Positions 1-64,000 of a DNA stretch of 64,000 bases are shown one piece after another (the first letter of the stretch is position 1; each line of letters starts with the position of its first letter). Source of the stretch: Chiridota heheva (Eukaryota > Echinodermata > Holothuroidea > Apodida > Chiridotidae); the NCBI GenBank assembly GCA_020152595.1, contig JAIGNY010001494.1:124001-188000 (forward strand), read 5' to 3'. The notes beneath the pieces were generated by a model. That model saw nothing but the letters and a program-made list of their open reading frames with translations, was not told where the DNA came from and ran no database searches. The position numbers and the translations under genes were made by a program.

Positions 1-1557
1 AGTAAGTTTGATTGTCAGTCCTAAAGGATTATAGAAATGAAGAAGAAATCTACAGTAAGTTTGATTGTCAGTTTTAAAGGGTTATAGAAATAAAGAAAAA
101 ATTTACAGTAAGTTTGATTGTCAGTCTTAAAGGCTTATAGAAATAAAAAAGAAATCCACAGTAAGTTTGATTGGCAGTCTTAAAGGGTTATAGATATGAA
201 GAAGAAATCTACAGTAAGTTTGATTGTCAGTCTTAAAGGGTTATAGGAATGAAAAGAAATCTACAGTAAGTTTGATTGTCAGTCCTAAAAGGTTATAGAA
301 ATAAAGAAGAAATCTACAGTAAGTTTGATTGTCAGTCTTAAAGGCTTATAAAAATAAAGAAGAAATCTACAGTAAGTTTGATTGTCAGTCTTAAAGGGTT
401 ATAGATATGAAGAAGAAATCTACAGTAAGTTTGATTGTCAGTCTTAAAGGGTTATAGAGATAAAGAAGAAATCTACAGTAAGTTTGATTGTCAGTTTTAA
501 AGGGTTATAGAGATAAAGAAGAAATCTACAGTAAGTTTGATTGTCAGTCTTAAAGGATTATAGAAATGAAGAAGAAATCTACAGTAAGTTTGATTGGCAG
601 TCTTAAAGGGTTATAGATATGAAGAAGAAATCTACAGTAAGTTTGATTGTCAGTCTTAAAGGGTTATAGAGATAAAGAAGAAATCTACAGTAAGTTTGAT
701 TGTCAGTCCTAAAGGATTATAGAAATGAAGAAGAAATCTACAGTAAGTTTGATTGTCAGTTTTAAAGGGTTATAGAAATAAAGAAGAAATTTACAGTAAG
801 TTTGATTGTCAGTCTTAAAGGCTTATAGAAATAAAAAAGAAATCCACAGTAAGTTTGATTGGCAGTCTTAAAGGGTTATAGATATGAAGAAGAAATCTAC
901 AGTAAGTTTGATTGTCAGTCTTAAAGGGTTATAGAAATGAAGAAGAAATCTACAGTAAGTTTGATTGTCAGTCTTGAAGGGTTATAGAGATAAAGGAAAA
1001 ATCTACTGTAAGTTTGATTGTCAGTCTTAAAGGCTTATAGAAATAAAGAAGAAATGTACAGTAAGTTTGATTGTCAGTCTTAAAGGGTTATAGAAATGTA
1101 CAGTAAGTTTGATTGTCAGTCCTAAAGGGTTATAGAAATAAAGAGAAATCTACAGTAAGTTTGATTGTCAGTCTTAAAGGGTTATAGAAATGTAGAAGAA
1201 ATCTACAGTAAGTTTGATTGTCAGTCTTAGAGGTTTATAGAAATGAAGAAGAAATCTACAGTAAATTTGATTGTCAGTCTTTAAGGGTTATAGAAATGAA
1301 GAAGAAATCTACAGTAAGTTTGATTGTCAGTCCTAAAGGGTTATAGAAATAAAGAGAAATCTACAGTAAGTTTGATTGTCAGTCCTAAAGGGTTATAGAA
1401 ATAAAGAGAAATCTACAGTAAGTTTGATTGTCAGTCCTAAAGGGTTATAGAAATAAAAGAAATCTACAGTAAATTTGATTGTCAGTCTTAAAGGGTTATA
1501 GAAATAAAGAAGAAATCTACAGTAAATTTGATTGTCAGTCTTTAAGGGTTATAGAAA
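1..1557. repeat. 53-bp minisatellite, about 29 copies, cut by the window start
   Basis: Units begin with AGTAAGTTTGATTGTCAGTC, continue through a TTAAAGGGTTATAGAAAT core and end in a GAAGAAGAAATCTAC purine-rich tail. Starts at 1 and 54 give a period of 53. Copies differ by single substitutions (GAAATG/GATATG/GAGATA, CTTAAAG/CCTAAAG) and small deletions in the AAGAAG tract. The array runs off the left edge, so its true length is unknown. It lies upstream of the COX4 last exon on the same strand, so it is probably intronic and transcribed. Each unit contains A|GTAAGT, a good match to a 5' splice site. No protein is inferred. Confidence 0.95.
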
Positions 1558-2044
1558 TGAAAAAGTTTATTTTGCTTGCTAGATTGCATTTAAAAAGCTA
1601 CTACTAAAAACCACCGAAACCTTGCATTAAAGTAAATCAAGCGTTGAATAGTTTAGTAGCTGGGAAATGAATGTTTTTCCTAACCTGTGGTATGTAAGAG
1701 AACGCAATGGTGGTTTAAGTTATGCTGTGAACATGTCTTTGTAACGACATGAAAATTGCATTCCCAGAAGTAAAAAGTTTCATTTGTGGGTACTTTGAGT
1801 AAATCAAGCCTTGACAAAGCAGTGAATCTACTAGCCACCTATAAAATTGTATATGGTAAAGCAAAGATTTCAAAAGGTAAATTCAAATATGTCCAGTAAA
1901 CTGATGCACTCATCAGTATTTGTCATCCATAACATTCAAGAGTGCATATTTAAACATTTTGCTAGGAATTTACCCGCAGATCTGCTTTGGTTTTGAACAA
2001 GTGTATGTGGCACTCTCTGAAGTTCTGAACGTGGATTAAAGGAA
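1558..2044. other. unique sequence between two arrays, no gene seen
   Basis: No convincing exon or element is visible in this stretch. The words AGTAAATCAAGC followed by a (G/C)TTGA run occur twice, about 180 bp apart near 1630 and 1797, suggesting a small degenerate duplication. It is probably part of the COX4 intron. Confidence 0.4.
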
Positions 2045-5000
2045 TAGGGATGCGACCGTTTACCGATTGTTGTGTACGCGATCGAAAACATCGTTTACCG
2101 TTTACAAATTTATTACATTGTTTACATGAAAAAATTACCCAGAAAGTGCCCCCATCAGTTTCCCGACAATACTTCGCATTGAAATCAATATTCATTCACA
2201 CCACAGACAAAACTCTTCATCAATGATCTTACAATCAATAATCTTACAATCAATAATCTTACAATCAATGATCTTACAATCAATGATCTTACAATCAATG
2301 ATCTTACAATCAATGATCTTTCAATCAATGATCTTACAATCAATGATCTTACAATCAATGATTTTACAATCAATGATCTTACAATCAATGATTTTACAAT
2401 CAATGATCTTACAATCAATGATTTTACAATCAATGATTTTACAATCAATGATCTTACAATCAATGATTTTACAATCAATGATCTTACAATCAATGATCTT
2501 GCAATTAATGATCTTACAATCAATGATCTTACAATCAATGATTTTACAATCAATGATCTTACAATCAATGATTTTACAATCAATGATCTTACAATCAATG
2601 ATCTTGCAATTAATGATCTTACAATCAATGATCTTACAATCAATGATCTTACAATCAATGATCTTATAATCAATGATCTTACAGTCAATAATATTACAAT
2701 CAATGATCTTACAGTCAATAATATTACAATCAATAATCTTACAATCAATGATCTTACAATCAATGATTTTACAATCAATGATCTTACAATCAATGATCTT
2801 ACAGTCAATAATATTACAATCAATAATCTTACAATCAATAATCTTACAATCAATGATCTTACAATCAATGATCTTACAGTCAATAATATTACAATCAATA
2901 ATCTTACAATCAATAATCTTACAATCAATGATCTTACAATCAATGATCTTACAATCAATGATCTTACAATCAATAATCTTACAATCAATAATATTACAAT
3001 CAATGATCTTACAATCAATAATCTTACAATCAATGATCTTACAATCAATGATCTTACAATCAATGATCTTACAATCAATAATCTTACAATCAATAATCTT
3101 ACAATCAATAATCTTACAATCAATAATCTTACAATCAATAATCTTACAATCAATGATCTTACAATCAATGATCTTACAATCAATGATCTTACAATCAATG
3201 ATCTTACATCAATAATATTACAATCAATGATCTTACAGTCAATAATATTACAATCAATAATCTTACAATCAATGATCTTACAATCAATAATCTTACAATC
3301 AATGATCTAACAATCAATAATCTTACAATCAATGATCTTACAATCAATGATCTTACAATCAATGATCTTACAATCAATGATCTTACAATCAATCAATAAT
3401 CTTACAATCAATGATCTTACAATCAATGATCTTACAATCAATGATCTTACAATCAATAATCTTACAATCAATGATCTTACAATCAATAATCTTACAATCA
3501 ATGATCTTTCAATCAATAATCTTACAATCAATGATCTTACAATCAATGATCTTACAATCAATGATCTAACAATCAATGATCTTACAATCAATGATCTTAC
3601 AGTCAATAATATTACAATCAATGATCTTACAGTCAATAATCTTACAATCAATGATCTTACAAGTCAATAATGATCTTACAATCAATAATCTTACAATCAA
3701 TGATCTTACAATCAATGATCTTACAATCAATGATCTTACAATCAATGATCTTACAATCAATGATCTTACAATCAAATGATCTTACAATGATCTTACAATC
3801 AATGATCTTACAATCAATAATCTTACAATCAATGATCTTACAATCAATGATCTTACAATCAATGATCTTACAATCAATAATCTTACAATCAATGATCTTA
3901 CAATCAATGATCTTACAATCAATGATCTTACAATCAATAATCTTACAATCAATAATCAATCAATAATACAATCAATGATCTTACAATCGATGATCTTACA
4001 ATCAATGATCTTACAATCAATAATCTTACAATCAATAATCTTACAATCAATGATCTTACAATCAATGATCTTACAATCAATGATCTTACAATCAATAATC
4101 TTACAATCAATAATCTTACAATCAATGATCTTACTATCAATAATCTTACAATCAATGATCTTACAATCAATGATCTTACAATCAATAATCTTACAATCAA
4201 TAATCTTACAATCAATAATCTTACAATCAATAATCTTACAATCAATGATCTTACAATCAATGATCTTACAATCAATGATCTTACAATCAATAATCTTACA
4301 ATCAATGATCTTACAATCAATAATCTTACAATCAATGATCTTACAATCAATAATCTTACAATCAATAATCTTACAATCAATGATCTTACAATCAATGATC
4401 TTACAATCAATGATCTTACAATCAATGATCTTACAATCAATGATCTTACAATCAATGATCTTACAATCAATGATCTTACAATCAATGATCTTACAATCAA
4501 TGATCTTACAATCAATCAATGATCTTAACAATCAATGATCTTACAATCAATAATCTTACAATCAATGATCTTACAATCAATAATCTTACAATCAATGATC
4601 TTACAATCAATGATGTAACAATCAATGATCTTACAATCAATAATCTTACAATCAATGATCTAACAATCAATGATCTTACAATCAATAATATTACAATCAA
4701 TAATATTACAATCAATAATATTACAATCAATGATCTTACAATCAATGATCTTACAATCAATAATCTTACAATCAATGATCTTACAATCAATGATCTTACA
4801 ATCAATGATCTTACAATCAATAATCTTACAATCAATGATCTTACAATCAATGATCTAACAATCAATGATCTTACAATCAAAATCAATAATCTTACAATCA
4901 ATGATCTCAATTATCAATCAATAATCTTACAATCAATGATCTTACAATCAATGATCTTACAATCAATGATCTTACAATCAATAATCTTACAATCAATAAT

Positions 5001-8000
5001 ATTTCAATCAATGATCTTACATTCAATGATCTTACAATCAATGATCTTACAATCAATGATCTTACAATCAATGATCTTACAATCAATAATCTTACAATCA
5101 ATAATCTTACAATCGATAATCTTACAATCGATGATCTTACAATCGATGATCTTACAATCCATAATCTTACAATCAATAATCTTACAATCAATAATCTTAC
5201 AATCAATGATCTTACAATCAATGATCTTACAATCAAGAATCTTACAATCAAGAATCTTACAATCAATAATCTTACAATCAATGATCTTACAATCAATGAT
5301 CTTACAATCAATGATCTTACAATCAATGATCTAACAATCAATGATCTTACAATCAATGATCTTACAGTCAATAATATTACAATCAATGATCTTACAGTCA
5401 ATAATATTACAATCAATAATCTTACAATCAATAATCTTACAATCAATGATCTTACAATCAATGATCTTACAATCAATGATCTTACAATCAATGATCTTAC
5501 AATCAATGATCTTACAATCAATGATCTTACAGTCAATCTTACAATCAATAATCTTACAATCAATAATCTTACAATCAATGATCTTACAATCAATAATCTT
5601 ACAATCAATGATCTTACAATCAATGATTTTACAATCAATGATCTTGCAATCAATGATCTTGCAATTAATGATCTTTCAATCAATGATCTTACAATCAATG
5701 ATTTTACAATCAATGATCTTACAGTCAATAATATTACAGTCAATGATTTTACAATCAATGATCTTACAATTAATGATCTTACAATCAATGATCTTGCAAT
5801 TAATGATCTTTCAATCAATGATCTTACAATCAATGATTTTACAATCAATGATCTTACAGTCAATAATATTACAATCAATGATTTTACAATCAATGATCTA
5901 ACAATCAATAATCTTACAATCAATGATCTTACAATCAATAATCTTACAATCAATGATCTTGCAATTAATGATCTTTCAATCAATGATCTTACAATCAATA
6001 ATTTACAATCAATGATCTTACAGTCAATAATATTACAATCAATGATTTTACAATCAATGATCTTACAATCAATGATCTTACAATCAATAATCTTACAATC
6101 AATGATCTTACAATCAATGATCTAACAATCAATGATCTTACAATCAATGATCTTACAATCAATGATCTAACAATCAATGATCTTACAATCAATGATCTTA
6201 CAATCAATGATCTTACAATCAATTATCTTACAATCAATGATCTTACAATCAATAATCTTACAATCAATAATATTACAATCAATGATCTTACAATCAATAA
6301 TCTTACAATCAATGATCTTACAATCAATGATCTTACAATCAATGATCTTACAATCAATGATCTTACAATCAATGATCTTACAATCAATAATCTTACAATC
6401 AATAATCTTACAATCAATAATCTTACAATCAATGATCTTACAATCAATGATCTTACAATCAATGATCTTACAATCAGTCAATAATCTTACAATCAATGAT
6501 CTTACAATCAATGATCTTACAATCAATGATCTTACAATCAATGATCTTACAATCAATGATCTTACAATCAATGATCTTACAATCAATGATCTTACAATCA
6601 ATGATCTTACAATCAATGATCTTACAATCAATGATCTTACAATCAATGATCTTACAATCAATGATCTTACAATCAATGATCTTACAATCAATGATCTTAC
6701 AATCAATGATCTTACAATCAATGATCTTACAATCAATGATCTTACAATCAATGATCTTCAATAATAATCAATCAATGATCTTACAACAATGATCTTACAA
6801 TCAATGATCTTACAATCAATGATCTTACAATCAATGATCTTACAATCAATGATCAATCAATGATCTTTACAATCAATGATCTTACAATCAATGATCTTAC
6901 AATCAATGATCTTACAATCAATAATCTTACAATCAATGATCTTACAATCAATGATCTTACAATCAATGATCTTACAATCAATGATCTTACAATCAATGAT
7001 CTTACAACAATCAATGATCTTACAATCAATGATCTTACAATCAATAATCTTACAATCAATGATCTTACAATCAATCTTATAATCAATGATCTTACAATCA
7101 ATGATCTTACAATCAATCAATGATCTTACAATCAATGATCTTACAATCAATGATCTTACAATCAATGATCTTACAATCAATAATCTTACAATCAATGATC
7201 TTACAGTCAATAATCTTACAATCAATGATCTTACAATCAATGATCTTACAATCAATAATCTTACAATCAATGATCTTACAATCAATGATCTTACAATCAA
7301 TAATCTTACAATCAATGATCTTACAATCAATGATCTTACAATCAATAATCTTACAATCAATGATCTTACAATCATGATCTTACAATCAATGATCTTACAA
7401 TCAATGATCTTACAATCAATGATCTTACAATCAATGATCTTACAATCAATGATCTTACAATCAATGATCTTACAATCATCTTACAATCAATAATCTTACA
7501 ATCAATGATCTTACAATCAATGATGATCTTACAATCAATCAATAATCTTACAATCAATGATCTTACAATCAATGATCTTACAATCAATGATCTTACAATC
7601 AATTCAATGATTTTACAATCAATGATCTTACAATCAATAATCTTACAATCAATAATCTTACAATCCATGATCTTACAATCAATAATCTTACAATCAATGA
7701 TCTTACAATCAATGATTTTACAATCAATAATCTTACAATCAATAATCTTACAATCAATGATCTTACAATCAATAATCTTACAATCAATGATCTTACAATC
7801 AATGATTTTACAATCAATGATCTTGCAATCAATGATCTTACAATCAATGATCTTACAATCAGTGATTTTACAATCAATGATCTTACAATCAATGATCTTG
7901 CAATTAATGATCTTTCAATCAATGATCTTACATTCAATGATTTTACAATCAATGATCTTACAATCAATGATTTTACAATCAATGATCTTGCAATCAATGA

Positions 8001-8824
8001 TCTTACAATCAATGATCTTACAATCGATGATCTTACAATCAATGATCTTACAATTCAATTTTAAAGAGCAATCAACCAAGGATTTGGATTGAATCCTTTT
8101 TAGTGCGGGAATTAAACTCGCACAAATCTTTTACTTTGATTTGCCAAATTTAGAGCTACTTAATGTACGCTCAGGCCCGGTTAACAATACAGGCTTAAAT
8201 CTGAATTAGGTTAACACCCGTTTTACAAGCTGTTAAATGAACCCAGAAATACATGGACAATAAAGCAGTGATTGTTATTTTCACCACAAATAAATGCAAA
8301 TATTACCCGATGAGTCAAATAAATTGTGCACAAAAGACAAATGTTTTGGAGTTGCTGAGATTTCAACGATGGTTCGTAAACATCAGCGTGATTTGCCAAG
8401 AGGGTTGCATAAAATACAGTACAGTTGGGAATGTCACTGGATTGGAATATTTTTTATACAGTATGCTAGCTGTCAGCTGGTGGCACAATTTTGAATCTTG
8501 CTTGTCATGGTGATATGTGTTAAAAACATCAAAATTCTTGCAAGACGCGGCAATGTACTTGCTAATATTTCATTTCTGTTTTATTTTAAAGTGCGTTAAA
8601 ATCATGGATCATTATTTTTGACAACTTTTTTCCAGCCGTACTCGTAAATTGAAGACTTATTTTAGCCTCCTTCTGAGTTTTGTGACATTCCTTACTTATT
8701 TTGAATCCTGGAAATTTCTTGAATTTTTGGTGTGTGATTGCATTTTTGGAGAAAGATACAAAATAAAGATACAAAAAATGGATAATTTATCGTTTACTGA
8801 ATTAAGCGAAAATGCACATCCCTA
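2045..8824. mobile_element. possible non-autonomous hAT-like element containing the 15-bp array
   Basis: The left end reads TAGGGATGCGACCG from 2045. The reverse complement of the right end, finishing at 8824, reads TAGGGATGTGCATTTTCG. TAGGGATG-type ends are common in animal hAT elements (family knowledge). The 8-bp flanks are TAAAGGAA at 2037-2044 and AAAGGGAA at 8825-8832, which agree at 6 of 8 positions, as expected for an old 8-bp target duplication. Both ends also carry GTTTAC-type subterminal words. No transposase is recognisable inside. The match is short, so this could be chance or could represent unrelated ends. Confidence 0.35.
2223..8055. repeat. 15-bp minisatellite, about 390 copies (5.8 kb)
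   Basis: The unit is ATCTTACAATCAATG, with a common ATCTTACAATCAATA variant and rarer forms such as ATTTTACAATCAATG, ATATTACAATCAATG and ATCTTGCAATTAATG. Because 15 is divisible by 3, frames stay open for hundreds of codons on both strands (MILQS, INDLT, KIIDC, IVRSL peptides). These are repeat artefacts, not genes. The array has internal structure. Blocks combining a CTTACAGTC unit with AATAATATT recur near 2690, 2800, 3230, 3600, 5370, 5720, 5860 and 6020. Blocks with CTTGCAATTAATGATCTT recur near 2500, 2605, 5650, 5790, 5955 and 7890. Phase breaks such as AATCAATCAATG occur near 3390, 4515, 6760, 7110 and 7530. It lies upstream of the COX4 last exon, probably in an intron. Confidence 0.97.
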
Positions 8825-9335
8825 AAAGGGAACATGTTACTTAATAAGTGGAAGGACAGATTGAAATATCTAAAGTCGGGTAGTGCTATTTTAACTAAAC
8901 ATACTGTGTTGCTTAAAGATATAGTGAACACCATGAAAACCCAAAGATTCCCATCACAATCAAAAATTGTTTAAAAATTACAAAAAAATGTTTTTTTTCT
9001 TCTTTCAAATCTTACAATAACTCCAAGATCACATTTTTGCTTCAAAATCAAACACGCAAATTCCAAGACATGATAGTATTGGTTTCTGGTCTAATTTTTA
9101 TAATCCCTACGTGTAATCTTTTGTTCTGGAGAAATTTCTTCAAAATTTTATGAATTTCTGCCATTTTTGACCCGTTTTTTTCTTCAAAAAATTGTGTACC
9201 CAAACCGTAGATCGCATATGCTTCGTTGAACCGCCATTCAAAAGCGATTTCCTTTCATTTGACATATAAATAAAGGCATACCCCCCTTTATTTAAAACCT
9301 GTCCTATTAGAAATATATTACACCTCTCCAATTTG
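8056..9335. other. AT-rich non-coding sequence, probably COX4 intron
   Basis: No exon with good splice borders and protein similarity was found here on the + strand. The 63- and 86-codon open frames resemble nothing recognisable. The right-hand end of the possible hAT-like element is at 8824. The region carries poly-T tracts typical of intron sequence. Confidence 0.4.
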
Positions 9336-9337
9336 AA

Positions 9338-9416
9338 CGACTACGTGGTGCAGAGGAAATGTACGCTGCCAGCAAGTGAGCGCTCCGGGCTCGAGTCTCA
9401 CCGTGACCACTGCGTA
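9338..9416 (+). other. tRNA-like / SINE-head relic with A- and B-box-like words
   Basis: TGGTGCAGAGG fits the RNA polymerase III A-box consensus TRGYNNARNNG. About 50 bp downstream, GGGCTCGAGTCTC resembles the B-box GGTTCGANTCC with two changes. The spacing suits a tRNA or tRNA-derived SINE. The T-stem pairs poorly and I could not build a full acceptor stem, so this is not called as a functional tRNA. It lies in probable COX4 intron. Confidence 0.35.
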
Positions 9417-9860
9417 ACTATTTTTCTGCTGCAGCTTTCAGGGGTCGTTTGACTTTGATCATTTTTGATGTGTTTTTATCTTTCCTTTCTTTTTAAAAAT
9501 TATACATTAGTATGATTGGAAAGAAAATTTCATAAAGAATCTAAATATGTAACACAAATCTCTGTTTTCAATACTGACAAGAAGGTATACTTTCGCAAAG
9601 ATTGACCATTTGTTGACCAATTTTAGCCACAAATTGCTTAATTTGCATATTTTTGTCCAATTTTTCCTAAATTGGTTTTAATTACTCAAAAGATAAATAT
9701 CTTAGCCTCTATTCCAACCAAACTTGTAACAAAAGAAAATGAAAGGAAAGTTGTCAAAAATGCATATGAAAAAAAAGTTACGAAAATTGGGGTCGCTTTT
9801 TTTTAAAGCCCTGGTAAAGTAAAGGTTAAAGTAAATGTGTTTCTTTTCTTTCTCCTACAG

Positions 9861-9997
9861 TGTCCCCAGTGAGGCCTCATACACTAAGCAAAGAATGGCA
9901 GGAAGCCCAATTGAGATACGAGATAGCAATCCGCAATGGTCCCGTCACAGGCACCGCATCAAAATGGGATTACGAGAAGAATGATTGGAAGCAATAA
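9861..9997 (+). CDS. cytochrome c oxidase subunit 4 (COX4), last coding exon
   Basis: A strong acceptor (pyrimidine-rich tract ending CTCCTACAG at 9841-9860) precedes an exon with two leading bases, 44 codons and a TAA stop at 9995-9997. The peptide contains PHTLSKEWQEAQ and, at its end, GTASKWDYEKNDWKQ. This closely matches the C-terminus of animal COX4, where human COX4I1 ends with SKWDYEKNEWKK. COX4 is a nuclear-encoded, single-pass inner-membrane subunit of respiratory complex IV. This part is the C-terminal segment that follows the transmembrane helix. The membrane helix and the mitochondrial targeting peptide belong to upstream exons, which were not found here and probably lie left of the window. 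The acceptor phase means the exon completes a codon begun upstream. Confidence 0.9.
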
Positions 9998-10415
9998 TTG
10001 CCAGCAGCTTCTCTAACAATTTCAGGGGATTTATGATGCTAGGCAATAGAATATTTCTTGTTTTCAGAACTTGCGTGAATCAAATTGAAAAGTGCAACAG
10101 ACTCATGGGCCCATGTGTGCCAGTGGTGTAGCTTGTGAAAATAGGTTTTGTATGTTACAAGGAAAGTAATAAATTGACACTCTTCCATGCAAGGAAGATC
10201 ATTGCATATTATTACAATGTGATGATATGCAGGATGATTTATCTAGATTTTTACATATTCAGGTAAAGAATGAAAGAAATCGTTCACTTTCTCTCAACGT
10301 GCAATAAGTCCTACTATATCATTTATTGACACACAAGCTGCACCACTGGCTTGTATTCATTTCTCTGAACTTGAAAACTCTTGTCGCCAAATAAAGCTGA
10401 CATTGAATTATGTAT
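9998..10415 (+). promoter_or_regulatory. COX4 3' UTR with two polyadenylation signals
   Basis: The stop codon is followed by AT-rich non-coding sequence. AATAAA hexamers occur at 10168-10173 and 10390-10395. The second lies in a context followed by T-rich and G/T-rich sequence and is a plausible distal site. Two signals suggest a short (about 190 nt) and a long (about 410 nt) 3' UTR. No transcript evidence is available to me. Confidence 0.6.
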
Positions 10416-10787
10416 TGTAGAAGGAATGAACACACCCGGAATTTACTAATAGTATGGTAGTCAGCATCATTAAATCATCTGGTATGAAAAGTTTGAATTT
10501 TATTGTAAAGAAGAGTTATTTGTGAAAAGGTATCCCTGCCCTTGTGGTTCATCACACAGTGAAGGTTACAATGTTTGTGGTTTGTGATGTTTGGATTCAA
10601 AGCTAAAAACTAACTTATTTTTCAGCATGTTGATATTTTTGCCAGAGTGGAATAATCATGTGGGTGAGCACGTATCATATTATGAAAACGGTCATTTATG
10701 AAAACGGTCATTTTTAAAAACTGTTGAAAAATAAATTAGTTTTATGATTGGAGATATTTTTGTTTCGTGTCTTTATTAAGTTTTCTG

Positions 10788-11901
10788 GACAGGTAGCAAC
10801 AGCAGGAGCTTAATGGTATATGGACAGGTAGCAACAGCAGGAGCTTAAAGGTATATAAACAGGCTGCAACAACATATGAGCTTAAAGGTATATGGACAGG
10901 TAGCAACAACATATGAGCTTAAAGGTATATAGACAGGTAGCAACAACAGGAGCTGAGCTTAAAGGTATATGGACAGGTAGCAACAGCAGGAGCTTAAAGG
11001 TATATGGACAGGTAGCAACAACAGGAGCTGAAAGGTATATGGACAGGTAGCAACAACATATGAGCTTAAAGGTATATGGACAGGTAGCAACAGCAGGAGC
11101 TGAAAGGTATATGGACAGGTAGCAACAACATATGAGCTTAAAGTTATATGGACAGGTAGCAACAACAGGAGCTGAAAGGTATATGGACAGGTAGCAACAA
11201 CAGGAGCTTAAAGGTATGTGGACAGGTAGCAACAAACATGAGCAGGTAGCAACAACATGAGCTTAAAGGTATATGGACAGGTATAGCAACAACTTAGAGC
11301 TAAAAGGTATATGGACAGGGCAACAACAGCATGAGCTTAAAGGTATATGGACAGGTAGCAACAACAGGAGCTGAAAGGTATATGGAGAAGGTAGCAACAA
11401 TAGGAGCTTAAAGGTATATGGACAGGTAGCAACAACTTAGAGCTAAAAGGTATATGGACAGGTAGCAACAACATATGAGCTTAAAGGTATATGGACAGGT
11501 AGCAACAACAGGAGCTGAAAGGTATATGGACAGGTAGCAACAGCAGGAGCTTAAAGGTATATGGACAGGTAGCAGCAACAGGAGCTGAAAGGTATATGGA
11601 GAAGGTAGCAACAGCAGGAGCTTAAAGGTATATGGACAGGTAGCAACAACATATGAGCTTAAAGGTATAAGGACAGGTAGCAACAACAGGAGCTGAAAGG
11701 TATATGGACAGGTAGCAACAACATATGAGCTTAAAGGTATATGGACAGGTAGCAACAACAGGAGCTGAAAGGTATATGGACAGGTAGCAACAACAGGAGC
11801 TGAAAGGTATATGGACAGGTAGCAACAACAGGAGCTTAAAGGTATATGGACAGGTAGCAGCAACAGGAGCTTAAAGGTATATGGACAGGTAGCAACAACA
11901 T
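10788..11901. repeat. 34-37-bp minisatellite, about 32 copies
   Basis: The unit contains GGTATATGGACAGGTAGCAA followed by CAACAGGAGCTTAAA or CAACATATGAGCTTAAA. The two alternative tails differ by 2 bp and are interspersed. The array begins about 375 bp after the distal COX4 polyadenylation signal. Open frames on the - strand (repeated VHIPLSS, CCCYLSIYL) come from the repeat and are not coding. Confidence 0.95.
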
Positions 11902-11924
11902 GATGGCAGTAAAAACCATTAAAA

Positions 11925-12135
11925 TAGCAAAAAGCTCCATCTGTTAAAAATTGGCTATTTTAAAACTTAGACAACGAATTAGAATAAATTGCACAATATT
12001 TTGTGACCTCAAAATGGACATCAAGAAAATTGTTTATATTAACTTATTGTTTTTCAACCCTCCCTGCAAATATTTTGAATGGGAGAAGTTGGCTATAGTG
12101 CAGAAAAATTGGGTTGACCTTGATTTAACTGTAGA
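11925..12135. repeat. dispersed repeat, copy 1 (second copy near 35.29-35.44 kb)
   Basis: This stretch shares several blocks with 35286-35440: AAATTGCACAA, TTTTGTGACCTC, and TTTTGAATGGGAGAAGTTGG followed by CTATA, in the same order and with similar spacing. I see no coding capacity. It is probably a piece of an unidentified transposable element. Confidence 0.6.
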
Positions 12136-12190
12136 ATGCAATGTGAGAACATTTGGGAAATGAATATAAGGAATAAATTAAAGATTTTCT

Positions 12191-12700
12191 GTGTATTCCT
12201 GTTCATATATCATCACTTTTGTGTATTCCTGTTCGTACATCATCACTTTTGTGTATTCCTGTTCATATATCATCACTTTTGTATATTTCTGTTCATATAT
12301 CATCACTTTTGTGTATTCCCTTTCATACATCATCACTTTTGTGTATTCCTGTTCGTACATCATCACTTTTGTGTTTTCCTGTTCGTACATCATCACTTTT
12401 GTGTATTCCTGTTCGTGCATCATCACTTTTGTGTATTCCTGTTCGTGCATCATCACTTTTGTGTATTCCTGTTAGTACATCATCACTTTTGTGTATTCCT
12501 GTTCATACATCATCACTTTTGTGGATTCGGATTCCAGTTCATATATCAACACCTTTGTGTATTCCTGTTCATATATCATCACTTTTGTGTATTCCAGTGC
12601 ATATCATCACCTTTGTGTATTCCAGTTCATATATCATTACTTTTGTATATTCCTGTTCATACATCATCACTTTTGTGTATTCCTGATCATACACATCACT
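12191..12700. repeat. 30-bp minisatellite, about 17 copies
   Basis: The unit GTGTATTCCTGTTCATACAT continues with CATCACTTTT. The period is exactly 30 over most of the array, so all frames stay open (YSCSYIITFV, FLFVHHHFCV peptides), which is an artefact. The right end becomes irregular from about 12525. A single copy of the same unit occurs at 42066-42100 in unique sequence, apparently the non-amplified form. Confidence 0.95.
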
Positions 12701-12714
12701 ATTTTGCTATTTAC

Positions 12715-15580
12715 CCTCTCCTTATTCATAGACCACACCCCCAACTGGAACCTTAAGAAAGCCAACTGGCCCCTTCACGAAACCCTCTGCAACTCTCACA
12801 TCTCCTTGAGGGTGAGGATCCCATGTCAAACCTTAGTAACATCCTTTTCAACATCGCCACCTGTTTTATTCCCAACAAGCTCTTAACCCCAACTTCTGGT
12901 TCAATGATGACTACAAAACCGCCACCAAAACATGAATGAAGCCCTCAGAAACTTGACCATCCTCAACCTCTTTCGCATCAGCCGTGCCAAAGCCAGGTGC
13001 GCTATCAAGGACAGTAAAACAAACACTTGGAAGAACTTCCATCTCTTCTCTCACCACCAACACTCCACTAAGAAGGTTTGGAGTATGATTAACAGCTTCC
13101 ACGGCAGGATGGGCAAGTCTCCCATCTCTCCTGGAATGGTAATTTTCTCATCGGGAAAAAAGATATTGCTAACCGCCTTGCCGTCAGCAACATCTCGTCC
13201 TCTGACAACTACCCCAATGCTTTCAAAGCCAAAAAAGCGTGCGACAAAACCCGGAGTAATACTCTTCCCTCCGACAACACCGAGAGCTCCAACACCCCTC
13301 TCACCCTATCTAAATTAAAGCATGCCATCCACAACACTGGCTGAACCTCCAAGGGCCCAAATTACATCCCTTCCCTACCAGTTGCTGAAACACCTCCCCA
13401 ACAAGGCTACCCTACTCACCATCCTCAACCACATTTGGTCCTCAACACTCCTTTCCCTATCTGGAGGACAGTACTTATCAAACCGGGGAAGGACAGCACC
13501 GACCCCTCCAGCTACCGCCCCCTCCAGCTACCGCCCCATCGCCTTTACCTGCTGTCTCTGTAAAATTATGGAAAGGATCATTAACCAGAGACTAAACTGG
13601 TTCCTTGAGACCAACAGAATCTTCTCCCCTCACCAAAGCGGCTTCCGGAATTGTTGCATTACCCTGGACCAGTTAATTACGCTCAACATCGCTATCCAGG
13701 AATCCTTTGCAAAAAAGAAACACCTCATTGCCATGTTATTTTACTTCGAGAAAGTTTTGACACTACTTGGGAATGCGGCATTACCCGCAAACTTTACACC
13801 ATTGGGGCTACCTCCCCATCTTTATTCAAAACTTCCTCTCACCTAGGCAGTTCCAAATTCATATTGGCCACCCTCTCCAACTCCTACCCCCAAAAATAGA
13901 GCGGCATCCTCTCCCCTACTCTCTTCAACCTGAGCATTAACAACATTGCGGTCAACCTTGGCAACATCAAACGTGGACGACTTCACCATCTAAAATAGGA
14001 TCCAACTTAGCCTCAACCGGCTGCAAGACTGTTGCAAAAATAACAGTTTTAAAGACAAGACAGTCTGCATGTACTTCTTTCATTTCAATATACCCCACCC
14101 CAACCCGAGCCTCGTGCTCAATGGCAATCGCATCCCTAAAGTTGACCACACTTAGTTCTTGGGTTTAACCCTAGACCCTAGCTCTTCTACAAGCAGCACG
14201 TCACCAACCTGAATAAGAAATGTAACAGCTCCCTCAAATTACTCCACCTCCTCTCCAACACCATTTAGGGCGGAATCCCCACGCTCTTCTCAAAATCTTT
14301 AGGCTCATCATTCGTGCTAAGCTCAACTACGGCAATATTGTCTACTCTGCCGCTCACAAATCTTACATCAACACCATCTAAAATGAAGCCCTCGGGCTTT
14401 GCCTGGGTACCTACAGGACCCCCACCCAGTACCATCACCAGCTTTCACGTTGAGACCAACGAATCCCCTTTCTGCTAAGGTGTAGAAAGCTTAGCCTTTC
14501 CTATGCATTTAGAGCCATCACCAACACACAAAACCCTGTGAACAACCTCATGAGGTACCCCAATTTCTTCACCCTCTTTGATAGAAATAAAACCCTATCC
14601 CCTCCCTTCAGCGAACACATCAAACCCGACCTCCACCTTCTCAGCATCAATCTCGCTACTCTTGGCACCTTCTCCTGGCTCACTTTTCCTCCCTGGGCTA
14701 CTCCCTTCCCAGCCTCCTGGGCCTTGCCACTCATCACAAAATCCAAACCCACCAGCATTTCTTCATCAACCTCTACAACCAAATCAAAGACCAACTCTCA
14801 AACTACACCTCATCTATACTGATGGCTCCAAGGAAGGCGACAAGACAGCTGCTGTTGCCGTCATCCAAGACATCACCCTCAGTAGTAGGCTTCCCAAGTA
14901 CTCGGCCAAGGCCATCCTACTCGCCCTCAACTATTATTGAGTACACTCCACTCGGCCACTTTGCCATCTTCTCAGACTCCAAGTGTGTCCCACCTCCGTA
15001 AAATCCTTTTGCCCCCCCCCCTCCCCCTTCCACCCCCCCCCCTCCTCCGCGCAAGAAGATTATTCTTTTCTTCTGGATACCCAGCCATGTTGGCATCCCC
15101 GGCAATGACAGAGCTGATTTAGCCGCTAAGCTTGCCCTCAACCTCCCCCTACCCCCTTTCCCAAAACCTTTTCTGACATCAAACCGCTTATCGCTATCCT
15201 TGTTCGTGACTGCTCGCAAACCTCATGGGACTCCCAAACCTTATGGGACTCCCAAATTGATAACAAACTCCATGACATTTAGCCCACCATTCCAATCAAA
15301 CCCACCATCCACAATCTCTCCTGTATCGACGATAACGTCCACATTACCCACCTTAGAATAGGTCACACCCACCTCCCTGTCTCCCACCTTGCTGGTTCTT
15401 CTCCACCCCTTTGCAACAATTTCCATTGCCCCCTCACAGTCCACCACATCCTCCTTGCCTGCCACCTGTACAACCTCTCCAGAGCTTCCCTCACCCCTCA
15501 AAACTCCATAGCCGAGCTCATCCAGAAAAACCCTCTGGATAAAATGATCTCTTTTCTGCATGTTAAAAATTTAAGGTGCT
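12715..15580 (+). mobile_element. 5'-truncated I-type LINE (RT and RNase H), decayed
   Basis: Spread over shifting frames are a pre-RT region (ILNLFRISRAKARCAIKDSK, KVWSMINSFHGRMGK), RT finger and palm pieces (FLKHLPNKATLLTILNHIW, SYRPIAFTCCLCKIMERIIN) and an RNase H domain (IYTDGSK near 14815; FFWIPSHVGIPGNDRADLAA near 15075-15120). A C-terminal Cys/His region (CPLTVHHILLACHLYN) ends at a stop near 15578. LINEs with RNase H of this layout belong to the I-like group. ORF1 and the endonuclease are missing, so this is a 5'-truncated copy. There are many frameshifts, and a CA/GG-rich slippage tract lies at 15010-15050. Confidence 0.8.
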
Positions 15581-15584
15581 AGAT

Positions 15585-17165
15585 GAATGGGAGAAGGAAT
15601 AGGAAGGAGAGAAAAAAGAAGTGCAAAAAAGTTATAACAAAAAAAAGGAAAGGAGGGATAGGATGGTAGGGTAGAAAAGGGGTGGGTGTGGGTAAGGATT
15701 AGATCATGTGGAATAAGTTGTTATTGCGTAGGAAGTTGATGATGTTGGAGGAGGGATTGTTCTGGAAGAGATCAAAAATGGAAGTGAAGGAGAGGAGAGA
15801 TCTGGAGTTCAGGTATAAGAGACAGGTTAAGAGGGTATGCTTGATTGAGAGATCAGTGTTGCAAGTAGGGCAGGGAGGTTTGGGAGAGCCTGAACGGAGG
15901 TCGGAGTAGGTGAGAAAGGAGTGACTAAAGACGTATGGGGGTGACAACACCGCCCTATCTACTATTGCAACTGTGTAAGGGAGCATTGGTCCCAACTTTG
16001 GGATTGATAGTGTGTAGTTTGTTACTGGTCTCAAGATTCCAGGAGTTTTGCCAGGTCTTCCTGAGGTAGCTGGGAATGTTGAAGCGGCTCTGTCGGCCCT
16101 CTCGTTCGCATGGATACTGACGTGGCTGGGGAACCAGAAGAAGATTATTTTTTTTCTTTCCTGAGGAAGAAAGCGTGAAGTTTGTTTAGGATTTGTAAGA
16201 TAAGTGGATTAGACCAATGCATCTTGAAGATGCCTGTGAGAACTGATTTTGAGTCAAAAATGTATGGAACGCCCAAATTTTTAGAAAACTAATTTTTCTT
16301 CTCCAGACTGGCTCGAGTCCCACATCAGGTGGGGTCGCCGGTGTGGACCAGCCTCCTCCATCTCCCTCTATCTTTGGCATCAGCTCCAACAGTCATCTGC
16401 TGGACCCTCTTGCCAACATACTTCTCTTCCCTTCTGAACACATGTCTTTTCCATTCGAAACCTAATAAGCTCGCAAAATCTATGCTCGGAAATCATTATA
16501 TTCGTAAAATATACGTTTGGGAATCAAATATGCTCGGTTTGGAATACCTTCACGAAAAAGATATGTGAACTTCGCAATTTGTAAGTTCGCAAAACATTCG
16601 CTCGCAATCACCTTCGCTACAGTTAATGCTCGCAGTTTGCAGTCATATTTCGTGAGCCTTTTGGCGTATGCGCGGGTAAAAAACGTATTTCGTGAGCCTT
16701 TTGGCGTAAGCTCTGCGAGCATACAGATTGCGAACATATATCAAGTGAAGGTATATATTGCGAACGTGTCTTTAGCGAGCATGCAGATTGCGAACATATC
16801 TTTTGCAAGCATTTAAGATTGCGAACATATATTTACTGAGCTTATTTGTTTCTGAACATGTATGTTTCGAACATTTATGATTGTGAACATATATTTTCCC
16901 AGCATATTAGTTTTTCGAACATATATCCTGCGACCATATTGTTTCCGAACGTTAGTTTTGCGAGCGTATTAGTTTTTCGAACTTATATTCTGCGACCACA
17001 TTGTTTCCGATGATATATTTTGCGAACATATTTTATGGTCCTTTTGGCGTTCCGTGGAGAAGGAGAAGCGGGGCGGAAGGAGAGTTCTACGAAGCTTAAA
17101 GCTAGGAGGATAAGGTTTGCTTCAGCAAAGTAGATGGAGGCTCCACCTGGTAATCTTGAAGCAGG
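15585..17165 (-). mobile_element. I-type LINE 3' fragment on the opposite strand, with an inserted degenerate repeat
   Basis: On the - strand, 15699-16034 encodes the C-terminal Cys/His region (CPTCNTDLSIKHTLLTCLLY) and the final NFLRNNNLFHMI. 16080-16330 and 17050-17165 match the RNase H region of the LINE at 35.5-40.9 kb; the latter corresponds to the ASIYSAEAEAILLAL segment. Between them, about 16280-17040 is interrupted by unrelated AT-rich sequence (see the separate entry). The element is disrupted by frameshifts. Confidence 0.7.
16440..17045. repeat. degenerate tandem-like repeat around GCGAACATAT
   Basis: Words such as TTGCGAACATAT, TTTGCGAGCAT, TTCGAACATATAT and TGCGACCATATTGTTTCCGA recur every 25-30 bp or so, with heavy divergence. 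The block sits inside a LINE RNase H region. It looks like an old minisatellite or an inserted element that has decayed. Confidence 0.55.
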
Positions 17166-17229
17166 GGCGTCGCGAGGGGGAGGGGGGTGTCACTCAATAT
17201 TTGAGAGTGAGTAAAAATTCGGTCAAAAC

Positions 17230-17760
17230 GTGTGGATTATTAGAGCTGTCGCGTATATCGTAAAACAGTACAAGAAGTCACCATCGTGTTTAGATAAGTG
17301 GAGCGACGATTTTCCTTACGTTAATGATTGGAACAAAATGTTTCTGTTATCCTTTAAAGCTGTTAAGAATTCTAATCTTCATTATTTCCAATTCCGTTTC
17401 ATTCACAGGATACTAGGTGTACCAATCATTTTTTGAATAAGATAAGTTTATTAGATTCAACCTTGTGTACATTTTGTAATGCCTCAGATGAGCCTTTATC
17501 TCATCTCTTTTGGGATTGCCCGATTGTTGCTGTGGGGCTTATCATTTCAAACCCCGTTCTTAATAAAGTCATTGTATTCTTTGGACAACTAAATAATATG
17601 AGAGCCCCTTTAAATTATTTCCTAATTCATGCTAAAAATTACATTTGATAATTGCAGGTGTAAGTCTGTTTTACCCCAAGTTAATCATTTTCATCGCATT
17701 TTGTTATTTAATCTTCGAAGTCGATGGGTATATCAATCGTCATGGCAACCCAAATAGCAA
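17230..17760 (+). mobile_element. LINE C-terminal fragment (L1/Tx1-like zinc-binding region)
   Basis: Open frames at 17230-17436 and 17433-17648 overlap by 4 bp and together encode WNKMFLLSFKAVKNSNLHYF, FQFRFIHRILGV and CTFCNASDEPLSHLFWDCP. The Cys-Cys-His-Cys pattern following a RILG motif is the zinc-binding region found at the end of many L1/Tx1-type reverse transcriptases (zf-RVT type). The frame change near 17435 shows decay. No RT core is present upstream. Confidence 0.65.
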
Positions 17761-18379
17761 CCTCTATAATTTATTCAAGTAACACTAGTATGTAGGCTAA
17801 ACTACTTCATTCTTTGCACTTATAGTTGCATGTATTCTATATTCAATTGACTCCTTTTGTATGTGGCAACAATTCTCTACTTTGACGTTGTGAAATCTAT
17901 TGCTTTGTTTAACTTTATAAACATAGAAGTGCTGCCTATTTTTCTTTTTTATACTATTCACATTCTCTGACGATTGATATTCATTGCGTCTCATTGTGTC
18001 ATATTGTGTTACTTATTGCTTTACCTCCGTTAATGTGTATTATATTGTGATTAGAGGGAGTCAAGGTATATCTGTGTTTTGCGCTTTCCTTTCATTGGTT
18101 ACTTTCTTCTGTTACTGTTTTTACCATGTTAGCTAGCTTTGCTAATTTTTCGCTTAGTTGTGTTTTTATCAATTTATTTTTCTTTCATTCACTTATCACT
18201 CTATGAGGTCGCAGAATACACAGATGTGCTTTATTCATTATTTTCAATTGATTGTATTGTACATTATATCATTATCTGCTCTCAGTTATCTTAAAAAGTC
18301 ATCCAATATGTGTTATTATTCGTTATGTGAGGTTTCTTTTACAAATGTATGAATTGTTATTAGTGTGGTTGAAGCAAAA

Positions 18380-19440
<1,061 letters not shown>

Positions 19441-20039
19441 GCCTCCCCCTTATTTTTTTCTTCTTAATCTTATTTATTTATTTCCATTCTAAATTATGTA
19501 CAATCTATAAATAGGAAAATACAATAATATACAATACAGAACAATAAACGAAAGGAAAGAATGTGGAAAATGATAGAATAAAACGATTAAAGATATAAAA
19601 ATTAATACAAAATGATAACTTAAAAGGATTATAATATGGACTCTAAAATACCAAAATGAATCAAAATTGCAGGTTTATATACAAATGAATTCATAAAAAC
19701 TGTTGTATAACTTGGAATGGTGGCTGGGTTTCTCAGATTATAATTTGTTTTATTGCACATGGATGTTATTTCTAAATCTAATGGGTGGTCTTTCGTTGAA
19801 ACTATGTTTTGAGCAAGTCTGCCAAATCTTTCTTTGCTGCATCGTTGACTTTATTTATAAGTAAATCACGGTCTAAACAAATATATTGGCACAATATCTC
19901 CAGAAACTTCTAATTCTATTTTTATCTTTTACTTTAAAAAAAATTGTACTAAACTGGGACTGCGGCTGTGAATATCTTAATCCTAGTTTCAGGAGGGAAA
20001 TAAGAAACGATATAGGTTAATATAGAGACAATATAATAC

Positions 20040-20910
20040 ACTTTGGACAACATGTTTGACGCAGACTCCCAGATCGCTTGTACTGGACGTACGTTCGACA
20101 CAATCCTCCACAAACAACCATTCTCTCATTCTTTGTTTCTACGAACCCTGCATGTATGGTTTATGTTTATATTTTCAAAACCATTTCCTTTGATTTTATT
20201 AGGTGAAGAAGCAGATTTTTCTCTCCGCACGTATCCACAACTCTATGGACAAAATTGTGATAATCACCTTGATTTTTGCAAGAGATATTGCACGAAATGG
20301 TGGTATGATCAGCATATTTGACAACAGTACAATTTGAGTCTGAACGAATAACATTAGTATATATATATAGTAAATAATAATGCTGAAAGTGGACCTCCCT
20401 GTGGAACAACAATTTTTATTTCTGATTTGTCAGAATACCCTTTTTGTAGTCTAGACCATCCTTGTAGGAAGTCCGCCAGCCAGTGGATGAGCCACTTTTC
20501 ATCAATGGAAATTGGGTAAGTCACTGATTAGACGATTTGGCAAAACTGTGTTAAAGGCGCAGGAGAAATCTAGGAACAAGACTGGAAACAGTTGTATCTC
20601 CCTTATTTAGCCCTGAAACTATACCATGGACAAGAGTAAGTATGGCATCAGTACAAAAACACCTTTTTGTATGCAAATTGGTTTGGATGTAATTATAGAC
20701 TGCATCATATATGGTAGCAGCATTTTCTGCACGCAATTAAACCAGATACTTGAATTATCAATAGGTTTATAATCATTCACTGAAGACAGGTTTACCTATT
20801 TTGGGTACAGGTGAAGTTTTGGCATGCTTCCAGACTGGTGGAATGGTAGGCCTTACATTGGTCGAATTGAACAGTGCTTAATTACTCACCTTGGGATATC
20901 ATCATATCCT
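20040..20910 (-). mobile_element. non-LTR reverse transcriptase fragment with altered YADD box
   Basis: The - strand frame at 20167-20412 encodes YTNVIRSDSNCTVVKYADHT, where YADH stands in place of the catalytic YADD, followed by a KNLLLHLIKSKEMVLKI segment typical of the region after the active site in CR1/L2/Rex-type elements. Sequence at 20440-20900 matches upstream RT segments in broken frames (for example near 20551-20736). Loss of the second Asp and the frameshifts make it non-functional. Confidence 0.65.
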
Positions 20911-21254
20911 GAAGCAATCCTATAAAAATAAATTAAACATTCAATAATTGGGCGTATTATTTAACAGATGTATTCTAAGTTTCGTTTTAAATGTGTAGCG
21001 ATAACGAATTTCGAATGGTAATGGGTAGGGAATTCCAGAATTTAATATTTGTACATCGCACTTGAGACTGCATATTACATGTTCGTGGTAGAGGAGTTCG
21101 GTTTTTTAGATCGAGTATCATGTAAACGGAAGGCAGTGTTGATATTAAAAAAAAAAAAACATAAAAAGAATCAAAAAGCTTAGGGGAGGCTATGATAAAA
21201 CCGATATAGGAATATCCCTAATTGATAGGAGAAAAGGTCAAATAACTTAAGAAA

Positions 21255-22375
21255 GTCTAATTATTTGAAAAGAGGTGCAGTATGAGTCCAATAAGGTAAT
21301 TTGCATATGTTGCTAAGGACTTGCTTTTGGCGTTTGAATAGGTTGTTAAGTGTAGTGGTGTGAGTGTTTTCCCACACAATAAAATTATAATTCAAGTGAG
21401 GGAGAATATGGGAATTGTAAAAAGTCAAAAGGGTACTTTTTGGTAGAGAATGTTGAAGACGGTTGAGATTTCCACTCGTTGTGGCTACCCTCTTCCATAT
21501 AGGCTTACACGATATATGCTTATTCCAGTCAAGTTTACAATCAATATAGGGACCTAAAAACTTAGTATAAGATGATGCAACAATGGAAAATCCTTCCAAC
21601 TTTAACGTATAATCGATTGGACTCAAAAAATTGTTATCAAATAATACAAAAGACGTAGTTTCGGAAATATTTATAGTTAACTTATTTGCATTTAACCACT
21701 TAGAAATATGGAAGAATTTATGTGCAATACTTGGTAAGACAGCCTCCACAGAAGGACTTTGCAAAAATGCAGTTGTGCGGTTCAGCAAATAACAGGAAAT
21801 TCATCTTAGACGTAGACAGATACATATCATTTATGTATGTAAGAAATGATAAGGGTCCTAAAATAAAACCTTGCGGAACACCCATATAACAAAAAAGATA
21901 AGATGGTTTGACACCATTATAATAAACAAAATGGGATCGTTTACTAAGATAAGTTTTAAACCAGTTATAAGCAGTTCCTGTTATATCGTGAATGAATAGT
22001 TTACTTAACAAACTAGATTGATCAATAGGACCCAATGCTTTAATAAACTAGATTGATCTATAGTATCCAACGCTTTAATAAACTAGATTGATCAATAGTA
22101 TCAGAAGCTTTAGAAAGATCGAGCAATAAAGCAGCAGTAGTAGATAAACCTTGCGCAATTGTATCAGAGAGAGTTAGGGCAGTCATATAGTCGCATGATT
22201 ACTACGAAAACCAAATTGATTATTGTATAAAATGTCATATTTAGAGATAAAATTATAAAGCCGCTTATATACGCAAAAGTGCCTGGTTATAGGCCGTGGC
22301 AAATCGAGTTGTTCTGTCCGTACGTCGTACCTGTGTTCTCGTCCGGGTCGTATTTGGCATTTGTAAATCATAACC
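21255..22375 (-). mobile_element. CR1/L2-like LINE reverse transcriptase fragment
   Basis: The - strand frames 22183-22371, 21718-22035 and 21261-21788 carry consecutive RT pieces. These are YNNQFGFRSNHAT (finger), TYLSKRSHFVYYNGV and MGVPQGFILGPLSFLTYIND (motif B and after), then the thumb with WLNANKLTINISETTSFVLF and SHILPHLNYNFIVWENT. The catalytic box is degraded (LLFAEPHN in place of a FADD-type motif). The motif A region is triplicated (22011-22115). The endonuclease and the 3' end are missing. Confidence 0.75.
22011..22115 (-). repeat. 35-bp tandem triplication in the RT motif A region
   Basis: Three copies start at 22011, 22046 and 22081, each reading AACTAGATTGATC(A/T)ATAG with a short variable tail. 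On the coding strand this is the DTIDQSSLL segment around the first catalytic Asp of the RT. Since 35 is not divisible by 3, each copy shifts the frame. Confidence 0.85.
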
Positions 22376-22435
22376 GAAAAGGCGACGACCCCGTCATTGT
22401 AATTGTGTGTTCAACTCTCTCTCTCTCTCTCTCCA

Positions 22436-25345
22436 TACGCAAAGAGTTGTTAGTATTTGGAGCGAAAAAAGGCTGGGTTGTGAAGAGCATTTGTGTAGAA
22501 GGTAAGGCCAAAGATTTTTTTTTTTTTTTTTTAACCCAGGTGGGATTGAGAGGGATAGTGTGCCTGGCTATAGAGAAAATGTTGATGCTGGCTTACGGGA
22601 AATAAGAATGCACCCGGATACCGAAAGGTGGAGGGATGTGTTTGTTGAGATTGAAGAGGTTGAAGGAAGGAGAGCGGATAGAATGGAAACAAGGGTTCCG
22701 TGTGGATGCAAAGGAGAGACTGGTCCTGATGCTCTGGGATCAAGGGGAGTTCATTGGCCTCTACGTGAAGACTGGTGATGGTGGTGGTTTAAGAGGAAGA
22801 GGGGGGGGGGGCAAGGCAGATTCTTAGGGCAGTGTTTTCGATAACCACGATGTGTCTTAAGTATAATTTTCGGGCATGCCGTAGATGAAATTTCCGTAGT
22901 CCAGTTTAGCTCTGAAAGGAAGCGATATAAGGTGAGCAAGGTGAGATGATTGACTCCCCAGTCGGTGCTGGAGAAGACCTTGAGAAGATTAAGGGTTTTG
23001 TAAGTTGGTTGTGAGGATGTTGATATGGTGGAGATAGGAGAGCTTAGAATCGAGAGTGATTCCCAAAAAACCGGAACTATCCTTTACTGGAAATGATGGA
23101 ATCTTTGAGACGGAGGTTGGGACGAAGTAAGAAAGAGTTCCTGTTGTTAAAATGAATGAGAACAGTTTTGTCTTTTGAGAAATTGAAGGTGTCACTCCAG
23201 TAAACTAAGTTGTTCAGGCATTTTTGAAGATTATTTTGGAGAGTTTGAAAGCATGGAGAGGACGAGAAAATAACAAAATCGTCGACATAAAGAGAGCACT
23301 TGATGTTGTGGGAGAGAGATTTGGTGATGCTGTTCATTTTGAGGATAAAAAGAGACAAAGAGAATGCTGCCTTGGGGGACACCCAGGTGCTGGGTATACA
23401 TTTGTGAGTAGGTGTTACCTATGTGCACCCTGAAATGGCGAGAATGGAGATATTTCTGGATGAAGATTGGAAGGAGAACTCTGACACCGGGGAGTTTAGG
23501 TTCCCGAGGATACCATACCACCAGGTGGTGCCAAAGGCCTTTTCGAGGTCAAAGAAGATGGAAATGGTGTGGTGATTCCTGACGAAGACTTTCACGGATA
23601 TAGAAGTGTTTAGTTTAATAACATGGTCCAGGCAATTTCGGTTTCTCCTGAAACCATTTCGAGATGAGGAAAGGATGAAGTTCTTTTCAAGGTACCAGCA
23701 AAGTCTATAATTGATCTTGCAGAGGCAGGACGTGTAGACATGAGAGCGATAATTATTGGGAATGGATCTGTCTTTGTTGAGCTTGGGGATGGGGATTTTA
23801 TTGGCCTCTCTCCAAATGTTGGGGAAAGTTTTGAAGGACCACAGGTGGTTGCAAATCTTGAGTAAGATGTCGAGAGAAGTCCTAGGAAGGTTTTTAAGGA
23901 TATCATTTGCCGTCGGGGCCTTGAGAGAGGACCCGGATTTTTTGAGGGAGGAGAGCTCGGAGTAGGTGAATGGAACGTTGTAGTTTTCCTGATTGTTAGG
24001 CTGGAAGTTAAGAAAGTTTCTCTCAGCCTCGATTTTCAGGTTACAAAAGGAGTGGGAAAGACTCTCATTGGAGATTTTGGCGAAAGTGGAGGCTAAGCAG
24101 TCGGAAATGTCGTTGATGTTGATATGGATGAGGTGAGAGATATTGTTGGAAGTGCTTTTCCCTTTGAAGTTTCGGATCATGTTCCAGACTTTGGAGGGGG
24201 AGGTGTGGAGATCCAAGGAGAAGACGTAGGTTTCACAGGAGATTTTTTCGCTGAGTTTGATGGTCTTCCTGGCTTTGGCTCTGAGAATGCGGAAGTCCAT
24301 TTTGGGGGATATGGATGGGTTTTGAAAAAAAGCTTTGTTCTTAAGAGAGATTGCTTTTTTGCAATCAGTGGTGAACCAAGGTTCAGTTGAAGTTCTGTAA
24401 AGCAAAGGAGGAAGTGGGGATAGAAAAAATGAGATTTCCAGAACCTTTGAAGTGAAGATAGAGAGAGACGGGGTTGTCGGAGAGAAGGATATTATTGGTG
24501 ATGGAGATGTTGCATAAACTGGAGTAAAGATTAGTCTGTGTGCTGGAATTTCCAGTTTGTAGGTAAAGTATGTGTCGAGGAGGGGAGAGATGAGGATGTG
24601 GAAATGGTCACTTTCACAGAGCGAACTCTACAATCCGAGAACTCTACAAAGAGGGAGGGTCGCAGATGGAGAGACCGATGCTGGTGAAAGTGCCTGTTCC
24701 TAGGTGCAAGAGTCATTGTTGAGACCAGAGGTTGTGATGGTTCAGAAAGTTTTCAATGTGCGTACCTCTGTTAAGGAGCCCCAAAGAGGGTTGTGAACAT
24801 TGAATTCACCCATTAAGATAAAGGGTTTAGGGACTTGATTGATGAGGTTGTCAAGGTCAGTGGTGGGGAGGAGGAAGTTAGGTGGGAGGTAAAGGTAACT
24901 AATTGTGAGGGTTTTGTGTAAGGTCACGAGATGGCAGGAGGTTTGAGTGAAATAGGGACAAGGTTTGAAGGGATATCCTTCCTGACGTAGATAGAAGAGC
25001 CGCCAGAAGCTTTTCTGGCGTTCTGGGAGATAAAGTGTGACCTTGAGTATCCCGGAATGGGGGCGGAATCAGTGGAGGAGAAAATAAGTTTCCTGAAGGC
25101 AGATGATAATAGGGTTGATTGAAAGTGAAAATCAGAAGTTTAATTTTTCGAAGTTGGCAGAGTCTGCGACAGTTCCATTGTATGATATCAGTAGCCATTA
25201 AAAATAGTCAGGAGTGAGGGGGCTTCAGGAAAGGAGACGTTTTGGAGTTTTTATTTTAGAGACCTCCTTTTCCCTGAGCCACTTGGGGCATGAGTTGGAG
25301 GAGGCAGGGTAGTTTTCGGAACAGTTAATACAATTAGCTTCGTTT
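22436..25345 (-). mobile_element. I-type LINE, partial: end of ORF1, endonuclease, RT; truncated at a CT repeat
   Basis: Reading on the - strand, 25345-25205 resembles the ORF1 end of the larger LINE at 35-41 kb. 25198-24530 holds endonuclease pieces (DIIQWNCRRL; then PFILMGEFNVHNPLWGS, the GDFN-type motif, here GEFN). 24405-23419 is a 328-codon open frame with AKARKTIKLSEKISCE, VWNMIRNFKGK, YTSCLCKIN, ILSSSRNGFRRNRNCLDH and the motif A version ISIFFDLEKAFGTTWWYGIL. 23382-23077 has the catalytic KCSLYVDDFVIFSS. Sequence at 22440-22560 matches the start of the RNase H linker, then stops at a (CT)n tract at 22417-22436. Frameshifts separate the parts. Confidence 0.8.
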
Positions 25346-25349
25346 TAAC

Positions 25350-27200
25350 AGTTTGTATGAAAAAGTTAAGATTTTGACTTCAGAGGGCCTTCTCTATTTT
25401 GTAGATGTGAATTGAGTTTCATCCACATTGGGAAAGAAGTTATATTCACAAGACAAAAACACAGTCCAACAAATCAACCTGACAATATTCTTAAGGTTAT
25501 ATTTGACCAGTTGTTATTCAACGGAAATGGAGGTATGTGATATTCTTCAAAGGGCAAGGAAATCAAATTAACTCGACTTTGTTAAAGAATTATGATTAGA
25601 GTATCATTTAAACCTTACATATTTTTTTATGTTGTAGTTCAATGTATCCTCTGAAACCGTTTACATCTTCCCAACAGGCTCTATCCCCCACTATTACAGG
25701 TACATGTATCATCAGACCCATTGAAACTGCTTTATTCCAGTAACAATTTAATCATGTTTTTGGTATTCAGACTTGAAGAAATCCCATAATACTTCAGTAA
25801 ACCATGCAACTGATGTTCATGACTGTTGTTAACATGATAAAGATATGGAAGAATAATTCTCATTTGTACGACACACGTGAGTGCCAGACAGTTTTCTTCA
25901 ATGGGTGGAGGGAAAAAAGATTACAATTGATTTAATTCAAACATGAAAGGTTGTTTTCCACAAAATCATTTCTGTGAGGACTTTTGCAGATTGACCAACT
26001 GTAACTAGTCCAACTTCTTCAAGTATAGGGTGTACTCCACATCTATGCTGACAGCTGTTATTATGGAAACCAATTAGTCTAGGAGCTAAATTACAGGATT
26101 TATCCATGTGTGACCCAAGAAGGGTCTGTCTATTTGCAAATGTATCATGCTGGTCACGTGAATATGAAAATAGGTTTTTGAATGTGCATTGGAAATAAGA
26201 ATTTTCAGTTGGAAGCATTTGTAAATAAATTGGCAAGCTTGCCAACCAACTTCAGGAAAAATGTTACCAAAGCTCTGGAAATACTGCAAAATATAAGCCT
26301 ATATGAACTATAAAGGCAGTGGTGTATTCAGCTTTTGCTGCCAACAATTGGGTGGGATGGGTGGAAAAACTACAAGGGCCCGAGCAATTTGGGGCCCCTG
26401 AGCAATGACATTGTGATATAATTGGGACTCAAAAGCTTCAAATTCCCCTGAAATTTATTAGTGTCTTTCATAGAAACTCTTTGAGCCATGGCACCCCTGA
26501 TTGTTGCAGTAAGTCATGGAAGTCAAAGGCAGATGCTAATATCCAGTGGCACCGCCAGATTATATAAATTTGGGAAGGGCGAGGAGGACACAAATAAAAT
26601 GTTATGTAGCAGTATGTACCACCTATGACGGTACTGCTCATGCGATGCATGCGCCACGACAGGGTGAGGGGGCCACTTAAGGATCTGGGGTGACAACTGG
26701 GTCTGGGGTGAAGCCCTGCGTTTCTCATGGTTTTGGTGGCATATACCATGTGACTAGCAAGACCTGCTCGATGGCAGGGTTTGCACTAGCTTCAGATTTT
26801 TGGGGAGAAAATCAAAGCAAGTTTGGTAGGGATTTCAGAATTTTGGTAGGCAATTTCAGAATTTGGGTAGGGAATTTCCAGAGGTTATACAAATTATTTT
26901 ACCAATAGAAATACCCTTTTACATTTTGGTATACTTAAAGGTAAAACTCTTCTTAAATTATATTTATTTCTGTAAATTGCATAAATATTAGGGCTGTGCA
27001 TTTACGTTTAGCAACCTACACATTGAAAGGGCTAATTTTTTCTTCACTTAAACGTGACCTTTGACCTTGACTTTCGCAAAAAATCGAGGAAATGTTGAAA
27101 TACCAGATAAGCCCCCCTGACACCTAGCAACATGCTGTGCTATCATAAACAAACTTTTTAGTGCAATAAATAAGAAACTTCTTTGCAAAAAAAAAAAGTG
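25350..27200. other. non-coding AT-rich stretch, no gene recognised
   Basis: Open frames here (at most about 100 codons) show no recognisable domain or splice structure. Around 26800-26880 there is a short imperfect repetition of AATTT(C)AGAATTTGGGTAGG-like sequence. If the DUF4618-like gene continues this far, this would be intron sequence. Confidence 0.35.
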
Positions 27201-27783
27201 TTTTTATATGCCGCGATACCTAATACTTATTCAACTACCCCATAAACACCATTTTTCCACACCTTCCCCCTCCCCAGCAATCTTCGCAAATTCTCATACC
27301 TTTAACTGCACACAGCCATTGTTGTACATGGCTGAATTCTTATTACAAGCAGCTACGTTGTTGAATAGTTTGACTGTAAATAGTTTTGTGATAGCCCCCT
27401 CATATATTGCTCAAAACGTTTCGAAGTTCCCGGATGAGGCTAAGCCCGGAGGTTTTTTGACTACTTTGAAAACTTTGATCCAATGCAATCAGACTTGAGA
27501 TTCTTTCGTTATGAACATTACAACACAAATGGCGAAGAATATCGTGCAACACGCATGCAAATTAAAGAAGCTTACTGTTTATTTTGGGTACAAAGAGATT
27601 TCATGTCTAATGGCTAAAATTCATATCAATAACTCAAGGCCTAATGTTATTACTAAATGCTTAGCGCTGGATTTCAACACTTGCCTAAGCCAGCAGCGCC
27701 CAGTAGCTGTGCACAGCCATTCCGTATTGCTTCTAATTTTGTGTGGGATTGTGAGAACTGATTGCGCAATTCTCGCAATCATG

Positions 27784-28042
27784 CTGCTAATGCAAACCCT
27801 GCTAATGCAAACCCTGCTAATGCAAACCCTGCTAATGCAAACCCTGCTAATGCAAACCCTGCTAATGCAAACCCTGCTAATGCAAACCCTGCTAATGCAA
27901 ACCCTGCTAATGCAAACCCTGCTAATGCAAACCCTGCTAATGCAAACCCTGCTAATGCAAACCCTGCTAATGCAAACCCTGCTAATGCAAACCCTGCTAA
28001 TGCAAACCCTGCTAATGCAAACCCTGCTAATGCAAACCCTGC
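27784..28042. repeat. 15-bp minisatellite, 17 near-perfect copies
   Basis: The unit is CTAATGCAAACCCTG, repeated without visible change 17 times. Such uniformity points to recent expansion or ongoing homogenisation. Frames remain open (LMQTL, NANPA, GFALA peptides); the flanking frames have no recognisable similarity, so no gene is called. Confidence 0.97.
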
Positions 28043-28371
28043 TTGACAGGTTTGCATATAGACAGATCTATGTAAGAAAACCTAATCATTTGATTTGAAA
28101 TGCAAATGTCAGTTTTCTTAAAACCAAATGAAAGGAAAAATGACTGGCCTGCAGAGCATTGCTACATCAAAGAAGGGCTGTATTCAAAATAGGAGTCACA
28201 TAAATATTATCAAAGATGATGCTGCTTCTCTAAACAATATGGCAGAATCAAATTTTGCAAATAATATGGTTAAGATTTTTACCAATAGTTTGAAACAACT
28301 CGGATTCAGAAATAATATGAAATGATTTAAGTTAATATTATGTAGATTGGGTATTTTACATCTCTTTCTCA

Positions 28372-28950
28372 ACAGCTAAGGTTATAGAGATGACCACAGC
28401 TAAGGTTATAGAGATGTCCACAGCTAAGGTTATAGAGATCTCCACAGCTAAGGTTATAGAGATGACCACAGCTAAGGTTATAGAGATCTCCACAGCTAAG
28501 GTTATAGAGATCTTAACAGCTAAGGTTATAGAGATGTCCACAGCTAAGGTTATAGAGATGTCCACAGCTAAGGTTATAGAGATGACCACAGCTAAGGTTA
28601 TAGAGATGACCACAGCTAAGGTTATAGAGATCTCCACAGCTAAGGTTATAGAGATCTCCACAGCTAAGGTTATAGAGATGTCCACAGCTAAGGTTATAGA
28701 GATGACCACAGCTAAGGTTATAGAGATCTCCACAGCTAAGCTTATAGAGATGTCCACAGCTAAGGTTATAGAGATGACCACAGCTAAGGTTATAGAGATC
28801 TCCACAGCTAAGGTTATAGAGATGTCCACAACTAAGGTTATAGTGATCTCAACAGCTAAGGTTATAGAAATCGCAACAGCTAGGATTATAGAGATGACCA
28901 CAGCTAAGGTTATAGAGATCTCAATAACTAAGTTTATATGGAGATGTCCA
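28372..28950. repeat. 24-bp minisatellite, about 24 copies
   Basis: The unit is CAGCTAAGGTTATAGAGAT followed by GACCA, GTCCA or CTCCA. The 3-bp alternation (GAC/GTC/CTC) is mixed along the array. The final copies diverge (TCAATAACTAAGTTTATAT). A 24-bp unit keeps all frames open; the TAKVIEM and ISITLAV peptides are artefacts. Confidence 0.96.
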
Positions 28951-29234
28951 CAGCCACTTGATAACCCACTTATGAACTGGTACATAAAGACCCACGAGGA
29001 ATTAAGTTTATAAATCAGAAAAGGTTTAAAACTGGAAATCACATCTGGACTATTCTGAGGTAAAGCTGAAAGCTAAACAACCCTTTTGAACAAATGATGA
29101 AGAATAAAACAAAAAGCATCCAGTCTGATTAATATATACATCTGATAGCTTTATTTGAATGAAGTTTATTGGACGGATACATGTTGCATAGCTATCATCT
29201 GTGGAGTTCACTAGGAAGCCATTCCTGCATTGTC

Positions 29235-29325
29235 TTGGAAACCACTCCTGGGTCATATGGGGAGCCACTCCTGGTTCATATGGGGAGCCACTCCTGGTTC
29301 ATATAGGGAGCCACTCCTGTGTGGG
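29235..29325. repeat. short tandem repeat, about four copies
   Basis: CCACTCCTG(G)GTCATATGGGG-type units recur about every 24 bp, with AGGGAG and GTGTGG variants at the right end. Confidence 0.8.
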
Positions 29326-29965
29326 AATATCCAACACAACGTCCATATCTGGAGTGCATCTGAGGAAGATAAATGATTGTAATATGTGTAAAGCAGTTTG
29401 CTGAATGATCATTTCAGAAGAACGGATAACTTCAATTCAACCTACATGGCATTTCATCTGAACCCCCTCACATGCAATACTAACATGACTTGGAATACTC
29501 AAGAGAGAGAAAGACTGCCAAACCAGACATCAACCACATTTGAAGGCTTTTACTACTTGAACAAAATAATTGCATTGACACAAAATTGCAGGGATAATTC
29601 TTGTATTGCTGCAGACACTGAACGAGAGTATGAACATATACCAGAAGGGATAATGGAACCATAGGCGAATGGGCCATTTTCCCCCTTGCCCCAGAGTAAT
29701 GGGAAGACAAGTGCAGGATGTGCCCTTTAAAAAGTTTTGGTGTATGAAATTAGTTTAGATCATTACTGACCCTTGAAAGCAAATTAAAATCCACTCATAA
29801 ATTCTTCAAAGAAAATAAGCTGTAACAATTGTTCATAGTATAAATCTACCCTTTACAATAGCACTTTACTTGAACTAGAGATTCTTTTTTCCTCTTTTAG
29901 ACCCACAGTAGAAATCTTGAATAAAGAGAGTGCCCTTTCTGGATTTTCTGCCCAATATTCCGCCA

Positions 29966-31710
29966 CCCCTGGATACCAGGCAAGAAATGACTCCTGGATA
30001 CCAGGCAAGAAATGACTCCTGGATACCAGGCAAGAAATGACCCCTGGATACCAGGCAAGAAATGACTCCTGGATACCAGGCAAGAAATGACCCCTGGATA
30101 CCAGGCAAGAAATGACCCCTGAACACCAGGCAAGAAATGACTCCTGGATACCAGGCAAGAAATGACCCTGGATACCAGGCAGAAATGACTCCTGGATACC
30201 AGGCAAGAAATGACTCCTGGATACCAGGCAAGAAATGACCCCTGGATACCAGGCAAGAAATGACTCCTGAATACCAGGCAAGAAATGACTCCTGGATACC
30301 AGGCAAGAAATGACCCCTGGATACCAGGCAAGAAATGACTCCTGGATACCAGGCAAGAAATGACTCCTGGATACCAGGCAAGAAATGACTCCTGGATACC
30401 AGGCAAGAAATGAACCCTGGATACCAGGCAAGAAATGACTCCTGGATACCAGGCAAGAAATGACCCCTGGATACCAGGCAAGAAATGACCCCTGGATAAA
30501 AGGCAAGAAATGACTCCTGGATACCAGGCAAGAAATGACCCCTGGATACCAGGCAAGAAATGACTCCTGGATACCAGGCAAGAAATGACCCTGGATACCA
30601 GGCAAGAAATGACTCCTGGATACCAGGCAAGAAATGACCCTGGATACCAGGCAAGAAATGACTCCTGGATACCAGGCAAGAAATGACCCTAGATACCAGG
30701 AAAGAAATGACCCTGGATACCAGGCAAGAAATGACCCCTGGATACCAGGCAAGAAATGACCCCTGGATACCAGGCAAGAAATGACCCCTGGATACCAGGC
30801 AAGAAATGACCCTGGATACCAGGCAAGAAATGACTCCTGGATACCAGGCAAGAAATGACCCTGGATATCAGGCAAGAAATGACCCTGGATACCAGGCAAG
30901 AAATGACCCTGGATACCAGGCAAGAAATGACCCCTGGATACCAGGCAAGAAATGACCCCTGGATACCAGGCAAGAAATGACCCCTGGATACCAGGCAAGA
31001 AATGACTCCTGGATACCAGGCAAGAAATGACCCCTAGATACCAGGCAAGAAATGACCCCTGGATACCAGGCAAGAAATGACCCCTGGATACCAGGCAAGA
31101 AATGACCCCTGAATACCAGGCAAGAAATGACCCCCTGGATACCAGGCAAGAAATGACCCCTGGATACCAGGCAAGAAATGACCCCTGGATACCAGGCAAG
31201 AAATGACCCCTGGATACCAGGCAAGAAATAATCCCTGGATACCAGGCAAGAAATGACCCCTGAATACCAGGCAAGAAATGACCCCTGGATACCAGGCAAG
31301 AAATGACCCCTGGATACCAGGCAAGAAATGACCCCTGGATACCAGGCAAGAAATAATCCCTGGATACCAGGCAAGAAATGACCCTGGATACCAGGCAAGA
31401 AATGACCCTGGATACCAGGCAAGAAATGACTCCTGGATACCAGGCAAGAAATGACCCTGGATACCAGGCAAGAAATGACCCTGGATACCAGGCAAGAAAT
31501 GACCCCTGGATACCAGGCAAGAAATGAACCCTGGATACCAGGCAAGAAATGACTCCTGGATACCAGGCAAGAAATGACCCCTGGATACCAGGCAAGAAAT
31601 GACTCCTGGATACCAGGCAAGAAATGACCCCTGGATACCAGGCAAGAAATGACCCCTGGATACCAGGCAAGAAATGACCCCTGAATACCAGGCAAGAAAT
31701 AACTCCTGGC
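29966..31710. repeat. 24/25-bp minisatellite, about 70 copies
   Basis: The unit is CTGGATACCAGGCAAGAAAT followed by GACC, GACCC or GACTC. The 24- and 25-bp forms are mixed, so open frames wander between three peptide registers (FLAWYPG, SCLVSRG, LPGIQGS). The 605-codon - strand frame across it is a repeat artefact. It would lie in the last intron(s) of the DUF4618-like gene if that gene extends further left. Confidence 0.97.
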
Positions 31711-31884
31711 AGTATTTGCAGTAAATGATATCACAGATTATGTACCAATGTGGCAACTTCTCATCGTGACTTGTTCTGGTAGCTCCTTGGAATATGTCAC
31801 TGTTTCTATTAATTGACAAAGTAGTGGTGCACTCACTGAAAATCAACCTGAAGGTTTACAACCATCAGCTGGGCAATAAACACA

Positions 31885-32310
31885 ACCGCTATGTTTGTTA
31901 AATTCTAACCACTATGTTTGTTAAATGCTAACCGCTATGTTTGTTAAATTCTAACCGCTATGTTTGTTAAATGCTAACCGCTGTTTGTTAAATTCTAACC
32001 GCTATGTTTGTTAAATTCTAACCGCTATGTTTCTTAAATGCTAACCGCTGTTTGTTAAATGCTAACCGCTATGTTTGTTAAATGCTAAGCGCTATGTTTG
32101 TTAAATGCTAACTGCTATGTTTGTTAAATGCTAATTGCTATGTTTGTTAAATGCTAACCACTATGTTTGTTAAATGCTAACTGCTGTTTGTTAAATTCTA
32201 ACCGCTATGTTTGTTCAATTCTAACCGCTATGTTTCTTAAATGCTAACCGCTATGTTTGTTAAATGCTAACCGCTATGTTTGTTAATACTAACCGCTATG
32301 TTTGTTTTGT
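31885..32310. repeat. 23-bp minisatellite, about 19 copies
   Basis: The unit is ACCGCTATGTTTGTTAAATG plus CTA, with an ATTCTA variant and shortened copies lacking TAT. It begins about 175 bp after the preceding array, with unique sequence between. Confidence 0.95.
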
Positions 32311-33090
32311 TAAAATTTCTTTTGTGCAAATAACAAGTCGATCGACACTGAATTCAGAAGCTTTCACTTGATGAGCAATTGTGTATTAGAAGCCCAGAAT
32401 TTAAGTTCAGGTCAGAATGTTACTGTCATTAATTCATTAATTATAATAACAACATCAGAATTGAAATAATATCTTAAAGAGAATATTTTGATTTTCAATC
32501 AGAATTTATTTGGAAATACAATTCCTTGGCATGTGCTCTGTTGATATTGTAGTAAGCGTCACATTTGTTAAATTAGACATTAAGTCTGGCTTTTTCTTCA
32601 TTTAATGATAGAAATAATAATTAAGTCCTCTAGAAAATTTCAAATCGAACAAAACAATTTAGCACATATTTTCTAATTCATTAAAATTTTAATTCTGTGA
32701 ATATAAACTTACATAGGAGTGGCCATTTTGTTCATACACCTCTAAACAGGATGTCATACACCCAGTACAGATTAGAATATTAATGTATTTCTTTATAATC
32801 TATCATTTCAAATTTTCTAGTTTCTAAGAAATAATTTTTCCTTTGCATTGGTCTATAAAATTGTATTTGTATATGTATGATATTAATGATTCAAACTTCT
32901 AGAACCTCATGTCAAAGTATTTTGGAACAAATTCTAAAGAAATACATTGTGTGTTAACACATATGACAAATTATGTCATCAGTAGCATGATTTCAACATA
33001 GAATTCAACAAAATGGCAGCATCCATGTTACAACTTCAAACTTGAGAATGGAATAAGATTTCATGATGGGGTTTATGGTAGTTTTTTACG
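32311..33090. other. AT-rich unique sequence, no gene seen
   Basis: I looked for the missing terminal exon of the DUF4618-like gene on the - strand here and found no convincing acceptor followed by a short open frame. No repeat is apparent. Confidence 0.35.
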
Positions 33091-34119
33091 ATAACTTCCC
33101 GTCCACCTAAGCTACACACGCCAGCCTGCAACCTCTGCTCACCTTCAGGGGTTTACACATCTCATTTAAGATAACTTCCCGTCCACCTAAGCTACACACG
33201 CCAGCCTGCAACCTCTGCTCACCTTCAGGGGTTTACACATCTCATTTAAGATTACTTCTCGTCCACCTAAGCTACACACACCAGCCTGCAACCTCTGCTC
33301 ACCTTCAGGGGTTTACTCATCTCATTTAAGATAACTTCTCGCCAACCTAAGCTACACACACCAGCCTGCAACCTCTGCTCACCTTTAAGGGTTTACTCAT
33401 CTCATTTAAGATAACTTCTCGTCCACCTAAGCTACACACACCAGCCTGCAACCTCTGCTCACCTTTAGGGGTTTACTCATCTCATTTAAGATGACTTCCC
33501 GTCCACCTAAGCTACACACACCAGCCTGCAACCTCTGCTAATCTTTAGGGGTTTACTCATCTCATTTAAGATAACTTCTCACTAACCTAAGCTACACACA
33601 CCAGCCTGCAACCTCTGATAATCTTTAGGGGTTTACACATCTCATTTAAGATAACTTCTCGTCCACCTAAGCTACACACACCAGCCTGCAACCTCTGCTC
33701 ACCTTTAGGGGTTTACTCATCTCATTTAAGATAACTTCTCGTCCACCTAAGCTACACACACCAGCCTGCCTGCAACCTCTGCTCACCTTCAGGGGTTTAC
33801 TCATCTCATTTAAGATAACTTCTCGTCCACCTAAGCTACACACACCAGCCTGCAACCTCTGCTCACCTTTAGGGGTTTACTCATCTCATTTAAGATAACT
33901 TCTCGTCCACCTAAGCTACACACACCAGCCTGCAACCTCTGCTCACCTTTAGGGGTTTACTCATCTCATTTAAGATAACTTCTCGTCCACCTAAGCTACA
34001 CACACCAGCCTGCAACCTCTGCTCACCTTTAGGGGTTTACTCATCTCATTTAAGATAACTTCTCGTCCACCCAAGCTACACACACCAGCCTGCAACCTCT
34101 GCTCACCTTCAGGGGTTTA
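33091..34119. repeat. 80-bp minisatellite, 13 copies
   Basis: The GTCCACCTAA anchor recurs at 33101, 33181, 33261, 33341, 33421 and so on to 34065. The period is exactly 80, apart from one 4-bp insertion (CCTGCCTGC) near 33770. The unit also holds CACACCAGCCTGCAACCTCT and GGGGTTTACTCATCTCATTT. The array ends about 150 bp from exon 8 of the DUF4618-like gene. Confidence 0.96.
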
Positions 34120-34266
34120 CTTGTAGTTTGCCTTTTAATTGGAAAGCAAAGTCCCATATTCTAATCAGACAACACTATCTTCAGTATTGTTGTATGACAA
34201 AAGGACTAAATATCTCTAAAAACGCAACTACGTCTTTCCTCTTCAAAGTGGAGATGTTGAACTTAC

Positions 34267-34409
34267 TTGGAGAATTCTTTGAAGAGATGGGGAAACATTT
34301 GCTTTCTGACATTGGTTTTGGGATCTATTTTCAGTTTCTTAATCTCTTCTTGTAGGAGAGGCAAGGAATGCTCCACAAAGTCATTTTCTGTCATGTGGTC
34401 TTCTATTTC
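34267..34409 (-). CDS. DUF4618-like gene, exon 8
   Basis: The acceptor CCTTTTGCAG|GAA and donor CCAA|GTAAGT bound 143 bp, starting in phase 0 and ending in phase 2. The peptide begins EIEDHMTENDFVEHSLPLLQ and ends NVRKQMFPHLFKEFS. The open frame and a consensus donor show the gene continues downstream (lower coordinates), but the next exon was not found. Confidence 0.8.
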
Positions 34410-37400
34410 CTGCAAAAGGTAAACACAATATACTCAGCAGCAATGTTACACAAAACAAATGGTTAAAGGTATATCAATAGGCATCAACAAATTCAGTTCT
34501 GAAATGCTTAAAGGAATATTCCCATGTTTTTAAAGGAATATTCCCATGTTTTTAAAGGAATATTCCCATGTTTTTAAAGAAATACTCCCATGTTTTTAAA
34601 GAAATATTCCCATGTTTTTAAAGGAATACTCCCATGTTCCAATGTTTCTAAAGGAATATTCCATGTTTTTAAAGTAATATTCCCATGTTTTTTTCCATAG
34701 CCATTCATAAACAGAAAAAGTTTAGAAACAATTTAGTCCCAAAATCATGTTGATATGTTATTCCTACCAGGAGATATTCAAATTTTTAGGTTCACACAAA
34801 ATGCCAATAAATGAATAGGAAGTCTCAGTATACATCACAGCAGCACAATCTCCCACAAAAATGATGTATTTCATTAAAATCTATTATCCTTTTTTATTAG
34901 TAAAACCTGCTAGAAAAATAAATTGATGAAAGTTAGGTATTTATATACATTGCCAAATATACCCTACTTCAATAACTTTTGGAAAATTGTTTCTAATTAT
35001 ACAGAAACAACAAATTAACATTCAAAGAAATACATAAACATTTGCAATGGAATTGTCTCTATGACATCATCAAACACGAATTCATCATACTGTACAAAAA
35101 CTTTAAAATGCAATTGGGAATCTTGAAATATCCATATCTCTGAACGGAATATGATATCAACCTGATTTTTGTACCAAATTGGCTCTAGAAGTATGCTCTT
35201 TCAAATACTTTAAATTTTTATAAAACACCATGGAAATATTCCTTTAAAAATATACTACAAATAATGCACACTGCAACAAGTCCCATCAAAATCGTTTAAG
35301 AATTGACCGTTTTACAGCAGTTTAAAACTGGTTACCTAATTAGCATAAATTGCACAAATTTTGTGACCTCAGAATGGGACAACTTAAAAATTACTCATTT
35401 TGAATGGGAGAAGTTGGCTATAATAATCAGGAAATTGGATTATTATCATAACCGTGACCCAGCAGATTTACCAGTTTGGTTTGGTTTGTTGATATTTAAC
35501 GGCACCATGACAGTCAGAGTCAAATGTGCCAAGAGGGTGTTAAAATATTAAGGTGTAAGAGTAAGGGCAGAGAGGAGATGGAGAATTGAGAGGGAGAAAA
35601 GGGGGGGAAATAGGGGTAAATTGGGAGAAAAATTAGGTGAAAAGAGGTGTGTAAGGTTAGGTGTAGAAGGGAAGAGAAAGAAAGATTAGATATGGTGGAA
35701 TAGTTGTTGCTGCAGAGGAAGTCGATAATGTTGGGGAAGGATTGTTTAGATCCGAGATTGAGGTGGGTGAGGATAGAAGAGACATGGGTTTCAGGTATAG
35801 GGGACAGGTTAAGAGGATGTGCTTGATGGAGAGCTTGGTGTTGCAGGTGGGACAGGGGAGCTGGAGAGGAGATGTGAGTGGATGAGAGAGAGGTGACCGA
35901 GGTGGATGTGGTTGACAACGATGTCTTCCCTGAGATTGCGACTGCACAGGGGGGTGTTGGCCCTGACTTTGGGTTTGATGGTATGAAGTTTGTTACTGGT
36001 TTTGTGATTCCAGGAGTCTTGCCAGGTCTTACTGATGTACAGATGGAGAGATAAGAGGTCTGAGTGTGGAATTGGAAAAGGAGAAATATTATTTGACAGC
36101 ACTTTGTGGGTGGCTCTGTCAGCTCTCTCATTGCCAGGGATGCCAACATGGCTGGGGATCCCAAAAAAGATAATTTTCTTCCTTAAGTTAGGAGGAAAGA
36201 GCGTGAAGTTTGTTGAGGATTTGTAGAATGAGAGGGTTGGGCCAGAGCATGTTGAGGATGCCAGTGAATACAGATTGAGAGTCAGAGAAGATGACGAAAC
36301 GGTGGTGGAAGGAGAGTTCTATGAAGTTTAAGGCCAGGAGGATGGCCTCTGCTTCGGCAGAGTAGATAGAGGTTCCGTCGGGCAGCCTTTGGGAGAGGGA
36401 GAGGCAAAGGCAGGCGGCGGGGCTACAGAGGAGCGTTCCCATGTGGAGCTGTCCGTGAAGAGGAAGGAGTAGTGGTAGAAATGTCTACTGAGTTGGCAGT
36501 ATTTGGAGTGGAGGAAGGCTGGGATGTGGAGAGCTTTTGTAAAGGAGGAAAGACCAAGGTATACCTTGGGGAAGGGGGAGGGGGGGGGGAGGAGGTGAAT
36601 AGTTCAGGTGGGTGTGGGTGGGATGGTGTGTCTGGCAATCAAGAAAATGTTGATGTTGGCTTTTGGGGAAGTGGGAGTGCATTCGGATCCTGAAAGGTGG
36701 GGGATGTGTTTGTTGAGATTAAAGAGGTTGGTGAAGGAAAGGGAGTGGATGAAATGGAAGCAAGGGTTCCGTGGATCGGTGAGGATGCAGAGAGCAAGAC
36801 AAGGCGGGCCTTTGTGCATCTGAAGTCGAAGGGGAGTTCGTTGGCCTTGACATGGAGACTGGTGATGGGGAAGGTGTGAATGGGGCAAAGCCTTAGGCTT
36901 TCAGTGAACTCCAGGTGTTTCAAGTAAAGTTTGTGGGTGGAGGCGTAGATGAAGTTGCCATAGTCCAGCCTGGATCTGAGAAGGGAGTGGCATAAGGTCA
37001 GCAGGGTGAGACGATTGGCTCCCCAGTCAGTGCTGGAGAGGACCTGGAGGAGATTGAGAATTTTGTGACAGTTGGTTTTGAGAGTGTTGATGTGGGGGAG
37101 ATAGGAGAGTTTGGAATCGAGAGTGATTCTGAGAAAACAAGATATTGTCTTTACTGGGGATTATAGAATCTTTGAGGCAGAGATTGGGGCAAAGGAAAAA
37201 GGAATTTTTGTTGTTGAAATGGATAAGAACAGTTTTGAATTTTGAGAAGCTGAAACTGTTGGAATTGTTCCAGTGAGCCAGGCTGTCCAGGCAGTGTTGT
37301 AGATTATTTTGGAGAGTATGGAAGCATGAGGAGGATGAGTAGAGAGTGAAATCGTCGACATAGAGTGAGCATTTGATGTTGGGGGTGAGAGTTTTGGTGA

Positions 37401-40400
37401 TGCTGTTAATTCTGAGGATAAAGAGAGTGGTGGAGGGGATGCTGCTTGGGGACACCTAGTTGTTGGGTATATCTTTGGAAGTAAGTGTTTACTCTACAGT
37501 GGCAGGAATGAAGAAAATTCTGGAAGAAGGTGGGGAGGGGGCCTCTGAGGCCGGAGGAGTGAAGGTCTCTTAGAACACCATACCGCCAAGTGGTGTCAAA
37601 GGCCTTTTGAGGTCAAAGAAGATAGAGATGGCATGATGATTTCTGATAAAGGCTTCATGGATGTAGGTGTCAATGTTGAGGATGTGGTCCAGGCAGTTCC
37701 GGTTTTTCCTGAAACCATTTTGAGTGAGGGAGAGGATGGAGTTCTTCTCAAGGTACCAGCAGAGCCTGTTCTTGACCATATGTTCCATAATCTTGCAGAG
37801 GCAGGAGGTAAGAGTTTGTTTGCTTGTTTGATAAGGGCTTAACGGCACCACAACAACGAGCGTCAAATTGTGCCTGAGAGGTTAGATCATTCTAGAGGTA
37901 GGAAGGAAGGAAAACAGGCGGAGAATGAGAGAAAAGTTAGGGAAGGGAATGACAATAGCTGTCCTCCAGATAATGGGGAAAGGAGTGTGAGGACCAAATG
38001 TGGTTGAGGATGGTGAGTAGGGTAGTGGTGTCCTTGTTGGGGAGGTGTTTAAGGAACTGGCAGGGGATGTTATCTGGGCCCTTGGAGGTGCAGCCAGCAT
38101 TGTGGATGGTTTGGTTAATTCAGAAAGGGTGAGAGGGGTGTTGTAGCTCTCGGAGTTGTTGGAGGGAAAGGTGATACTTCTGGCTTCATCGCAGGCTTTT
38201 TTGGTTTTGAAAGCATTGGGGTAGTTAGAGGTAAGAGTAATGGGCCGGTAGTTATTGGGGTTGGACCTGTCTTTGTTAGGCTTGGGAATGGGGGTACTGA
38301 TGGCCTCTCTCCAGGTGTTGGTTAAAGAGTGTGAGGACCGCAGGTAATTGTAAATTTTGAGGATGTCTAGAGAATTCCTGGGGAAAAGAGACAGATAGCT
38401 TTGTCCTTGAGGGAGATAGCTTTTTTGCAGTCAGTGGTGAACCAGGGTTTGAAGTTCTGTGGGGTGAAAGTGAAAGTGGGGATAGTGAAATTGGCGACTT
38501 CCAAGATCTTGGAAGTGAAGAAAGAGATGGGTTTATTGGAGAGAAGGATGTCATTGGTGATGGAGATATTAAACAGAGTGAAATAGAGGTCTCATGTACA
38601 AAACCTTTACTTGGTTGGGGAAGGGTGTGACGAGGGGGGAAGGGTGGAGATGAGGATGGAGAAATGGTCACTCCCGCAGGGTGAAGGGTGAAGCCTCCAG
38701 TCTGAGAAATTGACAAAGAGGGAAGGGTCGCAGATGGAAAGGTCGAGGTTGGTGAAAGTGCCAGTACCTGGGTGTAAATAAGTGGGGGAGTTGTTGTTGA
38801 GGAGGCAAAGGTGGTTCAGGAGATTTTCAAATTGTTTTCCTCTGGCAGTAGAGGTGGAGGAGCCCCAAAGGGGCTTGTGTGTGTTAAAATCACCTGTTAG
38901 GATGAAGGGTTTGGGAAGTTGGGAGATGAGGTTGCAAGGTCAGAGGGGGTGAGGGGGAGTTGGGAAATGTAAAGGTTGCAAAAAGTGATGGTTTTGTGTA
39001 AGGTGGCGAGATAGCAGGTAGCCTGGAGTATGGATTGGATTAGGATGGGGCTCGAGGGGATGTCATTTCTAAATAAATAGAATAGCCACCAAAGGCTCTT
39101 CTGGCGTTTTGGGTGATAAAATCAGATCCTGTGTACGCTGGGATGGGGATAGAGTTGGGAGAGGAGATTAAGGTTTCTTGTAGGCAGGTAATGCTTGGGT
39201 TGAAGGCAGAGATCAGAAGTTCAAGTTCTTCAAAGTTGGCGGAGAGACTGCAGCAATTTCATTGTATAATGTCTGCCATTTAAACGTGATGTGGAGAGAG
39301 TGACTCCCGAGGGGGCCAGAGTCCAAAGGGGTATGTCCGACCTTCATGTCTTGGAAGGGATTGTGATCAATGAAGGGGAGGGTCAAAGAGGAATAAAGTC
39401 TGATTGAGGAGTCTTCCCCATCATTGAGAAGTGACTTGGGGGGTTTGGTGTTGAGTAGATGGTGTCACGAGTTCGGTAGGTTTGGTTCGTTGAGGGGGTT
39501 CTGTTGGTGTTGGGTTGGGTTTTTTGGCTTGAATGGTGGGTGGTAGAAGGTAAGGTTGAGGAGGGTTGAGGTGGTCTGTGTCGGTTGGCAGGGAATCTGT
39601 GGATGTTTTGTGAGTTGTCTTTGGTTATTCGTTGAGTTGAGGTGGTCTTGTAGGAATTGAGATCTTTCGGGGGAGAGGGTTTGTTTGTGAAATGGTTTTT
39701 TCCTGGTGTGGAGGAGAAATGCAGCATGGTGGTGTGAGGGGCCTGAGGTGTTGATGGATGAGGAAGAGGTAGAGTGGGGTGGGTGTGGATGTAGGGTGGA
39801 GTAAGAGCAGTCTTTCCCTGAGTGGAAAATTGGTCGACCCAGACTATGTTGGTCTGGACGCCCTTGGAGACAGTGCGGGTGGGTGGGGAGGATGGGGTGG
39901 TGGTTGGTGGTTGGGTTGGAGTGGGTAATGATTTGGAAGTAAGTGCGGGTGTTTTGGTTGAGTTGGTTTGGGGATTAAGAGTCCAAGATCTTTCTGGCCT
40001 CGGGGTAGGAGACATTTTGAAGGGTTTTTATCCTGGATACCTCTTTCTCACTGAGCCATTAGGGGCAGGATGTTGGAGAAGGCGGGGTGATTTCTAGAAC
40101 AATTGATGCAGTTGGGTGCATTATTGCAGGTAGTGGTTTCGTGGGAGGGAGAGCCGCAGGAGGCACAGCGGGTTGGTAGCGGCAATTGTTTTTACTGTGG
40201 CTGTATCTTTGGCAATTTTGGCATCTAAAGGGGGGTTGGGATGTAGGGGGAGATAGGAACATTGAGGTAACCGACATGGATGGAGGTGGGGGGAGGGGGG
40301 GTGTTGAATGTGAGGAAGTAGGTGTTGTGTCTGAATTGTGGTGTTGTTTCGGAAGAGAGTAAGTTGTCAAACGTCTGTGACACCTTGTGGCTTCACTTCA

Positions 40401-43400
40401 GCTTTGATTTCCTCAAGAGGGTGCCCTGAAGATCAAGGCATTTGATGACCCCCTTGGAGGAGTTGAGGTAGCGGTGAGGGGAAGATGTTAACTCCAGTGT
40501 TTGCAAGGGTGGTGGAAACCAGGGAAGTTTTGACTGGCTGGAGGTAGAACATTTCACAAGGTCTCTGAATCTCAGGCGTTTGATATGGTTGGGAATACCT
40601 ATGAGGCCTTGCAGGGCTTTAGTGAGGGTGAACAGTGAGAGGGATTTGAGGCCTGCATCGCGGGGGAGAGGGGGGGGGGTGGAAGACTATGATGAACTTT
40701 GGTAGGGAGGAGTGGTGGGAAGATAAGAGAGGAGAGGGGGAGGATTGGGGAGGCGAGAAAAAAGAGGCTGAAGGGGTGAGGAAGGTCGTTTAAGGTGCTT
40801 CAAAGAACGAACTGAAATTTGAGGGGAGAAACTGTCGTTGCAGATAGGGGGTGCAGTGTACCACCCCGCAGTTTACTGAGAGTTTTGAATGTTTGACAAA
40901 TGCAGTTTAGGAGGAAACTCCTCCGTGTAGTTGAATTGGTTAATTCGTGCCAGCACTTGGATAGAGGAGAGTAACAGCCAGGTGTTAGACGCTAACATTA
41001 CCCGTAAGTTAAATTAATATAGTAAAAATGTAATTATTATTATGATCATGAAATTGAGAGCGCAGACTAAGATAAGCCACCGAGCGTTTAAATGTTGTAT
41101 TCACTTAATGTGACAAGTTTAGCAAGGGGTGGGAAGGAGGAAGGGGGGGGGGGGGAAATGAAACGATACGTATTAGGAAAGTAGAGAAATGTTATAGTTT
41201 GAGTAAACGTTCCGTAAATGTAGGTAAAGTACAGATGAGTATAGGTTCGTGTAATTCAATGCTTTACCTTATACGAACAATCTGTGAAGAATTGATTAAA
41301 CTAGGTTATGTGTATATACTCATGTGTTAATGTTATCAGGTGTTTAGCTCATGCAACACCTTGCGCATTCCAGGCAGGAGTGGAGTAATATTTGAGGTGT
41401 CCTTACCTAGTGGCAATCAGGACATTCCCTTGTTATGGTATTTATTTCCTTGCTACATTGAACTGAATGTGAGGTCACTTATGTTAATGAAGCAATTAAA
41501 TATTTAGTCTTAATCAGTTTAGGTATATGTCAAGTGCTAATCAAAGCCACGAGTTTGAAGAATTTATTTTATCGTGATGGGCGTTAGGCCTGAATGAACT
41601 CGCCAATCTTTAGAAATCATTGTTATTTGCCGTAGGCCAAGAGGGTAAAAGTCAATAGTGAAATATATTGTACGTTTAAATCATTAAAATACAATGCACT
41701 ACGGTATGATGAAATATTGTACTTAATCAAAACCGATTAAACGAAAGTGCTTTAAGACAAGTAATTGAAGCCAGCTTGAAGCCAGAAGCAACAAAAAGGA
41801 GTGAGGAAGGAGGGGAGGTGAAAAATGGCAGCAGATACTCCAGGAGCAGTAGTATGTAGATGAAAAAAGTGGAAAACCCAGGTGGAAAAGGAGGTAAAGG
41901 AAGGTAAGGAGAAGCCTGGGAGCTACCCCCACTGGGCGGCAAGCCCCTGTGCAATGTGTGTTAGGCTAGGCGGAGGATAGGCGTAGGCCGAGGAACAAAT
42001 TATCTGAGAACATTTGATATTTGTGAGTTGGGATAGAAATATAAAGATTTACATTAAAGAATTTGAGGTGTATTCCTGTTCATACATCATCACTTCTGTG
42101 CACGTTTTTATATAAGTTTGACTCATAATTTACAAACTTAAAGTGCTGTTGTTACCATTCAAAGATAGTTCTACTAAGAATATAATGAATGCTCTTTCAT
42201 TTGGATCAAAATCATGCAAACTGGGTTAGAAAGGTGATGAACATTATCCTCATCACACATACTGAAGATCTAACTCATACTGGCCCATATATTGCTGAAA
42301 GCAAAATTAAAGTGATAGAATGACCATGAAAAGTAAACAGACAAGACACTAGTGTTTACGACACCCACAAGCAACAAAAAGTAAAATTGTACTTATGTGT
42401 GAAGAGTTGTCCATACCACACAGAGATGATGACCACTTTATACATTTCCAGGTGTCATACCAGGAAATATCCTTTGGAATATATGTTCCGACAAAACATA
42501 ATAAGGTGTGATCAGGGCAAAGCCCCAAGATGTCATCTTTTATGTTTAAGTTCTTTTCATTGAAATACCTTTTTGTTCTATCAACATGTGTAGTCCATCA
42601 ATTCTACATGTTTGTAACACCACTAGTTATGCAGGACTGACAGTAACTCAGCATCATCTTTAAGAGCCTTTTTTCATAATTCAAAAACTGATTTAGTCCG
42701 AAATTAAAGTTTGAAATATTTAACAATTAAGCTTTGAAGTGAGTCAACAACCATGACAATTGAACATTATTTTAACATTCATCATTGTGCAACATTTTCA
42801 GGTCCTAATATTAAACACTTTATACAAATGTGTGACATTTGATGTCCATCCAGTAAGTTGAACCATTTACCATTTGTTAGCTCTTTTCCTATTTATGCAT
42901 CACTAGTATTCATACAAGAAAATATCCGAAGTCACAAGTCAGATCCGAAGTCACAAGTCAGAAACTAGATACATCATTATCAGAAATTAGATACATTATC
43001 ATCAGAAACTAGATTAATTACTATCAGAAACAAGATTAATTATTATCAGAAACTAGATACATTATCATCAGAAACTAGATAAATTACTATCAGAAACTAG
43101 ATACATTATTATCAGAAACTAGATACCATATTTTCATGATAATAATTTGGTACTTCTCAGATTGTTATGCTTTTTTAAAATGCAAAATAAAGCAAATGTT
43201 TTGTAGCTGTGCTGAATTGTAGTAGCTCAGTGGTAAAGCATTTGAATTGTACTCCAAAGGTACTGATCTGCACCTTACTTCCAATTGCTCCAGTTGACTC
43301 TGCTGTGAAATGAGTACCATTCCCACTCTGCACCTTACTTCCGATTGCTCCAGTTGACTCTGCTGTGAAATGGGTACCATTCCCACACTGCACCTTACTT

Positions 43401-46400
43401 CCAATTGCTCCAGTTGACTCTGCTGTGAAATGAGTACCATTCCCACACTGCACTTTACTTCCGATTGCTCCAGTTGACTCTGCTGTGAAATGAGTATCAT
43501 TCCCACTCTACACCTTACCTTCGATTGCTCCAGTTGACTCTGCTGTGAAATGAGTACCATTCCCACACTGCACCTTACTTCCGATTGCTCCAGTTGACTC
43601 TGCTGTGAAATGAGTACCATTCCAACTCTACACCTTACTTCCGATTGCTCCAGTTGACTCTGCTATGAATAAGTACCATTCCCACTCTACACATTACTTC
43701 CAATTGCTTCAGTTGACTCTGCTGTGAAATGAGTACCAGTTTGCTGGGGAGTAAGCCTGTGATGGACTAATGTCCAATTCATGGGGAAACTCACCTGCTT
43801 CTACCACGGATAAGCACTGGCCCAAATGAGCCTTCATTGATATGGAAAACTTCAACTTAACCATAGATCGTAAAAGTGCAAACAGAGTGCCCTACCTTTC
43901 TCATGGTGATGTTCTGGTAGGCCATGACCTTGAGCCCATCTTGCAGGGAGTCCATGGCATTATCTGTTGCCTCAGCCTTGATATTATCAAGGTCTGTGAT
44001 GTTCTGCACCATATATTTGTCTTTCTCCAGAGCTATGATAGCCTCAAGCTCATCCTTTTCTTCCTGTTGACAAAAAACAAGAGTTTAAAGGCAAAGCTAA
44101 AGCACTTTACTCACTGAATCAAAGCTAAAGCACTTTACTCACTGAATCAATCCAAAGTATTCATTTCATGTCCTCAATGAGACTATTCATCTTCAAATGA
44201 ACACACATTAAGAATCAAGCTTTTCCATTCACATGGTAATGAATGAACAATTACAAAATATTTACACAATTTTTCACTGCCTAAAAACATCTAATACCAC
44301 TGCTTACTGTTTAATGTATTGTGGTTAAAGCAAATCTCTACTTTGAAGATTTGATAATGATAAAACTGGCTATTGGTCACCATTCTTATCTCCAAAATGA
44401 CTCAATATCACTAAGACAATACATTCAGAAAATTTGTGAAAGTTTGATGAATTGTCAGAACACAGCTAGCTAACATAAGATATCTTGTGTTAATTAATAT
44501 TTGATTAATTTAAGATCTGTCAGCTAGTGCTGGCCTAGAATGAGTGAGTATATACCTTGTAGTCTTCTGACATTGTTTTAATTTGGCGCTGGAGTTCTGA
44601 TATTCTCATGGCCCTGACCGGGTAGTCTCTGTCCTTGTAGCCGAGGAGTACCGCCAGCTCATCTTTCTTCTTAGTTAACTCTATGTCCGCTTCCTCCACC
44701 TGACCTTCCAGAACTGAGAAAATAAACAGAGATCAGAAGTCATCTGGATAGAGCAAGGCCCAATCATCATGGTTGCACCGCTGGCAATGAGACCTACCAT
44801 TGCTGTCTTTGCTTAAATGTACCTTTTAATACTCTTAAGTATCTTGAAACATGTAAAGTTCCTTGGCTAATCTTGACAAATTTTCTTCCCTTTGCATACC
44901 ATGATGAAGATAGTTGCAAATCCTCAAAGCCTACAAGGTTGAACAAAAACATCATTTAAAATCACTCATCAATAAACAAACAAAACCTTCACTGTTAAAT
45001 ACCATCCTATTTGTAAATTATTACCTCAAGCCAGACACATTGACCACAGGGAAAGACTTTTGTCCTTGTGTGAGTGTGAAAGTCAGCAGCTGCAGTGAAA
45101 TTAGTTTACTATCAATGTCAGATTATGACCATGGAAAGTGAGGTGGAAATCCCTGGTGTAATTGCTAATTGCTTGTGCTGGATTGTGGTTTCTGTTGTGA
45201 GCAATATAGACCCACACAGATTTTTAACTTATCAGGGCTTAAGACACAAAATGTATTGCGAGGTTTGGACTTAATGCACAATGAGTTAAATGACTGGAAG
45301 TTCTCTTCATGCTAGTGCCACATGTATGCAACTATCCAGCATTGCACAACTGCAGGCCCAGGCGAAATTAGCACTCAGGCCTCATAAAAAAACAATATTA
45401 CAGTGTCATTGCTTGGGGCCAAAGACTCCATATTTGCTCAGGCGCATGGGGTTTACCTAACCTTCTCTCCCTATTGATGTGCCACTAATAAAATGTAAGT
45501 TATTCAATGTTAAATCATATCAATTTCATTTCCTTATTCCAACGCTGAATGTATCAAGTTACAAATAATCACATAACACTCGCCTTAAAAGCGAGCCAAC
45601 AGAAGTCAAATGTAACATAACTGCTTTTGATGATATTTGAATGATGACTTTTTTCTCATTTTGTGAAGAGATGCAGTGATTGGTAAAGCTTAACAATATC
45701 TCCTGCTTTTGTACTGAAACATTCCAGGGCATTAGTAATCCCATGGTGTAGTGGTCCCATAGTGTAGTGGTCCCATAGTGTAGTGGTCCCATGGTGTAGT
45801 GGTCCTATAGTGTAGTGGTCCATAGTGTAGTGGTCCCATAGTGTAGAGGTCATTTTGTGAAGAGATGCAGTGATTGGTAAAGCTTAACAATATCTCCTGC
45901 TTTTGTCTTAAACATTCCAGGGCATTAGTAATCCCATGGTGTAGTGGTCCCATAGTGTAGTGGTCCCATAGTGTAGTGGTCCCATAGTGTAGTGGTCCCA
46001 TAGTGTAGTGGTCCCATAGTGTAGTGGTCCCATAGTGTAGTGGTCCCATAGTGTAGTGGTCCCATAGTGTAGTGGTCCCATAGTGTAGTGGTCCCATAGG
46101 GTAGTGGTCCCATAGTGTAGAGGTCATTTTGTGAAGAGATGCAGTGATTGGTAAAGCTTAACAATATCTCCTGCTTTTGTACTTAAACATTCCAGGGCAT
46201 TAGTAATCCCATGGTGTAGTGGTCCCATAGTGTAGTGGTCCCATAGTGTAGTGGTCCCATAGGGTAGTGGTCCCATAGTGTAGTGGTCCCATAGTGTAGT
46301 GGTCCATAGTGTAGTGGTCCCATAGTGTAGTGGTCCCATAGTGTAGTGGTCCATAGTGTAGTGGTCCCATAGTGTAGTGGTCCCATAGTGTAGTGGTCCC

Positions 46401-49400
46401 ATAGTGTAGTGGTCCCATAGTGTAGTGGTCCCATAGGGTAGTGGTCCCATAGTGTAGAGGTCATTTTGAGAAGAGATGCAGTGATTGGTAAAGCTTAACA
46501 ATATCTCCTGCTTTTGTACTTAAACATTCCAGGGCATTAGTAATCCCATGGTGTAGTGGTCCCATAGTGTAGTGGTCCCATAGTGTAGTGGTCCCATAGT
46601 GTAGAGGTCCCATAGTGTAGTGGTCCATAGTGTAGTGGTCCTATAGTGTAGTGGTCCCATAGTGTAGTGGTCCCATAGTGTAGTGGTCCCATAGTGTAGT
46701 GGTCCCATAGTGTAGAGGTCCCATAGTGTAGTGGTCCATAGTGTAGTGGTCCTATAGTGTAGTGGTCCCATAGTGTAGTGGTCCCATAGTGTAGAGGTCC
46801 CATAGTGTAGTGGTCCCATGGTGTAGTGGTCCTATAGTGTAGTGGTCCATAGTGTAGTGGTCCCATAGTGTAGAGGTCATTTTGTGAAGAGATGCAGTGA
46901 TTGGTAAAGCTTAACAATATCTCCTGCTTTTGTACTTAAACATTCCAGGGACATTAGTAATCCCATAGTGTAGTGGTCACATAGTGTAGTGGTCCCATAG
47001 TATAGTGGTCCCATAGTGTAGTGGTCCCATAGTGTAGTAGTCCCATAGTGTAGTGGTCCATAGTGTAGTGGTCCTATAGTGTAGTGGTCCCATAGTGTAG
47101 TGGTCCCATAGTGTAGTGGTCCCAGAGTGTAGAGGTCCCATAGTGTAGTGGTCCCATAGTGTAGTGGTCCCATAGTGTAGTGGTCCCATAGTGTAGTGGT
47201 CCCATAGTGTAGTGGTCCCAGAGTGTGGAGGTTCCATAGTGTAGTGGTCCCATAGTGTTGTGGTCCCATAGTGTAGTGGTCCCATAGTGTAGTGGTCCCA
47301 TAGTGTCGTGGTCCCATAGTGTCGTGGTCCCATAGTGTAGTGGTCCCATAGTATAGTGGTCCCATAGTGTAGTGGTCCATAGTGTAGTGGTCCCATAGTG
47401 TAGTGGTCCCATAGTGTAGTGGTCCCATAGTGTAGTGGTCCCATAGTGTAGTGGTCCCATAGTGTAGTGGTCCCATAGTGTAGTGGTCCCATAGTGTAGT
47501 GGTCCCATAGTGTAGTGGTCCTATAGTGTAGTGGTCCCATAGTGTAGTGGTCCCAAAGTGTAGAGGTCCCATAGTGTAGAGGTCCCATAGTGTAGTGGTC
47601 CCATAGTGTAGTGGTCCCATAGTGTAGTGGTCCATAGTGTAGTGGTCCCATAGTGTAGTGGTCCCATAGTGTAGAGGTCCCATAGTGTGGTGGTCCCATA
47701 GTGTAGTGGTCCCATAGTGTAGTGGTCCCATAGTGTAGTGGTCCCATAGTGTAGTGGTCCCAGAGTGTAGAGGTTCCATAGTGTAGTGGTCCCATAGTGT
47801 AGAGGTTCCAGAGTGTAGTGGTCCCATAGTGTAGTGGTCCCATAGTGTAGTGGTCCCATAGTGTAGTGGTCCCATAGTGTAGTGGTCCCATAGTGTAGTG
47901 GTCCCATAGTGTAGTGGTCCCATAGTGTAGTGGTCCCATAGTGTAGTGGTCCCATAGTGTAGTGGTCCATAGTGTAGTGGTCCCATAGTGTAGTGGTCCC
48001 ATAGTGTAGAGGTCCCATAGTGTAGTGGTCCCATAGTGTAGTGGTCCCATAGTGTAGTGGTCCCACAGTGTAGTGGTCCCAAAGTGTAGAGGTTCCATAG
48101 TGTAGTGGTCCCATAGTGTAGAGGTTCCATAGTGTAGTGATCCCATAGTGTAGTGGTCCCATAGTGTAGTGGTCCCATAGTGTAGTGGTCCCATAGTGTA
48201 GTGGTCCCATAGTGTAGTGGTCCATAGTGTAGTGGTCCCATAGTGTAGTGGTCCCATAGTGTAGAGGTCCCATAGTGTAGTGGTCCCATAGTGTAGTGGT
48301 CCCATAGTGTAGTGGTCCCATAGTGTAGTGGTCCCAGAGTGTGGAGGTTCCATAGTGTAGTGGTCCCATAGTGTAGAGGTTCCATAGTGTAGTGGTCCCA
48401 TAGTGTAGTGGTCCCATAGTGTAGTGGTCCCATAGTGTAGTGGTCCCATAGTGTAGTGGTCCTATAGTGTAGTGGTCCCATAGTGTAGTAGTCCCATAGT
48501 GTAGTGGTCCCATAGTGTAGTGGTCCCATAGTGTAGAGGTCCCATAGTGTAGTAGTCCCATAGTATAGTGGTCCCATGGTGTAGTGGTCCCATGGTGTAG
48601 TGGGCCCATAGTGTAGTGGTCCCATAGTGTAGTGGTCCCATAGTGTAGTGGTCCCATAGTGTAGTGGTCCCATAGTGTAGTGGTCCTATAGTGTAGTGGT
48701 CCCATAGTGTAGTAGTCCCATAGTGTAGTGGTCCCATAGTGTAGTGGTCCCATAGTGTAGAGGTCCCATAGTGTAGTAGTCCCATAGTTTAGTGGTCCCA
48801 TGGTGTAGTGGTCCCATGGTGTAGTGGGCCCATAGTGTAGTGGTCCCAAAGTGTAGTGATCCCATAGTGTAGTGATCCCATAGTGTAGTGGTCCCATGGT
48901 GTAGTGGTCCCATGGTGTAGTGGGCCCATAGTGTAGTGGTCCCAAAGTGTAGTGATCACATAGTGTAGTGGTCCCATGGTGTAGTGGTCCCATAGTGTAG
49001 TGGTCCCATCAGTGGTGGTCCCATGGTGTAGTGGTCCCATGGTGTAGTGGTCCCATAGTGTAGTGGTCCCATAGTGTAGTGGTCCCATAGTTTAGCAGTC
49101 CCATAGTGTAGCGGTCTTATAGTGTAGTGATCCCATAGTGTAGTGATCTCATAGTGTAGTGATCCCATAGTGTAGTGATCTCAGTGTAGTGGTCCCATAG
49201 TGTAGTGGTCCCATAGTGTCATGATCCCAGTGTCGTGGTCCCATAGTGTAGTGGTCCCATAGTGTAGTGATTCCGTACTGTTGTGATCCCGAAGTGTGGT
49301 GATCCCGTAGTGTGGAGATCCCATAGTGTAGTGATCCCATAGTGTAGTGGTCCCATAGTGTAGTGGTCCCATAGTGTCATGATACCAGTGTCGTGGTCCC

Positions 49401-52400
49401 AAAGTGTAGTGGTCCCATAGTGTAGTGATCCCGTACTGTTGTGATCCCGTAGTGTGGTGATCCCGTAGTGTGGAGATCCCATAGTGTAGTGATCACATAG
49501 TGTGGTGATCCCATAGTGTAGTGATCCCATAGTGTAGTGATCCCATAGTGTTGATCAGAACATGAAATAAGTACATGTACCTCTATAAGCTCTAACTTTG
49601 TCAATTTACATAACCCCAATCCACGCCAGTGAGTTTCATCAACAAAAACCATCTTACTTTTGATCTTCCTTGCCCCCTCATGTTTAAAACCTTCAGAATT
49701 ATCCACTTTCTGACAGATCTCTTCCAAGTTTATATCATTATTTTTTGGGTTATTCAGGCTAGGCATTCATTGTTTTGAGTTCAAGGTGAAAACGTAACCT
49801 TTGGCCCAGGCCCGTAGCACCGTTTGTTTTAGTGGTGCGGCGATGTTGATACTATCTAGTTTGAGCGCCACCATTGGTTGGATGGCGAGCGTGGAATTTT
49901 TGTTGTTGAAAAAAGGTACCTCTAGATTGCCAGAAATGACACTTCCCGGTCTTGCAAGCTGTATTTGAACATCCTCTATTTTGGACTTAATATGTGAATA
50001 GGTCTATCTGTTTTGTCATTAAATGGATCGTTCGACTTTACACAAAATTATGCCAACCACGTTTCTTTAAACTGTCAAAGTTTATTTTCATACAGAACAT
50101 GTTTATCATAATCATATCACAATATCAACAGATAACAGTAATTTATTTTCTTTCAAAAAGCACAATTTAACGAGTCAACTGACCTAGTTCTAAAGGCAAA
50201 ATATGTTTGGGCAAATTTATAAAGAAATACAACTTCACACTTCTGACTTTACCCTGAAAACGTATCGTATGTATTATTTTTTTCACTTATGGAGGGTGTA
50301 GAGACCATATCCTTGCCGACACTCACATCTAAACCACCATTTTTGTGGGGAGAAGGGGGAGGGATTTGAAAATTTGAGCTCCATTTCCTTTTTTTTTCAT
50401 GCTATTATCAGATGTGTTAATCCGTGAACTTTGCCCTGTCATTTTTCAAAATATGGGGAGGGGGAGGTTATTCTCTTGATATATCATAAATAAATCAACT
50501 TGAACTGTTGAACCTTGTTTGTTGTCACATCAATTTCAGTCTGATTTGATGATATTGGTAATCTATCCAAAGTATCGATGGCAACAAGAAAGTCCAACAA
50601 AATGTTTAGATAATTTTTCAGATAAATTATGGAATGAAGTAAGCTTGTTTTTAACAAAAAAACTAAAATGATAAACTGATAGTCTTATAGGATAATATTT
50701 CGTAATCTATACAAAAGTTTCACTGAATTCAAGGACACGAGAGTAACGAGACTATAGGCCTATTCCTGTATTCGACTATTTGCGAGCTTGGAGAAATGAT
50801 CCAAAGACTGCATGACGGTGAGCAGTGTCGGCAAATTCACATGCTATTTTCGTCAGATCCAAGCTATCTGTCGTGTCTTTGTGGACATGGAGGACAAGTA
50901 GATGGTTCAGTCGTTTCTGTTTCATGGTGGCTCCTATGTACGCCTTGATGCGTTTCAGAGCGCTGAAAGAACGTTCGCCACACGCGTTTGTAGCTGGCAT
51001 GACAAGTACAAGTTTAAGCAAAATGCACACTTCAGATAGAAGCAATTTCGTACTGAAATCTAAAGACTTCATATACTTCACTATATCAGGAAGCGAATAC
51101 ACTCTGACACTGGTACATTCAGGCGGTTTACATGTGTGACCCAGCGTTTCCAGCTAGACTCTGAGTTGACTTGAATCAATGTCGTCTTTGTAGAAATCAG
51201 AAACGAAGTGAAAATCCTCCCCAATTCCTTTGCCATTACATGCATTTAGGAGGAGGTTCTATAGCTTGACATAGGTTTGGTACCCCGTCTGCTTAAAACA
51301 ATCTCGTATGCAGTTAACGATGTTGTCGATAGCCTCTGTGTAGATTCGCTTGAAATACTCCTTCGCACTTGCAGGTTGATCATTAATAGAAGGACCATCA
51401 AGCCGGATTGGGACTTTTCTTCTTCGTGGTGTCTCTGGTTGGTTCACATTGAGTGTAGAAGCAAGTAATCCTACGGCCTCCCAGAAAGTGTCGAACTGAC
51501 TTCGTATGCCTTCAATAGTAGAAACGGTTTTCTCTGCGACACTCTGCCCTTCCACAGCAGAAATGTATGCATGTTGCAAAGTCCTACTCAAATTGTCATT
51601 ATGACTTAGGATCAGGTGTGCTAACTTCATACCAAATAAGAAATCAAACTTCTTCATGTACGAAGCCACACCTCTCAGTCGACCCTTTGTGCTAGGATCC
51701 TTTTCCTCCAAGAGACACTCCTCCCAAACATTCTGTAGAACTTCGTAGTTTTCCAGAATGCTCTCCGAAGTGCATCTGCTCTAACTGTCCATTGAGTTGG
51801 ACACATGACACGGATTCCAGTGGAGCACTCCTTCCCAATCCTCTCCTTCATCTCGATAAACTTAGTTCCACGTCGGGGGGAGTTCCTAATTAGTTTGGTA
51901 ATCTCCCTTGTATTTTCCAAAGCATCACACATTAGCCGGTTTCTCTTTATAGTGTCACCACATGCAAGATTAAGGGCATGGCCGTAGCAATGTGTATACA
52001 AAGCCTTTGGTTGTTCATCTGTTATCTTCTTTGCAACACCTCCATGTACACCCGACATGGGAGCCGCTCCATCATAGCATTGACCTCTTGCCTTTTGAAG
52101 GGATAACTGCATTCGAAGGAGAACATCTTTGATGACGGCAACTAATGCATCGGCGGTTGTTGAAGACACTTCATACAATCCAATGAAATCTTCATGAACT
52201 TCAAACTGGTCGTCGACCCACTTTATGCATATCACAACCTGTTCCTTGTTGGAAACATCGGGGGTTTCATCCACCATAATTGTATAGAATGAAGCTGTCT
52301 GGATATTTGAAACAACCTCACGTAAAGCCTATAAAAAAAGAAATGGTGCATATAAAACATAAGCACGGGTGTTAGTAACTGTACGTGCGCGCTAATCGCC

Positions 52401-55400
52401 AATTGTGGCTTTAAATGATATTTAAAGGGTCTGGCGAGTTATACCATTTTAACGAATTATACCATCTTATTTTATTGGAAATTAGTACACAAATGTTTAA
52501 AGAAGCATGCTCAACGCACACTTGCATGGTACATATCCTTATAGATGGGAGTAGATATGTCCCAAAAGAGATTTACAAATGAAAAGGAAGGCGAATGCGA
52601 TAGTGACGCGTAACAAAAATAAATAAATAAACGAAAAACTAACATGAATCTGCGCCCCATGCAGCTTAAATTGAAAATTCAAACAAAAAATATAGCAGCA
52701 CTTCAGAACCATTTTTGGGGGGTGGGGTGGGGGTAAGAGTGATAGTCTGGATTTTTTTATAACGATGGTCCCCTGCACCCACGTCGATATTTCCTTTGTT
52801 CTGCTGCAATTGGTATAGTGATCCCAATCTTATTTTCTGTTCCTCCGACGCTGGGGAGGGGTTAAGTCTTTGCTATTCTGTCTTTCTTTGCGCAATTATG
52901 AAATATCTTTCGCCGCCTAAAATGTATTATTGAATTAAGTCTTACCGTTAGTGCCATTGTCTGTAAAATTTCGTTTTGAATTTCAACAGAGAGATACTTG
53001 TCAGATTTCCGTGATAACCAGTTTTAAATCCGTGAATCATCTTCACCACGCAACTTGAAAAGAGTTATAAGATTAGAATCCGACTCATCCCCATCACCCC
53101 TGAAAGCTAGTCCTTGCCGTGCTAGGAATCTCACATTAGAAATGATTTTCATAAAAATTTGTCGTCTCTCTTCCCTTTCTCTTCCAATCTGTTGTGATAA
53201 ACTTTCTCCAATGTCTTTAGTTATCTTTGGCAATGTCACAACCATTAAGACTGCATCCTTGTGGCAAACACTACCTTCATGTGCCTTGAACCTCCGAAGT
53301 CGCTTCTTTCCAATTTTTAAAGCCTTTGTTTTTAGCGATAAATGCGGAATCCATGTTTGGTGAATTAAGCTTCTTTGCCTTGTATGCCTTGATGCATGTA
53401 TAGCAGAATGCCATATCATTTGATTCGTCATAATGCAGCCAAGCAAACTGGTTGAACCAACTTGGTTGGAAACGCGAAGTTCTGGTTTTTTCTGTCCAAA
53501 ACTTCCTTTGGGAAATTGATTACTGGTTGATTTGGTGTGTTCCCAATGTCCGGAGTTGTTATAGAATAATCCATCTTAACTCGCTCTGTCCTTTATTAAA
53601 TTTCTGCATATAAAATAAAACGCGACTTCTTTAGCGTACAGGTAGGTCTAGCCTAGATCACCGCACGTGTATGGTGCGCCGAGTGTGCCATATGTCCACA
53701 ACTCGACCGTGACTCCAAGTTGTATAGTTTCTCGCTCTGTGATTGGATAAGCAGCCTAATTTGCATCTGATGTCGACTCCAAGTTGTGTTGATTTCATGC
53801 AAATTATGTCGACTTGAAATCAATACAACTTGGAGTAAACGTGGACTTAAGCTCGTAAAGAAAAACTTCACAACTATGCCATGCTTGCTCTTATTAGTTT
53901 AAATTACACGCGTACACGTGCCAACAGATTGGACAGTTCAGGTGGGGATAGTGTTGCGCATTCTTACGAATTACCAATATAAGCGGGTAGTACTTGGAGG
54001 GGGTATTCCCTCAGAAAATACTGATATTTTTGTATTGTTAAAAAAATTCATATTTATATTATTATTATTATTATTATTATGTTATCTATTAAAAAGTGGT
54101 GCGATCGCCATGATCAGCCCGTAGCGGCTGCTACGGGCCTGCTTTGGCCACCTTCGTTGGTGAAGACAATTAAGCAAAGGACCTAGAAGGTGGACTCACC
54201 TGCAACCTCCTCTTCAGCTTTAACCTTGGCTTTATGGAAGTCCTCTTTCACCACAAATTTCTCTTTTTCAAACTTAACATTCAGAGTTGATACAGCTCCC
54301 TGGAAACATACAATAAAGCAAAGTAAATTGCTGAGTAAATGCTTACTTTAAAATCTAATTGTGCACCAAAGACAGAGGGGATATAGCTTGGAGCTATTTG
54401 GAATTAGATATCAATTTATGAAGTGTTCTAGCCCACCTATAATTGTTATATATGGCCAACAAAATGGTACACATGGTTTCAAATATTGAATATAAGTAAG
54501 TGATTCAGTTGACCTGAAGAATGCACAATATGTGATTCAGTTGACCTGAAGAATGCAGTGTGTGATTCAGTTGACCTGAAGAATGCAGTGTGTGATTCAG
54601 TTGACCTAAAGAATGCACAGTGTGTTATTCAGTTGACCTGAAGAATGCAGTGTGTGATTCAGTTGACCTGAAGAATGCACAGTGAGTGATTCAGTTGACC
54701 TGAATAATCCTACTTTAAACCTTAAAGGCCCAGCTTGATGTTGTTGTTGTTCAAGGGCTTTTTAAACATATTTCTCTTGAAATGTTACGTGTTACAATCA
54801 CAGATTGTTTGAAAGCTAAGACTTTGTTCTTTTCATTCATGTAAAAACAAATTGCATATTGTATGCACATTGTATGCAAATGAGGTTAGTTAAGTAGCAT
54901 GCTGCTATTACAAAATAACAGACTTGAAACTCCTGTTGCTTTAGGCCCTTAAAACTCATTTCTGAAAGCATTTTTGGATTTCTCAGAAAGTAAGCTTTCA
55001 AATCATACCAAACATGAATATTTAGAACTAAGAATTACTTTTTTAAAAGATTTTTTGCCATTTTTGCTCATCGCGGATAACTTCCGCATTGAGTTTACTA
55101 GTTAACACTAGGTCTATCCTAACACAGTGAACATAATGGCCCACGCTTACCATATAACTAAAGTGTGACAAACTGCCCATTTGTTTGCAAATTGTGATGA
55201 ATTGGTGGGGCTATGCAACAAACTGTATGTCATTTGATAGATTAGCCTCTACTCTTCCATTTACTGTACTAAGAAGGTAAAAGCTACATTCTGACGAAAA
55301 GTTATGATTTTTGAACCAGAACCAAAAGGTTTTGTGGTTCCGATGCTTTTTTTCATAAGCAGATTGATTTGCAAAATTTGTATTATCTGTCATGTCATTG

Positions 55401-58400
55401 CACAGGCCTATCATTATATATTTGTTCCATCATATTTAATCATAAGCCACACCCACCATGCAGATCAATAAAAATGTTGACAACATCAGCAGGTGCACAA
55501 TAACTAACAACATTATCATAGCAAGTACGATGCCAGAACGGTTGCTCATTTATCCTATTTCAAGAATTTATCAGTAAGCCCTGCTTACTCATTAATATTC
55601 CTGACATCACTACCACAACATTAGAACATATGTACAGATCATGACCCATGATATAGCATAAATCTGATATATCGTTCATGAAATGCAGTATGTTTACTTT
55701 ACATTTAGGACATTCACATTAAGCCATGCCCACCATGCATATCAATGCCATATTCTGATAATATAAGCATGTACAAAATAACCAACAAAATTATCTTGCC
55801 CAATATGACACAAAACAGACATACAGTTGCTCATTTTTAATTTTTCAAGATTTTCACTTTAAGCCCCACTCACTTATTAATATGCATATCACCACCCAAA
55901 ATGATTAAACACAAATACAGACCATGGGCTATCTGTGTACCAAATATGACATACATCCAGCTGACCGATCTTGAGATACCGTGTTTACAAATTCAATTCA
56001 GGAAAATCATATTAAGCCCCGCTTACTCAACGTTTTAAAATCATGAACATGGACACACAAGCTAACATAATTATCCTAAATATGAAACAAAACAGATATG
56101 CATTTGTTAATATATAAACATTTCAAGATTTTTACATTAAGCCCCACCTACTCATTAATATGCACGATATCACCACCAAAAACAATAGAGCACATCTACA
56201 GACCATGAGCTATCTGTGTACCAAATATGACACGAATCCAGTTAACCGTTCGTGAGATACCGTGTTTACAAGTTCTTTTCAGCAAAATCATATTAAGCCC
56301 TGCCTACTATGCATATGAATGAAATTCAATATTTTTACATTAGAATATGTACACACAAGCTAAAATTATATTTATACCAAATATGAAATAAAACAGACAT
56401 AAGGTTGTTAAAATATAAACATTTCAAGATTTTTAAATTAAGCACAACCTGCTCATTAATATGAATGACATCACCATCAAAAACAATAGGGCATATCTAT
56501 GGACCATGGGCTATCTGCGTACTAAATATGACATGAATCCAGCTTACCGTTCTTGAGATACAGTGTTTACAAGCTTTTTTGAGCAAAATAATACTAAACT
56601 TCGCCCATTAAGCATATTAATGAAATTCAACGTTTTTACATTATGAACATGGGACACATCAGCTAACATCATAATTACAAAAATATGAAACAAAACAGAC
56701 ATGTGGTTGCTAAAATATGAACTTTCAAGATGTTTACATTAAGCCCTGCCTACTCATTAATATGCATGACATCACCATCAAAACTAATAGGGCATATCTA
56801 CAGACCATGGGCCATCTGTGTACCACATATAACATGAATATATAGAGCATCATTCTTGAGATATCGTGTTTATGAACTGGCTGTCACAAACATACATACA
56901 TACACCCACACATACACACACGCCATCATGACTGCATAGGTTCCTAATGCTATCGCATCGGAACCAAAAAAGAGGGTAAAAATTTGTATTTTTAACATAC
57001 TTTCAAATCTTTTCAGGGTTTACCCAAAATCTATCAGAATTAAACAAATTGATCTTTCTCAAATTCTACAAAACAATTGTGAAGTTGAAAGGTGATTTCT
57101 AAGTATCTTTCTAATTATTTTCAAATCGTTTCAAATTTTGCACACTTTTGAACAATTTTAAAAAATCCTCCATGTTTAGACAAAATTTACACACAAATTC
57201 TTAATATAGACCTACTGGTAAAAATACCATTAATGGAGAGAGCAAAGCGAGCTCTTTTGAATGATACTTAAATCATCCCTGTGAGAATTTGGTATGTCCC
57301 AAAACTATTTTGGGAAAACTGTAAGTCCAATCGAATTGCCAGTTCGGTGTGGGCCTTCAAGGGTTGATCTAAACATACATCTCATGGACACTACTTTCTG
57401 TGCGTAACTGTTGTAGAACAAAGTTTTTTCCCACTTTCACGGGCTAAGTTGCAAACTGGAAAAAGGGAGATCATAATTTGTAATTTTGAAGTTGATAGGT
57501 GATTTCTAAGTATCTTTCTAATTATTTTCAAATCGTTTCAAATTTTGCACATTTTTGAACAATTAAAAAAAATCCTCATGTTAGTATTTTTTGCTCATTT
57601 CCTACTTAAGTCACTACTATCTATAAACTATACGGTCTGTATTTCATAATTTTATACAAACTATCTGAATCAGAGATTTGTTAAATAAATACAACCATCA
57701 ACAGATATAGCACCTACCCTGTATCTTTCATATTTCTGCAGGAGAGATTTCACTTCATGATGCTGAAAGAGGAAAAAAGGCACTTTCTTACATTGTTTGC
57801 GATATAAAACCAGCAAGTCAACTCAGCACAGCCGGTTTATTAGGCACTCCTACATACATGCAGTACAGATTAATATTATGTGTAAAGCATAAGGGAACAC
57901 CAGTTATATAATGATCATTGAATTAAAGCTATTTAAATAAAACATATGTGTATGAAAATATGCATATAAAGATGACACCCATATAAATATATAGGCATGC
58001 CCTACTGCAATAACCTAGGGAACTGACATGTCAAAGGTTACTCACCACCTCCTTTTCTCTGCTCTCAATCTCCAGTCTCAATTTTGTGTTTTCAAGCAAT
58101 CTGGTGTACAGCATTAAGGTATAGAGCATTAAGGTGTAGAGCATTAAGGTGTAGAGCATTAAGGTGTAGAGCATTAAGGTGTAGAGCATTAAGGTGTAGA
58201 GCATTAAGGTGTACAGGATTAAGGTGTACAGCATTAAGGTGCACAGCATTAAGGTGCACAGCATTAAGGTGCACAGCATTAAGGTGTACAGCATTAAGGT
58301 GTACAGCATTAAGGTGTACAGCATTAAGGTGTACAGGATTAAGGTGCACAGCATTAAGGTGTACAGCATTAAGGTGTACAGCATTAAGGTGTACAGCATT

Positions 58401-61400
58401 AAGGTGTACAGCATTAAGGTGTACAGCATTAAGGTGTACAGCATTAAGGTGCACAGCATTAAGGTGTACAGCATTAAGGTGTACAGCATTAAGGTGTACA
58501 GCATTAAGGTGTACAGCATTAAAGTGTACAGCATTAAGGTGTACAGCATTAAGGTGTACAGCATTAAGGTGTACAGCATTAAAGTGTACAGCATTAAGGT
58601 GTACAGCATTAAGGTGTACAGCATTAAGGTGCACAGCATTAAGGTGTACAGCATTAAGGTGTACAGCATTAAGGTGTACAGCATTAAGGTGTACAGCATT
58701 AAGGTGTACAGCATTAAGGTGTACAGCATTAAAGTGTACAGCATTAGGGTGTACAGCATTAAGGTGTACAGCATTAAGGTGCACAGCATTAAGGTGTACA
58801 GCATTAAGGTGTACAGCATTAAGGTGTACAGCATTAAGGTATAGAGCATTAAGGTGTAGAGCATTAAGGTGTAGAGCATTAAGGTGTAGAGCATTAAGGT
58901 GTAGAGCATTAAGGTGTAGAGCATTAAGGTGTACAGCATTAAGGTGTAGAGCATTAAGGTGTACAGCATTAAGATGTACAGCATTAAGGTGTAGAGCATT
59001 AAGGTGTAGAGCATTAAGGTGTACAGCATTGAGGTGCACAGCATTAAGGTGCACAGCATCAGCATTAAGGTGCACAGCATTAAGGTGTACAGCATTAAGG
59101 TGTAGAGCATTAAGGTGTAGAGCATTAAGGTGTAGAGCATTAAGGTGTACAGCATTGAGGTGCACAGCATTAAGGTGCACAGCATCAGCATTAAGGTGCA
59201 CAGCATTAAGGTGTACAGCATTAAGGTGCACAGCATTAAGGTGCACAGCATTAAGGTGCACAGCATTAAGGTGTACAGCATTAAGGTGTACAGAATTAAG
59301 GTGCACAGCATTAAGGTGCACAGCATTAAGGTGCACAGCATTAAGGTGTACAGCATTAAGGTGTACAGAATTAAGGTGTACAGCATTAAGGTGTACAGGA
59401 TTAAGGTGCACAGCATTAAGGTGTACAGCATTAAGGTGTACAGCATTAAGGTGTACAGCATTAAGGTGTACAGCATTAAGGTGTACAGCATTAAGGTGCA
59501 CAGCATTAAGGTGCACAGCATTAAGGTGTACAGCATTAAGGTGTACAGCATTAAGGTGTACAGCATTAAGGTGTACAGCATTAAAGTGTACAGCATTAAA
59601 GTGTACAGCATTAAGGTGTACAGCATTAAGGTGTACAGCATTAAGGTGTACAGCATTAAAGTGTACAGCATTAAGGTGTACAGCATTAAGGTGCACAGCA
59701 TTAAGGTGTACAGCATTAAGGTGTACAGCATTAAGGTGTACAGCATTAAGGTGTACAGCATTAAGGTGTACAGCATTAAAGTGTACAGCATTAGGGTGTA
59801 CAGCATTAAGGTGTACAGCATTAAGGTGCACAGCATTAAGGTGTACAGCATTAAGGTGTACAGCATTAAGGTGTACAGCATTAAGGTGTACAGCATTAAG
59901 GTGTACAGCATTAAGGTGTACAGCATTAAGGTGTACAGCATTAAGGTGTACAGCATTAAGGTGTACAGCATTAAGGTGTAGAGCATTGAGGTGTACAGCA
60001 TTAAGGTGTACAGCATTAAGGTGTACAGCATTAAGGTGTACAGCATTAAGGTATAGAAAATTGAAAGATCATAATACTACTTTCAGCTTAAGACCTAAAC
60101 TTTATCATCATGAGAGAAAAATATACATTCCTTTGAAATTAAAAGTAAAACATATCTTATATTAATTCAATGAAGCATTTCACATTCTGACAATTGGGCA
60201 ATATGAAATCTTATTATATAAATGTCAAAAAATGACAAGACTGCTATGCTTAAGTATTTGTAGAAGTCTAAACTGTGGTATGAGTGATGTAACAAGCAAA
60301 CTCATTTGGGAGCTCATCCCTCAGCCTTCACTGAGCCCTGCTAAAAAACTATTTCTATTTTTTTTTCTATTGACTTCAAAATTCAAAATCAAATCGAGTC
60401 ATATCATGAATCTAAACAGTGGCTGAAAGATTAACTTTTTTGTCAAATTATGTCATGGAAATAAAACCCAGAATCTGCCATGGAGTTGCCTGCTCTTCAT
60501 TATGAAGTTGCATGCTCTTCATTATGAAGTTGCGTGCTCTTCATTATGAAGTTGCGTGCTCTTCATTATGAAGTTGCATGCTCTTCATTATGAAGTTGCG
60601 TGCTCTTCATTATGAAGTTGCCTGCTCTTCATTATGGAGTTGCCTGCTCTTCATTATGGAGTTGCCTGCTCTTTCATATGAGAGCCAAGCATTTGAACTA
60701 CTGTACCTTAGTTCCTTGGAAACTTTGATGGGCAATGGTTAGGAGAAAGCATTAAGGATTAGAGAAATGTATGCACAAATTCTATGAAATTGTTGGTTGT
60801 TTGCTGTTGCAGGTGTACCCTTTTGTGTGCCGACAAATGCTTGATCTTTTTGAAGGTTTTTGACAAGGATACAGTGCTTCCTCTCTGGTTCCGTAGTTTT
60901 CTAACGCTTTGAGCCTAGCCTTGATGAGCAAATTCAAAACCTTGATTTCTGTTTGAACCTCTCTTTCTCTTGCCTCCTCCGCAGACTCAGAAACAGCACT
61001 TTTGACTCTCCTGTGATCATGAGCGCAGGCAGACCCTGCAAACCGATGTTCCTTGAACTTTGCACTGCCTGATGTGACGGTGAATTCCTGGGGAGCTAAA
61101 AGCAGAGATGATCATTAAATGAACTCTGAATGTGACGGTGAATTCCTGGAGAGCTAAAAGCAGAGATGATCATTAAATGAACTCTGAAATGCAGAGAATT
61201 GCAGCAAATTTTCACAAATAGGTAAAAAAACTACTCAGAATTTTAAACAGAGTTAAGCACAACTTAACAAATGTAAACCAAGTATGCAGAATGTGACGGA
61301 GAAATTAATGACACAATCAGGCAAATTATACCCACATTAATCAAACTTTGAGGAAAGCTTAGTACCCTAACAACAAAAGTATTACTCAAAGGAGATTTCC

Positions 61401-62569
61401 ACTATTACAAAAATGTAATATAAAAAATAGACAATATCAATTACAGTACTCTAAATCTGCAGATTCTTCATGCAAATTAATCACTTCATTCTAAACTGAA
61501 TTGTGATAAACGACACTAAAGAAGAAACAAAAAACAATTTACTTCATACAAAATCATAAAAGATTTCAAATATAAACATTAAAAATGTTCATTTTCATAA
61601 GTAAGAAACACATGTAACATGCGGTCATCAAGAGACTTAGTTTGAACAAAATGGTTGCTCTCTGACAATAAAACTTCATATTGTCATTTTAACTATAAAA
61701 TGCTGATAACTCTTATTATTATTATTTCTTTTTATTTGCAACTGCTATACACGTATCACTCATGTATCACTGCTATATTTCAAACTTCAATTAGCTATTC
61801 TATGTATTTCTAGAACATGGGGTTAATTGATTAGTTTGAAAGGTTGGGCTTGTATCCCCTTTAAAATAAAGTATTCAAGATTAGAGCTTTTACAGATTTG
61901 TAGCAAAATGACCAGCAGATATCATAGTACTACTGTAGTCTCATATTCTCAACAGCCTGTTGAATTTTGTTGAAATATTTGTCCAGGCTTTGCATCTTAC
62001 AATCTAAAGATATGTCTGAAGACTTAAATCAAAATCAACAATTTTGAAAATTATGTTTTCAATTAAGGAATTTCAAAAGTATGGAGCTACTGTAAATGGA
62101 TATTACCTACCACCACCTACCACTTAACACCTTCTAAAACAATAACAAATGAGTTAAGATATCAAAGAAATCAAACTTGTTGAAAGAGACCAGGGGAAGA
62201 ATGAGAAATTCAAGAACAAAAGCCAGCTTTCGAGAGAGGAGGTCAAGGTAAAACAAAAGATTAATGATAGAATTTTGAAGGATAAATCTAATTTTTTTGA
62301 TGCAATTGAGTTGTGGGAGCGAGGGAAGCTGTCGTTATACCAAGGAAAGATTAATGATAGAATTTTGGATAAATAATTGATGCAATCAGCGATACCATTG
62401 TATATGCTTGCATTGGTCTTATCGACACTGAATTGGGTCTCCTCCTGGAGGTTGAGGTTTCAGCTCTGATTGCTTTCTTTGTTCTTTGCCATTGATCATA
62501 CTCAACTGGGTTTATGCTAAAAACAGCTGCTTCCGAAGGTACCTCCAAATTCTCAACAGTGCTGGACAT
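34267..62569 (-). CDS. DUF4618 / C20orf96-like coiled-coil protein gene (eight exons, 3' end missing)
   Basis: Eight exons (62576-62396, 61087-60873, 58100-58046, 57762-57718, 54299-54200, 44713-44556, 44063-43896, 34409-34267) have GT-AG borders and join in phase to give about 352 residues plus 2 bases. The product is charged and helical: residues around 105-180 (LLIKARLKALENYGTREEAL, then LLENTKLRLEIES and KSLLQKYERYR) and most of the rest look coiled-coil. The segment LLGYKDRDYPVRAMRISELQ carries DYP, which fits the EYP motif I recall for DUF4618, whose vertebrate member is C20orf96 (about 363 residues). The second family motif, KCTP-like, should be near the C-terminus and would lie in the exon not found. 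The molecular role is unknown. Other coiled-coil families remain possible. Confidence 0.7.
34508..34691. repeat. 22-bp minisatellite, about 8-9 copies
   Basis: The unit is AAAGGAATATTCCCATGTTT plus TT, with A/G and T/C variants (AAAGAAATACTCCC). It is in intron 7, about 100 bp from the exon 8 acceptor. A related single word, GGAAATATTCCTTTAAA, occurs near 35231. Confidence 0.93.
35286..35545. repeat. dispersed repeat, copy 2, next to the LINE 3' end
   Basis: 35286-35440 shares ordered blocks with 11925-12135 (AAATTGCACAAATTTTGTGA; TTTTGAATGGGAGAAGTTGG). 35480-35540 has TTTGTTGATATTTAACGGCA followed by CCATGACAGTCAGAGTCAAA, which resembles 37818-37875 inside the LINE. It appears to be a separate short element. 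Confidence 0.5.
35546..40950 (-). mobile_element. near full-length but decayed I-type LINE in intron 7
   Basis: On the - strand, from high to low coordinates: an ORF1-like region with Pro/Ser/Thr-rich stretches and a CCHC knuckle (CQNCQRYSHSKNNCRYQ) near 40200; an endonuclease start near 39280 (MADIIQ, then TGA in place of Trp, then NCCSLS); endonuclease and linker pieces; RT with KNRLCWYLEKNSILSLTQNG near 37780 and the catalytic CSLYVDDFTLYSS near 37360; RNase H with IYSAEAEAILLALNFIELSF and FVIFSDSQSVF near 36300; and a C-terminal CPTCNTKLSIKHILLTCPLY near 35850. Frameshifts and stops are scattered throughout. It is in the same orientation as the host gene. Confidence 0.85.
37815..37880. 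repeat. short insertion inside the LINE RT region
   Basis: TTGTTTGCTTGTTTGATAAG, then a GGCTTAACGGCACC block and CGAGCGTCAAATTGTGCC, interrupt the LINE coding sequence and resemble 35480-35540. It is probably a short mobile element or its fragment nested in the LINE. Confidence 0.45.
40951..42060. other. unique AT-rich sequence, no gene seen
   Basis: It contains a G-run at 41145-41156 and some A/G-rich tracts. No exon or known element was recognised. It is part of intron 7. Confidence 0.35.
42066..42100. repeat. single copy of the unit amplified at 12.19-12.70 kb
   Basis: GGTGTATTCCTGTTCATACA, continuing CATCACTTCTGTG, matches the 30-bp unit of the array at 12191. The upstream flank (ATATAAAGATTTACATTAAAGA) also resembles the flank of that array (AATATAAGGAATAAATTAAAGA). 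It appears to be the unamplified form of the same dispersed element. Confidence 0.7.
42955..43125. repeat. 22-bp minisatellite, about 8 copies
   Basis: The unit is TCAGAAACTAGATACATTAT plus CA, with TTAATTACTA and AAATTACTA variants. It lies in intron 7, about 90 bp before the SINE. Confidence 0.9.
43215..43850 (+). mobile_element. tRNA-headed SINE with an amplified body
   Basis: The head at 43221-43260 is tRNA-like, with AGTAGCTCAGTGGTAAAGCA and TTTGAA...CCAAAGG. TAGCTCAGTGG (43223-43233) fits the A-box consensus. The tail (43738-43850) has TGCTGGGGAGTAAGCCTGTG, then ATGGACTAATGTCCAATTCA and, further on, a GGATAAGCACTGGCC block. This resembles the core of SINEs common in marine invertebrates (TGATGGACTGGCGTCC-type; recalled, not searched). 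Between them a 60-bp body segment is repeated eight times. No B-box or T-arm survives. Confidence 0.65.
43271..43738 (+). repeat. 60-bp tandem repeat made of SINE body, 8 copies
   Basis: Copies begin CACCTTACTTCC(G/A)ATTGCT at 43271, 43331, 43391, 43451, 43511, 43571, 43631 and 43690, each with CAGTTGACTCTGCTGTGAAA and a TGAGTACCATTCCCAC linker. The seventh copy has a 1-bp deletion. The last copy leads straight into the normal SINE continuation. Confidence 0.95.
43896..44063 (-). CDS. DUF4618-like gene, exon 7
   Basis: Acceptor TTTTGTCAACAG|GAA and donor AGAAAG|GTAGGG bound 168 bp (56 codons, phase 0 at both ends). The peptide includes EEKDELEAIIALEKDKYMVQ and DNAMDSLQDGLKVMAYQNIT, helical and charged. 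It is spaced 492 bp from exon 6. Confidence 0.82.
44556..44713 (-). CDS. DUF4618-like gene, exon 6 (carries the DYP motif)
   Basis: Acceptor TATTTTCTCAG|TTC and donor TACAAG|GTATAT bound 158 bp. The exon opens with two bases completing a Val codon from exon 5. It encodes LEGQVEEADIELTKKKDELA, then VLLGYKDRDYPVRAMRISEL. The KDRDYPVRA segment is the basis for the DUF4618 assignment. Confidence 0.82.
44720..45655. other. intron 5 sequence, no feature recognised
   Basis: AT-rich single-copy sequence with no recognisable exon, tandem repeat or element. Confidence 0.35.
45657..46965. repeat. higher-order repeat: an 85-bp spacer alternating with 16-bp blocks, five rounds
   Basis: A non-repetitive spacer (CATTTTGTGAAGAGATGCAG, through GCTTAACAATATCTCCTGCT, to CCAGGGCATTAGTAATCCCA) occurs at about 45657, 45851, 46124, 46462 and 46878. 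Each copy is followed by a block of the 16-bp unit. Distances between successive spacers are about 194, 273, 338 and 416 bp. The spacers themselves are nearly identical. Confidence 0.9.
45740..49553. repeat. 16-bp minisatellite, about 210 copies, resembling the 5' part of tRNA-Val
   Basis: The unit is CCATAGTGTAGTGGTC, with CCTATAG, CCATGG, GTAGAGG, GTGATCC and TGGAGG variants. Within each standard unit, TAGTGTAGTGG fits the RNA polymerase III A-box consensus TRGYNNARNNG, and CCATAGTGTAGTGGT resembles the start of animal tRNA-Val genes (recalled). No B-box or anticodon arm is present. Because three units make 48 bp, long frames stay open (MGPLHYGTTTLWDHYT); these are artefacts. The right-hand part (49100-49553) is more diverged, with CCGTAGTGTGG and CATGATCCCAG forms. 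Located in intron 5. Confidence 0.95.
49799..49806. repeat. left 8-bp target site duplication of the hAT element
   Basis: CTTTGGCC lies immediately before the element's terminal CAGGCCCG and is repeated exactly at 54142-54149. Eight bp is the usual hAT target duplication length. Confidence 0.9.
49807..54141 (-). mobile_element. hAT DNA transposon, 4335 bp, ends intact, transposase broken
   Basis: The left end is CAGGCCCGTAGCACCG. The reverse complement of the right end is CAGGCCCGTAGCAGCCG. That gives a 13-bp terminal inverted repeat and a perfect flanking CTTTGGCC duplication. Just inside the right end, CCCGTAGCGGCTGCTACGGG forms a hairpin with an 8-bp perfect stem. A single transposase gene on the - strand fills 53.57-50.78 kb. 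The element sits in intron 5 of the DUF4618-like gene, in the same orientation as the gene. Inactivation of the transposase means it cannot move on its own, although its ends could still be recognised. Confidence 0.9.
50776..53570 (-). pseudogene. hAT transposase with TTF-type zinc finger (ZMYM1-like), degraded
   Basis: Reading on the - strand, the TTF zinc-finger region (WFNQFAWLHYDESNDMAFCY, then TCIKAYKAKKL) is at 53.5-53.3 kb. Next come KDIGESLSQQ and SNVRFLARQGLAFRGDGDES to 53024. A likely intron at 52945-52329 (CTAACG|GTAAGA to TTTTATAG|GCT) joins in phase. The catalytic-domain pieces are FYTIMVDETPDVSNKEQVVI, GQCYDGAAPMSGVHGG and HCYGHALNLACGD. The C-terminal hAT dimerisation region is PATNACGERSFSALKRIKAY. 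Defects seen are a frameshift after the zinc finger near 53300, a TAA in frame at about 53026, a frameshift near 51700, and a stop or frameshift between 51259 and 51110. An active copy would usually be about 700-800 residues. Confidence 0.85.
54142..54149. repeat. right 8-bp target site duplication of the hAT element
   Basis: CTTTGGCC, identical to 49799-49806, directly after the terminal GGGCCTG. It lies only 50 bp from exon 5. Confidence 0.9.
54200..54299 (-). CDS. DUF4618-like gene, exon 5
   Basis: Acceptor TTTCCAG|GGA and donor GTTGCAG|GTGAGT bound 100 bp: 33 codons plus one base. It encodes GAVSTLNVKFEKEKFVVKED and FHKAKVKAEEEVA, highly charged and helical. The trailing G joins TT of exon 6 to make Val. 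The hAT element inserted just 51 bp inside the following intron. Confidence 0.82.
54495..54710. repeat. 26-31-bp minisatellite, about 7 copies
   Basis: The unit is GTGATTCAGTTGACCTGAAG plus AATGCAGT or AATGCACAGT, with unit-length variation caused by the optional CACA. Located in intron 4. Confidence 0.9.
55336..56965. mobile_element. possible non-autonomous element: short inverted repeats around a satellite of about 290 bp
   Basis: GGTTCCGATGC at 55336-55346 and its exact reverse complement GCATCGGAACC at 56955-56965 bound the segment; including the adjacent T gives 12 bp. Next to the right end, GGTTCC(TA)ATGC-TATC-GCAT(C)GGAACC can form a hairpin. Inside is a degenerate tandem repeat (separate entry) and a CATACATACATACACCCACA tract near 56890-56925. 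There is no coding capacity and no clear target duplication. Confidence 0.45.
55440..56880. repeat. degenerate tandem repeat of about 280-300 bp, about 5 copies
   Basis: Blocks with TTAAGCCC(C/T)(A/G)CC(T/C)ACTCATTA then ATATGCATGACATCACCA recur at about 55573, 55860, 56139, 56440 and 56741 (spacings 287, 279, 301, 301). Companion blocks with AAGCC(A/C)CACCCA(C/T)CATGCA recur at about 55443, 55722, 56010, 56293 and 56590. Each copy also has a CTATCTGTGTACCAAATATG segment. Divergence is much greater than in the other arrays, so this is older. Located in intron 4. Confidence 0.85.
57075..57584. repeat. direct duplication of about 103 bp (57075-57177 and 57482-57584)
   Basis: Both copies contain GGTGATTTCTAAGTATCTTT, then CTAATTATTTTCAAATCGTT and TTTTGAACAATT, with a few substitutions. 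They lie about 407 bp apart in intron 4; the sequence between them is not repeated. Confidence 0.85.
57718..57762 (-). CDS. DUF4618-like gene, exon 4 (45-bp microexon)
   Basis: Acceptor TTCCTCTTTCAG|CAT and donor TACAGG|GTAGGT bound 15 codons, HHEVKSLLQKYERYR, phase 0 on both sides. It continues the coiled coil begun in exon 3. Confidence 0.8.
58046..58100 (-). CDS. DUF4618-like gene, exon 3
   Basis: Donor GAGGTG|GTGAGT ends a 55-bp exon encoding LLENTKLRLEIESREKEV. The acceptor TGTACACCAG|A is the last unit of the adjacent 15-bp array plus CAG. The first base A completes a Leu codon (CT|A) begun in exon 2, so the join EEAL-LLENTK keeps the frame and the coiled-coil pattern. The upstream frame through the array is also open and in the same frame, so the exact 5' border should be tested with RNA. 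Confidence 0.72.
58104..60055. repeat. 15-bp minisatellite, about 130 copies, abutting a splice acceptor
   Basis: The unit is GTGTACAGCATTAAG (+ strand), with GTGTAGAGC, GTGCACAGC, GTATAGAGC, ACAGGATTAAG and TTAAAG variants, and a CAGCATCAGCATTAAG insertion at two places (near 59055 and 59182). Variants are clustered: GTAGAGC units at 58125-58205 and 58845-59000, GCACAGC units in small groups. Blocks around 59020-59070 and 59145-59200 are near-identical segmental copies. In gene sense the unit is CTTAATGCTGTACAC. No CT occurs on the + strand across the array, so the - strand has no AG. Long frames on both strands (up to 693 codons) are repeat artefacts. Located in intron 2. Confidence 0.96.
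60481..60672. repeat. 22-bp minisatellite, about 9 copies
   Basis: The unit is GAAGTTGC(A/G/C)TGCTCTTCAT plus TAT, with GGAGTTGCCTGC forms at both ends. Located in intron 2, about 200 bp from the exon 2 donor. Confidence 0.93.
60873..61087 (-). CDS. DUF4618-like gene, exon 2
   Basis: Acceptor TTTTAGCTCCCCAG|GAA and donor GCACT|GTATCC bound 215 bp: 71 codons plus two bases. It encodes EFTVTSGSAKFKEHRFAG near its start and VLNLLIKARLKALENYGTRE near its end, where the coiled coil begins. The donor is weak (GTATCC), but the phase match with exon 3 supports it. The acceptor region is duplicated in tandem (see 61073-61188). Confidence 0.75.
61073..61188. repeat. 58-bp tandem duplication spanning the exon 2 acceptor
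   Basis: TGTGACGGTGAATTCCTGG begins at 61073 and again at 61131. Both copies continue AGCTAAAAGCAGAGATGATC to CTCTGAA. They differ at one base (GGGGAG/GGAGAG). Each copy contains a full acceptor with pyrimidine tract and the first exon bases. Confidence 0.93.
61190..62390. other. intron 1 sequence, short imperfect duplication
   Basis: AAAGATTAATGATAGAATTTTG occurs at about 62255 and again near 62346, a small direct repeat of about 90 bp spacing just downstream of exon 1 (in gene sense). Otherwise AT-rich and without recognisable features. Confidence 0.5.
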
Positions 62570-62576
62570 GTCAATG
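62396..62576 (-). CDS. DUF4618-like gene, exon 1 of the coding part seen here
   Basis: Acceptor TATCTTTTTGCAG|CATTGAC precedes an ATG at 62569-62567. Fifty-eight codons follow (MSSTVENLEVPSEAAVFSIN, later TSTSRRRPNSVSIRPM) to donor ACAATG|GTATCG, phase 0. The acceptor 7 bp before the ATG shows that a further upstream exon exists, non-coding or coding: the bases before ATG contain no in-frame stop, so an earlier start is possible. The N-terminal part is low in helix-forming character and rich in Ser/Arg. Confidence 0.72.
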
Positions 62577-62908
62577 CTGCAAAAAGATATGAACAGAGAA
62601 CAGTTGAAAACATGGCAAGCAATGCATTCTATTGATAAAAATCATTCCCTTATATGCACACAGTTTGAATTAAAGGACTGGTGACAAGCAAGTTTGCTTT
62701 AAACTGATGTTTGACACTCATGGAATACTTAGTAATCCCTTTTTCTCCAAAATAATAATTGTAAAAGTGTGAAAATCACATATTTTTTTTTATTGGCCGT
62801 GGTAATTATTCAAAAGTGGGAAAATAGCAAATGGTTGAGCCACTTTTATAATTCAATGAAGAAAAAACTCAACTAAGTGTATTAAAACAGAGCACAATTC
62901 CAGATTGA

Positions 62909-63700
62909 CATCCCCACTGCCACACCTAACCCATCCCCACTGCCACATCTAATCCCCACTGCCACATCTAATCCACATCCCCACTGCCAAACCCCACTGC
63001 CACACCTAACCCACATCCCCACTGCCACACCGAACTCACATCCCCACTGCACCATCCAACCCACATCCCCACTGTCACACCTAACCCACATTCCCACTAC
63101 CACACCTAACCCACATCCCCACTGCCACCTAACCCACATCCCCACTGCCACACCTAACCCACATCCCCACTGCCACACCCAACTCACATCCTCACTCCAC
63201 CATCCAACCCACATCCCCACTGCCACATCTAATCCACATCCCCACTGCCAAACCCCACTGCCACACCTAACCCACATCCCCACTGCCACACCCAACTCAC
63301 ATCCTCACTGCACCATCCAACCCACATCCCCACTGCCACACCTAACCCACATCCCCACTGCCATACCTAACCCACATCCCCACTGCCACACCTACTGTAA
63401 CCCACATTTCCACTGCCAAACCCAACTCACATCCCCACTGCACCATCCAACCCACATCCCCACTGCCACACCTAACCCACATCCCCACTGCCACACCTAA
63501 CCCACATCCCCACTGCCAAACCCCACTGCCAAACCCCACTGCCACACCTAACCCACATCCCCACCGAACTCACATCCCCACTGCACCATCCAACCCACAT
63601 CCCCACTGTCACACCTAACCCACATTCCCACTGCCACACCTAACCCACATCCCCACTGCCACACCTACTGTAACCCACATCTCCACTGCCATGCACACCT
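62909..63700. repeat. 24/25-bp minisatellite, about 32 copies
   Basis: The unit is CCACATCCCCACTGCCACAC plus CTAAC, with CACCATCCAAC, CCAAACCC and CCTACTGTAA variants. Higher-order blocks are visible: an AACTCACATCC(C/T)CACT, CACCATCCAACC sequence of units recurs near 63030, 63180, 63300, 63425 and 63575. The C-rich strand is +, giving strong strand asymmetry. It is upstream of exon 1 and probably in a 5' intron. Confidence 0.95.
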
Positions 63701-64000
63701 AACCCTCAACTTTAATGCAAATACTGGATATTGCCACAGCATTTTTTGCTACACACATGACTCATTCTGCACATACTGTAAATTCCCTAATAAACTCCCC
63801 CACCCTCTAATAAACGCCCCCTGTTTTTTGTGCGGTGACAATCGTAAAGTCACATACAAATTGATCGGTAATATCATAATATTAAATACACAGTATGATT
63901 TAAGACTAGGCCTCAGCCAAAATTCATTTAAAAATTGTGAAACTGCCCGAAAAATGCAATTCAAAAGAGTTGGAACTTGCTATGCACACAAGAACTTACT
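63701..64000. other. unique sequence ending in a possible splice donor at the window edge
   Basis: The final bases on the - strand read A|GTAAGTTCTTG, a strong donor match with GT at 63999-63998. The next exon upstream of the DUF4618-like gene may therefore end at or just beyond the window border. Confidence 0.3.

Follow-up and report, generated by a model that had tools for sequence, protein, structure and literature searches.

U12-type introns, those of the minor spliceosome, carry the 5' splice site consensus RTATCCTTT and, in full, the branch-point consensus TTCCTTRAC. Passages of PMC7367187 give examples of donors like RTATCCTTT, and a table in the same source lists a U12-type phase-2 intron in human UFD1. 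Sections of two further papers place the optimum U12 branch-to-acceptor distance at 11-13 nt and describe U12-type introns as having no distinct pyrimidine tract (PMC3584512), and report, for authentic U12-type introns, an avoidance of AG as the last exon bases (PMC10853781). Long AG exclusion zones (AGEZs) provide a second point of comparison: the section of PMC1431707 consulted gives an AGEZ of 369 for a human exon, ascribed to a repetitive element without AG, and one of 1126 for PTP sigma. In the part of the literature concerned with a repeat in dog LHX3, contraction is stated to leave the putative branch site unaltered.

Here we compare with these systems an intron of a DUF4618 gene on the minus strand of a 64,000-nt stretch of the Chiridota heheva genome (hereafter the window). 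The intron and its flanking exons comprise the following features, in the order of transcription:

60873..61087, minus strand: upstream coding exon (exon 2 in the count of the first-pass annotation), with a presumed start at 61087; ends in ...GCACT in phase 2 and reads in frame into exon 3
58101..60872, minus strand: intron before exon 3, about 2.77 kb; probably of the U12-type GT-AG class, judging by sequence and homology
60864..60872, minus strand: predicted 5' splice site GTATCCTTG, containing GTATCCTT, which occurs nowhere else in the window; the last two exon bases are CT, not AG
58128..58134, minus strand: next CCTTAAT copy, second A at -29
58113..58119, minus strand: acceptor-proximal candidate U12-type branch-point core CCTTAAT, second A at 58114 (-14)
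58101..58103, minus strand: 3' splice site CAG, its AG adjoining the last repeat unit
58046..58100, minus strand: exon 3, (A)TTGCTT.., translated as LLENTKLRLEIESREKEV

The first-pass annotation, made from the letters of the window, had begun exon 3 of this gene at 58100. That predicted start is supported by the match of the minus-strand exons, joined by frame, to PF15397 (DUF4618; E 3.9e-27, 95.8 bits against a cut-off of 34.9), and the first base of exon 3 (58100) completes a codon started in exon 2. The upstream open frame contains 16 GTs, seven of them in the phase required by exon 3, and we scored all seven against the profile. The donor CT/GTATCCTTG (CT/GTATCC, 60872) gives the best score, 96.7 bits, and is the sole one to reach profile position 1; in the fragment spanning this junction, residues 55-104 align to profile positions 1-50 with no net gap. 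The other six donors score 88.8, 85.2, 87.3, 91.9, 87.6 and 88.9 bits, so that the best leads the runner-up by a modest 4.8 bits (96.7 vs 91.9). Pairing the best donor with the next AG as acceptor lowers the score to 83.3 bits, and omitting exon 3 lowers it to 77.4 bits.

The donor chosen by homology agrees with the U12-type consensus RTATCCTTT at 8 of 9 positions, differing at the last base. Within the window GTATCCTT occurs once, against 2.25 occurrences expected by chance, and it is therefore the position of this motif that counts and not its presence. The U12 reading was reached only after the donor had been seen. On the acceptor side, CCTTAAT matches the core CCTTRAY but, set against the full consensus, is missing TT upstream and the closing C; its spacing of -14 is close to the 11-13 nt optimum (PMC3584512). 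In each consensus unit AC also ends 8 and 10 nt past the branch A, and GT-AC pairs seem disfavoured according to a passage of the same source. The pyrimidine fraction before the acceptor is 0.60, with a longest pyrimidine run of 4. In five other introns that we examined the fraction is 0.65-0.80, the longest run ranges from 4 to 15 and the AG exclusion zone spans 22-38 nt, and a search of their last 45 nt found no U12-type core. The D-E intron has the same longest pyrimidine run (4) as the intron before exon 3. Taken together, the sequence signals suggest that the intron before exon 3 is probably U12-type, spliced by the minor spliceosome, and not U2-type.

Our search of the genome for minor-spliceosome components covered U12 and U6atac, and both RNAs were found at two loci each (116.9 bits for U12, 115.9 bits for U6atac). 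As an internal control we used UFD1, an exon of which was found in the genome by its domain (63.7 bits). A nearby exon ending NPKAV/GTATCCTTC we take, by comparison with the human protein, to belong to UFD1 as well, and the intron that follows it presumably lies at the same place as in human. That intron, NPKAV/GTATCCTTC ... ATCCTTAATGTGTTTAACAG/LEN, is 3805 bases long and ends in TATCCTTAATGTGTTTAACAG, after which the frame resumes as AVLENILRGFACL; the second A of its CCTTAAT stands at -13, its pyrimidine fraction is 0.60 and its longest pyrimidine run is 5. The UFD1 intron and the intron before exon 3 are identical in GTATCCTT and CCTTAAT, and their acceptor spacings agree within 1 nt. They differ in that the UFD1 intron has a single core copy and carries AGs 42, 63 and 79 nt from its end. 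Judging by the UFD1 intron, this species appears to use the donor GTATCCTT together with a CCTTAAT core. In the E2F family, taken as a second U12 control, no U12-type intron was established at the 5 loci examined.

The core is predicted to pair only weakly with U12 of this genome, at -4.9 to -7.4 kcal/mol, where the best of random 60-mers has a median of -5.1, and three of the five other introns are predicted to pair more strongly than the core of the exon 3 intron. Pairing energy was rejected as a test of intron class because it does not discriminate: the UFD1 control is also weak (-6.5), and it too departs from the full branch-point consensus.

The greater part of the intron is occupied by a tandem array, with the following features:

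58103..60076, minus strand: AG-free zone on the gene strand, 1974 bases between two AGs
58103..60052, minus strand: 15-bp minisatellite of 129 units, the commonest gene-sense unit being CTTAATGCTGTACAC
60050..60055, minus strand: TATACC at the upstream array edge, which together with TACACC (58103-58108) may have seeded the first duplication

Several claims of the first-pass annotation hold at this level. It had described some 1.97 kb without AG on the minus strand; counted over the window, plus-strand CT occurs at 58101 and then not again until 60077. It had also placed the acceptor AG directly after the last array unit, which is where the CAG (58103-58101) lies, and had reported a weak pyrimidine tract there as well as a branch-point-like motif every 15 bp; the count of AG across the array that it had called for came to 0 in 129 units. 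Repeat analysis of the array gives a period of 15, 129.2 copies and 94% matches. Split into its 129 units, it contains 12 unit types, of which the commonest, CTTAATGCTGTACAC, accounts for 69; none of the 12 types contains AG, TTAAT is present in 124 units, and a 21-base unit occurs twice. Nine distinct substitutions, six of them transitions, separate the other types from the commonest. Rare types come back in one order along the array, and the longest exactly repeated run of types covers 12 units, its two copies lying 69 units apart, which indicates that variants spread by duplication and that independent changes are fewer than variant units. We considered and rejected a large block duplication of half the array, since no exact repeat of types is longer than those 12 units. 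A 31-base array probe has 122 matches in the genome, and all among the matches listed fall within 58103-60052; a search for a second genomic copy of the exon 3 region returned a single match, the locus itself.

The array contains 116 CCTTAAT cores. A random 15-mer unit carries CCTTRAY on a given strand only 0.36% of the time, and an unrelated array at this place is therefore unlikely. Its upstream edge reads TTTTCTATACCTTAATGCTGTACACC and its downstream edge ends TATACCTTAATGCTGTACACCAG, with TATACC and TACACC bracketing one period. The minisatellite thus most likely arose when a U12 branch-point segment was amplified locally, and it ends at the acceptor AG. Only the last one or two CCTTAAT copies (-14, perhaps -29) appear well placed, and these are probably the sole ones acting. 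A genome-wide count of tandem CCTTAAY gave 6377, against 4008 for the reversed pattern; one array yields many matches, and we drew no conclusion from the count. Such tandem patterns are common in this repeat-rich genome.

We therefore favour, as a likely account of the locus as a whole, a U12-type GT-AG intron whose branch-point segment was duplicated into a 129-unit minisatellite reaching the acceptor AG, with the last core in use and the other copies as passengers. A short segment between branch point and acceptor would have undergone local duplication, possibly through slippage between TATACC and TACACC, before expanding to 129 units running up to the acceptor AG. U11/U12 would probably recognise GTATCCTTG by pairing, as well as the CCTTAAT nearest the acceptor (A at -14), and the acceptor would be whichever AG comes first after the branch. 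The remaining copies would be carried along without visible harm because the unit happens to be AG-free, so that, whichever copy forms the branch, no nearer AG is encountered. The sequence itself, the reading frame, the homology-favoured junction, the U12 and U6atac genes and the UFD1 intron with matching signals are observed; site use, branch choice, origin by duplication and neutrality are the parts of this account that we infer.

The array itself is more than chance; the absence of AG is not. The first-pass annotation had left the missing AG to selection or to chance, and by our simulations selection is not needed. The consensus unit lacks AG, CG, GG, GA and TC; GA and TC arose in variants, and AG, CG and GG never did. 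Plus-strand CC and CG are likewise missing from the array. We simulated arrays under random substitution and block duplication, a model outside which CpG hypermutability and indels lie, and accepted the runs that matched the observed number of types (9-15), consensus share and length (5567 of 173396). AG is absent in 1440 of the 5567 accepted simulations (26%), CG in 547 and GG in 2923; at least three of the five dinucleotides are absent in 515. It is because so many accepted simulations keep AG out that no selection against it is required.

That selection against cryptic acceptors keeps AG out of the array is accordingly a reading we regard as unlikely. In its favour, an AG 8-20 nt past a CCTTAAT could serve as a U12 acceptor; the array adjoining the acceptor is alone in having no gene-sense AG, as all 10 of the 10 other arrays counted in the gene span have some (3 to 136 each); and the joint absence of AG, CG and GG is rare in simulation (81 of 5567). 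Against it stand the frequency with which AG alone is absent by chance, the absence of GG and CG, although these are not acceptors, and the finding that 35% of random 15-mer units of the same composition have no AG on a given strand. The gene span was taken to end at a weak family match near 29.3 kb (26.1 bits, below the cut-off) as the last exon, and most units of the 10 other arrays are longer or contain AG anyway. A random sample of the genome (8 stretches, 5 kb each) gave maximum AG-free runs of 79 to 1138 nt when each strand of each stretch was scanned; in the sampled stretches L062 and L056, the longest of these runs consist of AT repeats. Around another array of the window, GG is missing over 6032 bases. 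The missing AG is probably in the main a property of the unit and a by-product of the repeat.

Improbable, in our judgement, is an ordinary U2-type intron in which the acceptor is served by yUnAy branch points within the AG-free minisatellite. TTAAT does fit yUnAy in 124 of the 129 units, the copy of the core at -29 sits at a distance usual for U2-type introns, the predicted pairing with U12 is weak, and another donor within the exon trails by only 4.8 bits in homology. The homology-favoured donor, however, reads GTATCCTT and lacks both AG at -2,-1 and G at +5, the pyrimidine content is the lowest among the six introns examined, and the signals are the same as those of the UFD1 intron of the same genome. 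The first-pass annotation had taken TTAAT as a match to yUnAy, a U2-type pattern; this is probably mistaken, since both the donor GTATCCTTG and CCTTAAT at -14 indicate the minor spliceosome.

If the intron is of the U12 class, the repeated sites might themselves act, either by raising the chance of U12 binding or as decoys that slow the intron or soak up U12 snRNP, such that copy number tunes the gene. The 116 CCTTAAT cores within one transcript make this conceivable, but we think it quite improbable: predicted U12 pairing is weak, and both the core (C1T, T2C, T3C, C15T) and the rest of the unit have taken substitutions, a distribution that gives no sign of constraint on the copies. We likewise see only a slim chance that more than 100 U12 branch sites compete before the one acceptor and that their copy number could tune or titrate U12-dependent splicing. 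That the array is coding is highly improbable: two minus-strand frames of 681 and 658 codons cross it, the first continuing in frame through exon 3, but long frames come for free wherever a 15-bp unit has a stop-free frame, and array units replacing the upstream exon score 87.9 vs 96.7 bits and start at profile position 21.

The AG-free zone alone is ordinary. If the U12 reading is true, the locus would offer a natural experiment on branch-site choice by the minor spliceosome where many identical sites are present, would inform how far the minor spliceosome scans for AG, and would reveal a route by which minisatellites can be born from splice signals.

AG-free repeats that cause long AG exclusion zones are already in print, and a minisatellite made of U12 branch points is without precedent that we could find, in a search outside which most subscription papers lay. 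For C20orf96, a presumed human relative, our literature search found no report linking it with U12-type introns, and it found none on DUF4618. Compared with the distant-branch-point exons described in part of PMC1431707, the present intron is alike in that a long AG-free stretch precedes the acceptor, and unlike in the position of the branch points, which lie far upstream in those exons and have candidates at -14 and -29 here. An exon of that class would have no good branch point near the acceptor, and here CCTTAAT stands at both positions; with a well-placed candidate at -14, a distant branch point is not needed. The human AGEZ 369 exon in the same section is alike in that an AG-free repeat makes the zone and that a candidate branch point sits close to the acceptor (-17). 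The zone of ~1.97 kb differs from the large AGEZs given there in that the unit itself carries the branch-point motif, and the section consulted does not call those AGEZs U12-type. The U12-type GT-AG introns, as described in sections of PMC3584512, PMC7367187 and PMC10853781, share with it GTATCCTT, CCTTRAY near the acceptor, a weak pyrimidine tract and an exon end without AG; unlike them, this intron has its branch-point segment repeated ~129 times over 2 kb, with core flanks off consensus.

Two open frames of 681 and 658 codons (58034-60076, minus strand) traverse the 15-bp minisatellite at 58103-60052 that directly precedes the exon 3 acceptor of the DUF4618 gene, and both stay open across the array because its unit is 15 bp long. 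A second array, built on a different 15-bp unit, spans 5.8 kb at 2219-8059; it is devoid of GG over its whole length and overlaps a 1,574-base AG-to-AG gap on the plus strand. Upstream of the DUF4618 gene lies a 25-bp array (62908-63667) that lacks AG on the plus strand, where the AG-to-AG gap is 836 bases.

A 58-bp tandem duplication in two copies (61072-61188) makes up the acceptor region of this gene's exon 2, which lies upstream of exon 3; the duplication contains the TTTTAG/CCAG acceptor letters and thus places two similar acceptors near each other. Frames at 12900-15600 (plus), 35500-40700 (minus) and 50800-53500 (minus) presumably resemble retroelement and hAT-type transposase proteins; a Pfam scan of two of these frames returned zero matches.

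Elsewhere in the Chiridota heheva genome, at loci L063 and L064 (G000:C2528), a UFD1 intron carries a predicted U12-type donor and branch-point core.
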